Below are positions 1 to 64,000 of a stretch of DNA of 64,000 nt, piece by piece (within the stretch, counting starts at the first letter, position 1; every line of letters begins with the position of its first letter). The DNA is from Polynucleobacter sp. 30F-ANTBAC. Its GTDB lineage: Bacteria; Pseudomonadota; Gammaproteobacteria; Burkholderiales; Burkholderiaceae. The DNA is taken from positions 790,942 through 854,941 of the forward strand of contig NZ_JACVON010000001.1 of the NCBI RefSeq assembly GCF_018882385.1. Reading direction: 5' to 3'. A model generated the notes under the pieces. That model did no database searches, was not told the origin of the DNA, and was given only the letters and a program-made list of their open reading frames with translations. The translations under genes were made by a program, and so were the position numbers.

Positions 1-3
1 TTT

Positions 4-474
4 ATGCCTTACGTTAAAGAACAATTTAATTTTCAAAATCAGAATGGTTACGTTCTGTCATTGGCTTTATCACTGATTCTTTTAACCAGTATCGCCAGCG
101 CTTCGGCCATCCACACGGCTAGCACTCAGATAATGTCATTGGGTAGCGAGAAGCAATACCTACAAGCCTTTCAGGCAACCGAAGTTCAATTGGTTAGCAT
201 TGAGAAATTATTACAAGCTGGAGTTGATCCATCATCCATCTTTACCACTATGTCACATATAGAGATTGAACCATTCAAGCCAAAATACTTCAGGTCCAAA
301 TCAGGCACTCTGAGTCAGCATTACAAAATTAAAGCGTTTAGTCCTGCGGGCAACTGGAAATCATTTCAGATTCAAACAACGATTCGCATTGATGAAATCA
401 CCCAATCTATTAAAAATAAACCTGCCAAAAAAGTACGAGTATTACAACGCCTCAGTTGGGAGATGCCATCTTAA
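4..474 (+). CDS. PilX-like minor pilin / pilus assembly protein
   Basis: A 156-residue protein with a short hydrophilic start, then one hydrophobic helix at about residues 15-38 (GYVLSLALSLILLTS), followed by a segment ending in FQATEVQL. The arrangement of a basic/polar start, GxVL hydrophobic stretch and 'QAxEAxL'-like motif is typical of PilX-type minor pilins of betaproteobacteria, which sit in the inner membrane and take part in type IV pilus assembly. The next gene, another pilin-like protein, starts two bases after this stop, so the two are probably co-transcribed with pilus genes lying left of the window. The start at base 4 is the first ATG in the window; a longer form cannot be excluded. 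The PilX call rests on topology and a short motif, not on strong similarity. Confidence 0.55.
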   Translation: MPYVKEQFNFQNQNGYVLSLALSLILLTSIASASAIHTASTQIMSLGSEKQYLQAFQATEVQLVSIEKLLQAGVDPSSIFTTMSHIEIEPFKPKYFRSKSGTLSQHYKIKAFSPAGNWKSFQIQTTIRIDEITQSIKNKPAKKVRVLQRLSWEMPS

Positions 475-475
475 G

Positions 476-1066
476 ATGAGGCCATCTATCAAAATAGGTA
501 ATGGCTTCACCTTGATGGAAGTGTTGGTTTGCTTAGTCATTATTGGGTTGGCAACAGGTTTTGGGAGCACTCTTCTAAATCGACAGATAGCTGAACTGCA
601 GTTAAGTCGCGTCACTCACGCCTTTATTCAAGATGCACAACTGAGTCGCCAATACTCACGAGCTAAAAATGTTGAAATCACCATGAGCCCCATTCAATCG
701 AATGATTGGGGTCATGGCTGGCACATTCAAGAAAATTATTTTGGCAAGAATCATGGTATCGCACCTACTTTTTTAAAAACCTATTCTTTAAAAGCCACTC
801 AATTAAGCGGCCTGATAAAGATTCCAGAGCAACTTATCAAACCTAGTCAGCAATTTACCGACATGAGCGCACCCCATAAAACCCGGCATCTCACCTTCCA
901 AAATGGGCAGATGGCGTTACTGAGAAACGGTGGATTTGTGGCTAACCGAATTATTTGGCAACATACCCAATACCCAGACCTCATCCGGCACCTCATCTTA
1001 GGTCCAGGAGGTCGTTGGCGCATTTGTCATCCAAAAGAGGATAATCAAGCTTGTTTATCGAATTAA
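476..1066 (+). CDS. GspH/FimT-type prepilin-like protein
   Basis: About 196 residues starting MRPSIKIGNGFTLMEVLVC. The GNG|FTLMEV sequence is a class III prepilin-peptidase site: Gly before the cut, a Phe to be methylated and Glu at +5, followed by a single hydrophobic helix. This fits a minor pseudopilin of the GspH/FimT family, processed by PilD and placed in a type IV pilus or type II secretion pseudopilus. The C-terminal half (HLILGPGGRWRICH) resembles FimT/GspH tails. I chose the ATG at 476 because it lies directly after the upstream stop and gives the usual short leader; an in-frame ATG at 389 would add 29 residues overlapping the previous gene. Confidence 0.75.
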   Translation: MRPSIKIGNGFTLMEVLVCLVIIGLATGFGSTLLNRQIAELQLSRVTHAFIQDAQLSRQYSRAKNVEITMSPIQSNDWGHGWHIQENYFGKNHGIAPTFLKTYSLKATQLSGLIKIPEQLIKPSQQFTDMSAPHKTRHLTFQNGQMALLRNGGFVANRIIWQHTQYPDLIRHLILGPGGRWRICHPKEDNQACLSN

Positions 1067-1085
1067 TAGCTTAAATATAGCCCTT

Positions 1086-2234
1086 ATGTACAGTACTCTG
1101 GACCTTGAATATATGAATATCGCCTTGGCTGAAGCCAAGAAGTCATTATTCATGAGCAACCCCAACCCAAGGGTCGGCTGCGTGATTGTCAAAGAAGGAC
1201 AAATCATTGGCCGTGGCTTTACTCAAGTTGTGGGCGGCGATCACGCCGAGATTGTGGCCCTTAAGGATGCGCAACAAAAAGGATTCGATGTATCAGGCGC
1301 CAGCGCGTATGTCACCCTAGAGCCATGCTGCCATCATGGGAGAACACCACCCTGCACAGATAGCCTTATCCAAGCGAAGATCAAACAAATTTTTGTGGCC
1401 ATGCAAGACCCTAATCCCCTCGTTGCTGGTAAGGGACTTGAACGACTCCGCCAAGAAGGTATGGAGGTACGTTGCGGTTTATTAGAAAAAGAAGCCCAAG
1501 AACTCAATATTGGCTTTGTCAAACGAATGACCGAAGGAAAACCTTGGGTACGCCTTAAAATTGCTACCAGCTTAGACGGTAAGACGGCCCTCCTTAATGG
1601 CACTAGCCAATGGATTACAAGCCCTGAAGCAAGACTCGATGGTCATCACTGGCGCGCACAAGCGTGTTGCATTCTGACGGGCATTGGCACAGTCAAAGAA
1701 GATAACCCTCAACTCAATGTGAGAGATGTGCCCACATCACGTCAACCTGTACGCGTATTGATAGATTCATTTTTAGAGGTGCCGCTAGAAGCCAAAATTC
1801 TTGATGAGACACTCGGTGGTCATACGATTGTGATTTGCGGCCATGTTGATTCTGCCCATTTTGAAAAAACAAAAAAGATACTTTCTGATAAAAATGTCAC
1901 AGTCATTCAACTGCCGGATCAATCGGCCGGTAGCAAAGGCAAAGTTGATCTACCAGCTGTTTTTAAGTATTTAGCCGAAAAATTACATTTCAATGAAGTG
2001 CATGTTGAAGCGGGCTTTAAGCTCAATGGCTCTCTTATTCGCGAGTCTTGTGTCGATGAGTTATTAATTTACATGGCGCCCCGTTTAATTGGGGAAGGCT
2101 TAGGTATCGCAAACCTATCCGAGTTGCAATCGTTGGATCAAACCAATGATTGGAACCTGCAAGAACATATCAGCGTTGGTCATGATTTACGCTTGCGCTT
2201 GTATAAAAATAATTTAGCCCGCGAATCAATTTAA
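1086..2234 (+). CDS. ribD: Bifunctional riboflavin biosynthesis deaminase/reductase RibD
   Basis: A 382-residue protein catalysing deamination of 2,5-diamino-6-ribosylamino-pyrimidinone phosphate and then NADPH-dependent reduction of the ribosyl chain. The N-terminal cytidine-deaminase-like domain shows the zinc site HAE (H53, E55) with Cys81 and Cys90 in PCCHHGRTPPC. The reductase domain begins near residue 150 (PWVRLKIATSLDGKTA) and includes a G-rich stretch near GTVKEDNPQLNVR. Length matches the E. coli family member (about 367). It is the first gene of a rib cluster (ribD, ribE, ribBX, ribH, nusB) in the same direction. Nothing suggests an FMN riboswitch in the 19 bases before it. Confidence 0.95.
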   Translation: MYSTLDLEYMNIALAEAKKSLFMSNPNPRVGCVIVKEGQIIGRGFTQVVGGDHAEIVALKDAQQKGFDVSGASAYVTLEPCCHHGRTPPCTDSLIQAKIKQIFVAMQDPNPLVAGKGLERLRQEGMEVRCGLLEKEAQELNIGFVKRMTEGKPWVRLKIATSLDGKTALLNGTSQWITSPEARLDGHHWRAQACCILTGIGTVKEDNPQLNVRDVPTSRQPVRVLIDSFLEVPLEAKILDETLGGHTIVICGHVDSAHFEKTKKILSDKNVTVIQLPDQSAGSKGKVDLPAVFKYLAEKLHFNEVHVEAGFKLNGSLIRESCVDELLIYMAPRLIGEGLGIANLSELQSLDQTNDWNLQEHISVGHDLRLRLYKNNLARESI

Positions 2235-2299
2235 TTAATAAGGTGCAGTGAGTTGCTGCGAAACTTTGTCATTAACTATCAAAGAAATTTAAAAAGCCT

Positions 2300-2926
2300 A
2301 TGTTTACTGGAATCATTCAAGCTGTTGGAAAAATAGAAACTGTTGAAAAATTAGGTGATGGCTACCGTTTAAAAATTAAAGCGGGCGGCCTAGATATGTC
2401 CGATGTCCAACTAGGGGACAGCATCGCTCTTCAAGGAGCATGTATGACTGTTGTGGAAATGAGCCCCACCCACTTCTCGATTGATATTTCTGCAGAATCC
2501 CTCGATAAAACAACCGGATTGAGTGAGCCAGGTTTTGTTAATCTAGAAAAAGCCCTTCGTTTTAATGATCGTCTTGGGGGGCACCTCGTTAGCGGCCACG
2601 TGGATGGTATGGGTGAGGTGATCGTATTTGAGCAGGTAGCCACTCTAAATAAAAATGATCAAGGTTCTTGGCATTTAGTGATCAAGGCGCCACTATCTTT
2701 AGGCAAATATTTAGCTTACAAAGGCTCGATTGTTGTTAACGGCACTTCGTTAACCGTCAACCAAATTGAAGATGTTGAAGATGGCTGCCTGATGCACATT
2801 AACTTGATACCGCATACCCTGGAAAATACAACCCTACAGTATCTAAAGGCTGGAGCCAGTGTCAATTTAGAGGTTGATTTAATTGCTCGCTACGTTGAGC
2901 GCATGTTGAGCTCTCCCAAATCATAA
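2300..2926 (+). CDS. ribE: Riboflavin synthase, alpha subunit
   Basis: A 208-residue trimeric enzyme that dismutates two 6,7-dimethyl-8-ribityllumazine molecules to riboflavin plus the pyrimidinedione recycled by RibH. It starts MFTGIIQ, the invariant N-terminus of the family, and consists of two lumazine-binding repeats (about 1-97 and 98-208). The first repeat has GACMTVV and FSIDISAESL; the second starts GHLVSGHVDG and carries GTSLTVN. It follows ribD by 65 bases and precedes ribBX by 90. The gene is called ribC or ribE depending on the naming tradition. Confidence 0.95.
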   Translation: MFTGIIQAVGKIETVEKLGDGYRLKIKAGGLDMSDVQLGDSIALQGACMTVVEMSPTHFSIDISAESLDKTTGLSEPGFVNLEKALRFNDRLGGHLVSGHVDGMGEVIVFEQVATLNKNDQGSWHLVIKAPLSLGKYLAYKGSIVVNGTSLTVNQIEDVEDGCLMHINLIPHTLENTTLQYLKAGASVNLEVDLIARYVERMLSSPKS

Positions 2927-2959
2927 GCATCTAAACAACCTTGCATTTCTAGCTTTAAA

Positions 2960-3013
2960 GGCTTAATTTTTAAAAAGCCCCGTGAGACTCGAAAAAAGCT
3001 TTAAAATCACGGG
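2960..3013 (+). promoter_or_regulatory. Leader hairpins ahead of ribBX
   Basis: A perfect 7-bp inverted repeat, CCCGTGA (2979-2985) and TCACGGG (3007-3013), closes a 21-base loop and ends three bases before the ribBX ATG. A second pair, GGCTT (2960-2964) and AAGCC (2975-2979), lies just upstream and shares base 2979 with it. No good Shine-Dalgarno sequence lies outside the hairpin, so folding could hide the start region. It does not resemble the conserved FMN (RFN) riboswitch. A regulatory role is inference. Confidence 0.4.
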
Positions 3014-3016
3014 TCT

Positions 3017-4150
3017 ATGTCAAGCACAGCCTACTCCTTAGCCAGCGTTGAAGAAATCATTGCAGAAATGCGTGCTGGCCGCATGGTTATTTTGGTCGAT
3101 GAAGAAGATCGTGAAAACGAAGGCGATCTTGTTTTGGCCGCAGATCATGTCACACCTGAAGCCATTAACTTTATGGCTAAACATGGTCGTGGACTGATTT
3201 GCTTAACGCTCACACGTGAGCGCTGCGAACAATTGAACCTACCACTCATGGTACGTGATAACACGGCTGCTCTAGGCACCAACTTCACGGTATCGATTGA
3301 AGCCGCTGAGGGTGTTACAACAGGTATCTCAGCAGCTGATCGTTCACATACCGTCAAAGTGGCAGTTGCCTCCAATGCCAAACCACGTGACATCGTCATG
3401 CCGGGCCATATCTTTCCTTTAATGGCTCAACCTGGTGGCGTGTTGGTGCGTTCAGGTCATACAGAAGCTGGCTGTGATTTAGCTGAACTTGCTGGCTGCA
3501 GCCCTACTTCAGTGATTTGTGAAATCATGAAAGATGACGGCGAGATGGCTCGCCTACCGGATTTAATTGAGTTTGCTAAAGAGCATCAATTAAAAATTGG
3601 TACGATTGTTGACTTAATTCATTACCGAAGCCGTCACGAGAGCATGATCAGTCGCGAAGGCACTCGAACTTTTAATACCCCATGGGGACAGCTGCAAGGC
3701 ATTGCCTACAAGGACAGTCCAACAGGATGTGCGCATTTAGCACTAATCAAAGGAAAACCAGGCCCTGAAAAAGAAACCTTGGTTCGCGTGCATGAGCCCG
3801 CAACCATTTTAGATGTGCTTGAAACCGTTCAAGGTCAGCACTCTTGGCCAGTAGCAGAAGCCCTGAAGACAATTGCTGAAAGTGAAGTGGGTGTTATGGT
3901 GCTTTTGAATTGCGCTGGTTCAGCTGCTGTTAATACCGATGCATGGTTCAATGAATTTGGTAAGTTAGATGGTTTGGCACCTGTTAACCCTCAAAGGAAA
4001 ACAGATTTCCGAACCTACGGTATCGGCGCACAAATTTTAAAAGACTTGGGCATCACAAAAATGAAGTTATTAGCCAAACCTAGTAAATTGCCAACCATGT
4101 CTGGCTATAACTTAGAAGTCACTGGCTACCAGTCGTACCAAGCCAAATAA
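3017..4150 (+). CDS. ribB: DHBP synthase with degenerate GTP cyclohydrolase II-like domain (RibBX type)
   Basis: 377 residues. Residues 1 to about 205 are a complete 3,4-dihydroxy-2-butanone 4-phosphate synthase: the acidic loop [11 protein letters not shown] (28-38), [11 protein letters not shown] and [11 protein letters not shown] are all present, so it should make the four-carbon riboflavin precursor from ribulose 5-phosphate. The C-terminal part resembles RibA in fold ([43 protein letters not shown]) but lacks the three-cysteine zinc site of GTP cyclohydrolase II. This matches the RibBX hybrids known in Proteobacteria, in which the second domain has no cyclohydrolase II activity. A separate ribA is therefore expected elsewhere in the genome. 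Confidence 0.9.
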
Positions 4151-4201
4151 AAATTAATCGTCCTATCTTTGTAGTTTCATTATTTAAATAAAAGGTCCCA
4201 A

Positions 4202-4693
4202 ATGCCATTAAGCAATATTGATCGAATTGAAGCTGACTTAACTGGTCAAGACCTCTGCATTGGCATTGTTCAAGCTCGTTTTAACCCAGAACATTGTGAG
4301 GCACTCACTGTAGCCTGCGTTAAAGAGTTGATAGCCCTTGGTGTTGCTGAGGAAGATATCGTCATTACAACTGTGCCGGGCGCTCTTGAAGTTCCTTTGG
4401 CGCTACAAAAGCTAACTGAGAGTGGTGAGTTTGATGCGTTAATTGCTCTAGGTGCAGTGATTCGTGGTGAAACGTATCACTTTGAATTAGTTTCTAACGA
4501 ATCTGGCGCAGGCGTAACTCGAATCAGTCTCGATTATGGTATTCCGATTGCTAACGGCATTTTGACTTGTGAAACTGATGCTCAAGCTCAAGCACGGGTT
4601 ATCGAAAAGGGCCGCGATTGTGCTCGTACAGCAGTTGAGATGGCTAATCTTTCTATTGGCCTGACACCTGATGATGAAGTTGAAGAAGAATAA
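4202..4693 (+). CDS. ribH: 6,7-dimethyl-8-ribityllumazine synthase
   Basis: 163 residues. It condenses the RibD product (after dephosphorylation) with the RibB product to give lumazine, the substrate of riboflavin synthase. Characteristic features are GIVQARFN near the start, [14 protein letters not shown] and [14 protein letters not shown] (84-97), in which His93 is the likely catalytic residue, plus [12 protein letters not shown]. An AAGG-type ribosome-binding site precedes the ATG. It lies 51 bases after ribBX and 24 before nusB. Family members form pentamers or 60-subunit shells; the oligomer here cannot be told from sequence. Confidence 0.95.
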
Positions 4694-4717
4694 TCAAAGA
4701 TAAGAGCTTATATCGCC

Positions 4718-5206
4718 ATGAACTTTGATCCCCAACAACTCAATAAGCCCATTTCTTCCGTAACCGTGAAACGGTCTCTCACGCCACGTCGTCGCGCGCG
4801 AGAATACGCATTACAAGGTGTCTACCAATGGTTAGTCGTTAAGGCCGCTGGCGGGTTTGCGGACTACGCCACTATTGCAAAACAATTAGGTGAAGATCCT
4901 GGCTTTAAAAAAGCTCAAAAAGAATTATTTGATCATTTGTTCTCTGGTGTTGTGAATCACTACGACACGTTGGAGAACCATATCAAACAGCATATTGATC
5001 GCCCAATGGAAGAATTATCGCCAGTGGAATATGGCGCCCTTCTAATTGCAGCATTTGAATTAGCTGAAGATATCAGTGTGCCATTTAAAGTGGCTATTAA
5101 CGAGGCTGTGGAGCTCGCTAAGGTCTTTGGTGGTACGGATGGTCATAAATACGTCAACGGTGTATTAGATAAGCTAGCGCAGCAGTTAAGACCTCATGAA
5201 ATGTAA
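4718..5206 (+). CDS. nusB: Transcription antitermination protein NusB
   Basis: 162 residues, all-helical family. NusB binds boxA RNA with S10/NusE during rRNA antitermination. The motif TPRRRAREYALQGVYQWL (about 22-39) is the basic RNA-binding helix, and the end shows VPFKVAINEAVELAKVFGG and the very typical KYVNGVLDKLA. The N-terminus is about 20 residues longer than the E. coli form (139 residues). The ribH-nusB adjacency is conserved widely in Proteobacteria. It is the last gene before a strong terminator. Confidence 0.93.
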   Translation: MNFDPQQLNKPISSVTVKRSLTPRRRAREYALQGVYQWLVVKAAGGFADYATIAKQLGEDPGFKKAQKELFDHLFSGVVNHYDTLENHIKQHIDRPMEELSPVEYGALLIAAFELAEDISVPFKVAINEAVELAKVFGGTDGHKYVNGVLDKLAQQLRPHEM

Positions 5207-5246
5207 TGGGTCAATCATTTGCCATCTAACGCTGAATTGAATCAAT

Positions 5247-5273
5247 AAAAAAACCTCCCTAGGGAGGTTTTTT
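5247..5273. terminator. Bidirectional intrinsic terminator
   Basis: A-run, then AACCTCCCTAGGGAGGTT, then a run of six T. The stem ACCTCCC/GGGAGGT is perfect and the sequence is symmetrical, so it can end nusB transcription rightward and the transglycosylase gene leftward. Confidence 0.92.
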
Positions 5274-5291
5274 GCTATTCGTCCTAGTTGC

Positions 5292-6104
5292 TTAAAGAGG
5301 GTTGCTTAAGAAAGTGACAGAAGCAAACTTGGTTGAAGCCACATTGCGGATCCGTTCGCGCTCAGCCAACACCTTTTTACCGTATCCGCCATCATTGATC
5401 CACACCGATGAAGCGCCTACATATAAACGTAAACCGGCATCCAATGAACCACCTTTAGCAATGTACTGGCGCAGAATCAATGAACCTACACGCATATTGG
5501 CATCAGGATCTAAAGCTGCGGCATGACCACCAAATAACTGATATTTGTCCGTATGCACTTGGGTCATCACTTGCATGAGACCTTGGGCCCCTTTATTACT
5601 CTCAGCAAAAGGATTGAAACTTGATTCAACAGCCGTTACAGCCAAAATCAAAGTGGGGTCTAAATCAACCTCACGGCTGACTTGAATCGCCTTATCAACA
5701 AACTCTAAGCTAGTTGAGTGGGCAATCTTATATTTGTCAGCAACATAGCGAGCCACTGCCTGACGCTCTGCTGAGCTTTTCAGAATCTGTTGATCCATGG
5801 CTTGACCATCAATCATGCTAGCTGGGATCTTTGCCGCTTCCTCTGCTACAGAGGGAACTGTACCAAAGCTATTCTCTAAGATTTTGTAGGCTTGCGCTGG
5901 TATTAACCATGTACCCAACTCAACACGCATGGGTTGGTTAATCCAAAGGGCGCCGAGAGTAAAGCAAGTGAGTACACCCATGGCGCTCATCAAATTACCT
6001 AACTTGGCCTTCATCACAGGAAAGTGAGTCGATACGGCGACCGGCACAGTTGTTACTCTGCCTTTGCTCGTGATCTCAGTCATCTTTAGTGTGTTTGTAT
6101 CCAT
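5292..6104 (-). CDS. Membrane-anchored lytic transglycosylase (SLT family)
   Basis: 270 residues. One hydrophobic helix at about 38-56 anchors it in the inner membrane, or acts as an uncleaved signal. The C-terminal half is a lysozyme-like SLT domain: TAVESSFNPFAES contains the catalytic glutamate (E160), followed by KGAQGLMQVM and the Ala/Asp-rich ALDPDANMRVGSLILRQYI helix. Such enzymes cut the MurNAc-GlcNAc bond of peptidoglycan to give 1,6-anhydroMurNAc ends. The domain is shorter than stand-alone Slt70 and closer to MltC/EmtA-like or secretion-associated forms. It stands alone, convergent with nusB, with a long AT-rich region upstream. Confidence 0.88.
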   Translation of the reverse strand: MDTNTLKMTEITSKGRVTTVPVAVSTHFPVMKAKLGNLMSAMGVLTCFTLGALWINQPMRVELGTWLIPAQAYKILENSFGTVPSVAEEAAKIPASMIDGQAMDQQILKSSAERQAVARYVADKYKIAHSTSLEFVDKAIQVSREVDLDPTLILAVTAVESSFNPFAESNKGAQGLMQVMTQVHTDKYQLFGGHAAALDPDANMRVGSLILRQYIAKGGSLDAGLRLYVGASSVWINDGGYGKKVLAERERIRNVASTKFASVTFLSNPL

Positions 6105-6571
6105 TTACCTTTACCTTCAAAAAATGTCTTGATTGCTTTTTTCAAACTGCACCTCATTCAACTGCTTTAAAAATGGTGCACCGCAACATCTATTTGTGAT
6201 AACGAATATTAGGAAGAGTTATATAACCTGTCAAGAATATAGAATATATATATTCATATTTTTAGTTATTAAAAGACTGTATGAATAGCCAGCTTTTATG
6301 CCCATATGATTGGGTAGTCATTGACCTATAAGGATAAAATATTGGTTAGCAAACACTAACTTCATAATGTAAAAAAACTATATTTAGTGTCTTTTTTTAA
6401 ATAAAAATCGATAGATAGATTCGTATTCACTCTAGAGCTGATGAAATATTCGTGAATCATGCATGACACAACGAACCATCTTCCTAATTTTTAAAACAAC
6501 CCAAAGGCCTCATTCGATCAGCGCAAGGTGAGGCGTCGTTTCATGATGAGCAGTGTGCTAACCTTCAACCC
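6105..6571. other. 467-bp intergenic region between divergent genes
   Basis: AT-rich stretch between the leftward transglycosylase gene and rightward gabD, so it should carry both promoters. I see no convincing ORF. A weak inverted repeat GCCTCA (6507-6512)/TGAGGC (6529-6534) lies 38 bases before gabD. The block around 6230-6420 is very AT-rich, with several TATA-like hexamers but no clear -35/-10 pair that I would defend. Confidence 0.5.
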
Positions 6572-7978
6572 ATGAGCCAAGATCAAAATAAAACCCCAAG
6601 CTTTCCTGTTCTCAACCCCGCCACGGGACAAGTTATTACTCACGTGCCCAATATGGGCGCGATGGAGGCAGAGTTAGCGATTCAAAAAGCTAATGAAGCT
6701 CTAACCTCATGGAAAGCTAAGACCGGAAAAGAAAGAGCAGCGGCTCTTAAACGATGGTTTGAATTAGTCACACGCGATAGCAATCGCCTTGCAGAGCTGA
6801 TGACACAAGAACAAGGGAAACCTTTGGCTGAAGCCAGAGGTGAGGTTTTTTATGCTGCTTCTTTCTTAGAATGGTTTGCTGAAGAGGCAAAACGAGTGAC
6901 TGGCGCTATACCAACCACCACTTGGACGGATAAACGTATGCTGGTACTCAAGCAGCCGATTGGCGTTTGCGTTGCCATCACGCCTTGGAACTTCCCTCTA
7001 GCGATGATCACCCGGAAAGTAGCCCCTGCAATTGCTGCAGGATGCACCATTATCATCAAACCAGCCGAACAAACACCACTTTCAGCTCTCGCTCTAGCTG
7101 AACTAGCTAAAGAAGCAGGTATACCCGATGGTGTGATCAATATCGTCACTGCCGATGCGGATCATTCAATTTTGGTGGGTCAGGTGCTTTGCAACTCTCC
7201 TATTGTTCGACACCTTTCATTTACAGGATCAACCCCCGTAGGGCGGATTCTGATGGCGCAATGTGCCCCAACTGTTAAAAAACTAGCCCTAGAGCTCGGT
7301 GGCCATGCACCTTTTATTGTTTTTGAAGATGCTGACTTAGATGCAGCGGTTGAGGGTGCCATTTCGTCTAAATACCGTAATGCCGGACAAACCTGCGTAT
7401 GCACCAATCGCTTTTATGTCCATGAAAGTTTGCATGACGCATTTGTGCAAAAGTTAGCTGCAGCCAGCCAAATGATTAAAGTAGGTCCAGGATCAGAGAA
7501 AGGCGTTCAACAAGGCCCCTTGATTGATGAACAAGCAGTTCAAAAGGTAGAAGCCCACGTTCAAGATGCGTTACAAAAAGGAGCTCGCCTTGAGTCTGGT
7601 GGCAAACGTCACGCCTTAGGCGGCACCTTTTATGAGCCCACCGTTTTATCAGGAGTTCAACCTGGCATGCTGATCACAACCGAAGAAACCTTTGGTCCTG
7701 TGGCAGCGGTCATACCATTTAAATCAGAATCAGAAGTGATTGCAGCAGCTAACGCCAGTGAGTTTGGCTTGGCCTCCTACTTCTACAGCCGAGATATTGG
7801 GCGCGTTTGGCGGGTAGCTGAAGCTTTAGAGTTTGGTATGGTGGGAGTCAATACTGGATTGATTACCAATGAAGTTGCGCCATTTGGTGGTGTTAAACAA
7901 TCAGGCTTAGGTCGCGAGGGAAGCACTTGGGGTATCGATGAATACCTCGAGATGAAATACGTTTGCTTGGGCCTTTAA
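6572..7978 (+). CDS. gabD: NAD(P)-dependent succinate-semialdehyde dehydrogenase
   Basis: 468 residues, aldehyde dehydrogenase superfamily. It oxidises succinate semialdehyde to succinate, the last step of the GABA shunt. Visible motifs are ITPWNFPLAMITRK (about 136-149), FTGSTPVGR (218-225), LELGGHAPFIVFEDADLD with general base E241, and RNAGQTCVCTNR with nucleophile C275. The Cys-x-Cys pair (275/277) and 'NAGQTCVC' are typical of GabD rather than betaine or phenylacetaldehyde dehydrogenases. No gabT or regulator sits beside it, so the true substrate could be another short semialdehyde such as glutarate semialdehyde. Its stop codon lies inside the hairpin shared with trmB. Confidence 0.87.
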   Translation: MSQDQNKTPSFPVLNPATGQVITHVPNMGAMEAELAIQKANEALTSWKAKTGKERAAALKRWFELVTRDSNRLAELMTQEQGKPLAEARGEVFYAASFLEWFAEEAKRVTGAIPTTTWTDKRMLVLKQPIGVCVAITPWNFPLAMITRKVAPAIAAGCTIIIKPAEQTPLSALALAELAKEAGIPDGVINIVTADADHSILVGQVLCNSPIVRHLSFTGSTPVGRILMAQCAPTVKKLALELGGHAPFIVFEDADLDAAVEGAISSKYRNAGQTCVCTNRFYVHESLHDAFVQKLAAASQMIKVGPGSEKGVQQGPLIDEQAVQKVEAHVQDALQKGARLESGGKRHALGGTFYEPTVLSGVQPGMLITTEETFGPVAAVIPFKSESEVIAAANASEFGLASYFYSRDIGRVWRVAEALEFGMVGVNTGLITNEVAPFGGVKQSGLGREGSTWGIDEYLEMKYVCLGL

Positions 7979-8006
7979 GAAAAAGTAAATCTTACTTTTT
8001 CTTAAA
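7974..8006. terminator. Shared palindrome between convergent gabD and trmB, containing both stop codons
   Basis: TTTAAGAAAAAGTAA (7974-7988) and its exact complement (7992-8006) form a 15-bp perfect stem with a 3-base loop. The gabD stop (7976-7978) and the trmB stop (complement of 7992-7994) lie within the two arms. The stem is AT-rich, but the U-rich arm resembles a compact bidirectional terminator. Its function is inferred from symmetry and position. Confidence 0.65.
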
Positions 8007-8807
8007 TACCAAATCCCAAACACCGTGTCCTAAACGGATACCTCGGTTTTCAAACTTGGTCACAGGTCGATAGCCGGGTCTTTCAGCATAGCCCCCTTCA
8101 AGTTGGCCTGTGTTCTGCAAACTAGTCTCTGCCAATAGAACTTCCATCATCTGCTCGGCATACTCTTGCCAATCCGTGGCTAAATGCCAATACCCACCTG
8201 GTCGAATACGACTAGCTAATAAAGCCACAAACTCTGGCTGAATCAAACGGCGTTTGTTGTGGCGCTTTTTATGCCATGGGTCTGGAAAGTAAACATGGAC
8301 ACCATCCAAATAGTTTTCGGGGATCATGTTCTGCACCACTTCCACCGCATCGTGACGCATTAAACGCAAGTTAGTGATCGTTTGCTCGCCAATCACTTTT
8401 AGCAAAGCACCCACACCCGGCTCATGAACCTCAATTGCTAAGAAATCATCTTCAGGACGAGCTTGGGCAATCTTAGCCGTGGTCTCCCCCATGCCAAAAC
8501 CAATTTCTAATATTTTGGGGCGAGCCGTTGAGTTGACTGTTGGGCTAGCTATTGATTGAAAAGCCTTCGCCCAATCTATAGCTGCGCCTGTATAAGGTAA
8601 TAAAAATTGCGGCCCCAAGGTTTCAATCGCTTTGGCTTGACCCGGCGTTAAGCGCCCTGTTCGTAAAACAAATGACTTGATACGATTTAGGTAATGCTCT
8701 CCTGCAGCGATTTTCTCGAGATCAGGTCGCTCATACAAGCGTGGAGCGCTGGATTTTTCATCTTGAGAAAATGACTGATCTGACGTTTTACGTTTTATCT
8801 CTGACAT
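7992..8807 (-). CDS. trmB: tRNA (guanine-N7-)-methyltransferase TrmB
   Basis: 271 residues. It methylates G46 in the variable loop of many tRNAs with S-adenosylmethionine. The SAM-binding motif [10 protein letters not shown] is at 101-110, and the family hallmark [17 protein letters not shown] starts near residue 173. The C-terminal [11 protein letters not shown] and [15 protein letters not shown] are also characteristic. The first 40 residues are polar and probably flexible. It is followed leftward by the shared hairpin and preceded by uppP 16 bases upstream, so the two may be co-transcribed. Confidence 0.95.
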
Positions 8808-8823
8808 AGTTTTATTAATTAGA

Positions 8824-9711
8824 TTAGTTGGACCACTGCACGGTTCCAGTCCATGCGGTTAATAAAACAATCAAGCCAAAGATAATTCTGTACCAAGCAA
8901 ACATCGTGAAATCGTGGGTTGCCACATAACGAATCAACCAACGAATACAAACAAATGCTGAAACAAAAGAAACAGCAAAACCAATACCCAAGGCCGGTCC
9001 AAATGTTGACCAACTCGCGCCACCATCTGAACCCAAATCACCTAAAACATCACGTAGCTTAAATAACTCATAAACAGTTGCACCTGAAATCACGGGAACA
9101 GCTAAGAAGAAAGAAAATTCTGTAGCCACATGACGAGGCAAACCAAACATCATGCCCCCAATGATCGTTGCACCCGAGCGTGATGTCCCGGGGATCAAAG
9201 CCACACACTGAGCTAGACCGACTTTGAGAGCATCTTGCCAACGCAAATCATCGACACTCTGAATACTTGTTCTAGTTAAAACAGAATCGGATAACTGAAC
9301 GGTTATTTTTTTCTGGCGCGACTCTACCCAAAAAATAATCAAACCACCCACAATAAACGCAGCGGCCACAGGCACAGGCGAGAAGAGTGCAGCTTTGATA
9401 TATTTACCCAATAACAATGCTAGAACAATCGCGGGGATCGTCGCTACCGTGATATTGATCGCAAAACGCTGAGATTGTCGTCTAGTGAATAAACCCGATA
9501 AAACGCTAACAAGTCTTTGGCGGTATTCCCAACAAACAGCCAAAATTGCACCGAACTGAATGATCACAACAAAGGCTTTACCTTTTTCATCATTGAAGTT
9601 AAGCATGTCACTGACAAGGATCAAATGACCTGTCGATGAAATAGGCAAAAACTCAGTGAAACCCTCCACCAAGCCCAAAATAACCGCTTTAAGTAATAAG
9701 TAGATATCCAT
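8824..9711 (-). CDS. uppP: Undecaprenyl-diphosphatase UppP/BacA
   Basis: 295 residues with about eight membrane helices. It recycles undecaprenyl pyrophosphate to the monophosphate carrier used for peptidoglycan and O-antigen synthesis. The two conserved loops are present: [18 protein letters not shown] (13-30) with the catalytic Glu/Ser/His residues, and [10 protein letters not shown] (174-183) with the essential Arg. The family is about 270 residues; the extra length is a loop near 130-155. The gene probably supports the two glycan clusters in this window as well as the cell wall. Confidence 0.95.
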
Positions 9712-9798
9712 ACCGCCATGATAAAGGGCTTACGGGAAATATCTATTAATTTATAGTTTTAGTAAAGGTAATAAAGTTATTGATGATCTTTGCTGATC

Positions 9799-11019
9799 TT
9801 ACTCATACCTCAAAGCTTGTATCGGCTGCATAGCCGCTGCTTTACGTGCCGGGTAGTAACCGAAGAAAATACCAATCATGGCTGAGAAACCAACCGCCAA
9901 GATAATGGGGAAGATGGTCAGCTCTACTCGCCAACCAGCTAAGTTTGCCACCAACCAAGTTCCCAGAACACCCAATAAGATCCCCAAGAAGCCGCCGATA
10001 GTGGACAAGGTAATTGCTTCGACTAAAAACTGACTCAAAATATCTTTGCCCCTAGCGCCAACAGCCAAACGTAAACCAATTTCTCGAGTTCTCTCAGTCA
10101 CAGATACCAACATGATATTCATGATGCCGATACCCCCCACCAATAAACTCACAGAGGCAACAGCAGCTAGCAAAATGGACATCACTTTGCTAGCTGCTTC
10201 TTGAGCTTGTAGTATTTCTGTCAAATTGCGTAATGAAAAATCATCGGGGGTATTAGGAGACAAGCGATGACGCTGCCTCAGCAACTCTCTAACTTTATCT
10301 TCAGCCTCTTTCATATCAACCCCATCTCGAGACTTGATGAAAATTGAACTAACGCGACCAATGCGTCCTTGCAAGGCGCCAAATATTTTATTTCTGGCAG
10401 TCGACAGCGGCAAGATCACAATATCATCTTGATCTTGCCCCATCATGCTTTGGCCCTTTTTTTCTAAAAGACCAATCACAGTAAAAGGCACACCTCTCAC
10501 ACGAATGATTTGATCCACTGGATCAGTTTCACCGAAGAGTTCACGCGCGACGGTTTGACCAACAATGGCAACTTTGCCAGAACTGGATAACTCACCGTAT
10601 TCAAACATCCGCCCACTCACCAAACCCCAATCACGTGCTTCAAAATATTCAGGCGTAGCACCCACAATGGCTGCTAACCAGTTGGTATTCCCCCAAACAA
10701 TTTGGCCACTGCCTCTTTGAGTTGGGGCTGCTACCTGAATCTCGGGTATCTCGCGCATCACAGCCCAGGCATCATCCTCCACGAGTGTTTGCGCAGTCCC
10801 TGTTCCACCGCGAACACCCGCTGTTGTGACGGAGCCAGCCCAAAGGATCATCAAATTAGAGCCCAGACCTGCAATCTGTTCTTTGACTTTTGCTTGAGCA
10901 CCACTTCCAACGGCCACCATCACAATCACAGCAGCCACGCCTATGATGATGCCTAGCATCGTTAAACCAGAACGTAACTTATTGATCTTGAGAGCTTGAA
11001 GGGCGATGAGTAAGTTCAT
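9799..11019 (-). CDS. MacB-type ABC transporter permease
   Basis: 406 residues with the MacB fold. One N-terminal membrane helix (about 17-37) is followed by a large periplasmic MacB_PCD domain, and three C-terminal helices belong to the FtsX family (about 280-405, including LLVGGIGIMNIMLVSVTERTREIGLRLAVGA). Such permeases act as mechanotransmitters that drive substrates from the periplasm through TolC rather than pumping across the inner membrane. Here the ATPase is a separate upstream gene with a one-base TAATG overlap, unlike the fused MacB of E. coli. The substrate is unknown; macrolides, siderophores and peptides are known for relatives. Confidence 0.88.
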   Translation of the reverse strand: MNLLIALQALKINKLRSGLTMLGIIIGVAAVIVMVAVGSGAQAKVKEQIAGLGSNLMILWAGSVTTAGVRGGTGTAQTLVEDDAWAVMREIPEIQVAAPTQRGSGQIVWGNTNWLAAIVGATPEYFEARDWGLVSGRMFEYGELSSSGKVAIVGQTVARELFGETDPVDQIIRVRGVPFTVIGLLEKKGQSMMGQDQDDIVILPLSTARNKIFGALQGRIGRVSSIFIKSRDGVDMKEAEDKVRELLRQRHRLSPNTPDDFSLRNLTEILQAQEAASKVMSILLAAVASVSLLVGGIGIMNIMLVSVTERTREIGLRLAVGARGKDILSQFLVEAITLSTIGGFLGILLGVLGTWLVANLAGWRVELTIFPIILAVGFSAMIGIFFGYYPARKAAAMQPIQALRYE

Positions 11020-11741
11020 TAAGTTTTACTCTCAATCCTTGGTGGATTTTTCTGATCCGATAAAACACGACCATCTTTAAAAGTAATGGTGCGTTGCGCA
11101 TAGGCCGCCACATCTTGCTCATGCGTCACTACCACGACAGTTATGCCTTGTTGATTTAAATGCGTCAACAAGTCCATGACCTCGCCACTGGTTTTAGAAT
11201 CCAATGCACCTGTGGGCTCATCCGCCAAAATTAAATCTGGGTCATTCACCAATGCTCTAGCAATAGCCACTCGCTGCTGTTGACCACCGGATAACTGAGC
11301 TGGCGTGTTGTTCAACCTCTCACCCAAACCCACTTGCTGTAAACGTTGCTGGGCATGATCCAAGCGCTCTTGCTTAGTCAACCCCGCAAGAACTCCCTCG
11401 CGAGCATAGAGCAAAGGTAAAGCTACATTCTCAAGAGCGGAAGTTCTAGCCAATAGATTAAATTGCTGAAATACAAAACCAATGCGGCGATTGCGAAGGG
11501 TTGCCAACGCATTGCTATCCATGGTGGCTATGTCTTCACCCGCTATCAAACAACTGCCACTGGTAGGTTGATCCAAGCAACCAATCATGTTCATGAAGGT
11601 TGACTTACCTGAACCCGAGGCACCCACAATCGCCACAAATTCACCTTGCTGTATTTCTAAGCTAACATCATTCAAGGCATGCACCAACTGTTCACCAACT
11701 CCATAGGTTTTCACAAGATGGCGGGCTTGGATAAATGACAT
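11019..11741 (-). CDS. ABC transporter ATPase of MacB/LolD type
   Basis: 240 residues. Walker A GASGSGKST is at 40-48, the signature LSGGQQQRVAIARAL at 150-164, and Walker B LILADEPTGALD at 170-181, followed by the H-loop VVVTHEQ. The 'LNNTPAQLSGGQQQR' region and ADEPTGALD are typical of the MacB/LolD (o228) branch. It must energise the permease encoded immediately downstream with a one-base overlap. Together with the adaptor upstream it completes the inner-membrane part of an efflux system. Confidence 0.93.
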   Translation of the reverse strand: MSFIQARHLVKTYGVGEQLVHALNDVSLEIQQGEFVAIVGASGSGKSTFMNMIGCLDQPTSGSCLIAGEDIATMDSNALATLRNRRIGFVFQQFNLLARTSALENVALPLLYAREGVLAGLTKQERLDHAQQRLQQVGLGERLNNTPAQLSGGQQQRVAIARALVNDPDLILADEPTGALDSKTSGEVMDLLTHLNQQGITVVVVTHEQDVAAYAQRTITFKDGRVLSDQKNPPRIESKT

Positions 11742-11769
11742 GATCGTCAGAAATTCTTAATTTATAAAA

Positions 11770-13062
11770 TTAGAAGAAACGAGGGCCAGTTGGCCGAGCA
11801 GCCTCTGAACCACCTGTCTTTTGCACGCCAATAATGACTTGATCTCCTACTTTCAATGAAGATTCTCCATTTTCGGTAGGCAAAATCTCACTGGCAGTAC
11901 CATCACTTAAACCTACTTGAATTGTTTTTTGAACAGGTTTTTTCTTAAGTCCGCCCTCTTCCAAAACCCAGACTTTACGAGAAGTGGCTTTTGGCATCCC
12001 GCCATAAGGCTTTAAAGAAGATTTATCAGTTGTAGCTGAAGTCGTGTTCGAGTCCGACTTATTTGGTTTTGAGGTTTTGGATTCTTTAGCAGAATTATTT
12101 TCAGCACCCTTACCCATCACCGCATCCGGCATCTTAAAACGTAAAGCAGCATTGGGTAAACGCAAGACTTTTTCTTTTTGCTCGGTGATGATGCTGGTGT
12201 TCGCTGTCATACCAGGCAATAGTTTTAAATCAGGATTGGAGGCGCTGAGAAGAACGGTATAAGTCACGACATTTTGAACATTCAATGGCGCCTTACGAAC
12301 TTGCTTCACTTGACTCTGAAAAGTTTGACCTGGAAAAGCATCGACTGTAAAACTAGCAGCCATACCCGCTGTAATGCGACCCACATCCGCTTCATCAATC
12401 GATGTTTCAACCTGCATATCAGATAAGTCTTGAGCGATGATGAACAACTCTGGCGCCTGCAAGCTAGCGGCTACCGTCTGACCTCTCTCCACACTGCGCT
12501 TGACCACTACACCATCAACTGGCGCTCTAATGACCGTATCATCTAAAGCTTTTTTAGCCATCGCCATAGAAGCTTTAGCACTCTTATAAGCACTCAAAGT
12601 TTGATCAAAAGCAGACGGTGAAATAAAGTTTTTCTCGATTAACTTTTTATTGTTCTCATGATTACGGTTCGCTAATATGTAATTAGCCTCCGCTTGCTCA
12701 AAGCGAGCTTGCCACTCACGTGGGTCAATACGTGCAATCACCTGACCTTTTTTAACAACATCATTAAAGTCGACATAAATATCTTGCAGCATGCCGGAAA
12801 CCTGCGTACCCACTTGAACTGACTTAACAGGATTCAAGGTACCACTGGCACTGATTGTTACTGCTAGAGGACCCTCTTCCACAGCGACAGTTTTATATTG
12901 TGGATCACTCCATCCGAATGAAGCTGCCAAGAACTTCCAAATCACTATGAATACAATAAAGGTTAAAAAGCTATAGAGAGCTTTACGAACCCATGCGTGA
13001 GCACCTATCCATTGACGGATAGTGTTGAAGTACACGAGGCGCTGATTCCAAATGTTTTGCAT
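11770..13062 (-). CDS. MacA-like periplasmic adaptor protein
   Basis: 430 residues, membrane-fusion protein family. A membrane helix at about 28-48 is followed by the barrel-sandwich halves GTLNPVKSVQVGTQVSGMLQDIYVD and DTVIRAPVDGVVVKRSVERGQTV, with an alpha-hairpin between them (about 115-165). Beta-barrel and membrane-proximal domains follow. Around 315-350 there is a Lys/Ser/Asn/Thr-rich insertion (KTSKPNKSDSNTTSATTDKS) with low-complexity character, probably a flexible loop. It bridges the MacB-type complex to an outer-membrane TolC channel; a TolC gene is divergently encoded next door. Confidence 0.9.
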   Translation of the reverse strand: MQNIWNQRLVYFNTIRQWIGAHAWVRKALYSFLTFIVFIVIWKFLAASFGWSDPQYKTVAVEEGPLAVTISASGTLNPVKSVQVGTQVSGMLQDIYVDFNDVVKKGQVIARIDPREWQARFEQAEANYILANRNHENNKKLIEKNFISPSAFDQTLSAYKSAKASMAMAKKALDDTVIRAPVDGVVVKRSVERGQTVAASLQAPELFIIAQDLSDMQVETSIDEADVGRITAGMAASFTVDAFPGQTFQSQVKQVRKAPLNVQNVVTYTVLLSASNPDLKLLPGMTANTSIITEQKEKVLRLPNAALRFKMPDAVMGKGAENNSAKESKTSKPNKSDSNTTSATTDKSSLKPYGGMPKATSRKVWVLEEGGLKKKPVQKTIQVGLSDGTASEILPTENGESSLKVGDQVIIGVQKTGGSEAARPTGPRFF

Positions 13063-13252
13063 GACTGCTTTCTATAAGCTAAAAATTAACTTTGACGATT
13101 TACATTTCTATTGTGAATCAAAAACTGAATTTAGTTTAAAAGCCTGATGATTAAGTGTTAATTGAGTTAATTTGCATCAATAAAAGCATCATTTTATTCA
13201 AAGCTAAAGAATACTTATAGGAAAGGCATAAGCATTTTTCAATCCATGAAAT

Positions 13253-13290
13253 AAAAAGCCTTCGGGGTCAGTCCTTTTTGAAGGTTTTTT
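13253..13290 (+). terminator. Terminator-like hairpin upstream of the TolC gene
   Basis: AAAAAG-CCTTC (13253-13263) pairs with GAAGG (13280-13284), followed directly by six T. The stem is short (5 GC-containing bp plus A/T flanks), with a 16-base loop. Its location about 40 bases before the TolC start suggests an attenuator or a stop for upstream read-through; the function is uncertain. Confidence 0.35.
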
Positions 13291-13331
13291 AAAAATCTGC
13301 AAAGCAAACCAGTTTGGTGGAAAATAGGGAA

Positions 13332-14855
13332 ATGAAAGCAAAAAGCATGATGGATACCGTATTACGCCCAAAACATAAGCAACTAGTGCTGCTCTTAGCC
13401 CTGGCTTGGAGTGCCCCGCTGATGACCAGCCCTTCGTTTGCACAAGATAAGCCTCCGGTGATGGTGGTTGAGCCTAGCAAAGCTGCTTTAAGTTCGACCA
13501 AAGCCAATCAAGCTCAAGAGACTGACTTACTCAGCTTGTATCGTCAAGCCGCTCTGAGTGACCCCACCTTTACTTCTGCCCGATACAGCCTCCTTGCTGG
13601 AAAAGAAAAAACTTGGCAAGGACTTTCAGTCTTATTACCTCAAGTGAACGCCACCGGTAATGAAACCAAAAATGATTTGTACAGACGAAGTCCAGCCCTA
13701 GGCTCTTCAGACCTTAAGAGCCGCGGCTGGAACGTCCGCTTAACCCAACCCTTATTCAGTTGGGATAAATGGGAACAATTTGGCCAAGGTAACTTGAGCG
13801 CCGCGATTGCAGAGGCTCAATTTGCTGCAGCTGAGCAAGATTTAGTTTTGAGAGTTACTGAAGCTTACTTCAACGTTCTCAATGCGCAAGACACGCTTAA
13901 TCTCAATAGAAATAAAAAAGCATTAATTAGCGAGCAATTAGAACAAGCCAAACGTAATTTCGAAGTGGGTACCTCAACCATCACAGATACCCATGAAGCG
14001 CAGTCACGCTTCGACTTAGTTGTTGCGCAAGAGTTGGCAGCAGAAGCGGACTTACTGATTAAGCGCAGCGCCCTAGAGCAATTAACGGGCTCTCAGATTG
14101 GCAATCTAAAAAGCTTGAACGGTAACGCCAAAATTGAAGTGGTCGCTAAAGATCGCAAGCTAAAAAACAAAGGCTATCAAAAATCACAAAAAGTGAATAT
14201 TGAGTCTACAACACAAGTGCAACCAGGCCAGACCATCCAAGATTGGGTGAAACAAGCTGAAGACGTGAGCTATGGCATCTTAGCTAGCAAGCTAGCTTAC
14301 GAAATCGCCAGCAAAGATACCAAAAGAGCAATGGCAGGCCATGCTCCTTCTGTTGATTTAGTAGCGCAACGTGGTTACAACGATTCTGAAGGTGCCGTAG
14401 GGACAGATGCCATCACATCTTCAAAAACGTATTCCAACCAAGTCATCGTTCAGGTCACAGTTCCTCTATTTTCTAGCGGCTACACGCAATCACTTGTCCG
14501 AGAGAAATCAGCACTTGCTAGCAAGGCTCTTTCAGACTACGAAGCGAAGCGTCGTGAAGTAGCCCAAGCGACTCGCCAAGCTTACCTTGGATTTAATAAT
14601 GGCTTGGCTCAAGTCAAAGCCTATGAAGCTGCTGAGATATCCGCATTAAGCGCTTTGGAGTCGAATAAGCTAGGCTACGAAGTTGGCGTGCGTATCAATA
14701 TTGACGTCTTAAATGCTCAAGACACTTTATTTACAACACGCAGAGATCTAGCCAAAGCACGCTATGACACCATTCTGAATGGTCTTAAACTAAAAGCTCA
14801 AGCTGCAGTTCTTAGCGATGAGGATCTACAGTCAGTGAATGCGTTGTTGAAGTAA
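13332..14855 (+). CDS. TolC-family outer-membrane channel protein
   Basis: About 507 residues with the two-repeat outer-membrane efflux protein pattern. An N-terminal signal peptide has its hydrophobic core at LVLLLALAWSAPL and a likely cut after SFA, before QDKPP. Coiled-coil helices and paired repeats follow (SLYRQAALSDPTFTSARY; ITDTHEAQSRFDLVVAQE and INIDVLNAQDTLFTTRRDLAKARYDT). It should form the trimeric outer-membrane duct for the adjacent MacAB-like pump. A TTG at 13314 would extend the reading frame by six residues; I prefer the ATG at 13332, with ATG 13347 also possible. Region 240-275 is a Lys/Asn-rich insertion between the repeats. Confidence 0.9.
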   Translation: MKAKSMMDTVLRPKHKQLVLLLALAWSAPLMTSPSFAQDKPPVMVVEPSKAALSSTKANQAQETDLLSLYRQAALSDPTFTSARYSLLAGKEKTWQGLSVLLPQVNATGNETKNDLYRRSPALGSSDLKSRGWNVRLTQPLFSWDKWEQFGQGNLSAAIAEAQFAAAEQDLVLRVTEAYFNVLNAQDTLNLNRNKKALISEQLEQAKRNFEVGTSTITDTHEAQSRFDLVVAQELAAEADLLIKRSALEQLTGSQIGNLKSLNGNAKIEVVAKDRKLKNKGYQKSQKVNIESTTQVQPGQTIQDWVKQAEDVSYGILASKLAYEIASKDTKRAMAGHAPSVDLVAQRGYNDSEGAVGTDAITSSKTYSNQVIVQVTVPLFSSGYTQSLVREKSALASKALSDYEAKRREVAQATRQAYLGFNNGLAQVKAYEAAEISALSALESNKLGYEVGVRINIDVLNAQDTLFTTRRDLAKARYDTILNGLKLKAQAAVLSDEDLQSVNALLK

Positions 14856-14869
14856 GTACATCTTGTACT

Positions 14870-14904
14870 ATGGTGCAATTTTTTTCATTCTAAAATTGCA
14901 CCAT
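14870..14904. repeat. 13-bp inverted repeat between convergent tolC and hipA
   Basis: ATGGTGCAATTTT (14870-14882) and AAAATTGCACCAT (14892-14904) are exact complements with a 9-base loop. Neither side has a proper T-run after the stem, so it is not a standard terminator. It may still stop transcripts of the two converging genes. Confidence 0.6.
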
Positions 14905-14961
14905 AATGCAAAAACAATTATTTGAATTAGACAAATTTCTGCGAGTTCTACTTAAAAATAC

Positions 14962-16215
14962 TTAAGCTATTCGCTTCATTAATTTACGGCTGTTACTCAT
15001 AACGTAAATTTGTAGCTTGTCTATAAAACTTTGGCTCTTAGGGTCCTTGGCATTGCAACTCAAAATAGCCTCATCTAAAGATCTTGGTAATTTTTCAAAT
15101 AAATCTTCAGCAATCTTGATCACGTAGCTTCGCTGAAGATTCAGATCTTCACAAAAGCCCGTGATCTCTTTATCGCCAATCTGACCAGCCTCATATTGAT
15201 CATTGACTGACATCGCTAAATTTGAAGAAATTCCTTTATAAACCTGGGTTGACATTAAGTCATAGAAAGGTGACAAATAAAACTTACCATCTATCTTATT
15301 GATGGATAGGTTTTTAGCATGGCCATCATGATTACCTACCATCAAATTAAAAAACAACCACTGCACCAATGACTTTATGTCATTGACAGCATCAAAGCTA
15401 TGATTCTTAATTAAGTTTGCACAGTCTACAAAACCGGGGCCACCATCTTGCTGATACTTTCTATCTGAAGTTTTGCCAAATAATTGACAAAAATCATACT
15501 GAACAACTCTTTTAAGGTTTTCTTTTCTTACTTCTCCATCAAAAAATCTATCAAACCTTTTAACAACACATGATTCGGTGTGTGGCTCATAAAATGTCTC
15601 TGCAACTTTTAAGCCGCACAAAGATGCAGTCTTCATGATGATGGCTTCATTTAGGGCTGAACGCCAAATATTTTCAAATTTGATGATTTCTGGTTTGACA
15701 ATATGAGTTGATGGCGACACCCCTATTGGCAGCATCACTTGATCATCATTAAAAATTGCAATTGAAAATTTTCGTTGAGCTCCAGCAATTGAGATGCGAC
15801 TTGCTTCGAGTAATCCACCAGCATTATGAATGCCATCTTTTTGAATTTTTTTAGCTAGCTTTTCCCAAGTGGTTTTCTCATAAGCCAGTGGATCAACACC
15901 AGTTCCTGAGGGAGTCATAATGAAACCTCCCACCGTGTCACCTGCAAATTTCCACAGTAAACCAAACAAACTTCCAACCTTGTGCTGTGAAGTCAAATAC
16001 TCCCTTAACTCTGCTTCAGGCAATAAGTTTTCAAAAAATGAAGTGATCATTGGACCATTTTGTAATCCAACTATTTTGGGAATACCCAAAAGAGCAAAGT
16101 GATCTTTTTTTGATAACCACCCTGAGTCATACTCAAAAGATAGTGGTGATCCATCGACTAGATGGCCGATTAGTTCACCCTCCCAGTAAATATCTAAGGA
16201 CTCCTGAGGCATCAA
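14962..16215 (-). CDS. hipA: HipA-family serine/threonine kinase toxin
   Basis: 417 residues. HipA toxins phosphorylate glutamyl-tRNA synthetase or related targets and induce dormancy. N-terminal HipA domain 1 (IYWEGELIGHLVDGSPLSFEYD, about 9-30) is followed by the phosphate-loop region SRISIAGAQRKFSI (139-152). The catalytic loop GNHDGHAKNLSI (294-305) has the likely catalytic Asp297 and Asn302, and SPFYDLMST holds the metal-binding Asp319. All kinase elements look intact. The start codon overlaps the upstream hipB stop by four bases, the usual antitoxin-first TA arrangement. Target specificity cannot be predicted. Confidence 0.92.
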   Translation of the reverse strand: MMPQESLDIYWEGELIGHLVDGSPLSFEYDSGWLSKKDHFALLGIPKIVGLQNGPMITSFFENLLPEAELREYLTSQHKVGSLFGLLWKFAGDTVGGFIMTPSGTGVDPLAYEKTTWEKLAKKIQKDGIHNAGGLLEASRISIAGAQRKFSIAIFNDDQVMLPIGVSPSTHIVKPEIIKFENIWRSALNEAIIMKTASLCGLKVAETFYEPHTESCVVKRFDRFFDGEVRKENLKRVVQYDFCQLFGKTSDRKYQQDGGPGFVDCANLIKNHSFDAVNDIKSLVQWLFFNLMVGNHDGHAKNLSINKIDGKFYLSPFYDLMSTQVYKGISSNLAMSVNDQYEAGQIGDKEITGFCEDLNLQRSYVIKIAEDLFEKLPRSLDEAILSCNAKDPKSQSFIDKLQIYVMSNSRKLMKRIA

Positions 16216-16481
16216 AGATCACCCGATGTTTTTTCTCTGATCACCATCTCCAAACCTAACAGGTTGAGGGTGTCCAAAGTTTTCTGGAACTGTACTGTTG
16301 GCTTACCAGCCTCTAATTCAATAATGAATCGGTTACCACTATTACTCACGCCAGCTATATCTAATTGAGTCAAACCCAAGGCTTTTCTTTGAGCGCGCAT
16401 CAACTCACCTAAGGTTTTAGTGTCACTGACCTTTAGCCCCTCTATATTACTTAACGGTAATTTTTTATGATTTTTCAGCAT
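16212..16481 (-). CDS. hipB: HipB-like antitoxin, XRE-family DNA-binding protein
   Basis: 89 residues with a Cro/C1-type helix-turn-helix at about 26-60 (LGELMRAQRKALGLTQLDIAGVSNSGNRFIIELEAGKPT). 'LGELMRAQRKALGLTQ' is strongly HipB-like. It should bind HipA and repress its own operon. Three palindromic sites of the form TTAC-N6-GTAA lie in and upstream of its start; the first covers codons for about residues 8-12. Translation of hipA is probably coupled through the 4-base overlap. Confidence 0.92.
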   Translation of the reverse strand: MLKNHKKLPLSNIEGLKVSDTKTLGELMRAQRKALGLTQLDIAGVSNSGNRFIIELEAGKPTVQFQKTLDTLNLLGLEMVIREKTSGDL

Positions 16482-16558
16482 ATTTTAATATTTAGTTACC
16501 TAACGGTAATTAAATATGATTATACGCCTAGATTCTAAATATTGTTACCGAAAAGTAA
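16447..16558. promoter_or_regulatory. Three evenly spaced hipBA operator-like palindromes
   Basis: TTACTTAACGGTAA (16447-16460), TTACCTAACGGTAA (16496-16509) and TTACCGAAAAGTAA (16545-16558) share the form TTAC-N6-GTAA. Starts are exactly 49 bases apart twice. The first lies within the beginning of hipB, the others upstream. They are the natural candidates for cooperative HipB binding; this is inferred from repetition and position. Confidence 0.75.
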
Positions 16559-16571
16559 CAATATTTAGAAT
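16532..16571. repeat. 17-bp perfect inverted repeat upstream of hipB
   Basis: ATTCTAAATATTGTTAC (16532-16548) and its exact complement (16555-16571) enclose a 6-base loop. It contains the third TTAC-N6-GTAA site at its centre. It lies between the tex stop and hipB. It lacks a downstream T-run, so it looks like an extended operator rather than a classical tex terminator, though it could serve as both. Confidence 0.65.
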
Positions 16572-16607
16572 GGCTGAGGTTTAAACAAGCTTTGTATAAA
16601 ACCCGTA

Positions 16608-19094
16608 TTAGTTTTTAGCTTTCAACTTAGCAAATGCCTCCGCAAAAGCTGTATTGCCTTGCGGCGCCTGCGATCTCGACTGAGCTTGGTGAGAGGGTTT
16701 TGATGATCTGGCTTGCGATCTATCACCAGCCTCTGAACGAGAGGATGAAGCAGATGAGTTGGAAGATGACGGTGCAGAATCATTTAACTTCATCGTTAAA
16801 CCAATGCGGCGACGCTTCACATCCACTTCAAGTACTTTTACTTTCACAACTTGACCCGCTTTAACCACCTCATGCGGATCTTTCACAAACTTATCAGCCA
16901 AAGCTGACACGTGAACCAATCCATCTTGATGAACACCAATATCAATAAAAGCACCAAAGGCTGCAACGTTAGTCACCACACCTTCCAAGATCATGCCTGG
17001 AATCAATTGATTGATATCTTCCACGCCATCTTCAAAAGTGGCTGTCTTAAATTCGGGCCGTGGATCACGACCAGGCTTTTCCAACTCAGCCAAAATATCT
17101 TTAATGGTTACAACACCAAACTTGTCATCCACCAACTTTTTAATCACATCATTAGCAGCAACTTGCTTGATCAGCTCTTTATTACCAATCACCTCGGTAA
17201 CGGGTTGACCTAATTGCTTGAGGATCTTCTCCACCAAAGGATAAGACTCAGGATGAACCGATGATTGATCCAAGGGGTTATCACCACCACTGATACGCAG
17301 GAAGCCAGCGGCTTGCTCAAATGCTTTATCACCAAGGCGTGGCACTTCTTTTAAAGCCTCACGATTATTAAAGCGTCCTTTGGTATCTCTAAAAGAAACA
17401 ATGTTTCTAGCCAAGCCCGCATTCAAACCGGATACTTTAGACAGTAATGGCACAGATGCTGTATTGAGATCCACACCCACGGCATTCACACAATCCTCTA
17501 CGACTGCATCAAGGGTTCTAGATAGTTGAAATTGGTTCACATCGTGCTGATACTGGCCCACACCAATCGCCTTAGGTTCAATCTTCACCAATTCCGCTAA
17601 AGGATCTTGCAAACGTCGCGCAATGGATACAGCACCTCGCAATGAAACATCCAACTCCGGAAATTCCAAAGCGGCTAACTCGGATGCCGAATAAACCGAA
17701 GCACCTGCTTCAGACACCACAATCTTTTGCAAAGGATGCGCATCAGAACCTTGCTTAGCCGATAGAAGTTTCATAAGATCTTTCACCAAACGATCTGTCT
17801 CACGGCTAGCGGTACCATTACCAATTGCCACTAAAGAGACCTGATGTTTAACGCATAAAGCTCCTAAAACCGCTAAAGAGCCATCCCAATCTTTACGAGG
17901 CTCATGAGGGTAGATGGTAGACGTTTCAAGCAACTTCCCTGTGGCATCCACAACAGCCACTTTGCAACCCGTTCTAATTCCGGGGTCAACCCCCATCACT
18001 ACTTTCGGGCCAGCAGGAGCGGCCAATAACAGCTCGTGGAGGTTGCGTGCAAAAACTTTGATTGCCTCTGTCTCAGCAGCTTCGCGCAACTGTGTAAACA
18101 GTGCCATCTCTAACGAGAGTGACGTTTTTACACGCCATGTCCAACGGCATACCTCTGCTAACCACTTATCAGCAGGACGACCCAATGACTCAATGCCCAC
18201 ATGCTTGGCAATCATCACTTCACACGGGTGAGGCACCAAAGATTCTTGCGACTCCTCCAAAGATAACTTCAATTGCAATACAGTCAATTGACGTCCTCTA
18301 AAAAGAGCTAAAGCACGGTGAGATGGCACCAAACGAATAGGCTCCGAGTAAGCATAGTAATCACGGAATTTTTCTTCTTCCGCCATTTCTTTACCATCTG
18401 CCACCTTCGATGTCATGAAACCTTGAGTCCATAAGAACTCGCGCAACTTAGACAATAGCGGCGCCGTCTCAGAAAATTCCTCTGACAAAATATCTCTTGC
18501 TCCATCCAAAGCCGTTTTGACATCGGGCACATAAGGATGAGTACCCTCTTCACCCGCTTGAGATTTTTTTATTTGATCCGCACTCAACGCAGCATAAGCA
18601 GTTGCATCGATATTGATATATTTAACAGCCTCGACCTGAGGATCTAAAGTAGGATCTGCCATCAAAGAACGAGCTAAAGGCTCTAAACCAGCTTCACGCG
18701 CGATCATGGCCTTGGTGCGGCGACGCGGCTTATAAGGGAGATAAAGATCTTCTAAAGCCTGTTTCGTCTCTGCGGCAGCAATCGATTTAGCCAAGGCATC
18801 GGTCAACTTATCTTGATCGAAGATGGATTTCAAAATCGCTACTCGGCGATCTTCTAGTTCACGTAAATAAAGTAAGCGCTCTTCAATGCCACGCAACTGG
18901 GTGTCATCTAAACCACCGGTTACCTCTTTACGATAACGGGCAATAAATGGAACAGTTGCTCCCTCGTCCATTAAAGCAATTGACACAGCAATTTGCTGTG
19001 GTCGCACATTCATTTCTTTGGCGATTTGGTTATTAATACGCAGAGCAATTTGCTCTGCTGATTCAAGAATGAGAGGTTTAGCTGGAGAATTCAA
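16608..19094 (-). CDS. tex: Tex-family S1 RNA-binding transcription factor
   Basis: 828 residues. An N-terminal Tex domain ([49 protein letters not shown]) leads to a YqgF/RNase H-like domain near 365-500 ([33 protein letters not shown]). Helix-hairpin-helix motifs follow around 535-590, then a C-terminal S1 domain ([31 protein letters not shown]). The last 55 residues are a Ser/Gln/Ala-rich tail, longer than in E. coli YhgF. The only plausible start in frame is a TTG at 19094, because an in-frame stop occurs about 14 codons upstream. Tex influences transcription fidelity and toxin expression in other bacteria. Confidence 0.93.
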
Positions 19095-19268
19095 TATAGA
19101 TGACTTTGTGTAAGTTGGAATGATGAAGTATTTCTAAGAGGATCGATTCTAAACACATCAACGCCGGCTCTACTTTTTTAGAAATTTGACAACGTAGAAA
19201 ACGATCTACTTAAGCGCTTCAGATGGCCAGCAATCATGCAATCTCAAACTGGATTTAGCCTATTTCGG

Positions 19269-19360
19269 ACAATAACAAAGTAAATTTAATCACAATAACA
19301 TAGTAAATTTATGTACAATAACAAAGTAAATTAAATATCAATAACATAGTAAATTTAAAT
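19269..19360. repeat. Four 23-bp tandem repeats upstream of the fic gene
   Basis: Units begin at 19269, 19292, 19315 and 19338, each built on ACAATAACA(A/T)AGTAAATTTA with a variable 3-base tail; the third and fourth have small changes. The exact 23-base spacing and location 35-125 bases before the fic start suggest operator repeats (iterons) for a regulator, possibly the Fic protein's own N-terminal domain. An inverted partial copy (AAATTTAC) follows at about 19363-19370. Confidence 0.85.
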
Positions 19361-19394
19361 ATAAATTTACTAATAATCAATAACTTAATTCCTT

Positions 19395-20936
19395 ATGCTA
19401 GATAAAAATAAAGAAAATTTAGTCGAATCAAAGAGGCTTTCAGAAGCCCTAAAGGCACTGAAAAATAGTCAAAATAAAAATCAGGGTGCTATTGAATCAA
19501 AAGATCTTACTGAACAGCAACGCTTGCTGCTGCTAGAAACCGGATTTATTCGCTCAGTCATGAAGGGATGGTACGTCTGCTCCAACCCCAGTGACCATGA
19601 TGGTGATTCCACTGCATGGCATGCCAATTACTGGGCTTTTATAGCAGGGTATTTAGGTAAGCGTTTTGGTAAGCGCTACTGCCTAAATGCTGAAGCTTCA
19701 CTTCTCTTGCACACGGGTAGCACAACCGTACCACGACAAATAACTGTCATCACCCAAGATGGTGGTACAAGCATTCTTAAACTCCCATTTGATACATCAC
19801 TTGTACTTTATCAGGATGAACAGCGTATCTCGAAGACTAGAACCGAATTCAAAGGAGTTCAGGTATTGCCCTTATCAGAGGCATTGTGTGCTATTGGTCC
19901 TCAATTCTTTATTAGCCACCCAACAGAAGTAGAAATTGCACTAGCTATGATCAGGGATCCATCTGAGCTATTAGCCATTCTATTATTGGATAAATGTCTT
20001 CCCACAGCGGCATCCCGTCTCGCGGGTGCCCTAGCATTTACCAAAAGAAATGATGATGCAGAACGCATCATTAAATCGTTAGCTAGAGCAGGGTATCCTA
20101 TTACGGCAAAAAATCCTTTCGTACTCACTGAACCGAGCATCAGTCAATCACGTGAAAAATCACCCTACGTCCTTCGTATTAAATCGATGTGGGCTAAGTG
20201 GCGTGATGATGTCATCGCTAATTTCCCAAAAGCTCCTGGACTACCAACAACATCAACGGCCTATTTAAAACAAATAGACGATCGGTATATCACCGACGCT
20301 TACAACTCTCTATCAATTGAGGGTTATCAAGTAACGGATGAATTAATTGAGCGCATCGCCCATGCTGGTTGGAATCCAGACATCAGTGCAGAAGATAAAA
20401 AGAGTCAGGATGTTCTTGCAGCGCGCGGCTACTTTTTGGCATTTAAGGAGGTGAAGGAAAGTATTAAGTTAATTTTGGAAAAAGATAATCCAGGAGAAGT
20501 AATTAGAAAAAATCATCACGATTGGTATGCCTCGATGTTCAATCCTGCGGTACTTGCTGGTATTTTGCAGAGTCATCAATTAGCTGGTTATCGAACGGGG
20601 CCCGTTTTTATCCGTAATTCTTTACATACCCCACTTCCTAGAGAAGCTCTGCTCGATAGCATGGAAACTTTATTTGATCTTCTCGCTACTGAACCAGAGG
20701 CATCCGTTAGAGCCGTATTAGGTCATCATTTATTCGTATTCATACACCCCTACTTTGATGGTAACGGTCGCATAGGACGATTTCTCATGAATGCGCTGCT
20801 CGCTTCGGGAGGGTATCCTTGGACAATCATCCGATTGAGTGAACGAGAGCGCTACATGAGCGCCCTAGAGAGGGCCAGTGTGGATGGCGACATCAAACCA
20901 TTCACTCAATTCTTAGCCGGCGAAATGACTCAGTAG
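19395..20936 (+). CDS. Fic-domain protein with AbiEi-like N-terminal region
   Basis: 513 residues. The C-terminal Fic domain carries the full active motif HPYFDGNGRIGR (451-462), so it should transfer AMP, or another nucleotide phosphate, to a hydroxyl group of a target protein. A class II-type inhibitory motif SLSIEG (305-310; S/T-x3-E-G/N with Glu309) precedes it in the same chain. The first 250 residues resemble the AbiEi/type IV antitoxin winged-helix fold (LLLLETGFIRSVMKGWYVCSNP, then AEASLLLHTGSTTVPRQITVIT). The protein thus looks like a self-inhibited toxin with a built-in DNA-binding antitoxin-like part. Four 23-bp repeats upstream fit autoregulation. No separate antitoxin gene is adjacent. 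Confidence 0.88.
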   Translation: MLDKNKENLVESKRLSEALKALKNSQNKNQGAIESKDLTEQQRLLLLETGFIRSVMKGWYVCSNPSDHDGDSTAWHANYWAFIAGYLGKRFGKRYCLNAEASLLLHTGSTTVPRQITVITQDGGTSILKLPFDTSLVLYQDEQRISKTRTEFKGVQVLPLSEALCAIGPQFFISHPTEVEIALAMIRDPSELLAILLLDKCLPTAASRLAGALAFTKRNDDAERIIKSLARAGYPITAKNPFVLTEPSISQSREKSPYVLRIKSMWAKWRDDVIANFPKAPGLPTTSTAYLKQIDDRYITDAYNSLSIEGYQVTDELIERIAHAGWNPDISAEDKKSQDVLAARGYFLAFKEVKESIKLILEKDNPGEVIRKNHHDWYASMFNPAVLAGILQSHQLAGYRTGPVFIRNSLHTPLPREALLDSMETLFDLLATEPEASVRAVLGHHLFVFIHPYFDGNGRIGRFLMNALLASGGYPWTIIRLSERERYMSALERASVDGDIKPFTQFLAGEMTQ

Positions 20937-20974
20937 TCAATCATTCAAGTTACTCGATTGATCCGTATTGGTAT

Positions 20975-22978
20975 TTATTGACCTTTTAATAGAACCGGTA
21001 ACTTTGCTAAAAAATCTTTTGCAATCATTGAATTGGCATAATCGGAGTAATGATCCCCATAACTATATAAAAACTGACCATCCTTCGAAATGCCGCAGTG
21101 ATTATTAGCCACATCACACACCAAACCGGTAGGATCATAAACAATTAAGCTTGGGTTCTTCGTTTGAATAGTTTTAATCCATAAACGATAACGCTCATTG
21201 GTGTGCTGGTGCTGCTCATAAGTCATGCTGCACAATGGATTTTCTTTGCGATATAAAAACTGATTGAAGAATTCACTTTTTGTAAGACCACCACTGATAC
21301 AACTTTTCGGGTCAGGGAACCCCGGATGATCCACTAAGAGCATCACTCGCTTACCAGCTTTCTCAAGCAACTGAATCGCATTACTCACGCCCACTATGCC
21401 CTCATCAAAATGAGGGCTGGTATCCATGCCTTCTTTGGTGTAGACCTCTCCAAGTGAAAATATAGCGCGGGCTGCCGGCACCAATAAAACAGCTTTGATG
21501 TCATTATTTTTGAGAAGAGCATCAATCACATACTCATTCTTTCTGGCATTACGACCTTGCAAGCGAGGAATGTCACCAGCCATCGGAATGGCATTACCAA
21601 TCATCATCCACCTTGGTGCATTTTGGTTAACGGCTTCTCTGGCTAAACCATAAAAAATAGCTTCGCCTTTACTGTCACCCCAAACGGCATACGTTGCTTT
21701 CTGATCTTTAGGGCTATAACAAGAATTCAGAATCAATTTAGCCTCTAAAGGGATACCGCAATCATTCGCCCAACGGCCACGATCTGCGCCCATATTAAGA
21801 GAGGCAGGATCTGCGTTCAATAGACCTGCGTGTCTTGATTTAACACCTTTTGTTTTATAAACCGCTACACCAGCCAAACAAATCAAAAACATCAAAATGG
21901 ATAAAAACCAAATGAGTGAACGTTTCTTCTGCGAAGCTCTAATCGGCTTTTCAATAAGTAGAAAAGTTAATCCAGCTAGAAACACACTGATACCCACCAA
22001 TACCCAGCGCACATCAGCCGGTGGTGTTTCAGAGTAAATGATTCTGGCAAAAGACAGCAATGGCCAGTGCCACAAATAAAGCGGAAAACTAATTAATCCA
22101 ACCCCAACAAAAAAACGCTTGGATAAAACTAATTTATTAAACAGGGCCTCTGGTCCGGCAGCTATCAATAAACCAGACCCCAAGACCGGTAATAATGCCC
22201 ACCAACCTGGAAAAGCCCGACTTTCATTGATCACCACAAAACTAATGACAATCAATACCAAGCCTAGCAAAGATAAAACATTCTTGTGGCGCTGAATAAT
22301 GCCTGTCAATGATGTTATCGGATGAATCGCTTGGTACGCTAAAAAAGCACCAACAGCCAATTCCCAAGAACGGCTTAATGGTGAATAAAAAGTACCAGAC
22401 GGATCAACGCCAATACGGACAACGTTCCAAATAAAAGACAAAACAGCCACAGCAAGGATGACATAAAGAACATTCCAAGAACGCTTGACCACAAAGTAAA
22501 GCAACAGAGGCCAAACAATATAAAACTGTTCCTCAATCCCTAAAGACCAGAGATGCAATAAAGGCTTGGTGTCACCTGCAGCATCAAAATAACCTGCTTC
22601 TTTCCAAAACATCAAGTTAGCAATAAAGCCCGCACCGCCACCCACATGCTTACCCAATGCACGATATTCAACCGCTGTTAAAACAATCCAACCAAATACC
22701 AAACAACATAACAAGACCACACTTAAAGCGGGGAAGATACGGCGCACACGACGCGCATAGAAAGTTTTAATACTATAAGTGCCACCCTGAATATCTTTTA
22801 GCAAAATACTGGTAATTAAATAACCAGAAATCACAAAAAAGATATCGACGCCTATAAAACCACCCGGCAAAAGATTAGGAAATGCATGAAACAAGACAAC
22901 TGGCAAAATAGCTAAAGCACGCAAACCATCAATATCTGGGCGATAAGAAATGGAATGGTGATTGAATGGTGTAGTCAT
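20975..22978 (-). CDS. Acyltransferase-3/SGNH-type O-acyltransferase (OafA-like)
   Basis: 667 residues. The start YRPDIDGLRALAILPVVLFHAFP and IGVDIFFVISGYLITSILL are the hallmark of acyltransferase family 3, and about ten membrane helices fill residues 12-380. After these comes a periplasmic SGNH-like domain, with VWGDSKGEAIFYGLA as the GDS block. Such proteins O-acetylate O-antigen, peptidoglycan or exopolysaccharide sugars, moving the acetyl group across the membrane. It lies next to heptosyltransferase I and near a second, similar enzyme (27637-29661), so a lipopolysaccharide or capsule substrate is likely. The terminal His-containing block is GDHYSDYANSMIA. Confidence 0.88.
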   Translation of the reverse strand: MTTPFNHHSISYRPDIDGLRALAILPVVLFHAFPNLLPGGFIGVDIFFVISGYLITSILLKDIQGGTYSIKTFYARRVRRIFPALSVVLLCCLVFGWIVLTAVEYRALGKHVGGGAGFIANLMFWKEAGYFDAAGDTKPLLHLWSLGIEEQFYIVWPLLLYFVVKRSWNVLYVILAVAVLSFIWNVVRIGVDPSGTFYSPLSRSWELAVGAFLAYQAIHPITSLTGIIQRHKNVLSLLGLVLIVISFVVINESRAFPGWWALLPVLGSGLLIAAGPEALFNKLVLSKRFFVGVGLISFPLYLWHWPLLSFARIIYSETPPADVRWVLVGISVFLAGLTFLLIEKPIRASQKKRSLIWFLSILMFLICLAGVAVYKTKGVKSRHAGLLNADPASLNMGADRGRWANDCGIPLEAKLILNSCYSPKDQKATYAVWGDSKGEAIFYGLAREAVNQNAPRWMMIGNAIPMAGDIPRLQGRNARKNEYVIDALLKNNDIKAVLLVPAARAIFSLGEVYTKEGMDTSPHFDEGIVGVSNAIQLLEKAGKRVMLLVDHPGFPDPKSCISGGLTKSEFFNQFLYRKENPLCSMTYEQHQHTNERYRLWIKTIQTKNPSLIVYDPTGLVCDVANNHCGISKDGQFLYSYGDHYSDYANSMIAKDFLAKLPVLLKGQ

Positions 22979-23027
22979 AACGATTTATCTCTCTTCTATA
23001 TCAAGACTCAACTACTATAGTTAGCTC

Positions 23028-24137
23028 TCATTCACCCCAAACCGTATTCATAGCCGATAAAACTTCTTCGGTTGATGGTGGTTGACCTTTATCACCCAAG
23101 TTATAAATATGGGGTGACCAATAACCCTCTGTTTTCCAACGAGGCGAGTCACAATAGAGCTCAATGGTTGGCATTCCTAAAATAGCCGACAGATGCGTTA
23201 ATCCTGTATCCACACCAATCGTCATCTTGGCACCTGCTACCAAGCCAAACGCATCAGCAATTGAAAATGAGTTCGGCACAATCGCTTTAGAACCGACTAA
23301 GCCAGCCAATGTGTACTGACCTGCTATTTTTTTAGCCAAGTTCTGGCTCACTTCTTTTTCTTTGTCATTACCCCAAGGCAGAATCACTTGGATGCCACGC
23401 GCCACCAAAGCCTTACCAACCGCCACCCAGGCTTCATCAGACCAACGCTTGGACTTGCCAGCCGTCGCATGAAAGCACATCACATAGGGTTGACTCACAT
23501 CAAAACCTAAATCAACCCGTGTTGAAGCAAAGCCTAACTTGGCAGCATCCACCAAAGACTGAACATAAGCTTTGGGATAAAAAAGAGGGGGCGACAAGGT
23601 GCGATCTGGCACAGGCACATCAAGAGCTGAAGCAGTCACCCAGCGAGAGCGATCCACCGCATGGCAATGGAATGGCACTTGCACCGCATCGCTGTAAAAC
23701 TGACGAGCCCATGGCTCGTAGCCAGAAAACTCTGTTTGATTGGCCAAACCAAAAACACGTGCTGTTTTTGATACATTGGCTAACTTGGTCACCCAAGCAG
23801 ATTTAAGTAAACCTTGGGTTTCAATAATCAGATCGTAGGAAGTCAGAGAGATATCCGCTTTAAAAGCGATGTATTCCTGAATACTTCGAATAAATTCGCC
23901 TCTCTTCAAAGCCTTTTTCCAGCGACGGAAGGCCAGAGGAATAATCCGATCGATGCCGGCAAAGGAGGCACCATCAGCAGATGATTGCGTTTTAAGAGGC
24001 TCCAGTAAGCCCACATAACCCTCTTCCACCACCCAATCGATTTGGGCATCAGGATAGTGGGCACGCAAATCCCAAACCATCGGCAAATTGTGTAAAACAT
24101 CGCCCAAAGAGGACAATTTAACGATCAAAATCTTCAT
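23028..24137 (-). CDS. waaC: Lipopolysaccharide heptosyltransferase I
   Basis: 369 residues, GT family 9. It adds the first L-glycero-D-manno-heptose to Kdo of the lipopolysaccharide inner core, using ADP-heptose. Start MKILIVKLSSLGDVLHNLPMV and WVVEEGYVGLL are family hallmarks. The C-terminal half shows MCFHATAGKSKRWSDEAWVAVG and GVDTGLTHLSAILGMPTIELY, the nucleotide-sugar binding region. It is somewhat longer than E. coli WaaC (319) because of inserts near 60-110. The window shows it as a single gene rather than part of a waa operon. Confidence 0.9.
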   Translation of the reverse strand: MKILIVKLSSLGDVLHNLPMVWDLRAHYPDAQIDWVVEEGYVGLLEPLKTQSSADGASFAGIDRIIPLAFRRWKKALKRGEFIRSIQEYIAFKADISLTSYDLIIETQGLLKSAWVTKLANVSKTARVFGLANQTEFSGYEPWARQFYSDAVQVPFHCHAVDRSRWVTASALDVPVPDRTLSPPLFYPKAYVQSLVDAAKLGFASTRVDLGFDVSQPYVMCFHATAGKSKRWSDEAWVAVGKALVARGIQVILPWGNDKEKEVSQNLAKKIAGQYTLAGLVGSKAIVPNSFSIADAFGLVAGAKMTIGVDTGLTHLSAILGMPTIELYCDSPRWKTEGYWSPHIYNLGDKGQPPSTEEVLSAMNTVWGE

Positions 24138-24163
24138 GGGGGCATTTTATCCCTTGGATGAGG

Positions 24164-24640
24164 TCAAATCGTCTTTTCTAAGCTTCTTTTCTTTACTTTA
24201 ATCTCCTCAGAGTAACTCCAGCCTTTGGAGGTTTCTTTCATAATGAGATGAATGACCTGTTCGGTTTGGTTCATGGCATTCACAAGGTTTCTGACTTTTT
24301 CATGACCATCTGAATGTGCGATGAAAAATACTCTGATCAAACTGTCAGCATACTTGGGTAATTTGCCAGTTTTTTCCCATTTAGCCACTGCTTGCTCTGT
24401 CACACCAAACTGAATACCCAAAGACTTTTGAGATAACAACATGGACTGTCGGATATAACGAAACTCTGTACCCGTCAAATGAGCTGGTTTCATAGCAAGC
24501 GCTTTACAAATCGCCATCGTTAATCCAGCTTGATCTTCTATCGTTACAGCCTTGCCATAAGGACCTTTTTCCAACTTAAAACCATTGGCTAACCAAATGT
24601 TTCGAAGACCGCCATCAGTCAATGGATATATTTTTTTCAT
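24164..24640 (-). CDS. MqsA-like helix-turn-helix regulator
   Basis: About 158 residues from ATG 24640, which follows an AGGAAA ribosome-binding site by seven bases; a longer frame begins at 24679. The segment LTGTEFRYIRQSMLLSQKSLGIQFGVTEQAVAKWEKTGKLP resembles the C-terminal DNA-binding domain of MqsA/YgiT-type regulators. The usual N-terminal zinc module and a partner toxin gene are absent. A 14-bp perfect inverted repeat lies 49-82 bases upstream and could be its operator. Its targets are unknown; it might control itself and the divergent phnA. Confidence 0.7.
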   Translation of the reverse strand: MKKIYPLTDGGLRNIWLANGFKLEKGPYGKAVTIEDQAGLTMAICKALAMKPAHLTGTEFRYIRQSMLLSQKSLGIQFGVTEQAVAKWEKTGKLPKYADSLIRVFFIAHSDGHEKVRNLVNAMNQTEQVIHLIMKETSKGWSYSEEIKVKKRSLEKTI

Positions 24641-24688
24641 CGTTATTTCCTGAGCCAAATTACGGGTACTACAACACAAGTTCTAGCT

Positions 24689-24722
24689 CTTTTATTTTTA
24701 GGGCCACACCTAAAAATAAAAG
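24689..24722. promoter_or_regulatory. 14-bp inverted repeat between divergent HTH gene and phnA
   Basis: CTTTTATTTTTAGG (24689-24702) and its exact complement (24709-24722) enclose the loop GCCACA. Position between divergent starts, 49 bases from the regulator's ATG, suggests an operator. An AT-rich block follows (24723-24760) where promoters could lie. Confidence 0.55.
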
Positions 24723-24792
24723 TTAAATATTATTATAAAATATATAAGTAAATATTGAATTTTCCAGGGTCATTGAAGGCTAAAATCAGCGT

Positions 24793-25137
24793 ATGCCTAA
24801 TAACTCAATCCCAGCATGCCCTGTTTGTGGCATGGAAAATACCTACCCTGATGGTGACAACTTCATTTGTCCTGATTGCTCCCATGAGTGGTCGGCTAAT
24901 TCAAATCAAGAAGAAACCGAAGAAAAAAGAATTCATAAAGATGCTCACGGCAACATCTTGAATGATGGCGATAGCGTCACCCTTATCAAAGACCTCAAAG
25001 TCAAAGGCTCCTCTTTGGTGATCAAAGGCGGCACCAAGATCAAAAATATTCGTTTGGTCGACGGTGACCATGACATTGACTGCAAAGTCGATGGTCAGAG
25101 CATGTTGCTCAAGTCTGAGTTCATGAAGAAGGCTTAA
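24793..25137 (+). CDS. phnA: PhnA/YjdM-family zinc-ribbon protein
   Basis: 114 residues. The N-terminus has two CxxC pairs (CPVCGMEN and CPDCSHEW, about 9-33), a zinc ribbon, followed by the PhnA core [61 protein letters not shown]. Homologues are short, highly conserved and of uncertain role. The E. coli gene sits near phosphonate genes but is not phosphonoacetate hydrolase. It stands alone between the HTH gene and the algI-like gene. Confidence 0.93.
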
Positions 25138-25161
25138 AAAAGCCCTGCAGAATAATTCAAT

Positions 25162-26628
25162 ATGCTATTTAACTCTTACGAATTCTTATTTGCATATTTA
25201 CCCGTTGTCTTTCTACTCTTTTTTATTATTGGTAAAAGACATCACCTCTCTGCAGCTGCTTTCCTAGGCTTAGCCTCCCTATTCTTTTATGCATGGTTCA
25301 GTATTGGTGCACTTCCAATACTTCTTGGCTCTATTGTCATCAACTATTTATTTGGCTTGAAAATTTCAGCTACAAGCCAAAAAGCTTGGTTAACGCTAGC
25401 TATTATTTTTAACCTAGCTTTACTGTCATTTTTTAAATATGCCAACTTCTTTATTGATAATGTTAATTACCTGAGCCATTCAAGCGATACCCTGCCCATC
25501 TTAGATATCGCTTTACCGATTGGAATCTCGTTTTTCACATTCACTCAAATAGCATTTTTAGTTGATTGCTACCAAGGTCAAGTCAAAGAGAAAAACTTTG
25601 TTCACTACCTTTTGTTTGTCACTTACTTTCCTCATTTAATAGCCGGACCTGTCTTACATCATGCTCAAATGATGCCGCAGTTTGCCAAGAAAGAAACTTA
25701 CACTCTTGATTACGAAAAAATTGCTCTAGGCCTTCTGGTATTTACCATGGGGCTTGCCAAAAAGATTTTGATTGCCAATCCTTTAGGCGAGTATGCAGAC
25801 AGCTTCTTCAATGGGGTGGACACAGAATCCACTCCCAACTTTGGTAATGCTTGGCTAGGAACGCTGGCTTACACATTCCAGATCTACTTTGATTTCTCTG
25901 GCTATACCGACATGGCCATAGGTATTTCTTTGCTATTTGGCATTCATCTCCCCATCAACTTCAATGCCCCTTACCAAGCCACCAACATCATTGAATTTTG
26001 GAGAAGATGGCACATCTCTCTATCCAACTTCCTCAGAGATTACTTGTACATCCCTTTAGGCGGCAATAAAAAGGGCATCAGTCAACGCTATATCAACCTC
26101 ATGATCACCATGATTCTTGGAGGCTTATGGCATGGAGCGAACTGGACCTTTATTTTGTGGGGCTTGGCTCATGGCTTACTCCTGAGCTGGAACCATTTTT
26201 GGCGATCATTGGCGATCAGCCAAGTTTTGAATCAAAGAATTCTAAAACCTCTTTTTTGGCTCTTCACATTCATCGTTATCTGCCTAACTTGGGTTGTATT
26301 TAGGGTGGACCATGTTCATCATTTGGAACCGATTTATAGAGGCTTATTAGGCCTCAATGGCTTTGATAACATCAAATCAAGCTGGGCTTTTGCAGAGCAT
26401 CTAAAAGCTTCTCGCTTGTACGAGTTATTAGGCATTTCATTTTTGATCATTTACTTAGGGAAACCAAGCCATCATCTATTAGATAGCTTGCGCCAATGGC
26501 ATCAAAAAACTCTATGGATACCCTTGGGGCTTAAATTGAATGTCGTGGCATTGGCCACATTCCTATTCATGATGTACTGCATCAATATGGTTGGTAACTA
26601 CAACCCTTTCTTATATTTCCAATTCTAA
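25162..26628 (+). CDS. MBOAT-family O-acyltransferase (AlgI-like)
   Basis: 488 residues, polytopic membrane protein. The signature FWRRWHISLSNFLRDYLYIPLGGNK (about 280-304) and LGGLWHGANWTFILWGLAHG with the active-site His are diagnostic of the AlgI/DltB-type MBOAT family. In alginate acetylation, AlgI passes acetyl groups across the inner membrane to periplasmic AlgJ/AlgX-like SGNH enzymes. The next gene encodes such a periplasmic partner, starting one base after this stop. The substrate is likely the local polysaccharide; no alginate genes are visible. Confidence 0.92.
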   Translation: MLFNSYEFLFAYLPVVFLLFFIIGKRHHLSAAAFLGLASLFFYAWFSIGALPILLGSIVINYLFGLKISATSQKAWLTLAIIFNLALLSFFKYANFFIDNVNYLSHSSDTLPILDIALPIGISFFTFTQIAFLVDCYQGQVKEKNFVHYLLFVTYFPHLIAGPVLHHAQMMPQFAKKETYTLDYEKIALGLLVFTMGLAKKILIANPLGEYADSFFNGVDTESTPNFGNAWLGTLAYTFQIYFDFSGYTDMAIGISLLFGIHLPINFNAPYQATNIIEFWRRWHISLSNFLRDYLYIPLGGNKKGISQRYINLMITMILGGLWHGANWTFILWGLAHGLLLSWNHFWRSLAISQVLNQRILKPLFWLFTFIVICLTWVVFRVDHVHHLEPIYRGLLGLNGFDNIKSSWAFAEHLKASRLYELLGISFLIIYLGKPSHHLLDSLRQWHQKTLWIPLGLKLNVVALATFLFMMYCINMVGNYNPFLYFQF

Positions 26629-26629
26629 G

Positions 26630-27631
26630 ATGCCACCATTACAAGCCTCCATCAAAAAAGCTTGCCTGATATTCGGGACTCTATTTTTATTGAGTTTGCC
26701 AGTTGTGTGGATTTCTTTATTTTTCACAAACTACCATGGCGATTTAACGAGAATAGGTAAATGGACGGAGCATGACTTCAGCTGGCAAATACCCCAGCCA
26801 GCCATTGACTCCTCCCTACTTCAATCAAGCCCACTGGATCAAGCAGACATTCTTGTGATTGGTGATAGCTTTTCAGAAAACCTGCATTGGCAATCTACTT
26901 TTACAAATGATCAAATTAAAGTGTCAACTATTCACTGGGGACAAATTGATAATATTTGTGAGAACTTCAAAGATCTGCTTAAGAAAAAGGGATTCAAAGG
27001 CACCAAAGTAATTATTCAATCAACTGAACGTGGCTTTAAAAATCAATTAGAGAAATCAGTCAATTGTGCAAACGGACGCTTATTTCCAGAAAAATTGGAA
27101 AGATCCACCAAGGCACAAAATACACTCTTAAATCCTCGATTAGAATTTAATATCAATGGGCAATTTATAGCTGGACTTAAAACAATATTTAACTCTTTAG
27201 CTATTAGAACTTCAGAGCAATACCATTTGCTTTATAACTATCGATCAAAGTCCGGTCATATTTATCAAATAGAAAATGGTTGCTCATACTTTAGCAACCG
27301 ATTGTGCGAGTTCGGCTTGTTTTTTCATGAAGACTACAAAAAGGCTTCCATCGATGCCGATTTAATTTCTAAAGTCCGCGATATCAATCAAAGACTTTCA
27401 GGCTACCAAGTCTCCTGGCTGGTAATCCCTAACAAATCATCCATCTACCATCGCCCTGTTTCTAGCCAGTTTTGGGAAGATTTAGAGCGAGAAAAATTGG
27501 GCCCCAATTTATATCGCTTGTTTCAAGATCAAAAGATCCACATCAAAGATCTCTATGCTCCCAATGACTCCCATCTCTCAACCAGTGGATATCTTTTTAT
27601 GGGCGCGATTGCCAAGAAACATATCCAGTAA
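26630..27631 (+). CDS. Membrane-anchored SGNH/AlgX-like acetyltransferase partner
   Basis: About 333 residues from ATG 26630, immediately after the AlgI-like stop; an earlier in-frame ATG at 26591 overlaps algI. An N-terminal membrane helix (about 9-30) anchors a periplasmic domain. The catalytic blocks resemble AlgJ/AlgX: VIGDSFSENLHWQS (Ser nucleophile in GDS) and, near the C-terminus, NDSHLSTSGYLFMG, the Asp-x-His block. Position and fold suggest that it receives acetyl groups from the AlgI-like protein. It could alternatively be an esterase. Confidence 0.8.
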   Translation: MPPLQASIKKACLIFGTLFLLSLPVVWISLFFTNYHGDLTRIGKWTEHDFSWQIPQPAIDSSLLQSSPLDQADILVIGDSFSENLHWQSTFTNDQIKVSTIHWGQIDNICENFKDLLKKKGFKGTKVIIQSTERGFKNQLEKSVNCANGRLFPEKLERSTKAQNTLLNPRLEFNINGQFIAGLKTIFNSLAIRTSEQYHLLYNYRSKSGHIYQIENGCSYFSNRLCEFGLFFHEDYKKASIDADLISKVRDINQRLSGYQVSWLVIPNKSSIYHRPVSSQFWEDLEREKLGPNLYRLFQDQKIHIKDLYAPNDSHLSTSGYLFMGAIAKKHIQ

Positions 27632-27636
27632 GTTTT

Positions 27637-29661
27637 TTACTTTAAATTATTTTTATTAATTTCAAAAAACTTTTGTCCAAGATGCATCGATCCATGATTA
27701 GATAAGTGATTCCCATCTTCATAAAGCATCTTATCTCCGATTTGAGCATAGCATCTACTCTCATCACAAAATTGTTCAAATGCATCAAAAATAATTAAAT
27801 TTGGCAATTCTTTTTTGACGATATTTAATCGATCACGAAACTCTCTTGATATCTCAAACGCTTTTTTATAGGGCGTTGAACAAGATGTATTTAAATTTCT
27901 TCTGCTAATTTCAACTGGGCGAAGATCCATACAATCCTCAGGAAGAAAGTCGAGCTCAGGTATATCAATATAAACAATCATTCGCTTCCCAAGCGCATCT
28001 AAAACTTGATAAGTCTTTTTGATGCCCTCCTCAAAACTAAGCTCTTTCAAAAGTATGGGGTTTATCTCTTTTTTATCGTAACTTCTCCCGCCACCATGGA
28101 GATACCATGGACCCCTAAAGGTAATAATGATGTTTTTTATGTTGTTTTCTGTTGCCCCAAAATCATAGATTTCTGTCATGATTTTTTTACAAACATCAGG
28201 CTCACCCCTTCGATGGGTCTCTACACCTATTAATGGCACACACGCTCCTCGAGCAATCATCATTAGTGAACGGTTAGCCTGTTGATAGTGATAAGCCAAT
28301 CCAGGATAACTTGAGATAGCATGGCTATCGCCAATTAATAAACTGTCAGGCAACTGATCGATTGACGATTTTTGACATACTCCCAAATAATCTTGAGCCA
28401 TAAATCGTCGTTCACAAGGATTATTTAAAACATCTTCTAAATATCGCTCATCAGATGATTTAAAAGACTGATAAATTTTTTCTTTATCTGGATAACGATT
28501 AGACATGCCGCCTGATAAGTTAACAACCACTCCAAGGCTGCCAAAAATTATTAAAAGCATGACTAATTTCTTAATAATTTTCTGACTTGAATGGGTTTTA
28601 ATTCTTTTCTCAATCAGCGCATAAGTTAAATATGCTAACGCTAGGCTAAGAAGAAAACAAATGATCTTCACGGAACGAGTCACTTCCCCATTACCCATAA
28701 TCCTAGCAAAACTTATCAAAGGCCAGTGCCACAAATAAAGTGGGTAACTGATTAATCCTATAGCCACCATCCATCGTCTAGCAAAAAAATAATGATTGAT
28801 CCAAGAAAGTGGGCCTGAACTTATTAATAAAAATGCACCCAAGGTTGGAAATAAGGCCCAATACCCAGGATAGACATGTGCAGATCGAAGTTGTGAAGCA
28901 GATATAAGTATCAATAAGAGGCCCAGCAGCCCTAAGATATGCTTCCGAAAGCCCTTTTCCAACCATGTTTGGTAGGGTGCTGAGTGTCTTAGTTGCATAT
29001 ATGCAATAGCTGCACCAGCTAAAAGTTGCCAACCCCTTGTTGGCAACCAGTAAAAGGCAGTTACCGAGCTAACTGAAGATACATATAAATTAAGTAAAAA
29101 TGAGCACAGCCCCAAACTTGGCAGCGCAAAGCCAATAGACCAAGAGCGTCTGTAACACCATGCCAAAATTAAGGGCCAAAAAATATAAAACTGCTCCTCA
29201 ACACCTAAGGACCATAAATGCAGAAGAGGTTTGAGATGCGACTCTTTATCAAAATAACCCGACTCTAACCAAAGAACAATATTGGAGCTAAAAGTTGCAC
29301 CAGCTAAAACATGTTTGCCTAATAACTGATATTCATGAGCCAATAAAACAAACCAGCCAGCTATTAAGCTAGCCCCTAAAACTAGCAATAATGCTGGGAA
29401 TATTCTTTTTACTCTGCGAGCATAAAAGCCATATAGGGTGTACTCACCAAGTTGTAATTCCTTCAATAAGATACTGGTTATCAAGTAACCAGAAATTACA
29501 AAAAATATATCTACGCCAACAAAGCCGCCCCTCACTCCAAAAAAATGAAACGCAATAACTAAAAGCACTGCCAGTGCCCTAAGACCATCTATATCAGGTC
29601 TATAAAATAATTTATCCGAAACCATCTGACTGGAGGCCATTTTTAAACTTTTTAAATTCAT
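27637..29661 (-). CDS. Acyltransferase-3/SGNH O-acyltransferase, second copy
   Basis: 674 residues, paralogous to the 20975-22978 protein. It has FYRPDIDGLRALAVLLVIAFHFFGV, VGVDIFFVISGYLITSILLKELQ, about ten membrane helices and a C-terminal SGNH domain with LLIGDSHAISSYPGLA and, at the end, DGNHLSNHGSMHLGQ. The two proteins align throughout the membrane part but differ in the SGNH domain, suggesting different acceptor sugars. Convergent with the AlgI/AlgJ pair, its end is 5 bases from their stop. Of three in-frame ATGs (M1, M8, M13), the first is used here; no ribosome-binding site clearly decides. Confidence 0.87.
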   Translation of the reverse strand: MNLKSLKMASSQMVSDKLFYRPDIDGLRALAVLLVIAFHFFGVRGGFVGVDIFFVISGYLITSILLKELQLGEYTLYGFYARRVKRIFPALLLVLGASLIAGWFVLLAHEYQLLGKHVLAGATFSSNIVLWLESGYFDKESHLKPLLHLWSLGVEEQFYIFWPLILAWCYRRSWSIGFALPSLGLCSFLLNLYVSSVSSVTAFYWLPTRGWQLLAGAAIAYMQLRHSAPYQTWLEKGFRKHILGLLGLLLILISASQLRSAHVYPGYWALFPTLGAFLLISSGPLSWINHYFFARRWMVAIGLISYPLYLWHWPLISFARIMGNGEVTRSVKIICFLLSLALAYLTYALIEKRIKTHSSQKIIKKLVMLLIIFGSLGVVVNLSGGMSNRYPDKEKIYQSFKSSDERYLEDVLNNPCERRFMAQDYLGVCQKSSIDQLPDSLLIGDSHAISSYPGLAYHYQQANRSLMMIARGACVPLIGVETHRRGEPDVCKKIMTEIYDFGATENNIKNIIITFRGPWYLHGGGRSYDKKEINPILLKELSFEEGIKKTYQVLDALGKRMIVYIDIPELDFLPEDCMDLRPVEISRRNLNTSCSTPYKKAFEISREFRDRLNIVKKELPNLIIFDAFEQFCDESRCYAQIGDKMLYEDGNHLSNHGSMHLGQKFFEINKNNLK

Positions 29662-29727
29662 CCATATATTGTAGTTTTTATATTGTTTTGAAGGATAATT
29701 GGAACAATTAATACTCTAAATCACACT

Positions 29728-30474
29728 ATGACAATTAAAAGCTTTGTAGGTAACCTCATTCGCCGCAAACTGAACAAGTTTCTTTATATGGGAAGCGATG
29801 ACTATTCCCAATTAGGCGAACAGATGGTTGTCATGAACATCCTTGGGCGAATGGATCAAAGCAAGATCAACCCTATTTATGTTGATATTGGTGCTTTTCA
29901 TCCGTTTAAGGGCAGCAATACCTATAAGTTATATCTTAAAAATTGGCGCGGAGTAGTTGTTGACCCGAATCCAAATAAAATTAAACAGTTTGCCCCAGTA
30001 AGACCTTTAGATATCTGCCTAACCAATGCTGTAGTTCCTGATAGCTGGGATATGAAAGAGGTAGAAATGCTAGCCACTGGATCCCATGATGCTCGTGAGT
30101 CTATTACTCCGACTCTAAATAAAAATAATCACTTAGACAAAGAGACGGCTCAACATAGCTATATTGCAAAAACAATTAAAGCATCAGAAGTTTTAGAGCT
30201 ATGCTGTAAAGAACTGGGTATGCCTGCATTCCTGAGCGTTGATATTGAAGGCTTAGAGGGAGACCTCATTAAAGGCACAAACTTTAAAAAATACCCCATA
30301 CCTGTTTTATGTATTGAGCACTTTTTAAGCGAATTTACTGAGAGTCAATCAATATTTGATTACAAATCATCTCCCATGATTCAGCATCTAGAGGCAAATG
30401 GATATGAGTTAGTTTCAGTATGTGGAGTCTCTGTCGTACTTGCCCATAAAGATTTTTACGTGCCTTTTGGCTAA
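29728..30474 (+). CDS. FkbM-family methyltransferase
   Basis: 248 residues. The FkbM core is visible: [35 protein letters not shown] (SAM-binding; Asp of VDIGA) and [17 protein letters not shown]. Family members O-methylate sugars or macrolide hydroxyls with S-adenosylmethionine. Its place at the start of a rightward run of sugar-biosynthesis genes suggests that it caps or decorates a glycan residue. The acceptor is unknown. Confidence 0.85.
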
Positions 30475-30496
30475 TGAAAGCAAACTTAACTTCATC

Positions 30497-31450
30497 ATGT
30501 CTTTAACTAATATGTTTATTCATCCAGCTGGGATCGTAGAACCTAATGTTCAGATAGGCTCTGGCACTAAAGTCTGGGCCTTTACTCATATTTTATCTGG
30601 CGCAGTTATTGGCAAGGACTGTAACATTTGTGACCATGTATTTATTGAGTCAGATGTTCAATTAGGTGATCGAGTAACTGTTAAGTGTGGCGTGCAAATA
30701 TGGAATGGCATCAGCATTGAAGATGATGTTTTTATTGGGCCTAATGTTACTTTTACTAACGATCCTTTCCCAAGAAGTAAGCAGTACCCCGAGTCTTTCC
30801 ACAAAACGTATATTTTAAAAGGTGCCAGTATCGGCGCTAATGCCACGATCCTACCTGGCATCACCATTCACCAAAATGCCATGATTGGCGCTGGGAGTGT
30901 CGTTACTAAAGATGTTCCACCGAATGCGATTGTTCGTGGAAATCCAGCTCAAATCGTAGGCTACTCCAATCTTCAAAAATCGAAAATTGAACCAATCACG
31001 GATCAAGAAGTACAAAAAAATACACCTCTGCAAGCTACTGAAATTGGTCAGACAGGCGCTTTTCTTTATCACCTTCCCGCCATTAAAGATTTAAGAGGTG
31101 ATTTATCTTTTACTGAGTTCGGCAAAGATTTACCCTTTCTTCCAAGACGTTGCTTTTGGGTATTTGGCGTTCCCAATAAAGAAATCAGAGGGGAGCATGC
31201 ACACAAAGAATGCGGCCAATTTTTAGTGGCTGTTTCAGGATCAGTATCCGTTCTTCTTGATAACGGAACACATCAATCGGAAATAGTATTAAACAAGCCC
31301 CATTTAGGCATTTACATCCCCCCTGGCGTATGGGGTGTTCAATATAAATATAGCCAGGATGCTGTTTTAATGGTCTTGGCTTCGCATGGCTATGATGCGA
31401 ATGATTACATTAGAAATTACGACGACTTCTTAACTTATAAAAAATCATGA
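30497..31450 (+). CDS. Fused sugar N-acetyltransferase and dTDP-4-keto-6-deoxyhexose 3,4-ketoisomerase (WxcM type)
   Basis: About 317 residues from ATG 30497. Residues 1 to about 150 form a left-handed beta-helix (repeats such as [68 protein letters not shown]), like FdtC/QdtC acetyltransferases. Residues 185-317 form a cupin like FdtA/QdtA ([42 protein letters not shown], with HAH metal or catalytic residues, and [13 protein letters not shown]). Fused versions are known as WxcM. Together with the downstream aminotransferase it would convert dTDP-4-keto-6-deoxyglucose to Fuc3NAc or Qui3NAc. The ketoisomerase subtype cannot be read from sequence alone. Confidence 0.9.
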
Positions 31451-32556
31451 GCATCCCATTCTTAGATCTAAAGTCCATCAACTTAAGACATCAAAAAGAA
31501 TTTCATCAAGCTCTTGATGAGGTTCTTGAAAGCGGATGGTTAGTTCTAGGAAAACAAACAACTCTTTTTGAAAATGAATTTGCAAATTACTGCGGTACAA
31601 AGTTTGCTGTTGGTGTGGCTAATGGCTTAGAAGCCTTAAGCTTGGTTTTAAGAGCATGGGATATTGGACCTGGAGATGAAGTTATCGTACCCTCCAACAC
31701 CTATATTGCCACATGGTTAGCTGTGACACATACCGGTGCCACACCCATTCCAGTTGAACCAAGACAACTCACTTTTAATATTAATCCTGAATTAATTGAA
31801 CCGGCTATTACAAGCAAAACAAAAGCGATCATCCCTGTTCACTTGTATGGTCAAGTGGCAGAAATGGATGCAATTAATACCATTGCCAAAAAATATAATT
31901 TAAAAGTTTTAGAGGATGGCGCTCAGGCTCAAGGAGCCATGTATAACAACATTAGAGTTGGTGCATTAGGAGATGCTGCCGGCATCAGCCTTTATCCGGG
32001 TAAAAATCTTGGCGCACTCGGTGATGCCGGAATTATTACTACCAGCGATCCTTTATTAGCTGAAAAACTTCGATCGCTCAGAAACTATGGCTCTCAAATT
32101 AAATATAAAAATGAACTAATTGGTTTTAATTCCAGATTAGATGAACTGCAATCAGCCTTCTTACGCATCAAACTTAACTATTTAGATGCAGACAACACCC
32201 GAAGACGTGAAATATCTAGAATGTATCAACAAGGTTTGTCAGATTCAAATTTAGGATTACCACATGAAATTAATGAATCTCATTCGGTATGGCACTTATA
32301 TGTTGTAACCCACCCGCAAAGGGACTTATTAAGTGAGCGCCTAAAAGAACTTGGAGTTGGCACCTTGATTCATTACCCTATTGCCCCTCACCTTCAGGAT
32401 GCTTATGCATCAATGAACCTAAAAGAAGGTACTTTCCCGATTGCAGAAAAAATGCATCGCACTGTATTAAGCCTGCCTATCAGCCCAGTAATGTCGAATG
32501 AAGAAGTACATCAAGTCATAGATTTGACTCGCAAAGCTTGCAGCCAGATTCTCTAA
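31447..32556 (+). CDS. DegT/DnrJ-type sugar aminotransferase (FdtB/QdtB-like)
   Basis: 369 residues, PLP-dependent. The catalytic lysine lies in [15 protein letters not shown] (K186). Other family marks are [18 protein letters not shown] and [13 protein letters not shown]. It would aminate the 3-keto intermediate made by the preceding ketoisomerase, with glutamate as donor, giving dTDP-3-amino-3,6-dideoxyhexose for the fused acetyltransferase. The start overlaps the preceding gene by four bases, so both are translated together. The rfbAB products at 37.8-40.9 kb supply the dTDP-4-keto-6-deoxyglucose precursor. Confidence 0.92.
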
Positions 32557-32564
32557 GATAGGTT

Positions 32565-33122
32565 ATGAAAATATATCAAAAATTAAGAGTTTTATTCTAT
32601 AAGCTCTTATCTATCAAAGTAACTCATATTGGTAAAAATTATCAGCCACTCCTAGCTGAAGGTCTTGGAAAGATCCATATTGGAAAAAGTTCGATTGGCA
32701 ATAAAAAATCCCCATTCTATTTTTCAGGCTACACCTATCTTGAGGCGAGATCACCACACTCATACATTGATATCGGCGACCATACTCAAATTAACAATAA
32801 TGCTGTGATGATTGCAGAAAAAACTTATATAAAGATTGGCAATCATGTCTTAATTGGTACGGAGTTTTGTGTTTATGATTCAGATTTTCATGAATTGAAC
32901 CCTAACAAAAGACTTTCTAATGAGCACCAATGCATGCCCGTCATCATTAAAGATAATGTATTCATTGGTTCTAGAGTTACGATTTTAAAAGGCGTTACCA
33001 TTCACGAGAATTCTGTCATTGGTAGCGGCTCGGTAGTCACAAAAAACATCCCAGCAAATGAAATATGGGCAGGTGTGCCAGCTAAAAAAGTTGGAGACTT
33101 TAACGCCAAGCTAACTCCCTAA
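32565..33122 (+). CDS. Hexapeptide-repeat acyltransferase (WcaF/Maa-like)
   Basis: 185 residues of left-handed beta-helix: repeats such as IGNHVLIGTEFCVYDSDFHELN, IKDNVFIGSRVTILKGVTIHENSVIGSGSVVTKNIPANEIWAGVPAKKVG. The DSDFHELN loop with His is the usual acetyl-acceptor site. It probably acetylates a sugar hydroxyl during O-antigen assembly. It lies eight bases after the aminotransferase gene, in the same run. Confidence 0.85.
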   Translation: MKIYQKLRVLFYKLLSIKVTHIGKNYQPLLAEGLGKIHIGKSSIGNKKSPFYFSGYTYLEARSPHSYIDIGDHTQINNNAVMIAEKTYIKIGNHVLIGTEFCVYDSDFHELNPNKRLSNEHQCMPVIIKDNVFIGSRVTILKGVTIHENSVIGSGSVVTKNIPANEIWAGVPAKKVGDFNAKLTP

Positions 33123-33134
33123 TTAAAGCTCACT

Positions 33135-34106
33135 ATGGCAAAGCCTTTAGCATCTATTATTCTTTTAACCTTCAATCAAGAAAACTTGGTTGAAGAGTCT
33201 ATCGACAGCCTATTAAATCAAACCTACTCCCCTCTTGAAATCATTATTTCTGATGATCTATCAAGCGATCGCACTCGAGAAAAGATTCGATCAAAAATAT
33301 CCCAATATCATGGTCCCCATGAAATAAAAGTCATCTTTAATGATTCAAATGTGGGTTTATGTCAGAACATTAATCAGGCTATAGAGCACTGTCAGGGGGA
33401 GTTTATCTTTGCTGCGGCAGGCGATGATATTTCGCTACCCAATCGTTGCGAAATAGTCATGTCTGAATGGTTAAAGCTTAATAAACAGCCAGGATTGATT
33501 GCAACAGATGCTTATGACATGGCGATAGATGGGCATATATTAGGTATTAAAAGAACCTCGATCTTGCAGGAATACAAAGGTTTGCAAGACTGGATAAAAA
33601 GACCCCCTTATTTTTTTGGCAGCAGTCACTCTTGGTCCAGAAACTTTTTAAATAAATTCCCGCCCCTCAATCCTAAAATGATGGCGGAAGATCATCTCAT
33701 GGTTTTTAGGGCTCTCATTTCTGATGGCGGTTACACCATCTCAGAACCGCTCGTCAAACACCGTCGCGGCGGTGTGACCTTAAAAAGGTATATTGATTTA
33801 GCTACTAAAGCCAAAATTCTTAGAGTGGGCTTTAATGATAAATACATCTATCTGAAGCAACTTTTATCAGACGCCCAACACGATCATCATTTTTCAGAAC
33901 TTGAAAAACATTTACACCCCGAATTACAAGAGTGCCAATTAACTTTAGACCTCTACCAACTTAAAGACCCCATAAAAAAAATTATTCGTTGTTTTGCCAA
34001 CGATGGTGTTTCATTTTTCTTCAAAATGAGAATGCTCACTTACACAACATTCCCATGGGTACTTCAGCCCATATTTAAGTTAAAAAAGCTTATTAAGCGT
34101 TATTAG
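33135..34106 (+). CDS. Glycosyltransferase family 2
   Basis: 323 residues. The GT-A start ASIILLTFNQENLVEESIDSLLNQTYSPLEIIISDDLSSDRTREKI is classical, with AAAGDDISLPNRCEI as the DxD-like block. It should transfer a sugar from a nucleotide-sugar donor on the cytoplasmic face; donor and acceptor are unknown. The last 14 bases overlap the end of the convergent GT17 gene. Confidence 0.88.
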   Translation: MAKPLASIILLTFNQENLVEESIDSLLNQTYSPLEIIISDDLSSDRTREKIRSKISQYHGPHEIKVIFNDSNVGLCQNINQAIEHCQGEFIFAAAGDDISLPNRCEIVMSEWLKLNKQPGLIATDAYDMAIDGHILGIKRTSILQEYKGLQDWIKRPPYFFGSSHSWSRNFLNKFPPLNPKMMAEDHLMVFRALISDGGYTISEPLVKHRRGGVTLKRYIDLATKAKILRVGFNDKYIYLKQLLSDAQHDHHFSELEKHLHPELQECQLTLDLYQLKDPIKKIIRCFANDGVSFFFKMRMLTYTTFPWVLQPIFKLKKLIKRY

Positions 34107-34968
34107 CTTTTTCCTTAATAAAGGATTTGAACTTTTCCTGATTGTCGATAAGAAATTTGGGGAACTGTTCATCGATACTTTGTAACTCATACCGAGCGAA
34201 TGGTTTATTGAAATCTTGTCCAGATTGGATAAGCTTCATGAGTCTTTCGGGATTTTTATGCTCCTCGTTATTGAACTCCTGATGAGCGGTGTTCTCAATT
34301 TTCTTAATCAGATCCTCTAATGTGAAAATCCAAGTGAAATGCCAACCCCCATCTTTGATGGTTTGAACATGAAACCATCTAAACCAACTACGCTTGATTG
34401 ATCGTAATAAACCAGATGACTTATAAGATCGAACGCTGGTTGCATTTGAATTAAAGAAACTTGTGAAATGACTATAGGTGGTTATTTTGCTACCCTTCCA
34501 GATATTGCTACCAGGAATAAGTTTGCCTGAGGAGTTAACATCTCCGATCCAATAGTTATTTAAAAAATAGCTGTAATAACGTTGGTCAAAATCACCTCTT
34601 ATGTAATTGGTGTCGAATTCCATGATCTTTTTGGGCTCGGGAATCTCATCCAAATCTGAGACGATGATTAAATCATCCGGCCGGGCATCATACAAACCTT
34701 TAGAAACATTATTTCTTATGAAATTCTCATTTTTCCAGAAATCATTCGGGCCCGGTGGCCTCTCATGCAATGGTAAGTATCTGATCTTAGATTCAAACTT
34801 TTTAAATCGATTGATGTCAAAATGAAGTTCCCTGGCATTGCCGGCATGGCTATAACTTGCCTCAGAAATAACAAAATAATCAACGCTATCCCATAAAGTT
34901 TCTAATCTTAGTTCTAAGATATGGTCTTCATTAAAATAACAAAAACAGTCGTAAATACGTTTTTTCAT
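34093..34968 (-). CDS. Glycosyltransferase family 17-like protein
   Basis: 291 residues. IYDCFCYFNEDHILELRLETLWDSVDYFVISEASYSHAGNARELHF and DARPDDLIIVSDLDEIPEPKKI (the SDLDEIP block) match the GT17 family, best known for eukaryotic MGAT3 but also present in bacterial surface-glycan clusters. GGWHFTW near 205-211 is another family block. It probably adds a beta-linked sugar such as GlcNAc, but the bacterial specificity is unestablished. It is the only leftward gene within this part of the cluster and starts 36 bases from the divergent GT2 gene. Confidence 0.85.
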   Translation of the reverse strand: MKKRIYDCFCYFNEDHILELRLETLWDSVDYFVISEASYSHAGNARELHFDINRFKKFESKIRYLPLHERPPGPNDFWKNENFIRNNVSKGLYDARPDDLIIVSDLDEIPEPKKIMEFDTNYIRGDFDQRYYSYFLNNYWIGDVNSSGKLIPGSNIWKGSKITTYSHFTSFFNSNATSVRSYKSSGLLRSIKRSWFRWFHVQTIKDGGWHFTWIFTLEDLIKKIENTAHQEFNNEEHKNPERLMKLIQSGQDFNKPFARYELQSIDEQFPKFLIDNQEKFKSFIKEKANNA

Positions 34969-35004
34969 AATATGATATTCAAAAGATGATGAGATAATGC
35001 CAGA

Positions 35005-35829
35005 ATGAACCCAAACCGCTACTCACTTACATTTGCTTGCTACAACTCAGTTGAATATACCAAACTATGTGTCGAGAGTATGGTCAAGCATGGCACACCT
35101 CTTGATAGGCTCATTGCTGTTGATAATGGCTCTACGGACTCAACGAGAGAGTATCTTGAAACTCTCCCATTAGGTGGCAAAGTTTTTAATCATGCTAATT
35201 ATGGATGTGGTGTTGCCTGGAACCAAGGGATATTAGCCCTACAGACAGAATGGACCATTGTTATGAATAATGACGTTCTAGTCTCACCATTCTGGATTGA
35301 AAATCTCATTGGCGCAGCTGAGAAAGTTGGAGCAAAAATTATCTCCCCTGCTTTAATCGAAGGCAAATTAGATTACGACTTTGATCTTTTTGGCCAAGAA
35401 GCTTCTCGAAAAATGCAAAATACCCACAGAATCGGGGCACGTCATGCTGTTTGCTTAGCGGTTCATCGCTCAGTCTGGATGGATATTGGATTTTTTCAAC
35501 CAGTTCCTAGCTTGCTAGGGTACGAAGACACCCTTTTCTTTAATCAAGCTAAGAAAGCTCACATTAAAATGGCGATGACAGGCGCTTCCTGGCTGCATCA
35601 CTACGGATCGATTACACAAACAGCCATGAAACTTGAGCGAGGTCTCAAAGAGAAAGATGATCTTGCCTATAGATACAACTACAAGCTACTCAATCAATCT
35701 TGGCTAGAAAGAAAATTAACTAAAGTTGCTAGAAAAAAACAAGAAAAAATTTGGAGAAATTCTGAAATCCAAGAGCACGGTATCTCCATGCACGGCATTA
35801 GAGAAAACAATGCCTTTAAATGGTTATAA
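35005..35829 (+). CDS. Glycosyltransferase family 2
   Basis: 274 residues. YSLTFACYNSVEYTKLCVESMVKHGTPLDRLIAVDNGSTDSTREYLETL and TIVMNNDVLVSPFWIENLIG resemble the rhamnosyltransferase/GT2 group, in which NNDV takes the place of DxD. The C-terminus is highly basic. It is divergent from the GT17 gene with a 36-base gap. Donor unknown; rhamnose is available from rfbABCD. Confidence 0.85.
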   Translation: MNPNRYSLTFACYNSVEYTKLCVESMVKHGTPLDRLIAVDNGSTDSTREYLETLPLGGKVFNHANYGCGVAWNQGILALQTEWTIVMNNDVLVSPFWIENLIGAAEKVGAKIISPALIEGKLDYDFDLFGQEASRKMQNTHRIGARHAVCLAVHRSVWMDIGFFQPVPSLLGYEDTLFFNQAKKAHIKMAMTGASWLHHYGSITQTAMKLERGLKEKDDLAYRYNYKLLNQSWLERKLTKVARKKQEKIWRNSEIQEHGISMHGIRENNAFKWL

Positions 35830-35949
35830 ATACAGCCATTTAAGTTAGTTATTTGCCAAGAGATGTTCTATATCTAAGGTAAAATCAGTTATATTTTCTA
35901 TAAATTCAATATCTGACAGATAGCTCTGGTAATTCGAAATAAGGTCTAA

Positions 35950-37263
35950 ATGAAGTTTCAACCCTTACATCAATGGGGCATCATCAATACACCTACCCGA
36001 GGGTTTGGAACAATCCTAAGCTATGTGATTGTTGCTTTATTAATAGCTCTACCCATATTCTTCTTCAGCATCGGTGGTGCCACAACAAGAATTGCGATCG
36101 CTACTTATCTAGCATGTTTAATCGCGCTGATCTTTAATGCCATAACGTCCAATAAACCCACTACAACTTACCCCAAGCTTTATTGGTGGGTTATTTTTAG
36201 CCTATGGACCTATTTTCTTGCAACAGGTATCAGCCAAATTGCCAATCAGTCTTTTGTGCCGAATAGATTAGATGCCCCTTCTAGACTAGTTTTCTCGGGG
36301 CTTATTTTTTATGCGGTATATCACTACAGAATTAACTTTATAAAAATATTAAAACTTGCTATTCCAATAAGTATTATATTATTTTTACTTTTTTTAACTT
36401 TTAAGAATGACCAAGTTGTGTTTGCAAAAAGCATGTGGAACGGTCGGCTATCACTACCATTCATCGACCCAATCCTTTTAAGTGCCTGGTTAACTTGTTT
36501 TGGCTTGCTGTGCTTAAGCTTTATCAACATTCAATTAAAAGCCAGCAGTATTTTTAAAAATACTTTTTTTATTGCAACTTTCGTCACCACTATCTATATA
36601 GCACTTCTAACCCTATCTCGGACCTCTTGGTTAGCCATTCCACTTTTAGCTTCCATCTTAATTTTTAATCAGAAAAATAAATGGTTAAAAATTGGTTTTA
36701 TTTTAATCACCGCTCTTTGCATTTTTTATTTAATTAATCATGTCAGCAGTAGCTTGGCAAGAATTGATCAAGCCGTATTAGAAATAAAAAATTACGTTAA
36801 TGGTTCTGCAAAAGAAACATCTGTAGGCGTTCGCATTGACATGGGTATCCTGGCTTTTAAAGCTTTAACTCTAAAACCTGTATTTGGATGGAGTGAAAAT
36901 TTATTTATTACCCCTGAGATAGCCAATCATCTGGTAACGCATTACACATCAACAACCATTTTTCTAGCAAAGCACACTGGGTTTCATAATGATTTCTATG
37001 CCGCCATTGTTAGAAGCGGCTCATTGGGTGCCCTTGCATACGCAATCACCTTCATAACTCCATTACTTTTATTTTTATACTACCTTATCAAAAGCAATGC
37101 TTACTCTAGACCTGGCTGTTTTAGTGGTCTGGCAGTCATCATCACATGCATAGTTACCAGCATGACAGCAGAAATACTAGCTTATAAGTATTCTGTTTCT
37201 TTATTTGGTTATTTAATTGCTGGAATCATGGCGCAAGTTCTTTGGCAAAACCAAAAGAGTTAA
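35950..37263 (+). CDS. O-antigen ligase/polymerase family membrane protein
   Basis: 437 residues with about 11-12 membrane helices. The periplasmic segment SVGVRIDMGILAFKALTLKPVFGWSENLF followed by KHTGFHNDFYAAIVRSGSLGALAYAITF is the WaaL/Wzy pattern (an Arg-containing loop and H-N-x-(F/L)-(Y/L)). It either ligates O-antigen to lipid A-core or polymerises repeat units. A second protein of this type is encoded at 50656-52032, so one may be the ligase and the other the polymerase. The gene ends one base before the end of convergent rfbC. Confidence 0.85.
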   Translation: MKFQPLHQWGIINTPTRGFGTILSYVIVALLIALPIFFFSIGGATTRIAIATYLACLIALIFNAITSNKPTTTYPKLYWWVIFSLWTYFLATGISQIANQSFVPNRLDAPSRLVFSGLIFYAVYHYRINFIKILKLAIPISIILFLLFLTFKNDQVVFAKSMWNGRLSLPFIDPILLSAWLTCFGLLCLSFINIQLKASSIFKNTFFIATFVTTIYIALLTLSRTSWLAIPLLASILIFNQKNKWLKIGFILITALCIFYLINHVSSSLARIDQAVLEIKNYVNGSAKETSVGVRIDMGILAFKALTLKPVFGWSENLFITPEIANHLVTHYTSTTIFLAKHTGFHNDFYAAIVRSGSLGALAYAITFITPLLLFLYYLIKSNAYSRPGCFSGLAVIITCIVTSMTAEILAYKYSVSLFGYLIAGIMAQVLWQNQKS

Positions 37264-37815
37264 TTAAAACTTTGGCGCATCAATCCAACTCAAGCCAGCG
37301 GCATCCTTAGGATTTAACGCGGGTTGCATACCGATATTAGGCCATTGGATATTCAAAGTGGCGTCATTCCAAACCAGACACTTCTCACTGGCAGCATGCC
37401 AGTAATCAGTTGTTTTATATAAAAACTCGGCTGTTTCAGATAAAACCAAGAATCCATGTGCAAATCCGGGCGGAATCCATAACTGCTTTTTATTCTCTGC
37501 GGATAGTTCAATTCCTACCCACCTCCCAAATGTTGAAGATGCCTTTCTCAAATCAACAGCCACATCAAATACAGCGCCATGACATACTCTTACCAACTTA
37601 CCCTGGGTTTGCTCCATTTGGTAATGAAGACCGCGCAGCACACCCTTCTTGGAAGAAGAATGATTATCTTGAACAAAAGTAACAGACTGACCAACTGCCT
37701 CAGAAAAATCTTTTTCGTTGAATGACTCAAAAAACCAACCTCGATCATCGCCAAAAACTTTAGGCTCAATCACTAAAACATCAGGTATTGCGGTGGGAGT
37801 TACAGTTATAGGCAT
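37264..37815 (-). CDS. rfbC: dTDP-4-dehydrorhamnose 3,5-epimerase
   Basis: 183 residues, RmlC cupin. DVLVIEPKVFGDDRGWFFESFNEKDF, FVQDNHSSSKKGVLRGLHYQ (catalytic His region), KLVRVCHGAVFDVAVDLRKAS and LWIPPGFAHGFLVLSE are the standard blocks. It epimerises dTDP-4-keto-6-deoxyglucose before RfbD reduces it to dTDP-L-rhamnose. Last gene of the leftward rfbBDAC set. Confidence 0.97.
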   Translation of the reverse strand: MPITVTPTAIPDVLVIEPKVFGDDRGWFFESFNEKDFSEAVGQSVTFVQDNHSSSKKGVLRGLHYQMEQTQGKLVRVCHGAVFDVAVDLRKASSTFGRWVGIELSAENKKQLWIPPGFAHGFLVLSETAEFLYKTTDYWHAASEKCLVWNDATLNIQWPNIGMQPALNPKDAAGLSWIDAPKF

Positions 37816-37863
37816 CAGTTAATATTTTCTTTAATCTTTAATTCGAACACAAATACTAACAAA

Positions 37864-38745
37864 TCAAGACAATCGCTCAGTTAGCATTTTCTCCAAATAC
37901 TGACCATAAGCATTTTTCTTAAGTGGTGCAGCTAACTTAAGAACATGCTCAGCACTGATCCAACCTTGGCGATATGCAATTTCTTCCGGACATGCCACCA
38001 TCAAGCCTTGTCGCTTCTGAAGGGTTGCAATAAAGCCTGCCGCATCCAATAAAGAGTCATGAGTACCTGTATCTAACCAAGCATAACCACGACCCATTAT
38101 CTCAACCTGAAGCTGATTCATTTTTAAGTAGGCTTCATTGACTGTTGTGATTTCTAATTCACCACGAGCACTTGGCTTGATAGATTTAGCAATATCACAA
38201 ACCTGTTGGTCATAGAAATACAAACCAGTGACGGCGTAATTACTTTTTGGCTTTAATGGCTTCTCTTCAATCGATAGGGCTTTAAAAGAATCATCAAACT
38301 CCACTACACCATAACGCTCTGGATCATTCACATGATAGGCAAACACCGTAGCACCCGATGTTTGATTGTTAGCCGAATGCAATTGATTGACTAACTCATG
38401 GCCATAAAAAATATTGTCGCCTAATACCAATGCTGATGGGTTATTACCAACAAACTCTTTGCCAATGATAAAAGCTTGAGCCAAACCATCTGGAGAAGGT
38501 TGTACTGCGTATTGGATATTTAAACCCCATTGCGAACCATCACCCAGTAACTCTGTAAAACGAGGCGTATCTTGTGGTGTAGAAATCAACAAAATATCTT
38601 TGATGCCTGCCAGCATCAAAGTTGTTAATGGGTAATACACCATCGGTTTGTCGTAAACCGGCATCAACTGTTTTGAAACTGCCTGTGTTACCGGATACAA
38701 ACGAGTGCCTGAGCCACCGGCCAAAATAATACCTTTACGATTCAT
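37864..38745 (-). CDS. rfbA: Glucose-1-phosphate thymidylyltransferase
   Basis: About 293 residues from ATG 38745, chosen because TGGAGGG lies eight bases upstream; another ATG exists at 38772. The start [20 protein letters not shown] and [17 protein letters not shown] are the RmlA nucleotidyltransferase hallmarks, followed by [14 protein letters not shown]. It makes dTDP-glucose from glucose 1-phosphate, feeding both rhamnose and 3-amino-3,6-dideoxyhexose formation. Confidence 0.97.
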
Positions 38746-38795
38746 GGTTGAAGACCCTCCATTTTTACTCATACTTTTAACATCTCATCAATTAG

Positions 38796-39788
38796 TTAAC
38801 TTTTTAAGGACTCTTCAACGATACGCTTTACATAAGCGGTCACTTGTTCCTGCCAATGGGGGTATTGTCCTGTAAAAGCCATCTCAGAAAGGGCTTTTTT
38901 TAACTTAGCATTACTTAATCTTGAGTTATAGGGTCTAGATGCTGGCAAAGGATAGTCTGTAGCAGGTATAGGCAAGATATTCTCTGACTTGACCTCAATA
39001 CCTTCACCACTGCTAGCCGCTGTTTCGATCGCAAATACAGCTAAAGCGTGCCAGGATGTTTCACCATCAGGTACAGCATGATAAATACCTGATTCAACTC
39101 TTGAACCTGCCATTTGTACACCTACTTCAGCCAGCCAATCAGCAGAGCTAGGGACTCCTACCTGATCTACCACCACTTTTAACTGATCTCGCTCGCTCGC
39201 CAATCGCAACATCGTACGAATGAAATTACCGCCATCACCATATACCCAAGAAGTACGCAAAATAAAATATCTTGCAAACTTATCAGCGTAAGTTACTTGA
39301 CCTGAATCATGCGCCAAATTAAATGCTTCTTCAATGGCTTGTTCGCCAGCTAACTTACTTTGACCATAAACGCTTAGTTTTTCAACAGGTCCTACAACAT
39401 CACTCTCTAAATAAGCACCCTGCTTACTATCTGCGAACACATAGTCTGTTGAATAGTGAACCAAAATACCGTGAGCTACATTAGCAATGTAGTGCGCCAT
39501 CACAGCAGGAGCTTTGGCATTAATAGCAAAAGCGAGCTCTCGCTCGCTTTCTGCTTTATCAACTGCTGTATAAGCAGCTGCATTAATAATCACCTGAGGT
39601 TGATAGTGATTTAGAACTTCTTTAATTGCCAGCTCATTGGATAGGTCACAATCCGAATGCCCCAAGAAAACAGCAGGCACCTTAAGATCTTTCAAACAAA
39701 CTTGTAAAGCTCTACCCACCTGACCATCACGACCAAACACCAAAATCGGTTTGCTATGGTCTAAGAGTTCAAATGAGGAAAAGGACAT
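38796..39788 (-). CDS. rfbD: dTDP-4-dehydrorhamnose reductase
   Basis: 330 residues, extended SDR family. It has VFGRDGQVGRALQ, NAAAYTAVDKAE, STDYVFADSKQGAY and YGQSKLAGEQAIEEAF (Tyr-x3-Lys). It completes dTDP-L-rhamnose synthesis with NAD(P)H. It is about 30 residues longer than E. coli RmlD through insertions near residue 140-170. It lies between rfbB (73-base gap) and rfbA (50-base gap), all leftward. Confidence 0.96.
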   Translation of the reverse strand: MSFSSFELLDHSKPILVFGRDGQVGRALQVCLKDLKVPAVFLGHSDCDLSNELAIKEVLNHYQPQVIINAAAYTAVDKAESERELAFAINAKAPAVMAHYIANVAHGILVHYSTDYVFADSKQGAYLESDVVGPVEKLSVYGQSKLAGEQAIEEAFNLAHDSGQVTYADKFARYFILRTSWVYGDGGNFIRTMLRLASERDQLKVVVDQVGVPSSADWLAEVGVQMAGSRVESGIYHAVPDGETSWHALAVFAIETAASSGEGIEVKSENILPIPATDYPLPASRPYNSRLSNAKLKKALSEMAFTGQYPHWQEQVTAYVKRIVEESLKS

Positions 39789-39861
39789 TGAAGATTATTT
39801 GCTGAGTTAGTTATTAAGTTTTTTAGTCGTTGAGTGATTAAATTAACAGTTCATTCATTAA

Positions 39862-40929
39862 TTAGTTATTTTGCTTGTATTGCTTTTGTACCCAATCACG
39901 ATAAGAACCACTCAATACACCTTCGGTCCACTCTTGATTATCTAAATACCACTGTACTGTTTTACGGATGCCTGTCTCAAACGTTTCAGCTGGTTTCCAG
40001 CCCAACTCACGCTCAAGCTTAGTAGCATCAATTGCGTATCGACGATCATGACCCGGACGATCTTGAACATACGTAATTTGCGATGCATAAGAGGTGCCAT
40101 CTGCCTTTGGACGCAAACTGTCCAAGATCGAGCAAATGGTGTGCACAACGTCTAGATTTGGTTTTTCATTCCAGCCACCCACGTTATAAGTTTCACCTAA
40201 CTTACCTGCCTCTAATACTCGACGAATGGCTGAGCAGTGATCTTTGACATAGAGCCAATCTCGGATTTGTTGACCATCGCCATAAATAGGTAAAGGCTTT
40301 CCTGCCAAAGCATTCAGAATCACTAACGGTATCAACTTCTCTGGAAAGTGATAGGGGCCGTAGTTGTTAGAGCAATTGGTTGTTAATACTGGTAAACCAT
40401 AGGTATGGTGCCAAGCACGCACTAAATGATCTGATGCAGCTTTAGAAGCCGAATAAGGGCTATTCGGCTCGTACGTATTAGTCTCCGTAAAAGCAGGATC
40501 AGTTGGTGATAATGACCCATAGACTTCATCTGTTGATACGTGCAAGAATCTAAAAGTGGCTTTTTCTGATTCAGGAAGCTCTGACCAATAAGCACGAGCT
40601 GCTTCCAGTAAATTAAATGTACCCACCACATTGGTCTGAATGAAATCACCAGGACCATGGATCGAACGATCCACATGAGATTCAGCAGCAAAGTTTACAA
40701 CTGCTCGAATGGAATGCTTTTTAAGCAAAGCAAGAACAAGATCGAAATCTCCAATATCGCCCTGAACGAATACATGACGTGAATCAGAGGACAATGACTG
40801 AAGAGTAGCCAAGTTACCAGCATAGGTTAATTTATCCAAATTAACCACACCTTCTGCAGCAGGATTGGCCAACCAATCCAAAACAAAGTTACCAGCAATA
40901 AAGCCTGCACCACCTGTGACTAGAATCAT
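39862..40929 (-). CDS. rfbB: dTDP-glucose 4,6-dehydratase
   Basis: 355 residues, SDR family. The NAD-binding [11 protein letters not shown] is at 6-16, then [34 protein letters not shown] and [15 protein letters not shown] (Tyr-x3-Lys), with [15 protein letters not shown]. It makes dTDP-4-keto-6-deoxyglucose, the branch point for rhamnose (rfbC/D here) and the aminosugar (fused ketoisomerase at 30.5 kb). First gene of the leftward set; no recognisable promoter hexamers could be fixed in the 170 bases before it. Confidence 0.97.
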
Positions 40930-41045
40930 AGTTTTAGTTATTTATAAAGATTATTGCTATTTTCTCATGAAGTGCTAATCAGTTAGGTATTTTTGAGGCT
41001 TGAAAATAACATGCTTATCGGGCCTAAGTTAGGCTAACTAATGCC

Positions 41046-41088
41046 CTAAAAATAAAATCGGACTAAGCCCCAAATGAGAATTAGTCCG
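41046..41088 (-). terminator. Intrinsic terminator of the leftward gene at 41103-41930
   Basis: CGGACTAA (41059-41066) pairs exactly with TTAGTCCG (41081-41088). Reading leftward, the stem is followed by ATTTTATTTTT, a good T-tract. It separates the unknown gene from the rfb operon and begins 15 bases downstream of its stop. Confidence 0.75.
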
Positions 41089-41102
41089 TTTTGTAAAATT
41101 GA

Positions 41103-41930
41103 CTAAGATTCCAGGGTCTTATTTTTTAAACGCCACTCTTGCTGCTTTCTAAGTTCATCGAGCACTTTAAAAAATGCTCGCGACAAGTCCTGATATGCAC
41201 GAATCGGTCCAGAAGATTCCATAAATGCTTTTAAGCGCCGATCTCGTATGAGATTTTGAATATTGGTAATTTCTTTAAGATGTTTGTGGACATACAAAAC
41301 TGATTCAGATCGCTTAATCATGTTACTTAGTGCCTTAGCAACATCTTCCGCAGATAACTCAGGTTCATCATCACCCTCACCTGCCCACCTAACAAATCTT
41401 ATTTGTAGCTTTGAGCTCGAATGAGATTCATAAACCTCTCGCTTAAGATAAATATAAAAATCTCCATCGTCATTTTGAATTTGCTTTATTTCTTCTTGTG
41501 TCAGCGTTCTCTTCTCAGCAGTCCTCGACCAATCTAAATATTGTTGATGTTTTTGTACATACTCGTAAGTCATCACTGACATATCTTGTAATAACCAAAC
41601 AATTTCTTCTTTTCTAGGGAGTCCCGCAGCGAAATATTCCTCAGGTATTGGCATAGCATTGAGAACGCCATACAAATATTGATTTTCAATTCGTTCAAGA
41701 CGTAGCTTCTTCCAAGCCAAAAGAGTAATTTCATGAACTAGTGATGCTTCAACAACCCCCATAGGTTGAAAGTCATCCATAAACATTTGATGAAGCTCTT
41801 CAAAATCTTTTTGATTTTCCCCTGGCAAAATTTGTTGAACAGAGTAAGCGCCTGTTTTTAGAGAGTTCCTTGATGATGCTAATTTTCCTAGTTCGGATTT
41901 TGGGCCGCCAGTTCGATTACCTTTCGCCAT
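41103..41930 (-). CDS. Protein of unknown function with TGGPKSELGK... start
   Basis: 275 residues, charged and helical, no signal peptide or membrane segment. The start AKGNRTGGPKSELGKLASSRNSLKTGAYS has the 'GPKT/S-x-x-GK-x-x-S-x-x-N-x-x-x-x-G' pattern seen in many uncharacterised proteins near mobile DNA. The rest is mostly predicted helix (EASLVHEITLLAWKKLRLERIENQYLYG). I cannot assign a function. It lies ten bases after the small HTH gene, likely one operon, next to a broken integrase, which suggests an imported segment. Confidence 0.7.
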   Translation of the reverse strand: MAKGNRTGGPKSELGKLASSRNSLKTGAYSVQQILPGENQKDFEELHQMFMDDFQPMGVVEASLVHEITLLAWKKLRLERIENQYLYGVLNAMPIPEEYFAAGLPRKEEIVWLLQDMSVMTYEYVQKHQQYLDWSRTAEKRTLTQEEIKQIQNDDGDFYIYLKREVYESHSSSKLQIRFVRWAGEGDDEPELSAEDVAKALSNMIKRSESVLYVHKHLKEITNIQNLIRDRRLKAFMESSGPIRAYQDLSRAFFKVLDELRKQQEWRLKNKTLES

Positions 41931-41939
41931 ATAAATGCC

Positions 41940-42173
41940 TTATTTTTTTAAGCGAACTCCAGGTCTATCATCTGGAGAGCCGATGAATTCAACACCAGCA
42001 TCTTCTAGCGCTAGCTGAATAGCACTCAATACCCTAACCTGACCAGTTGGAACACCATCTATGGTCTCAAATCTCCTGACGGTAGCTATTCCTACACCAG
42101 CAGAATCAGCCAAGTCCTGTGCAGACCACTGAAGTAGAGCTCTTGCTGCTCTTATTTGATCACTTGTAATCAA
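41940..42173 (-). CDS. Small XRE-family DNA-binding protein
   Basis: 77 residues. Helix-turn-helix ITSDQIRAARALLQWSAQDLADSAGVGIATVRRFE covers residues 2-36, then LSAIQLALEDAGVEFIGSPDDRPGVRLKK. This compact form, with the family ending 'GVEFI...GPGVRLK', is common in phage and island regulators. It is divergent from the integrase remnant with 64 bases between starts, so it may once have controlled integration. Confidence 0.85.
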   Translation of the reverse strand: MITSDQIRAARALLQWSAQDLADSAGVGIATVRRFETIDGVPTGQVRVLSAIQLALEDAGVEFIGSPDDRPGVRLKK

Positions 42174-42237
42174 TCGCTTTACAATCTATTTGATTGCTTT
42201 AATATCAATTTATGATGTTAAAGCTAGGTTTATTGAT

Positions 42238-43152
42238 ATGAAAAATACTAATCCAAAAGACCTTTTAAATCAAACAATTAAAAGGATGGATAGCGCATAC
42301 GTAGACTCCACAACTAGGGCTTACCGAGTTGATTTTGAGCACTTCATCAAATACTGTGAAAAGTTGAATGAAAGCCCACTGCCCACTACTCCAGAGACTA
42401 TTTGTTTGTACATAAAGAGTCTTATTCAAGATGGTAGAAGTTCAGCAAGCATTAGGCGTGTTATGGCAGGCATGACAACGATTCATAAGTTAAATCGATT
42501 TTCAGACTCCACCAAAGATCCAGATGTCATATTATAAATAAGACGAATGCATCGCAAAATTGGACGCTATCAGAAACAAGCTTTTGGTGTTACTGCAGAA
42601 ATATTAGAGAAGTTGCTACTTGCAACTGAGGCAGGCAACCGAGGTGCCAGAGATCGTGCACTTTTGTTGTTGGTAGCTTATGACACCATGTGCAGAAGAA
42701 GTGAATTAGTCTCTCTAATGATAGAGGATATTAGATACTCAGAAACTAATGGAATTACAAGAGCTAGTGTTTTAATCAGAAAGAGTAAAACAGATCAATT
42801 AGCTAAAGGTAGAAGATTAAATCTCGGTGAAGAAGCAACTGAAGCAATTAATTTATGGTTAGAAAGACTGAGAAATCCAAAAGAGGGACAACTATTTAAA
42901 GGAATTAATCGCGGCCAAAAAATTACTGGTTCGCTTGGGTCAGGCCAAATTAGCCGAATCTATAAACGGTTAGCTAAACGTGCGGGATTAGGTAAAGAAT
43001 TAATTGAACAAATTAGTGGACACTCATTGCGAGTGGGGAATGCTCAAGATATGGTGAATTCGGGAGAAAGTATGCCCATGATTATGGGCAAAGGAAGATG
43101 GTCAAAGACTGATACTGTGATGAGGTATGTGGAGCATATTAATTACATATAG
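42238..43152 (+). pseudogene. Tyrosine recombinase/integrase interrupted by one in-frame TAA
   Basis: The frame runs from ATG 42238 to TAA 42535-42537 (N-terminal SAM-like domain, AYVDSTTRAYRVDFEHFIKYC), then continues without shift from 42538 to 43152. The distal part starts at about IRRMHRKIGRYQKQAFG and holds the catalytic domain: Arg in TMCRRSELVSL, HSLRVG (His-x-x-Arg) and the tyrosine in VMRYVEHI. Reading through the single stop gives one normal-looking integrase of about 305 residues, so this is a nonsense mutation rather than a frameshift. An ATG at 42547 could allow re-initiation of the catalytic domain, but recombination by it alone is unlikely. It is the marker of an inserted segment. 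Confidence 0.88.
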
Positions 43153-43169
43153 AGTTTGATTGTAGTAAT

Positions 43170-43206
43170 TGGTGGGTGCAGTGGGGACTGGTTTCGAACC
43201 AATTCT
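43170..43206 (-). other. tRNA-3'-end-like sequence beside the integrase (possible att site)
   Basis: On the minus strand, CCCACTGCACCCACCA (43185-43170) has the form of a T-stem 3' arm, acceptor 3' strand, discriminator and CCA of a tRNA. Just upstream is TTGGTTCGAAACCA, T-loop-like but displaced by several bases. No full cloverleaf and no GGGTGCA acceptor partner is found nearby. It lies 17 bases after the integrase end, where att sites usually are. Interpretation as an att remnant is inference. Confidence 0.35.
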
Positions 43207-43306
43207 CTCGACGCCTGAGTACTGCTAAGTATCAGTGAGTAGATATTCAGGGATTGTCCAACCCTCAACTTATCCAAACATCAAGACATAAAATCTTATG
43301 ATGAGA

Positions 43307-44302
43307 TCACTCAGTGTAGAACACACCCTCATGCTCATTTGACTCCATGAACTCATACTGAACCGTCCGAGAGAGAGCTTGCTCGAGAGGCACAGGTGAA
43401 ACGAAGCCAGTTTGGTCAATAGCGGTGCTATAAAGAGAGTCCACGCAAAACTTCTTGACGCGAATCGCGCTAATGGCAAATCGTTTTCCGGTCAGCGCTG
43501 CAAACAGATCAAAGCCTTTGCCGATTGCATACCCAACAGGAAACGGAAGCCTGAAGCCAATTTTCTCTGATCGACCAAGTATGCGATTAACGTTTGCCAC
43601 TAGACCATTCATCGTAAAGTCAGGCTTGTCAATGAAGTTGTAGATATACACGCCTGGTTTGAAGCTTATGGCATATTCAATGAACGCAGCAACGTTCTCA
43701 ACATAAGCCATGGATTTTCTGTTTTCACCGTTGCCCACCATCACAAACTTGCCTGAAGCAATCTGTCGTAGCAGGTTATATACGTTGCCTCTATTCTGCT
43801 CTCCAAAAACTACAGTGGGGCGAATGATCACTAAGGTGCGATCGGTGGGTGCTTCGGCTTGCCAAGCTTTAAAAATCAGTTCAGCCTCATACTTAGTGCG
43901 TCCATAGTCATTGAAAGGAGCGATTTTTCCTAACTCATCAGTTCCTATTTGAGCAAAACCATATACAGCAACGCTACTAGTAAAAATGATCGTCTTCACG
44001 CTCTTTTCACGAGCAATAGTACAAATATTTTCAGCACCTTCAACGTTAACCTCGTCGTAAAGAGTCAAAGGTCTGACATCATCGCGGTGCTCGGCAGCCA
44101 AATTGATAATTACAGATTCATTAGCAATAGATTTTCGAAGCTGCTCAATTAATCTGACATCACCTAAAGTAACTATGTCTGGATTTGCTTTACTTGGCAC
44201 TTTGTCAGTAATTTGCACAATTACTTTTTCTTTGCTCTTTAGTCGGCGAACTAAGCGGGTCCCGATGAACCCACTACCGCCAATTACATTTATTGCCTGC
44301 AT
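43307..44302 (-). CDS. NAD-dependent sugar epimerase/dehydratase (SDR)
   Basis: 331 residues. It has NVIGGSGFIGTRLVRRL (NAD-binding), NLAAEHRDDVRP and a Tyr-x3-Lys pair in YGRTKYEAE. The C-terminal FRLPFPVGYAIGKGFDLFAALTGKRFAISAIRVKKF resembles nucleotide-sugar epimerases linked to undecaprenyl-phosphate glycan synthesis. It closes the leftward operon, 169 bases after gmhA. Substrate unassigned; candidates are UDP-hexose or UDP-HexNAc epimerisation or reduction. The C-terminal reading frame ends with a charged tail. Confidence 0.82.
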   Translation of the reverse strand: MQAINVIGGSGFIGTRLVRRLKSKEKVIVQITDKVPSKANPDIVTLGDVRLIEQLRKSIANESVIINLAAEHRDDVRPLTLYDEVNVEGAENICTIAREKSVKTIIFTSSVAVYGFAQIGTDELGKIAPFNDYGRTKYEAELIFKAWQAEAPTDRTLVIIRPTVVFGEQNRGNVYNLLRQIASGKFVMVGNGENRKSMAYVENVAAFIEYAISFKPGVYIYNFIDKPDFTMNGLVANVNRILGRSEKIGFRLPFPVGYAIGKGFDLFAALTGKRFAISAIRVKKFCVDSLYSTAIDQTGFVSPVPLEQALSRTVQYEFMESNEHEGVFYTE

Positions 44303-44471
44303 TTAATTTATTTTTTCTTTAATCAAAACAACCCGCCTCACGAAAACGCCTCAGCTAAAAGTCCTTATTTGCGAATATTGATTCACCATTTATAAACCAT
44401 GGCATACAACCAACAAGATAAGTCCACAAAGCCTAAGCTCCGCAGGTGGTCTTGTATAGAAACTCAGCAAA

Positions 44472-45038
44472 CTACTTAATATCTGAGCTGCAAAGCGTCT
44501 TCATAACCATATGCCCGAACATTAGATGTATATCCTCACAAAGTTGCATATCGAATGAGGGTACCCAAACGTTGTGATCACACAAGGGCATCATCTTTCC
44601 GCCATCATAGCCAACAACCCCAAGAACCTTTCCGCCTGCTCGGCGAGCAGATTCTATAGCCTTAATCACATTAGGCGAATTACCACTTCCACTGACTGCA
44701 ACAAGTAAGTCTCCTTCATCCATAAGCGCGTCGACTTGTCCTGCAAAAACGTCAGCGTAGGATAGGTCGTTTCCATACGCTGTGATTAGGCCAACATTGT
44801 CACAAAGTGATACACCCCGGAATTTTTTTCCTGTTGCAAGGCTCACCATTTTGTTCCAGTCGGTAATGTAGTGAGATGCAGTAGATGCACTTCCCCCATT
44901 GCCACAAGTAATGATTTTTTTGCCGCATTCAAACGCGACTTTTATCATCTCAATACCTTGCTGAAATGCATCAACGTCGAGCCGCCGTGCAAGTTGTTGG
45001 TGTGCATTTAGGTAATTTAAAACGGTGAAAGTTGTCAT
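44472..45038 (-). CDS. gmhA: Sedoheptulose-7-phosphate isomerase
   Basis: 188 residues, SIS domain. CGNGGSASTASHYITDW (45-61), GLITAYGNDLSYADVFAGQVDALMDEGDLLVAVSGSGNSPNV and QLCEDIHLMFGHM are GmhA blocks. It converts sedoheptulose 7-phosphate to D-glycero-D-manno-heptose 7-phosphate, the first step toward GDP-heptose. The next two steps are encoded just upstream in the same operon (HddA, six bases away, and the HddC-GmhB fusion). A second GmhA for the lipopolysaccharide ADP-heptose route is probably elsewhere. Confidence 0.92.
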   Translation of the reverse strand: MTTFTVLNYLNAHQQLARRLDVDAFQQGIEMIKVAFECGKKIITCGNGGSASTASHYITDWNKMVSLATGKKFRGVSLCDNVGLITAYGNDLSYADVFAGQVDALMDEGDLLVAVSGSGNSPNVIKAIESARRAGGKVLGVVGYDGGKMMPLCDHNVWVPSFDMQLCEDIHLMFGHMVMKTLCSSDIK

Positions 45039-45044
45039 ATGGAC

Positions 45045-46031
45045 TCACATTGATGGTTGATAAAAAATAATTTGCGCTCCGGTTCGATCAAAACGAAACT
45101 TGACGGGCTCAAGGTCAGATAAAGCGGCCTTAATCTGGGCATGCCTTTCTCTAGGCGCGTAAAACATCATGAAACCGCCGTTGCCAGCGCCCAGCAACTT
45201 GCCGCCTAAAGCACCGTGTGCCATGCCGGAAGCGTACCAAGCGTCGATTTGCGGATCTGTAATGCCTGAAGTCAACTGAGCCTTGAGGCGCCAGTTCTCG
45301 TCAAGCAGATTTCCAAGGTGCTCCAGTGTCCCTGATTCCAACTGCTCTTTCATCTCGAACGCTAATTGAACCATTCGGCGCATAAGAACGCGACGGTCGG
45401 TCGTCCTCATCGCCGCTGATTGGTTCATAAGCACTGCAGAAGCGCTTCGCGTACGGCCGGTAAAGAATATTAAGGTAGAGTCTTCCATCTCTTGAAGCAT
45501 ATGTGGCTTACAGATCACGGGGTCGACTGATACGGAATCATCAGGATGGAAACGGATCAAGTTGAGACCACCATAAGCTGCCGCATATTGGTCTTGCTTA
45601 CCGATAGGCTCGCCACAACGATCAATTTCGATTTGACATGCTTGTGATGCAAGTTTTTCCTTAGAGGCAAACTGATTACGATAAGCGTATAGCGCGTTCA
45701 AGAGGCCGACGGCGTAAGTGCTAGACGAACCTAACCCAGACCCCTTTGATGGGATATCCGCCATCGATGCTATTTCGATACCGCCATCAATACCTACTAA
45801 ATCTAGTGCTTCACGCACGAGAGGATGTTCTACCTCTTTACGGTGTTCGACGTCTTCCGTTTTGGTGTAACTAATGCGTATACGGCCGTCGAATTTTTTG
45901 TTAACGCAGATATACATATACTTGTCAATCGATGTCGACAGGACAGCGCCCACCTCTTCGCGATAGAAAGCGGGGAGATCGCTCCCCCCGCCTACAAAAC
46001 TCATTCTCAATGGGGTCTTACTGACAATCAT
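45045..46031 (-). CDS. hddA: D-glycero-D-manno-heptose 7-phosphate kinase (GHMP family)
   Basis: About 328 residues from ATG 46031, chosen for the AAGGAAAG sequence before it; a longer frame begins at 46073 inside the fused upstream gene. IVSKTPLRMSFVGGGSDLPAF, PSKGSGLGSSSTYAVG (95-108, the GHMP phosphate-binding loop) and KLLGAGNGGFMMFYAP are diagnostic of HddA. It phosphorylates the anomeric hydroxyl to the 1,7-bisphosphate. It precedes gmhA and follows the HddC-GmhB fusion gene. Confidence 0.92.
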   Translation of the reverse strand: MIVSKTPLRMSFVGGGSDLPAFYREEVGAVLSTSIDKYMYICVNKKFDGRIRISYTKTEDVEHRKEVEHPLVREALDLVGIDGGIEIASMADIPSKGSGLGSSSTYAVGLLNALYAYRNQFASKEKLASQACQIEIDRCGEPIGKQDQYAAAYGGLNLIRFHPDDSVSVDPVICKPHMLQEMEDSTLIFFTGRTRSASAVLMNQSAAMRTTDRRVLMRRMVQLAFEMKEQLESGTLEHLGNLLDENWRLKAQLTSGITDPQIDAWYASGMAHGALGGKLLGAGNGGFMMFYAPRERHAQIKAALSDLEPVKFRFDRTGAQIIFYQPSM

Positions 46032-46041
46032 TATTCTTTCC

Positions 46042-47967
46042 TTAAGATTCTTGGCCAATAACAAAGTCCGCATGCATCCTCGATTGCCCTACGATCGGGA
46101 CTTCATCGAGTTCCCGCGACGCCAGGGTAGCGAACTGCTCCTCGGACAAAAAGCCACGCCAAGCGTAATCCTGATTCAGACGGATCTCACGCGTATCGCG
46201 CGAAACGTCCACGTAGATCTTGATAACGCCAGACAGACCTAGCAGATCGTCCATAAGAAGTGCGGGTACACCCTCAACGATAAGTACGTCGTTCGGGCCA
46301 AGGGAATGTTCTATTTGCTGTTTGTCGGCGTCACGTACTAAACGGTCGTATAAAGGCTCGCGAAGAGTAACCCGAGCGCTTGATTTAGCTACATAAGCAA
46401 TGGCAGCTGACGCTGTAGCCAAGTCGTAACGGCTGCGAACACCTATGCCCTCTCTACGTTCAGACTTAGGCTTAAGCCAACCATCCAACGAGATGACATG
46501 TGCTTTACGGCCAAGCATATGTAGAAGTTCCTTCAATACCTGCGCAGCATAGCTCTTTCCAGTTCGAGCAAGACCGCCGATAAGCACAAGGCGACAGCCA
46601 TGGCTCACCTCGATGGCGATCGGCGCAAGGCGTCTGGTCAGATCCGCGTGTCCACTCAGGATCCAGTCGATAGCGTCCGCGAGGTCAGGCGCTGTGTAGT
46701 CGGGTCGAACAGCATATTTAGCGTCTGCACCACCATGCCCGCTGCGCAGTAGTATGGTGCGCACCCCAGCACGACGACCAGCCTCAACATCGGAAGTCGC
46801 ATCCCCAACCATCCAGGAGTCCTGACGGCCTATGCCTAGATCAGAGCAGGCTTTATCAATTAAACCAGGCTCAGGCTTGCGACAGTTGCAGCAACCTTTA
46901 AGCTCCACAATCTCACCTGGGAACCCCTTATCAGGATGGTGCGGGCAAAAATAAAGGCTGTCGATAAATGCACCTTCAGCGCCAAGCTGAGATTCCATTC
47001 TGGCGTGGATGTTCCTCAGTCCCTCGATGCTAACATCACCGCGCGCAACCACAGGCTGGTTAGTAACGACCACGGCCAACGTACCGCTACAGTTAAGACG
47101 GCGGATAGCTGCAGCGGTACCGGGCAACAACTCAATCTGATCAGGCAACTTGAGATGAGTAACTTCCCGGTTAATGGTGCCATCACGATCAAGGAAAACA
47201 GCACTCCGAAGTTGACGACCAGAGAGACGTTCTGGCAAGCCAGTTAAAAAGTCACGCTCGACTTTATCAAGTCTTTCTGGAGTACCCATGTCCTTAATAT
47301 ATTCAGGTGACACGTAACCATATAGGGGGCGGCCGAGATCAAGCATGCGAGGGAACATGTGCTTAGCAATGTCAGCTTTCCCTTCGGCAGGCGTGACATC
47401 CTCCAGTCCGGCACGATTGAGGACATATAGCGCCGCATTGACGAGGTTACGCACTTCGCGCCCCTCTGGGTGTGGATAAGGCAGAATCTCTCGGACCATA
47501 CCGATCTTATCAATATCAACGATGTCAGAGTCATGGGGGTGGTCATTGGGATGTAGAAACAGGGTGCCAACGGCACCAGAGGATTCGTGCGCCATCCAAA
47601 GCTTGCGCAAGTCCACGTCCATAAACGTGTCGCCGTAGAGGACCAGGATACGATCGGCGAGCATAGGGAGCGCATCATGCAGAGCACCAGCGGTCCCGCG
47701 AGGCTTGTCTTCAATAGCATATTTAAGATTGACGCCAAAGGCTGATCCATCACCGAAATACTCTGATATTTTTTCGTAACGATGCTGGACTAGGAGAGCA
47801 ATGTCTGTAAAACCGTGCTTGCGGCACAGTTCGATCTGATGGTGCAGAACAGGCTTTCCCAACACTGGAACCATCGGTTTGGGCATGTCACCACTGCGCT
47901 CGCGCAAACGGGTACCCATACCGCCCGCAAGGATAGCAACCTGACACTTCTTAGTAGTTTTAATCAT
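46042..47967 (-). CDS. Three-domain fusion: heptose-1-P nucleotidyltransferase (HddC), GmhB phosphatase, P-loop kinase-like domain
   Basis: 641 residues. Domain 1 (about 1-245) is a sugar-1-phosphate nucleotidyltransferase: AILAGGMGTRLRERSGDMPKPMVPVLGKPVL and VLYGDTFMDVD, as in GDP-D,D-heptose pyrophosphorylase HddC. Domain 2 (about 255-440) is a HAD phosphatase like GmhB: FLDRDGTINRE (Asp260, Asp262), zinc-site CPHHPDKG and GCCNCRKPEPG, and MVGDATSDVEAGRRAG. Domain 3 (about 455-641) is a uridine-kinase-like P-loop NTPase: GGLARTGKS (464-472), VISLDGWLKPKSERREG, VLIVEGVPALLMDD and DQDYAWRGF-like NQDYAWRGF. The first two supply the remaining steps to GDP-D-glycero-D-manno-heptose. The third has no known place in that pathway. 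The gene is GC-rich compared with its neighbours. Confidence 0.9.
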   Translation of the reverse strand: MIKTTKKCQVAILAGGMGTRLRERSGDMPKPMVPVLGKPVLHHQIELCRKHGFTDIALLVQHRYEKISEYFGDGSAFGVNLKYAIEDKPRGTAGALHDALPMLADRILVLYGDTFMDVDLRKLWMAHESSGAVGTLFLHPNDHPHDSDIVDIDKIGMVREILPYPHPEGREVRNLVNAALYVLNRAGLEDVTPAEGKADIAKHMFPRMLDLGRPLYGYVSPEYIKDMGTPERLDKVERDFLTGLPERLSGRQLRSAVFLDRDGTINREVTHLKLPDQIELLPGTAAAIRRLNCSGTLAVVVTNQPVVARGDVSIEGLRNIHARMESQLGAEGAFIDSLYFCPHHPDKGFPGEIVELKGCCNCRKPEPGLIDKACSDLGIGRQDSWMVGDATSDVEAGRRAGVRTILLRSGHGGADAKYAVRPDYTAPDLADAIDWILSGHADLTRRLAPIAIEVSHGCRLVLIGGLARTGKSYAAQVLKELLHMLGRKAHVISLDGWLKPKSERREGIGVRSRYDLATASAAIAYVAKSSARVTLREPLYDRLVRDADKQQIEHSLGPNDVLIVEGVPALLMDDLLGLSGVIKIYVDVSRDTREIRLNQDYAWRGFLSEEQFATLASRELDEVPIVGQSRMHADFVIGQES

Positions 47968-48794
47968 TTAACTTCCACTTGGTCTCGACGACGCAAAAGA
48001 AACACTTTGTAAATTTGCTCTTGCAACCTTCCTGGAACAGCCACCCAAGCTGCAATACAAGTGATGCCAATAATACGTCGAATTAAATGTCGCGAACTAA
48101 AATTGGACAGACGTACGCGGAGGTTATATCGCCAATTAAGATGGTCACGCCGTGTATTATCTTGTCGATATTGAACTAGTACTTGCGGTAAATTTTCAAA
48201 TAAAAGGTCTGCATTCATCCAACGTAACCACAAGTCTAAGTCTTCGCAATACCGATAACTGGGGTTGTAACCCCCATAACAATCAATAACTTCTTTTCGA
48301 AACATAACTGTCGGATGTGCAATCGCATTAGTAAGCTGCATAGCCGAAGCAATCTTATTTGGTGTCTGTGGATAAATACGGTGGGCGATAAGCCTTCCTC
48401 CAGTGCTAATAATATCCATTGCCCCTCCAACGACTGATATCTCAGGGTGTGCTCTCAAAAAGGCGATCTGAAGTTCAAGCCGATTAGGCATGCAGATGTC
48501 ATCAGAGTCAAATCGAGCTATAAAAACTCCTTTTGACTTTTCAATACCAATGTTGAGACTAGCTGCTAAACCGACTCTGTCAATTGGATGCACATAAATA
48601 AACCTTGGATCATCTTCACAAAATTGTCTACAGGCGTTAGCTACATCTTGGTCAGTACTTTCATCAATCAAAATACATTCAAAATTTGTGAACGATTGAT
48701 TCTTTAGACTATTTAAGCTTTCTTTTAAGACTTCAATATTTTCATTAAAACACGGCACCACACAAGACACCAATGGGAAATCACGAATCAACAT
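47964..48794 (-). CDS. Glycosyltransferase family 2
   Basis: 276 residues. PLVSCVVPCFNENIEVLKESLNSLKNQSFTNFECILIDESTD and FIARFDSDDICMPNRLELQ (DSDD metal site) are GT2 hallmarks, with CEDLDLWLRW near 185-194. Its stop overlaps the start of the HddC fusion gene by four bases, suggesting the sugar it transfers may be the heptose made there. This is inferred from position only. Confidence 0.88.
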   Translation of the reverse strand: MLIRDFPLVSCVVPCFNENIEVLKESLNSLKNQSFTNFECILIDESTDQDVANACRQFCEDDPRFIYVHPIDRVGLAASLNIGIEKSKGVFIARFDSDDICMPNRLELQIAFLRAHPEISVVGGAMDIISTGGRLIAHRIYPQTPNKIASAMQLTNAIAHPTVMFRKEVIDCYGGYNPSYRYCEDLDLWLRWMNADLLFENLPQVLVQYRQDNTRRDHLNWRYNLRVRLSNFSSRHLIRRIIGITCIAAWVAVPGRLQEQIYKVFLLRRRDQVEVK

Positions 48795-48803
48795 ACTTGC
48801 GAA

Positions 48804-49769
48804 CTATTTACCAAATTGAAGCGCAATCTCATCTATTGCACACTTAATAGCATCAGCAGAATTTAACTCGGGTTTCCAGCCATATGATTGCAACTTTTCG
48901 GTCGAATAAGTAAATTTTGGAACATCGCCAACCCATCCCCTATTACCCGTACCAAATAAAATTTTTGCATCTGGACTTACGCGCTTAACAACTTGCCTAG
49001 ATATCCAATCAACTGTCACCCCCTCGTCTACAGGACCAATATTTATCACTTCAACTTTAGCGGCATCGGCTCGCTTGGACACAACGAGCATAGCATCGAC
49101 AAGATCAGAAACATGAAGATAAGCTTTTTGCTGCGTACCATCTCCCAAGACATCTAGTCTTGAGGGGTTCTTCTTGAGTTTCATTATAAAATCAAGAAGA
49201 ACTCCATGAGTTGCAGGTACCCCAACAACGTTTGGAAATCTAAAAATATTTGCCTTGTTTAGAAATGACTCAGCGGCAGCAGATATTAATCCTTCTGAAG
49301 CGAGCTTCATGGCACCATAGTTTGATATTGGCAAGAGTGGTCCAACTGATTCATGCAAGGTAATATCTCCTAAGTTCCCGTATATTGCTGAACTGGAAGC
49401 AAAGTGCACCTTTTTTATTTCAAAAATTTTCATCACACGAAGTAATTCGAATGTGGTTAAAAATGTATCTTTAAAATCAACACATGGATCATTAACGCCA
49501 GCTGGAATATCAGAGTTAGCTGCAAGATGCCAAACCTCATCAATACCCCCCAATTTCGCTACTAAGCTAAAAGAATTATGTAAGTTATCAAAAGAAGATG
49601 CTTCACATTCAAAAATATGAAAATTATTACTCTTTATGAATCGTGAAGAATATTCTTTTTGGCCTCTTGAGAAATTATCTAATACGACTACTGTTTGACC
49701 TTCCTGTATTAAACGGCCAATTAAATTAGTTCCCACAAATCCAGCACCACCCAATATTATTGAAATCAT
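48804..49769 (-). CDS. NAD-dependent nucleotide-sugar epimerase/dehydratase (SDR)
   Basis: 321 residues. IILGGAGFVGTNLIGRLIQEGQTVVVLDNFSRG, HLAANSDIPAGVNDP, FASSSAIYGNLGDI and YGAMKLASEGLI (Tyr-x3-Lys) define an extended SDR. It is close to UDP-glucose 4-epimerase-like enzymes, but the exact substrate is unassigned; it may act on GDP-heptose or a hexose. It overlaps the previous GT2 gene by four bases. Confidence 0.85.
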   Translation of the reverse strand: MISIILGGAGFVGTNLIGRLIQEGQTVVVLDNFSRGQKEYSSRFIKSNNFHIFECEASSFDNLHNSFSLVAKLGGIDEVWHLAANSDIPAGVNDPCVDFKDTFLTTFELLRVMKIFEIKKVHFASSSAIYGNLGDITLHESVGPLLPISNYGAMKLASEGLISAAAESFLNKANIFRFPNVVGVPATHGVLLDFIMKLKKNPSRLDVLGDGTQQKAYLHVSDLVDAMLVVSKRADAAKVEVINIGPVDEGVTVDWISRQVVKRVSPDAKILFGTGNRGWVGDVPKFTYSTEKLQSYGWKPELNSADAIKCAIDEIALQFGK

Positions 49770-50632
49770 TCGACCTTCTCTAAATTATTATTAAAATCGC
49801 CAGTCTTACCTAAGAAACCATCAATTAAGCCTTTACAATAAAAACCTAATCTCATTGTAAAAGAATCTGCAAATAAAATAATTAGTAGAAATTTAACTGG
49901 AATAGCCAACATTCTATTTATTTTCCATGTATATGGAACATGCTCTCTATTAAAAACTAAAAATGTATTTCTCGTCTGATAATAATGTCGAATAGGGCTA
50001 GAAATTTTCAAGTCAAATCCTAGTATTTTTCGCTTAGAGTCTCCCAGCTTGTGATAAAAAAAAGCCTGATCTACCATTTTTATCCGAACGCCTTGTGATA
50101 TTGCTCTCCAACCAAAATCATAATCAACATAATCAATAAATAAATCCTCATCAAAATAACCAACCTTATTCAAAATATTAATTGATATAAGCGAACCAGA
50201 ATTCATCATATTTTTAATAAATTGTGAATTATTTCTATTCAGAGGGAGTCCCGAATCAATATCAAGAGGATTAGCACATACAATTATTTCTTTACCATGC
50301 TCATTGTAATATGATGAAAAATAATTTATAAGATTTTTAAGTGTGCATTCCTTTAGGACTGAATCATCATCCATAAATAATACAAAATCAGCACTAATAG
50401 ATTTGGCATATTTAATTGCTACATTTTGAGCACACCCTAAACCTTTATTACCAATCATATCTAAATAAATTCCACCAAAATCACTAACGTAATTTTTTAT
50501 TTTTAATCTAGTTATACTATCTGTTGAGTTATCAGATACAATAGTAGTGATATCGGAAGGCAAGCTGTTAATAAGAGATTTTAGTGTATCTAATTCAGAG
50601 TTATAAGTTACCACAACCGCCACTATTTTCAT
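49766..50632 (-). CDS. Glycosyltransferase family 2, rhamnosyltransferase-like
   Basis: 288 residues. KIVAVVVTYNSELDTLKSLINSLPSDITTIVSDNSTD, FVLFMDDDSVLKECTLKNLI and DYVDYDFGWRAISQGVRIKMVDQAFFYHKLG match the RfbF-like rhamnosyltransferase group. dTDP-rhamnose from rfbABCD would be available. The gene is distinctly AT-rich. Stop overlaps the start of the SDR gene by four bases. Confidence 0.85.
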   Translation of the reverse strand: MKIVAVVVTYNSELDTLKSLINSLPSDITTIVSDNSTDSITRLKIKNYVSDFGGIYLDMIGNKGLGCAQNVAIKYAKSISADFVLFMDDDSVLKECTLKNLINYFSSYYNEHGKEIIVCANPLDIDSGLPLNRNNSQFIKNMMNSGSLISINILNKVGYFDEDLFIDYVDYDFGWRAISQGVRIKMVDQAFFYHKLGDSKRKILGFDLKISSPIRHYYQTRNTFLVFNREHVPYTWKINRMLAIPVKFLLIILFADSFTMRLGFYCKGLIDGFLGKTGDFNNNLEKVE

Positions 50633-50655
50633 TTAATTTCCAATACTAAATTATC

Positions 50656-52032
50656 TTGATTAAAAAAAATAAGTCTTACATAAATTTAGAAATTTCATGT
50701 TTATCCATATGTGTTTTATTTATAGGATTTTTTAATGATTTCCCACTGATAAATTCAGATAGTGCAATGTTTAGAAGTCCGAGCGTATTCTTTATGTGGA
50801 TCTCATCATTCATTTTCTTAGCTAATATCATTAACGGAAAGAAAATTATTAATTTTAAACTCCAAGATGTGAATTTATGGTTATTTTTTTTCTTTATATG
50901 GATAATTATATCGACAATACTATCAGTTTATCAATCTTCCTATATAAATTCAATAAAAATTAGCGGTTTATCTATTGGCATGAATGGTCTGAGGAATTAT
51001 ATTTTAATTTCAACTTTTTTATTATTAGTAATAAATCTTCATGGGCAACAAGACAAAATAATATATAGGATATCTAAGTATTTTATATACTCTTTTTATT
51101 TGACTATACCTTATTCCATTTTAGAATTATTTGTTTATATATTTAATATTGACTTAGCCAGAGTATTACTTAATATTTCCGACACGTATCTACATGCAAG
51201 AAGAGGTATTGAGTATTTAGATATCAATAGAGTAAGAGGTTTATCCTTTGAACCTTCTTATTACGGTGTATATATTGCAACCATACTACCTTTTATTTTG
51301 GCAAGAAGCTCCATAACTAAATTTAAATTTTTTTATAAAACATTAATTTTATTTTTAATTTTATGTCTTATATATAGTCAATCAAGAACTGCTTATGTCG
51401 CTATATTAATTCAAATAATATTTTTTTATTATCTAAAAATAAAATATATTTCTAAAAACTATGGGCTATTTAGCCTCAAAAATGTGATGCTATTTATTAT
51501 TATAATTTTATTTTTCTTAATCTTACAGGGTGAAAATGTTATTTCACTCACATATCAATCCCTTTTAGACCCAACACTATCATCAAACATTACTAGGGTT
51601 GGAGCTCAATACGCCGGCTTTCTAGTTGGTTTAGATAACCCGATTCTCGGTGTAGGGCCCGGTATGGCAGGCGCTTATGTTCATAACTACTACCCAGAAT
51701 ATATGTTTTTAAGCGATGAAATTGACTCATGGATATCAGCCGGGGTTACAGATTTGTCAGCCCCAACCTTTGGTTTTTTCTCAACACTAACAGCAGAGCT
51801 TGGTCTAGTGGGGCTTACATTATTCTTTATTGCACTTATAAAAATTGGCAATAAATTACTGAATACCATTCAACTTTCCAGCTTAACCGATATTAAATAT
51901 TCTTTATATGGTATTGCTATTTTTTCTGCAAATATCGGCCTATATGTATCAAGCTTTGGTTTGAACGGTACAACTTATGTTGGTTACTGGATACTATTGT
52001 CGATTGCTCTTTTGTATACTAGAGGTAAATAA
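50656..52032 (+). CDS. wzy: O-antigen polymerase Wzy-like protein
   Basis: 458 residues, about 12 membrane helices, very AT-rich coding sequence. DINRVRGLSFEPSYYGVYIATILPFILARS and the later GFLVGLDNPILGVGPGMAGAYVHNYYPEY are the periplasmic-loop patterns of Wzy-type polymerases. The start is a TTG at 50656 (the first internal ATG is 37 codons later, inside the first helices). It is the only rightward gene in a 20-kb leftward block and overlaps the end of the next GT2 gene by 39 bases, so it needs its own promoter in the 23 bases left of its start or inside the preceding gene. Confidence 0.85.
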   Translation: MIKKNKSYINLEISCLSICVLFIGFFNDFPLINSDSAMFRSPSVFFMWISSFIFLANIINGKKIINFKLQDVNLWLFFFFIWIIISTILSVYQSSYINSIKISGLSIGMNGLRNYILISTFLLLVINLHGQQDKIIYRISKYFIYSFYLTIPYSILELFVYIFNIDLARVLLNISDTYLHARRGIEYLDINRVRGLSFEPSYYGVYIATILPFILARSSITKFKFFYKTLILFLILCLIYSQSRTAYVAILIQIIFFYYLKIKYISKNYGLFSLKNVMLFIIIILFFLILQGENVISLTYQSLLDPTLSSNITRVGAQYAGFLVGLDNPILGVGPGMAGAYVHNYYPEYMFLSDEIDSWISAGVTDLSAPTFGFFSTLTAELGLVGLTLFFIALIKIGNKLLNTIQLSSLTDIKYSLYGIAIFSANIGLYVSSFGLNGTTYVGYWILLSIALLYTRGK

Positions 52033-53022
52033 CTTATGCTTAGACTTAAATGCGATACAACCTTCTCTCAATAAACATTCAAGTTTCGATCTAACAGGGA
52101 TAACAATCCTAATTAATGATTTATAAGTTGCTAATGAAAAAGGGTAAAACATAAACATCCGAGCCCAAATCAAAAATCTTACTTTGCTTTTTAGCTCAGT
52201 TAGACGTCTTAACTCTATATAATATTTCCATTTTTTATGAGAATAGTAAGATAATTTTTTCTGATATAAAATAGAAAGTGCATCAATTCTGCCAGCTTGT
52301 AAATCATCCTCACCATAAACAGCTCTTTGTTGCTTTAGATAATTTACAATATCCCGTGCAGCCAATTTTCTAGAATCGAATTTAACATTTCCAATGGATG
52401 TTGGATTAAATCTATAAAAATACAAATGATGATTAATAATTTTAGATTGGAACATTTCAATAATCCTACTGATCCAATCATGATCTTCATAGCACATACC
52501 ATCAAAAAAATTCCTATAACCACCAATCCTCAAATAAATATCTTTTGATATCATTACTGCTGAAGGTGCGGGAAATGCTGATTCACCTGCGATTCTAATT
52601 TTTTCACAACTCTCTGGTAAATTTGGCAGATAGTTGTAAGTCTCTCCAAAAACCCTAACTACATTACTACTACAGAGGCCAAGTTCTGGATGCTGTAAAA
52701 ATTCATGCAACATCCTATATAACCTATCTGGCGAAGAAAAATCATCTGCATCTAAAAATGTAATAAAGTCACCAGAGGCTTTACTTAATAATTTATTTTT
52801 AGTATAAACATGCCCAAAATTTTTATTATTATGAAATAATTTAATTCTGGAATCAGTAAAACCTTCTATTACTCTAACAGTTCCATCAATAGATCCATCA
52901 TCAGCTATCAGTAATTCAAAATTGCTATAGGACTGACTTAGCACACTATTTATAGCTTGACTAATATATTTTTCAACATTATATGCAGGCATTAATACAG
53001 AAATTAGAGAATTATTTTCCAT
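51994..53022 (-). CDS. Glycosyltransferase family 2
   Basis: 342 residues. SLISVLMPAYNVEKYISQAINSVLSQSYSNFELLIADDGSIDGTVRVIEG and FITFLDADDFSSPDRLYRM are textbook GT2 blocks. The C-terminal third is basic and aromatic-rich (LYRMLHEF..., KSLIRIVIPVRSKLECLLREG), suggesting membrane association. The last 39 bases overlap the end of the convergent wzy. Confidence 0.88.
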   Translation of the reverse strand: MENNSLISVLMPAYNVEKYISQAINSVLSQSYSNFELLIADDGSIDGTVRVIEGFTDSRIKLFHNNKNFGHVYTKNKLLSKASGDFITFLDADDFSSPDRLYRMLHEFLQHPELGLCSSNVVRVFGETYNYLPNLPESCEKIRIAGESAFPAPSAVMISKDIYLRIGGYRNFFDGMCYEDHDWISRIIEMFQSKIINHHLYFYRFNPTSIGNVKFDSRKLAARDIVNYLKQQRAVYGEDDLQAGRIDALSILYQKKLSYYSHKKWKYYIELRRLTELKSKVRFLIWARMFMFYPFSLATYKSLIRIVIPVRSKLECLLREGCIAFKSKHKLFTSSIQKSNRQ

Positions 53023-53026
53023 ACTG

Positions 53027-53953
53027 TCATTTAATAAAGTATTTAAAATAAATAAATCTTACTGCTCTTATAAAGCCTGTCAGAATATCCCGCTTACTTA
53101 ACTCTTTGACAAAAGGCAAGAGCTTAAAATTTAAGTCAATAAATGAAAAAATGAATATTAAAGTGGCGAGATTCTCACTCTCCTCACGTGTTCGATTTAT
53201 ACCGATAAAATTTTGAATTGCAATTAATATTTGAGTTTTATTTGACTCTATAAACTCAGAAGAAATTTTATATGCATCGCATCTTACTTCTTTGAGCAAA
53301 GTTTTGGATAAAGAGACTTCATGTTCTCTGTATTTAAAAATCCAATCATTAACATTACAAAATTTCCCTCCTAATGAGTATATTAAGGCCCATAGCGCAT
53401 AATCCTCTGAACTTTGATACTTACTTGCGCCATACCTAATGCCATGTTTATCTATAAAATCAGCCCTAAACATTACTGATCCATGTGCAAATGGAACATT
53501 TAGTGATAAAGCTAATAACATAGAATAGTCTGAGCATGGAACAACTCTAGAGCCCAGATACTCATCAGAGCTTCCTATTATAAAATAATGGCCCCCACAA
53601 ACATCCGCAGAAGTTGATTCCATCAATTTAACCTGCTTTTCAAATCTGTCTGGGATACTTATATCATCAGAATCCATCCTAGCTAAATAAATACCATTAG
53701 CCTTATCTAAGGCATCATTGAGAGCACCTATAAGCCCTCGATTAGACCCCTTTATTATTTTTATTCTAGAGTCAATATTTGAGTACTCTGTTAGTATTTC
53801 AAGTGTTTTGTCATCAGAATCATCATACACCGCCAAAACTTCGAAGCTTTTTAATGACTGAGAAATTATGGAATTCAAGCAAGCAGATAGATATTTTTCA
53901 CATTTATATACTGGCAGCAATACTGAAACTAGAACAACGCTGTTATTTTCCAT
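53027..53953 (-). CDS. Glycosyltransferase family 2
   Basis: 308 residues. LVSVLLPVYKCEKYLSACLNSIISQSLKSFEVLAVYDDSDDKTLEIL and YLARMDSDDISIPDRFEKQVKLMES are the GT2 nucleotide- and metal-binding blocks; SSEDYALWALIYSLGGKF follows. The paralogue next to it (51994-53022) differs in the middle, so different acceptors are likely. Four bases separate the two genes. Confidence 0.88.
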   Translation of the reverse strand: MENNSVVLVSVLLPVYKCEKYLSACLNSIISQSLKSFEVLAVYDDSDDKTLEILTEYSNIDSRIKIIKGSNRGLIGALNDALDKANGIYLARMDSDDISIPDRFEKQVKLMESTSADVCGGHYFIIGSSDEYLGSRVVPCSDYSMLLALSLNVPFAHGSVMFRADFIDKHGIRYGASKYQSSEDYALWALIYSLGGKFCNVNDWIFKYREHEVSLSKTLLKEVRCDAYKISSEFIESNKTQILIAIQNFIGINRTREESENLATLIFIFSFIDLNFKLLPFVKELSKRDILTGFIRAVRFIYFKYFIK

Positions 53954-53981
53954 ATTGTTTTATTATCAAAAAACTCAATAG

Positions 53982-54845
53982 TTAGATGCGGAGCCATCTA
54001 TCTGGGACAATATAATCACTTGATACTTCTGTTGAAGCAAACCATTTTTTCGGCGCAATCACAATTTTATTTTTATTGTTAGATAACCAAGCACCCCACC
54101 AGCTAAAAGTACTATTAGCAATTATATGATGCTTGCATTGTGACATTAAGTAAATATCTACTTCAGGATATTTATCGTTTCCACTTACAAACGTCACATT
54201 ATCCCCAAATAGAATATTATCTCTTGCCCAATTAAGATCATCCGAGAATATGAAAAAATAAGGATTATTGATCTTATTATTTATTAGTGAATAAGCTGTC
54301 TCATAATAGCCAATATCACAGAGACCATGAATAATCATATTCTGAGGGCTAGATAAATAGTCACCCCTTCGAATATGAACCATGACACTTTCATGCTCTT
54401 TAATTTTATCTAGGATTTTTAGATTTTTTTCAGATAACTTATTTTGAGGAATAAACTCTAGTTTTAATTTTTCATAAACAGATTGGAAATATACTTCACT
54501 CTGAAAGTATCCATCCAATAAACAAGATCTATTAATTTCAGAAAGATGTTTTACATCCTTTTTTTTCTCTCTATACCATCTGCAGGGTAGACCAATCATG
54601 GACAGAAACTCATATGGTCTTCTCATTATATGAGGCCACCAAATAAGATCATTTTTATCAGCGATTTTTGCTGTGATGCGAAACTTATTTAATCCATATT
54701 TATGGACTTTGTAATTATCGAACAACCTCAGATCTAACAGCAAATCAAAATCCAATTCATCTGCTAGAGCACGAGCTGCTGCATATTGAAACATTTGGTT
54801 ACCCAAACCACCTATCAATCTAATGATTATTTTATTTTTCATCAC
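53982..54845 (-). CDS. Family 11 (alpha-1,2-fucosyl/colitosyl) glycosyltransferase
   Basis: 287 residues. IIIRLIGGLGNQMFQYAAARALA (about 6-28), HIRRGDYLS (157-165) and NSTFSWWGAWLS (244-255) are the conserved blocks of GT11, whose best known members transfer L-fucose from GDP-fucose in alpha-1,2 linkage. In this operon the GDP-sugar route ends in ColD/ColC-type enzymes, so the natural donor is more likely GDP-L-colitose, which some GT11 enzymes accept. It overlaps the start region of the Wzx gene by 14 bases. Confidence 0.92.
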   Translation of the reverse strand: MMKNKIIIRLIGGLGNQMFQYAAARALADELDFDLLLDLRLFDNYKVHKYGLNKFRITAKIADKNDLIWWPHIMRRPYEFLSMIGLPCRWYREKKKDVKHLSEINRSCLLDGYFQSEVYFQSVYEKLKLEFIPQNKLSEKNLKILDKIKEHESVMVHIRRGDYLSSPQNMIIHGLCDIGYYETAYSLINNKINNPYFFIFSDDLNWARDNILFGDNVTFVSGNDKYPEVDIYLMSQCKHHIIANSTFSWWGAWLSNNKNKIVIAPKKWFASTEVSSDYIVPDRWLRI

Positions 54846-56262
54846 GCAATTTGACCGAGACTAATCTTCTTAACGATTTACTGGTTAGAGTCATAATGGA
54901 TACGAATATTAGGGTGAAAGTTCCGAATATCAATATATCAAGAAAAGCATCAAATGTATTATTAGCATTAAAAGGCATAAAGACTGACATTAGAATTGAT
55001 AGCCCAATCATAAAAAACCCCAAACCCCATCTCTTCCAATCTAATCTCAGCCTATAAAGATATATTGCTTTAAATGTCATCAATAAGAACATAACTATAG
55101 AAGAACACAATAGTGATATAAGGGCAAAATTTAAATTTAAATTGAGCGTATAAATTAAAAATAAGCCAACTGCAAATAATAAACTTGCAATTAAATAGGG
55201 CATGATTACACTGGAAATTTTCTTTTCAATTTGAGCACCATTCCCATATAAATTGGTTATAGCTCTTGAACATTCTATAATAGCGCCAAAAATTACAAAA
55301 ATGCTGGCATTGCTATATACATCCGTAACTAATAATTTTAAAAGTAGGGATGCCACATATATATTCGATGCACATAATACTAAATATATAGGTCCAAGCG
55401 TATTTACAAGATCAGAGTAGGCTTTATATCCCAATCCGATTTTACCCAAACTAATTCTTCTATAAAAATATGGATTTAAAAACTGAATGCCTAATATCTC
55501 AATAATCGCCCAGATTGCAGAAGATACCCCCATTCCAACTACCAGATATCCTAAACTTTCTAATCCCCATTGAGATTCAAAATATATTCTATAACCACTA
55601 GTTAACCACCAAATAAAAAATGTTGAAATTGCTAGTGGGCATATATAGTTTTTTAACACATCTTTTTCTAGCAAGTTAAGACTACCTGTTGAAAAAAATT
55701 GTAATTTCTTTTCGAGCTGATACTTAGCACCCATGTACCCAACTAACATAGCAACAGCTTGCCCCCAAAACCAATACAGCCCCTCAGGATGAAATTGTAT
55801 TAATACACTAGAAAAAAGTAAGCCTAAAATTGAAGTTAAACTCAACCACAATACGGATTCAAATCTATATCCCATCATGTTTAATATTGCTATATATGTA
55901 GCATTTAAAGTTCCAAAAAGAACCATTGTAAAAATAGCTAACTCATACCCCAAATAGGGCGAAATAATTTCTGATTCATTTTTTAACCAAATATAAACAA
56001 TGAGACCACTTATAAATCCAACAAAGATTAAATAAGTTAAATATCGCTGCAATTTAGAAAATAGTGTTTTATGATCAATCCACTCATGAGTGTGTCTATT
56101 AATATATTGACCAACTGGATTGATTAAAAACAGTCCACAAAATGATTGAATTGAAATCAATACGGCTAAAATGCCATACTCATATGGAATCAGAAATGAT
56201 GTAGATAATCTTATTGATAAAATCCCAACAATAGCTGTTATAAATCTACCAGTAAGAATCAA
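54832..56262 (-). CDS. wzx: Wzx-type polysaccharide flippase
   Basis: 476 residues, about 12-14 membrane helices throughout (e.g. FITAIVGILSIRLSTSFLIPYEYGILAVLISIQSF at the start). It resembles the MATE-like flippase (polysaccharide biosynthesis) family that moves Und-PP-linked O-units across the inner membrane. No sharply diagnostic motif exists, so the call rests on topology and its position between glycosyltransferases and near Wzy. It is the only candidate flippase in the window. Confidence 0.82.
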   Translation of the reverse strand: MILTGRFITAIVGILSIRLSTSFLIPYEYGILAVLISIQSFCGLFLINPVGQYINRHTHEWIDHKTLFSKLQRYLTYLIFVGFISGLIVYIWLKNESEIISPYLGYELAIFTMVLFGTLNATYIAILNMMGYRFESVLWLSLTSILGLLFSSVLIQFHPEGLYWFWGQAVAMLVGYMGAKYQLEKKLQFFSTGSLNLLEKDVLKNYICPLAISTFFIWWLTSGYRIYFESQWGLESLGYLVVGMGVSSAIWAIIEILGIQFLNPYFYRRISLGKIGLGYKAYSDLVNTLGPIYLVLCASNIYVASLLLKLLVTDVYSNASIFVIFGAIIECSRAITNLYGNGAQIEKKISSVIMPYLIASLLFAVGLFLIYTLNLNLNFALISLLCSSIVMFLLMTFKAIYLYRLRLDWKRWGLGFFMIGLSILMSVFMPFNANNTFDAFLDILIFGTFTLIFVSIMTLTSKSLRRLVSVKLRDEK

Positions 56263-56344
56263 AAAAAATGATTTATCTATGCCTAACTTTCACTCAAATA
56301 CTAATTAATAAAAACTTAAAAATCTATTCGGTGATTTAAATATA

Positions 56345-57340
56345 TCAAACAGATATACTTAAATCACCAATTAAATCATCAACCACATTTTTTGCAAAAC
56401 TTTTATCACTTAATTTAAAAGCCATTTCTGATTGGAGAAATTTATATATATTATCTTGATATGTTCTATATTTTAAATAATCAATGTTTTGTAAGAAATC
56501 TAGCATTGAATTTAAAGATTTAAAATTTCTATAATCTATATATGTTTCTTTGGGAATAAAATTATCTATGTTATTTGGTCCCCAGTATATAGGCACACAA
56601 CCACTTACAAAAGAATCAAATATTTTCTCAGTTATATAATTATTGGACACAACGTTTTCTAAACAAAATGAGAATTTTGACTGACTTAATATATCTGATT
56701 TACATAATACTTTTCCTTTATACACTCGCAAAGGAAAGACTGCTCTACCAATTTTTAAAATATTAAATAGCTTTTTAATCACATTATTAAATAGGAAAGG
56801 TGCATCCCAACCTGAACCATAGAGCTCAAATGAATCAATGTTATTTTTTTCAAACCACTTTATTATTTTAAATCGCTCTTGATATAGAACTTTAGATGAA
56901 GGTAATTCAGCTATTTTGTTTCCCGCAACCATAACAGAAAATTTCTTTCTGTCATCAAAGCTATTAGAAAAATCATTATTTACATTAATATTATTAGGGA
57001 AACTTACATACCTTGATTTGTAAATGTTAAGAATTTCCTCATTCCAGGTATAGATTTTTTTAAATTTTTTTAGGTTATCTTTTTTGTAGGCTTTTTTTTG
57101 TATGTATTTAGTTTCAAAAATAACACCATATTCTTCTTTATGTCCTGCATACAGCCCTGTAATATTTAAAACGGCGTCATTATGATTTTTATGATTATTT
57201 GATAAATCATAGCCGCGCTCTTTAAAATAAGACTTTAAATAACGAACATAATTCAAACAGTTATCTCTATTGCCGATGTAACTATCTGAAAAAATTACAT
57301 CTTTGCCCTCAGTCCAATCTATAAGAAGTATTTTTCTCAA
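56345..57340 (-). CDS. Family 10 (alpha-1,3-fucosyltransferase-like) glycosyltransferase
   Basis: 331 residues. The C-terminal donor-binding block KFSFCLENVVSNNYITEKIFDSFVSGCVPIYWGPNNIDNFIP (222-263) is the definitive GT10 signature, as in Helicobacter and eukaryotic Lewis-type alpha-1,3/4-fucosyltransferases. YNLELYGSGW-like FELYGSGWDAPF lies at 171-182. Donor would be a GDP-6-deoxy-L-galactose or GDP-colitose. With GT11 in the same operon, a Lewis-like branched structure is plausible. Very AT-rich gene; starts four bases inside the preceding acetyltransferase gene. Confidence 0.92.
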   Translation of the reverse strand: MRKILLIDWTEGKDVIFSDSYIGNRDNCLNYVRYLKSYFKERGYDLSNNHKNHNDAVLNITGLYAGHKEEYGVIFETKYIQKKAYKKDNLKKFKKIYTWNEEILNIYKSRYVSFPNNINVNNDFSNSFDDRKKFSVMVAGNKIAELPSSKVLYQERFKIIKWFEKNNIDSFELYGSGWDAPFLFNNVIKKLFNILKIGRAVFPLRVYKGKVLCKSDILSQSKFSFCLENVVSNNYITEKIFDSFVSGCVPIYWGPNNIDNFIPKETYIDYRNFKSLNSMLDFLQNIDYLKYRTYQDNIYKFLQSEMAFKLSDKSFAKNVVDDLIGDLSISV

Positions 57341-57876
57341 TTTCGAGCACCGATTTTCTTTGCAGGAACCCCTGCATAAATAGAGTAACTTTCCACATCC
57401 TTTGTCACAACTGAACCGGCTCCGATTACCGCGCCTCTGCCTATTCTAACTCCATCAACTATGGTCACATTTGACCCTATCCACACATCATCTTCAATAA
57501 CCGTTCCCAAAATTTCCAATTCATTGTCAACTATTTTTATATAACATGGCTTTATTTTATGACTTGCGCCAGGTATAGAGACTCCGGGACCTATTGCAAC
57601 ATCACTTCCAATCTTAACAACTCCACATATGAAAGAGCGAACTCCAAGCCAAGTATTATTTCCTACCTCTAGACTAATTGGATCAATGTGGCAATAACTA
57701 GGGACTGAAACAGAGTTTCCAAACTTTATGTTTTTTTTATTTTTTATGTATGTATATTCACCTATGTAAATTTTATTTCCTATTGTTTTATACAAATTTT
57801 TATATAAAAAAACGTGTATTAATCCTCTTATTGTGGGGCGGTATACTCTATATAAATTTAGCAACTTATCTAACAA
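57337..57876 (-). CDS. Hexapeptide-repeat acetyltransferase (colanic-acid WcaB/F-like)
   Basis: 179 residues of beta-helix: IGEYTYIKNKKNIKFGNSVSVPSYCHIDPISLEVGNNTWLGVRSFICGVVKIGSDVAIGPGVSIPGASHKI, then [51 protein letters not shown]. The SHKI loop provides the catalytic His. It probably O-acetylates a sugar of the same O-unit. One base separates it from the ColD-type gene upstream and it overlaps the GT10 gene by four bases. Confidence 0.86.
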   Translation of the reverse strand: MLDKLLNLYRVYRPTIRGLIHVFLYKNLYKTIGNKIYIGEYTYIKNKKNIKFGNSVSVPSYCHIDPISLEVGNNTWLGVRSFICGVVKIGSDVAIGPGVSIPGASHKIKPCYIKIVDNELEILGTVIEDDVWIGSNVTIVDGVRIGRGAVIGAGSVVTKDVESYSIYAGVPAKKIGARN

Positions 57877-57877
57877 T

Positions 57878-59044
57878 TTAGATAGATCCTAGAATATTTA
57901 TGGCATCGTGTATTGGGTAATGGTGATTACCTACAAACAAGCCATTTCGATCAATATGATCAGCGTTTTTCAAATTTCCATGTACTTCTGAATCAAAGTA
58001 TTTTACAACCTCATTCTTCGAAAAATTTCCCGCTACTATAGGGCGGCATTCAAAGCCAAATTTGTTCAACTTAGAAATCAATAATTTTCTCGTTAACTTA
58101 CTTCCTGGACGTATAACTAAACTAAAGCCAAACCAACTGCTTTCACCAATTTCCTGTTGAATTATTAGCTCTGGGTGATTAGCCATCGTAAGTTGCAATA
58201 ATTTTCCATTCTCTCTACGAGACTCGATTAAAGTAGGCAGACGTTTTACCTGTTCCACACCTAATGCACCCTCAATTTCAAGTGGTCGGACGTTATACCC
58301 AGGCAAAATAAAACGGAAAGACTCCTCAAACGGATCATCACTTTTATCACTGCAAACTAGATTTTTCTGGGGTAAGTTACGCGTCCAACCATGCGCTCTA
58401 AGAGAGAGAAGAATTTGATATAACTCTTCATCATCAGTGACAATTATCCCGCCCTCCATTGTGGAAATATGATGGCTAAAAAAAGAACTATACCCACCCA
58501 TAACCCCGAAGGTACCAGCTTGCTTACCTTCATATCTTGCCCCCATTGACTCGCAATTATCTTCTAGTAACACTATTTTTCGGTCACCAATAATTTCATT
58601 AATACGTCTAAAATCATTAGGGTTACCCAACAAATTAACGGCCATAATAGCCTTTGTTTGATCGGTGACAGCTTGTGCTAATTGATCGAGGTCATAATTT
58701 AATGTATTTAAATCAATATCCACAAACTTGATTTTCAAACCATACTGATACAAAGGATAAAAAGTTGTGCTCCAAGATACAGCAGGGACAATAACTTCAT
58801 CACCACGCTTCAGTTTCAGATCTAAGTTTTTAGTGTAAAACAACGCAGCAACCATTAACAAAATGGCCGATGACCCAGAATTCACCATTACACAATATTT
58901 GCTTCCAACATACTTAGCAAAATCATTTTCGAATGCTTTAACGTTTTCACCCATAGTGAACATACCCGATGCAATAACTCTCTGCATTGCGTCCTGCTCT
59001 TCTTGCCCCCAAGTTGCTGTAGCCAATGGAAATCTAATAGCCAT
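57878..59044 (-). CDS. colD: GDP-4-keto-6-deoxy-D-mannose 3-dehydratase (ColD type)
   Basis: 388 residues, aminotransferase fold. Where DegT/DnrJ enzymes have the PLP lysine, this one has SSFFSHHISTMEGGIIVTD: His191-His192 instead of Lys, the special feature of ColD (active-site base His188 in E. coli). The following DEELYQILLSLRAHGWTRNLPQKN and LPGYNVRPLEIEGALGVEQ also agree with ColD. It would remove the 3-hydroxyl, giving GDP-4-keto-3,6-dideoxymannose. By contrast the aminotransferase at 31447-32556 keeps its lysine (K186). It lies with gmd and a reductase-type gene, so GDP-L-colitose is the predicted product. Confidence 0.92.
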   Translation of the reverse strand: MAIRFPLATATWGQEEQDAMQRVIASGMFTMGENVKAFENDFAKYVGSKYCVMVNSGSSAILLMVAALFYTKNLDLKLKRGDEVIVPAVSWSTTFYPLYQYGLKIKFVDIDLNTLNYDLDQLAQAVTDQTKAIMAVNLLGNPNDFRRINEIIGDRKIVLLEDNCESMGARYEGKQAGTFGVMGGYSSFFSHHISTMEGGIIVTDDEELYQILLSLRAHGWTRNLPQKNLVCSDKSDDPFEESFRFILPGYNVRPLEIEGALGVEQVKRLPTLIESRRENGKLLQLTMANHPELIIQQEIGESSWFGFSLVIRPGSKLTRKLLISKLNKFGFECRPIVAGNFSKNEVVKYFDSEVHGNLKNADHIDRNGLFVGNHHYPIHDAINILGSI

Positions 59045-59976
59045 TACATATATTCCTTCAAATAAAATTCATAAGTTTTATTAATCCCAGCAGTTAGATC
59101 ATGCTTAGCAGTCCAACCCCATGAGATCTGACGATTCACATTAACTAATTTACGCGCCATGCCAACAGGCTTAGTAAGGTCATGAATGAATGTTCCCTGA
59201 AAATTCATTACTTCAGCAACAGTCTGATAGTACTCATTGATTGTGTAATCATGTCCCAACCCTATGTTCATATAGTAAGGCAATGAATCAAACTGATTAA
59301 TGGACTCAATAACCGCATCCGCTAAATCACCGGAGTACATAAATTCACGACGTGCTGTGCCATCTCCCCAAATTTCTACAGTTTTTTCATTATTTTTTTT
59401 GGCTTGATGTACCTTATGAATAATTGCTGGCAAAAGATGCGAATGCTTAGGGTCAAACTTATCATGCCGCCCATAAAGATTACATGGGATTAGTGTCTTA
59501 TATTGGTAAGATGCATCCTCTCGAGTAACATATTCACATAGCTTTGCAGTCAACACTTTAGCTAAAGCATATCCCTCGTTCGTAGGCTCAAGCTCCCCCT
59601 TAAGAATCATCTCTTCCTTTAGTGGTTCTTCATGTCCACGTGGATACATACAAGAACTACCTAAATTAATAAATTTCTTAATACCTGCTTGGCGTGATGC
59701 CCAGACAATATTACGGCCCATATCCAAATTTTCCAATAAAAATCCGACTGGTTCTCGCATATTTGCCTGGATGCCACCAACTTTTCCAGCAGCATGAATT
59801 ACAAAATTTGGTCGATACTTGTCTAAATAGGTTTTAATGGCATCAAAATTCCGAAGATCAAGTTCGGCACTTCGAGGAGCTAGGATATCAAACTCATCAA
59901 TTGCTGAATGCTCAAGAATATTTCGCCCAACCATTCCACCACCACCGGTTAATAGAACTTTTAGTTTAGTCATCAC
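59044..59976 (-). CDS. colC: GDP-sugar epimerase-reductase (ColC/Fcl type)
   Basis: 310 residues, SDR. VLLTGGGGMVGRNILEH, HAAGKVGGIQANMREPVGFL, NLGSSCMYPRGHEEPLKE and YALAKVLTAKLC (Tyr-x3-Lys), with LIPCNLYGRHDKFDPKHSHLLPAIIHK, are shared by GDP-fucose synthase (Fcl) and GDP-colitose synthase (ColC). The one-base overlap with the ColD-type gene favours ColC: 5-epimerisation and 4-reduction to GDP-L-colitose. Fcl cannot be ruled out by sequence alone because the families are so alike. Confidence 0.85.
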   Translation of the reverse strand: MMTKLKVLLTGGGGMVGRNILEHSAIDEFDILAPRSAELDLRNFDAIKTYLDKYRPNFVIHAAGKVGGIQANMREPVGFLLENLDMGRNIVWASRQAGIKKFINLGSSCMYPRGHEEPLKEEMILKGELEPTNEGYALAKVLTAKLCEYVTREDASYQYKTLIPCNLYGRHDKFDPKHSHLLPAIIHKVHQAKKNNEKTVEIWGDGTARREFMYSGDLADAVIESINQFDSLPYYMNIGLGHDYTINEYYQTVAEVMNFQGTFIHDLTKPVGMARKLVNVNRQISWGWTAKHDLTAGINKTYEFYLKEYM

Positions 59977-59987
59977 ATCTAACCAAG

Positions 59988-61073
59988 TTACTCTTGTGGC
60001 CGGAATACAGCATAACCATTCTTCCTAATCAACTCATCACGCTCTGCGCCAATTAAGTCTTCTTGAACCATCTCAGTCACTAACTCATTAAATGTAATTT
60101 TTGGCGTCCAACCAAGTTTTTCTCTTGCCTTAGTGGCATCTCCGAGAAGTGTTTCTACTTCTGTAGGCCTAAAATAACGGGGATCAACTGCAACAATACA
60201 TTTTCCAGATGCATCAAAACCCTTCTCTTCAACACCACGGCCAGACCATACAATATCGATACCAAGCTCTTTTGCTGCTGCATTTACAAAATCTCTAACG
60301 CTATATTGAACACCCGTAGCAATAACAAAATCTTCTGGATTTTCTTGTTGAAGCATCATCCATTGCATTTCAACATAATCTTTGGCATGACCCCAATCCC
60401 GCAAAGAGTCCATATTCCCTAAATACAAACATTCTTGAAGACCTAATTTAATTCTGGCTAAAGCACGAGTAATCTTTCTAGTAACAAATGTTTCACCACG
60501 AATAGGTGATTCGTGATTAAACAAAATTCCATTACAGGCATAAATACCATAAGCTTCACGATAGTTAACAGTTATCCAATAGGCATAAAGTTTTGCAACA
60601 GCATAAGGACTTCTTGGATAAAAAGGGGTTGTTTCTTTTTGTGGAATCTCCTGAACCAATCCGTATAATTCAGATGTTGATGCTTGATAAAAACGAGTTT
60701 TTTTAGTCAATCCTAAGATTCGAATTGCCTCTAGAATTCGTAACGCACCAAGAGCATCTGAGTTTGCCGTATATTCAGGCTCCTCAAAAGATACAGCCAC
60801 ATGGCTCTGCGCTGCCAAATTGTAGATTTCATCAGGCTGAACCTTCTGAATAATGTGTGTTAGGCTAGACGAATCAGTCATATCGCCATGATGTAAATAA
60901 AAGGGTCTTCCTTTTTCATGTACATCATGAAACAAATGATCTATACGTGCAGTATTAAATAATGAGCTGCGGCGCTTAATGCCATGCACCTCATAACCTT
61001 TATCGAGCAACATTTCAGCAAGATATGCTCCATCTTGACCAGTAACACCAGTAATTAAGGCTACTTTAGCCAT
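59988..61073 (-). CDS. gmd: GDP-mannose 4,6-dehydratase
   Basis: 361 residues, [36 protein letters not shown] (5-37) is the diagnostic start; [38 protein letters not shown] and [16 protein letters not shown] (Tyr-x3-Lys) follow. It makes GDP-4-keto-6-deoxy-D-mannose, used by the ColD/ColC-type pair downstream. Two bases after the manC stop, in the same operon. Confidence 0.97.
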
Positions 61074-61075
61074 AT

Positions 61076-62530
61076 TTAATTAGTCCTTCCATATGTATCT
61101 TCAAATCTAACAATATCATCTTCACCCAAATAACTACCTGACTGAACCTCAATAATTTCTAGAGGAACAACACCAGGATTTCTTAGGCGATGAGTTTGCC
61201 CCTGCGGTATATAAGTTGATTGATTTTCAGCCAACATAATTACATTTTCACCATTCGTAATTTCAGCTGTACCTCTCACCACAATCCAATGCTCAGCACG
61301 ATGGTGATGCATCTGTAGACTTAATGAAGCGCCAGGTTTCACCATGATGCGTTTTACTTTAAATCGCTCACCTTCATCAATACTGTCATACCAACCCCAA
61401 GGGCGAGCCACTTTACGATGAAGATCTTTTTCTTCACGTTTTTGTTGCTCTAATTGAGTAACAATTTTTTTAACATGCTGGCTTTGATTCTTATCAGCCA
61501 CCAAAATAGCGTCAGCTGTCTCAACAATCACTAGATTATCTAAACCAACAGCACTTACTAAACGAGTGCTGGCATGGATATAGGTATTAGTGGTATCTAC
61601 TAAGAGCGTATCGCCATTTGTCACATTACCATCGCCATCAGTGACACCTACTTGCCAAACAGCATCCCAAGCACCCAAATCATTCCAACCCGCATTGAGC
61701 GGCATCATCTTGATCGCGATATCAGAGCGCGGACATTTTTCCATGACTGCATAGTCAATCGATTCGGATGGAATCGCAGTAAATGATTCTTTATGAGGTC
61801 GCACAAAAGGTGCATCTGTTTTTTTATCAGCCCAAGACTTTTCGCAAGCCTGTGCAATATCCGGTCTAAATTGTTTTAAAGCTTTTAACCAAACACTCGC
61901 CTTCAAAACAAACATGCCACCATTCCACGAATAGTCGTCACTCGCTAAATAACCTTGTGCAGTTTCTGAATCAGGTTTCTCTGCAAACTGAGCAACGGTA
62001 TATTCGCCAAAGCTACCAATAGTTCCTGTGCGCTGTATATAGCCATAACCAGTTTCAGGTTTGGTGGGTGTGATACCTAAAATAACAATTGCGCCCGTAT
62101 CAGCAACTCTAATACTTTTTTGTAAAGCCTCTGTAAAGGCTGCGCCATCCACCACTGTTTGATCTGCAGGCGTCACCACTAAAACTGGATCGCGACCATC
62201 TTCTATCGCTTGTAAGGCAGCAATCGTTAACGCAGGGGCTGTATTACGACCCACGGGTTCTAGCAATAAAATAGCTGCCACATCATTCATTTCTCGCAAT
62301 TGATCGAGTGCCAAGAAACGATGTTCTTCATTGGTCACCACTAAAGTCTCGCCCAAAGCAATATCAGAAGTAGCTAAGCCATTCACACGATCAACCGCTT
62401 GCTGGAACAAACTCGTTGTTCCTGATAAAACTAAAAATTGCTTAGGAAATCCAGCACGAGACAAGGGCCATAAACGTGTACCAGAACCACCACACAAAAT
62501 AACAGGGGTCACTTGAATGGTTTGGCTCAT
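61076..62530 (-). CDS. manC: Mannose-1-phosphate guanylyltransferase / mannose-6-phosphate isomerase
   Basis: 484 residues, bifunctional. The N-terminal GDP-mannose pyrophosphorylase domain has [24 protein letters not shown] (11-34, Lys30). The C-terminal cupin-type isomerase has [43 protein letters not shown] with the metal-binding His cluster, and [13 protein letters not shown]. It supplies GDP-mannose to Gmd. It is the first structural gene after the regulator, 71 bases downstream. Confidence 0.97.
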
Positions 62531-62601
62531 AGGTTTGATAAAAATTGATTGTTTTTCAAAAAAAGTCTTCTAAATGAATCTACTTTAGATAGTTAAGCCT
62601 G

Positions 62602-62994
62602 CTAATTCCCGATCCCAACCTCTTCATCCTGCCCTCGGCTTGAGATATCCCCGTTCATATCAAGATTATTAAGGTTGGAAGGACTTAGCTCCCTACTTAA
62701 AGAATCTATTTCTGATTTAAGCTCTTGATACTCTTGCATCTTACGTTTCAAGAATGCTCCAGTTAATGCAGTTTTTTCAGCCAACCCTTGTGGTGTTAAC
62801 AAGTAAGCGTACACCCACTTATTTTGATTGTTTCTAAAGTTTTGGATCTTGATTGAACCTTTGGCAATTAATGCATTTAAACAATAGTTAACTCCGCCCA
62901 AACTCACCCCCAAAGACTTAGACAGCTCACGCTGACTTAAATGAGGGTTAGATTCTAAGAGTCTTAAAACTCGGAATTGCAATTCAGTGGGCAT
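62602..62994 (-). CDS. EPS-associated MarR-type transcriptional regulator
   Basis: 130 residues. Winged helix-turn-helix at about 5-70 (QFRVLRLLESNPHLSQRELSKSLGVSLGGVNYCLNALIAKGSIKIQNFRNNQNKWVYAYLLTPQGLAEKTALT), then a coiled-coil tail KRKMQEYQELKSEIDSL. This matches the small regulators that begin exopolysaccharide operons in many Proteobacteria. The C-terminus is polar and ends DMNGDISSRGQDEE. It lies between the leader repeats and manC and is probably the first gene of the 20-kb leftward operon. Confidence 0.9.
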   Translation of the reverse strand: MPTELQFRVLRLLESNPHLSQRELSKSLGVSLGGVNYCLNALIAKGSIKIQNFRNNQNKWVYAYLLTPQGLAEKTALTGAFLKRKMQEYQELKSEIDSLSRELSPSNLNNLDMNGDISSRGQDEEVGIGN

Positions 62995-63008
62995 TTAATG
63001 TTTGTTAC

Positions 63009-63058
63009 TTGCTGTTTATTGCTGTTTATTGCTCTTCATTACTACTCATTGCTGATTA
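63009..63058. repeat. Five 10-bp tandem repeats in the leader of the EPS operon
   Basis: Plus-strand units TTGCTGTTTA, TTGCTGTTTA, TTGCTCTTCA, TTACTACTCA and TTGCTGATTA lie end to end, starting 14 bases upstream of the regulator's start codon. Read in the transcript direction, each unit is close to TAAACAGCAA. Possible protein-binding array on DNA (about one helical turn each) or RNA. Confidence 0.9.
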
Positions 63059-63116
63059 ACTTTTTGCCATTAGGTATTACGTAGTTTTTGGCAGATTTTC
63101 AGTTTTCTAGCTTTTT

Positions 63117-63138
63117 CTGATTTTTTTCAAAAAATCAG
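63117..63138. repeat. AT-rich hairpin in the EPS operon leader
   Basis: CTGATTTTTT (63117-63126) pairs with AAAAAATCAG (63129-63138) with a 2-base centre. It lies between the ops site and the decamer repeats in the predicted leftward transcript. It lacks a following U-run in that direction, so it is not a standard terminator; a pausing or protective role is possible. Confidence 0.5.
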
Positions 63139-63227
63139 CACAGCTTCTTAATTTCAGCCTTAACAACAATTAATAGTTTTTAGAGGTATTTAATTGGATT
63201 TTAAGTTTATTTAGCAATTATTTAAGT

Positions 63228-63238
63228 ACGCTACCGCC
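63228..63238 (-). promoter_or_regulatory. ops element (RfaH/JUMPstart-type recruitment site)
   Basis: The minus strand reads GGCGGTAGCGT, an exact match to the first 11 bases of the ops core, followed by A where the E. coli consensus has G. It sits about 230 bases upstream of the first gene of the leftward polysaccharide operon, inside the predicted leader. In enterobacteria ops makes RNA polymerase pause and load RfaH, an antiterminator of long surface-glycan operons. Its function here is inferred; an RfaH-like gene is not in the window. Confidence 0.8.
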
Positions 63239-63403
63239 CTACCAATACCCAGGCAATCTTAAATTATTCTATATTTATTAATCACTTACTAGCTGATTTA
63301 GCTACAAATTATATAGCTATCTTATTGCGTTCAGTTATGAACATTATAACTATAGATGCTGTTAATTGGTGCATTTATGCAGTGCAAAATTTATAATAAG
63401 CAT

Positions 63404-64000
63404 ATGGAATTTTTGATTTTTGCCTTCTTTATAAGTTTGCTCGTGACATTGGGCTTGGTTCGCTACCAACACCTTCATGAAAAGATCTCAAGCGATCATG
63501 ATTTATCAGGCCCACAGAAGTTCCACACATTAGCCGTTCCTAGAATAGGTGGTATCGGCATTTTCTTGGGCATCCTATTCGCAGGATTATTAACCTTTTG
63601 GGGCTTTAAGCTAGACAGGGGGTATTTAGTTTTGCAATTAGTTACTTGCGCTCTTCCTGCTTTCTTAGTGGGTTTATTGGAAGATGTCACCAAAAAAATT
63701 GGCGTTAAAACTAGATTAATCGCAACCGCAGTCTCAGCAGGCTTAGTGGGTTACTTTTTAAACGCTTGGATAACCTCAATACAGGTGCCCGGCATTGATT
63801 GGTTGCTAGGGATTGGGGCAATTTCAATAATTTTTACAGTAATTGGTATCACTGGCTTGGCTAATGCCTATAACATTATTGATGGATTCAATGGCTTAGC
63901 CAGTATGGTCGCTATGATCAGTTTACTAGCCATTGGTTACGTGGCCTTTAAAGCCAATGACCCTGTTTTAGCTTCCACCTGTTTAATTGTTCTGGGAGCA
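63404..64000 (+). CDS. WecA/MraY-family glycosyl-1-phosphate transferase (truncated by window edge)
   Basis: From ATG 63404 the frame is open to the last base (199 codons). It encodes several membrane helices with family motifs: QKFHTLAVPRIGGIGIFLG, GLLEDVTKKIGVKTRL (Asp-rich block) and ANAYNIIDGFNGLASM, typical of polyprenyl-phosphate N-acetylhexosamine-1-phosphate transferases (WecA/WbpL/TagO branch). It would start O-unit synthesis by moving sugar-1-phosphate onto undecaprenyl phosphate. It is divergent from the EPS operon, so the 409-base gap (62995-63403) holds both promoters. A TATAAT (63392-63397) lies too near the ATG to be its -10. Confidence 0.88.
   Translation, partial: MEFLIFAFFISLLVTLGLVRYQHLHEKISSDHDLSGPQKFHTLAVPRIGGIGIFLGILFAGLLTFWGFKLDRGYLVLQLVTCALPAFLVGLLEDVTKKIGVKTRLIATAVSAGLVGYFLNAWITSIQVPGIDWLLGIGAISIIFTVIGITGLANAYNIIDGFNGLASMVAMISLLAIGYVAFKANDPVLASTCLIVLGA

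Follow-up and report, generated by a model that had tools for sequence, protein, structure and literature searches.

A Polynucleobacter O-antigen locus predicted to supply GDP-L-colitose to both a GT11 and a GT10 glycosyltransferase

Introduction

Which deoxysugar is attached by a GT11 and a GT10 glycosyltransferase encoded next to ColD- and ColC-type enzymes is the question raised by a locus of Polynucleobacter sp. 30F-ANTBAC, analyzed here within a window of 64,000 nucleotides (the whole stretch of DNA under study; contig NZ_JACVON010000001.1, positions 790,942 to 854,941). The locus is likely an O-antigen locus that makes GDP-L-colitose as the donor for both glycosyltransferases. Colitose and its double attachment are already known from other bacteria; dedicated GT10 colitosyltransferases are a prediction. 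The terms 'unusual' and 'striking' used in a preliminary description of this DNA were overstated: Aeromonas trota and Vibrio cholerae O139 are known to carry double terminal colitose, and one colitosyltransferase of family GT11 has been characterized. In the open-licence PMC literature, which is not all that is in print, no paper was found that joins colitose with GT10 or that links Polynucleobacter to lipopolysaccharide, O-antigen and genomic island, and the gene responsible for the second colitose of V. cholerae O139 was likewise not found there.

Organization of the locus

The minus strand of positions 53982-62530 encodes, by increasing coordinate, GT11, Wzx, GT10, an acetyltransferase, ColD, ColC, Gmd and ManC. 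The gmd, ColC/Fcl-type reductase and manC genes lie beside colD as previously described, with ManC (mannose-1-phosphate guanylyltransferase/mannose-6-phosphate isomerase, 61076-62530) and Gmd (GDP-mannose 4,6-dehydratase, 59988-61073) passing their NCBIfam cut-offs (TIGR01479, 652.6 bits, cut-off 373; and TIGR01472, 590.8 bits, cut-off 415, respectively). ManC is predicted to supply GDP-mannose. The GT11 (53982-54845; PF01531, 135.4 bits) and GT10 (56345-57340; PF00852, 61.5 bits, cut-off 23.9) enzymes assigned to the same run also score above the Pfam cut-offs.

The hexapeptide O-acetyltransferase (57337-57876; PF00132, 67.8 bits) probably decorates the O unit and has a counterpart at the equivalent position in four other lineages (L013, L018, L036 and L038). 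The protein encoded at 54832-56262 has no family match in Pfam or NCBIfam and is a putative Wzx-type O-unit flippase by its size, position and kinship to positional counterparts elsewhere (36-38% identity over 99% of the length in L013, L018, L024 and L036). Beyond the GT11 gene, the minus strand encodes a GT2 enzyme (GT2a, 53027-53953) with a DxDD motif (DSDD at 94), which shares 37% identity over 67% with the glycosyltransferase that follows wzx in Escherichia coli O55 and is a candidate beta-1,3-Gal (or Glc) transferase for building the acceptor. A Wzy-type O-antigen polymerase (50656-52032; PF04932, 35.2 bits, cut-off 31.7) is encoded on the opposite (plus) strand. Genes of GDP-heptose type (for a GmhA-like protein, an HddA-like kinase and a nucleotidyltransferase-HAD protein) are found at 44472-47967, 10-13 kb from colD. 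The acetyltransferase, the Wzx-like gene and these GDP-heptose-type genes were absent from the preliminary description.

Synthesis of GDP-L-colitose

The product of colD (57878-59044) matches E. coli ColD/WbdK (2gms) with 552 bits over positions 3-385 and is 63% identical to the ColD of both E. coli O55 and O111. The runner-up matches are E1 (180 bits) and perosamine synthetase (105 bits), scores that rule out an E1-type or perosamine synthetase identity. The motif SHHISTMEGG begins at residue 190, which places the His pair earlier taken as the ColD hallmark at residues 191-192. His191, which replaces Lys, aligns with the column altered in the ColD structure 3b8x, and the catalytic His of E. 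coli ColD is kept. The window ColD (PMP/PLP) is predicted to be a GDP-4-keto-6-deoxymannose 3-dehydratase.

The adjacent colC (59044-59976) encodes a GDP-L-colitose synthase-type C5-epimerase/C4-reductase that is 52% identical to the ColC of O55 and O111 and that scores 307.6 bits on the Fcl model NF047922, below the curated cut-off of 500. In alignment with E. coli Fcl, the protein retains S107, Y136 and K140, presumably the reductase triad, as well as C109 and H180, presumably the epimerase Cys/His pair. The phylogenetic placement proposed in the preliminary description puts this protein with known ColC and apart from Fcl: in a quick tree of 35 rows hand-picked from ~120 matches, with two long outside rows, a branch with SH-aLRT 98 splits 18 ColD-adjacent rows, together with E. 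coli O111 ColC, from a set made up of 15 Fcl rows, together with E. coli WcaG, and two other SDRs. The scores on the Fcl model separate in the same way, with intact ColC at 284-328 bits, near full-length Fcl at 410 bits or above, and no full-length match between. In one genome (G520), an additional, distant match of 225 bits falls outside both the Fcl and the ColC group.

Searching the window's own genome (99.99% complete) with the Fcl model finds one ColC-type match of ~307 bits; the next match has only 50 bits, in agreement with the earlier claim that a second Fcl-type copy is absent. There is, thus, no true Fcl in this genome, including the separate fcl elsewhere that the preliminary description had named as contrary to its reading, and no Fucose_pyrophosphorylase is found in it. 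Because both are missing, GDP-L-colitose is the only predicted donor of its kind. The predicted synthesis of GDP-L-colitose by the window genes, the identification of the reductase as ColC rather than Fcl, and the lack of a fucose donor in this genome each have good support.

In the proposed pathway, ManC would form GDP-mannose, which Gmd would convert to GDP-4-keto-6-deoxymannose. Aided by His191 and by PMP as its cofactor, ColD would then deoxygenate this intermediate at C3, and ColC would catalyze C5-epimerization and C4-reduction to GDP-L-colitose. GT11 would then attach colitose alpha-1,2 to Gal, and GT10 would attach colitose to the adjacent GlcNAc (alpha-1,4 in the case of a Gal-beta-1,3-GlcNAc core). 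The acetyltransferase may modify the O unit, which Wzx would flip and Wzy polymerize. The sequence basis of this scheme consists of the gene identities, the grouping of ColC, the intact motifs, the missing Fcl and Fucose_pyrophosphorylase and the recurring gene order; from these we infer the enzyme activities, the donor of both glycosyltransferases, the acceptor, the linkages and the role of the acetyltransferase.

The GT11 and GT10 enzymes

The GT11 enzyme, a predicted alpha-1,2-colitosyltransferase, carries the motifs HIRRGDY and NSTFSWWGAW and aligns over 98%, at 40% identity, with the GT11 encoded in the colitose cluster of E. coli O55. The GT11 colitosyltransferase WbgN is already characterized. 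WbgN and human FUT2 accept GDP-colitose as well as GDP-fucose; therefore, supply may set the choice of donor.

The GT10 enzyme, the only one of its genome, probably forms an alpha-1,3/4 linkage with GlcNAc as the predicted acceptor, and the acceptor may be H/Lewis-like. The protein is divergent (at best ~34% identity, with a long branch and odd letter composition in the tree), and its gene has the lowest GC (26%) among the eleven genes measured. The list of 45 GT10 rows was built without frames below 230 aa and without repeats of the window's own gene, and six low-score rows (L154, L092, L155, L093, L079 and L081) were left out of the tree. The window row is placed with Fcl-linked GT10s of the genus (support 83/95, unstarred). 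ColD-linked and Fcl-linked rows cluster but do not separate; the ColD label requires six changes, and the ColD-linked rows are not one clade. No alignment column distinguishes 13 Fcl-linked from 11 ColD-linked GT10s (29 of the 45 rows used). Because neither phylogeny nor alignment columns separate the two, the argument for the GT10 donor is drawn from gene order and from donor supply. The earlier claim that both glycosyltransferases use colitose is supported on these two grounds and gains no support from the glycosyltransferase sequences themselves; both enzymes of the window very likely attach colitose.

Distribution among genomes

An arrangement in which ColD is followed by an acetyltransferase or another ORF and then by GT10, Wzx and GT11 recurs in six other lineages (L013, L018, L024, L036, L038 and L046), whose GT10 and GT11 are just 32-47% identical to those of the window. 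Environmental isolates with this cassette include Methylophilus as well as Polynucleobacter. Within Polynucleobacter, GT10 is found in 80 of 151 genomes, 74 of which have an Fcl-type enzyme or ColD; the remaining six are fragmented drafts. In Polynucleobacter sp. MG-27-Goln-C1, ColD and GT11 occur and no GT10 was found. Fcl-type calls were made by bits, plus bits per position for short matches. Within the genus, a contig-end fragment of 121 bits over 91 positions (G088, a genome without GT10) was not scored as Fcl; among the ColD genomes described next, five at 410 bits or above (G524, G525, G537, G552 and G555), a contig-end fragment (G539) and a split gene (G544) were scored as Fcl-type.

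The ColD loci compared are the best 80 of 500 and, therefore, lean to close relatives. Among the 45 ColD genomes searched (L012-L056), 38 are without an Fcl-type match, some of which absences may be gaps, completeness not being given for the ColD genomes. GT10 is present in 20 of these 38, within 15 kb of ColC in 18 of the 20. Five genomes added for a GT10-like gene (L060, L074, L079, L081 and L083) complete a set of 50 and are excluded from this count. By Pfam search GT10 is missing from 23 of the 50; Pfam also missed GT10-like frames that a custom profile found at a contig end (L019) and as a short frame (G105). No Fucose_pyrophosphorylase is above the cut-off in 28 genomes with GT10 and ColD. 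A GT10-led search of 369 genomes returned three relatives beyond the window's own, of which the two clear ones (~149 bits) are near ColD in genomes without Fcl. A supply of GDP-colitose and not of GDP-fucose is predicted for the window's own genome and for 18 further genomes with ColD and with GT10 near ColC.

There is an even chance that GT10s with colitose as their natural donor sugar occur widely among environmental Proteobacteria as part of a recurring cassette (ColD-acetyltransferase-GT10-Wzx-GT11) for assembly of a Lewis b-like determinant (H plus Lewis) in which colitose takes the place of fucose, with the donor following the partner reductase (ColC or Fcl) rather than the glycosyltransferase sequence and the same GT10 lineages switching between fucose and colitose. 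These data suggest that double colitosylation is common in environmental Proteobacteria. GT10 genes named in genomes without a visible fucose donor are candidate GT10 colitosyltransferases, and are suited to deciding whether the enzyme or the sugar supply sets the donor choice of GT10 and GT11. Colitose surfaces might evade fucose-binding lectins and phages, which might in turn provide an ecological reason for the fucose/colitose switch.

Alternative readings

It is unlikely that colitose is made for GT11 only, with GT10 inactive or using another donor. The low GC, long branch and odd letter composition of GT10 would fit this reading, as would the precedent of a characterized colitosyltransferase in GT11; however, the donor-side motif of GT10 (LENVVSNNYITEKIFDSFVSGCVPIYWG) is intact, a predicted full-length model may have the GT10 fold, a GT10 is in the equivalent position in the six other lineages, and an alternative source of GDP-deoxygalactose was not found in the window's own genome.

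A second reading, in which the Gmd product is itself a further substrate for reduction by ColC and the cell makes both GDP-fucose and GDP-colitose, with the glycosyltransferases mixed or using one donor each, would be consistent with the Fcl active-site residues common to ColC, the acceptance of both donors by WbgN and FUT2, and a GT10 sequence that does not discriminate. The gap on the Fcl model between ColC and near full-length Fcl argues against this, as does a Polynucleobacter genome (G002) that retains a separate Fcl in addition to ColC, and dual supply is considered decidedly unlikely.

The GDP-heptose-type genes near colD resemble the GDP-D-manno-heptose pathway and, thus, make a minor rival of a route in which ColD and ColC act on GDP-4-keto-6-deoxy-heptose to form a 3,6-dideoxyheptose, as ColD-type enzymes do in Campylobacter jejuni HS:5/HS:11, whose C3-dehydratases share 62-67% identity with their E. 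coli and Yersinia counterparts (PMC10440746); a GmhA-like gene also occurs in L072 and L056 and a nucleotidyltransferase-like gene in L022, but this route is highly improbable, as manC, gmd, colC and colD are contiguous with the heptose genes at least 10 kb off, an HddA-like gene (E 1e-15) is in none of the 80 ColD loci (L012-L091, best 80 of 500, with flanks of up to 10 kb and some much shorter), and HS:5/HS:11 are described as having a separate C5-epimerase, whereas the window ColC, with C109/H180 retained, has its place in the tree beside the E. coli enzyme.

Comparison with known systems

Synthesis of GDP-L-colitose for both glycosyltransferases is the preferred reading, and the colitose clusters of E. 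coli O55 and O111 resemble the locus in having manC and adjacent colC-colD (gmd is seen in the O111 stretch), with the ColD (63%), ColC (52%), O55 GT11 (40%) and O55 GT2 (37%, to GT2a) identities noted above. By contrast, no GT10 is annotated in the E. coli stretches seen, and those clusters include a phosphomannomutase gene, none of which is seen in the window. The C. jejuni HS:5 pathway shares a PLP-dependent C3-dehydratase (62-67% identical to ColD) and a GDP-4-keto-6-deoxy sugar substrate but differs in that the substrate is a heptose and that the C5-epimerase and C4-reductase are separate. The GT10 alpha-1,3/4-fucosyltransferases Helicobacter pylori FucT and human FUT9 are similar to the window GT10 in C-terminal domain and motif and, by its model, possibly in fold, yet only 16-21% identical in fold alignment, and GDP-colitose is the donor predicted for the window enzyme. 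A likeness in product is seen with the V. cholerae O139 capsule and A. trota O-polysaccharide, which are described as having Gal-GlcNAc with two terminal colitoses (PMC3210612, PMC8386440): compared by structure, this tetrasaccharide fragment is the product predicted for the window, with the difference that O139 carries a cyclic phosphate.

Predicted colitose gene cluster

A single tight gene run occupies the minus strand at 53982-62530, with some adjoining genes sharing a few bases, and is transcribed in the order manC, gmd, colC, colD, an acetyltransferase gene, GT10, wzx and GT11, then GT2 genes. ManC and Gmd pass curated cut-offs. The ColD candidate (57878-59044) scores 552 bits against E. 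coli ColD structures over nearly its full length, whereas E1 reaches 180 bits and perosamine synthetase 105; it shares 63% identity with its counterparts in E. coli O55 and O111. Its His191 aligns with the column changed in 3b8x. A review (PMC8987622) describes a catalytic histidine of ColD (H188) that sets off removal of the C3-OH, and states that ColD lacks the iron-sulphur cluster found in E1. Assignment of the cluster to the colitose pathway is strong; the gene run, ColD score and His191 confirm the preliminary description of these genes beside GT11 and GT10.

A second, more distant ColD homologue of RfbH/E1 size (162-188 bits; frames of ~436 residues or longer) lies ~2-5 kb from ColD in loci L012, L016, L019-L021, L023, L028, L030, L031, L035, L040, L044, L047, L051 and L065, upstream of ColD in L019; two distinct dideoxyhexose pathways are perhaps encoded per cluster. 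In two E. coli strains with O111-type clusters (L132 and L151), annotation marks the colanic-acid gmd as incomplete and shows no fcl in the wcaF-galF interval, which holds insertion elements; within the stretches examined, the sole intact gmd is the colitose-cluster copy. In an oppositely oriented part of the window region, the gene for a second DegT/DnrJ aminotransferase (31447-32556, plus strand; PF01041 score 373 bits) precedes one for a hexapeptide acetyltransferase. A GT17-family domain (PF04724, 74.6 bits), of a family associated mostly with eukaryotic GlcNAc transfer, is at 34093-34968 (minus strand).

ColC and the supply of GDP-deoxygalactose

The protein encoded at 59044-59976 scores 307 bits on the Fcl model NF047922 and does not reach the cut-off of 500. 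Among 151 genomes of the genus, this model gives Fcl-type matches of 465-522 bits in 97 and ColC-type matches of 167-310 bits in exactly the six that bear ColD, the 167-bit match being an interrupted gene in genome G105; matches below both groups are other SDRs or fragments. ColC-type matches score 289-328 bits in 50 further ColD genomes. A quick tree built from 35 selected rows sets 18 ColD-adjacent proteins, E. coli O111 ColC among them, apart (SH-aLRT 98) from 15 Fcl proteins, including E. coli WcaG, plus 2 distant SDRs. Score and placement thus bear out a ColC-type rather than Fcl identity. The Fcl reductase-triad residues and epimerase Cys/His are retained, such that the enzyme should perform both epimerisation and reduction. 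Less probably, a lax ColC yields mixed fucose/colitose output.

The window genome totals 1.96 Mb in 16 contigs and is 99.99% complete; in it the Fcl model finds this single match and no true Fcl, the next score being 50 bits, and the earlier statement that no second Fcl-type enzyme is seen thus holds genome-wide. The genome has no Fucose_pyrophosphorylase domain, the other fucose-donor route sought, and this domain is above cut-off in none of 28 genomes with GT10 and ColD (one sub-cut-off match, in G304). Phosphomannomutase-type genes reside on a different contig from the window.

Donor of the GT10 enzyme

GT10 is found once in the window genome and in 80 of the 151 genus genomes (79 above cut-off). 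These 80 include 72 with Fcl-type matches and three with ColD (G000, G002 and G095; G002 has both), while the six with neither are fragmented drafts of 77-96% completeness; GT10 presence in the genus thus tracks GDP-deoxygalactose supply. Colitose is the only such supply found in G000 and G095. Taking ColD as the starting point, 38 of 45 ColD genomes (L012-L056, from the best 80 of 500 ColD loci) have no Fcl-type match; GT10 occurs in 20 of these, within 15 kb of ColC in 18. With the window GT10 as query (E 1e-15), 369 genomes of the class yield three relatives in addition to the query itself: those of G443 and G304 (149 bits), immediately after ColD or one gene away in genomes without Fcl, and that of G182 (61 bits), in a genome with Fcl.

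Six loci share the order ColD, acetyltransferase or ORF, GT10, Wzx, GT11, GT2. The acetyltransferase is in L013, L018, L036 and L038 and an unmatched ORF in L024 and L046; GT2 directly follows GT11 in L024 and L036 and is one ORF later in the other four. These loci come from an uncultured proteobacterium, Pseudomonas marginalis (whose genome also has Fcl), a member of the Rhodocyclaceae, Sulfuriferula, Methylophilus and Parvibium. Identity to the window is 60-91% for gmd, colC and colD, 48-54% for manC where found, 32-35% for GT10, 32-38% for Wzx and 35-47% for GT11. Retention of gene order despite such divergence suggests that the ColD-GT10-Wzx-GT11 cassette is a functional unit.

The same order (gmd-colC-colD-GT10-wzx-GT11) is seen in another Polynucleobacter locus, L129 (G105:C1:230000-248000), with gmd, colC, colD and wzx interrupted or short, as from either decay of a colitose cluster or sequencing errors. 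Polynucleobacter G002 (L122-L124) has a true Fcl 16 kb from ColC-ColD, with GT10 and GT11 another 16 kb beyond.

Less probably, the GT10 uses a donor other than colitose. In the GT10 tree there is no colitose clade: the ColD label has to change six times, and the GT10 of the window, at most ~34% identical to any other and on a branch of length 2.0, is placed, unstarred, among Fcl-linked GT10s of its own genus. Across 13 Fcl-linked and 11 ColD-linked rows, no alignment column tells the two sets apart, and GT10 is not found by Pfam in 23 of the 50 further ColD genomes or in three of the six genus ColD genomes (one, G105, has a short GT10-like frame). Thus, donor specificity is not revealed by GT10 sequence. 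The proposal that both transferases use colitose therefore stands on donor supply and gene order, with GT10 sequence not diagnostic; the window cluster likely encodes two colitosyltransferases.

Neighbouring heptose genes

That a 3,6-dideoxyheptose is made instead of colitose is highly improbable: heptose-type genes at 44472-47967 recall the C. jejuni pathway as outlined in PMC10440746, but an HddA-like gene is in none of the best 80 of 500 ColD loci (E 1e-15, up to 10 kb each side), the HS:5/HS:11 route outlined there has a separate epimerase, and manC-gmd-colC-colD is a single unit in the window. The heptose-type genes (minus strand) encode GmhA-like and HddA-like proteins and a 641-residue protein composed of a nucleotidyltransferase, a HAD phosphatase and a C-terminal portion that has no Pfam match at 1e-5 and opens with the P-loop-like GGLARTGKS. 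Together they probably serve GDP-D-manno-heptose synthesis, and the joining of three parts in one protein is unusual.

Acceptor and predicted product

To return to colitose, the window GT11 shares 40% identity (over 98%) with its counterpart in the colitose cluster of E. coli O55, and the adjoining GT2 (53027-53953, minus strand) shares 37% (over 67%) with the transferase following wzx in O55; by gene order, we take these O55 proteins to be WbgN and WbgO, respectively. WbgN is reported to have GDP-colitose as natural donor, to tolerate GDP-fucose and to act on type-1 acceptor only (PMC12723683), and both WbgN and FUT2 are reported to accept GDP-colitose, GDP-fucose and GDP-L-galactose (PMC12409901). 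The adjoining GT2 has a DxDD motif, associated with beta-1,3 Gal/Glc transferases (PMC4202792); the motif is weak evidence for this activity, since two of the three further GT2 proteins examined carry it as well. A Lewis-like acceptor is plausible. If a Gal-beta-1,3-GlcNAc core is assumed, GT11 and GT10 would form a Lewis b shape with colitose replacing both fucoses.

The novelty lies in the probable spread of double colitosylation and in naming GT10 genes for it, with candidate colitosyltransferases as a useful prediction for GT10. Vibrio cholerae O139, reported to have two colitoses (PMC8386440), and A. trota have in common a tetrasaccharide that consists of Gal, GlcNAc and a pair of terminal colitoses (PMC3210612). 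The predicted window product, a doubly colitosylated Gal-GlcNAc, resembles this tetrasaccharide and is thus chemistry already known.
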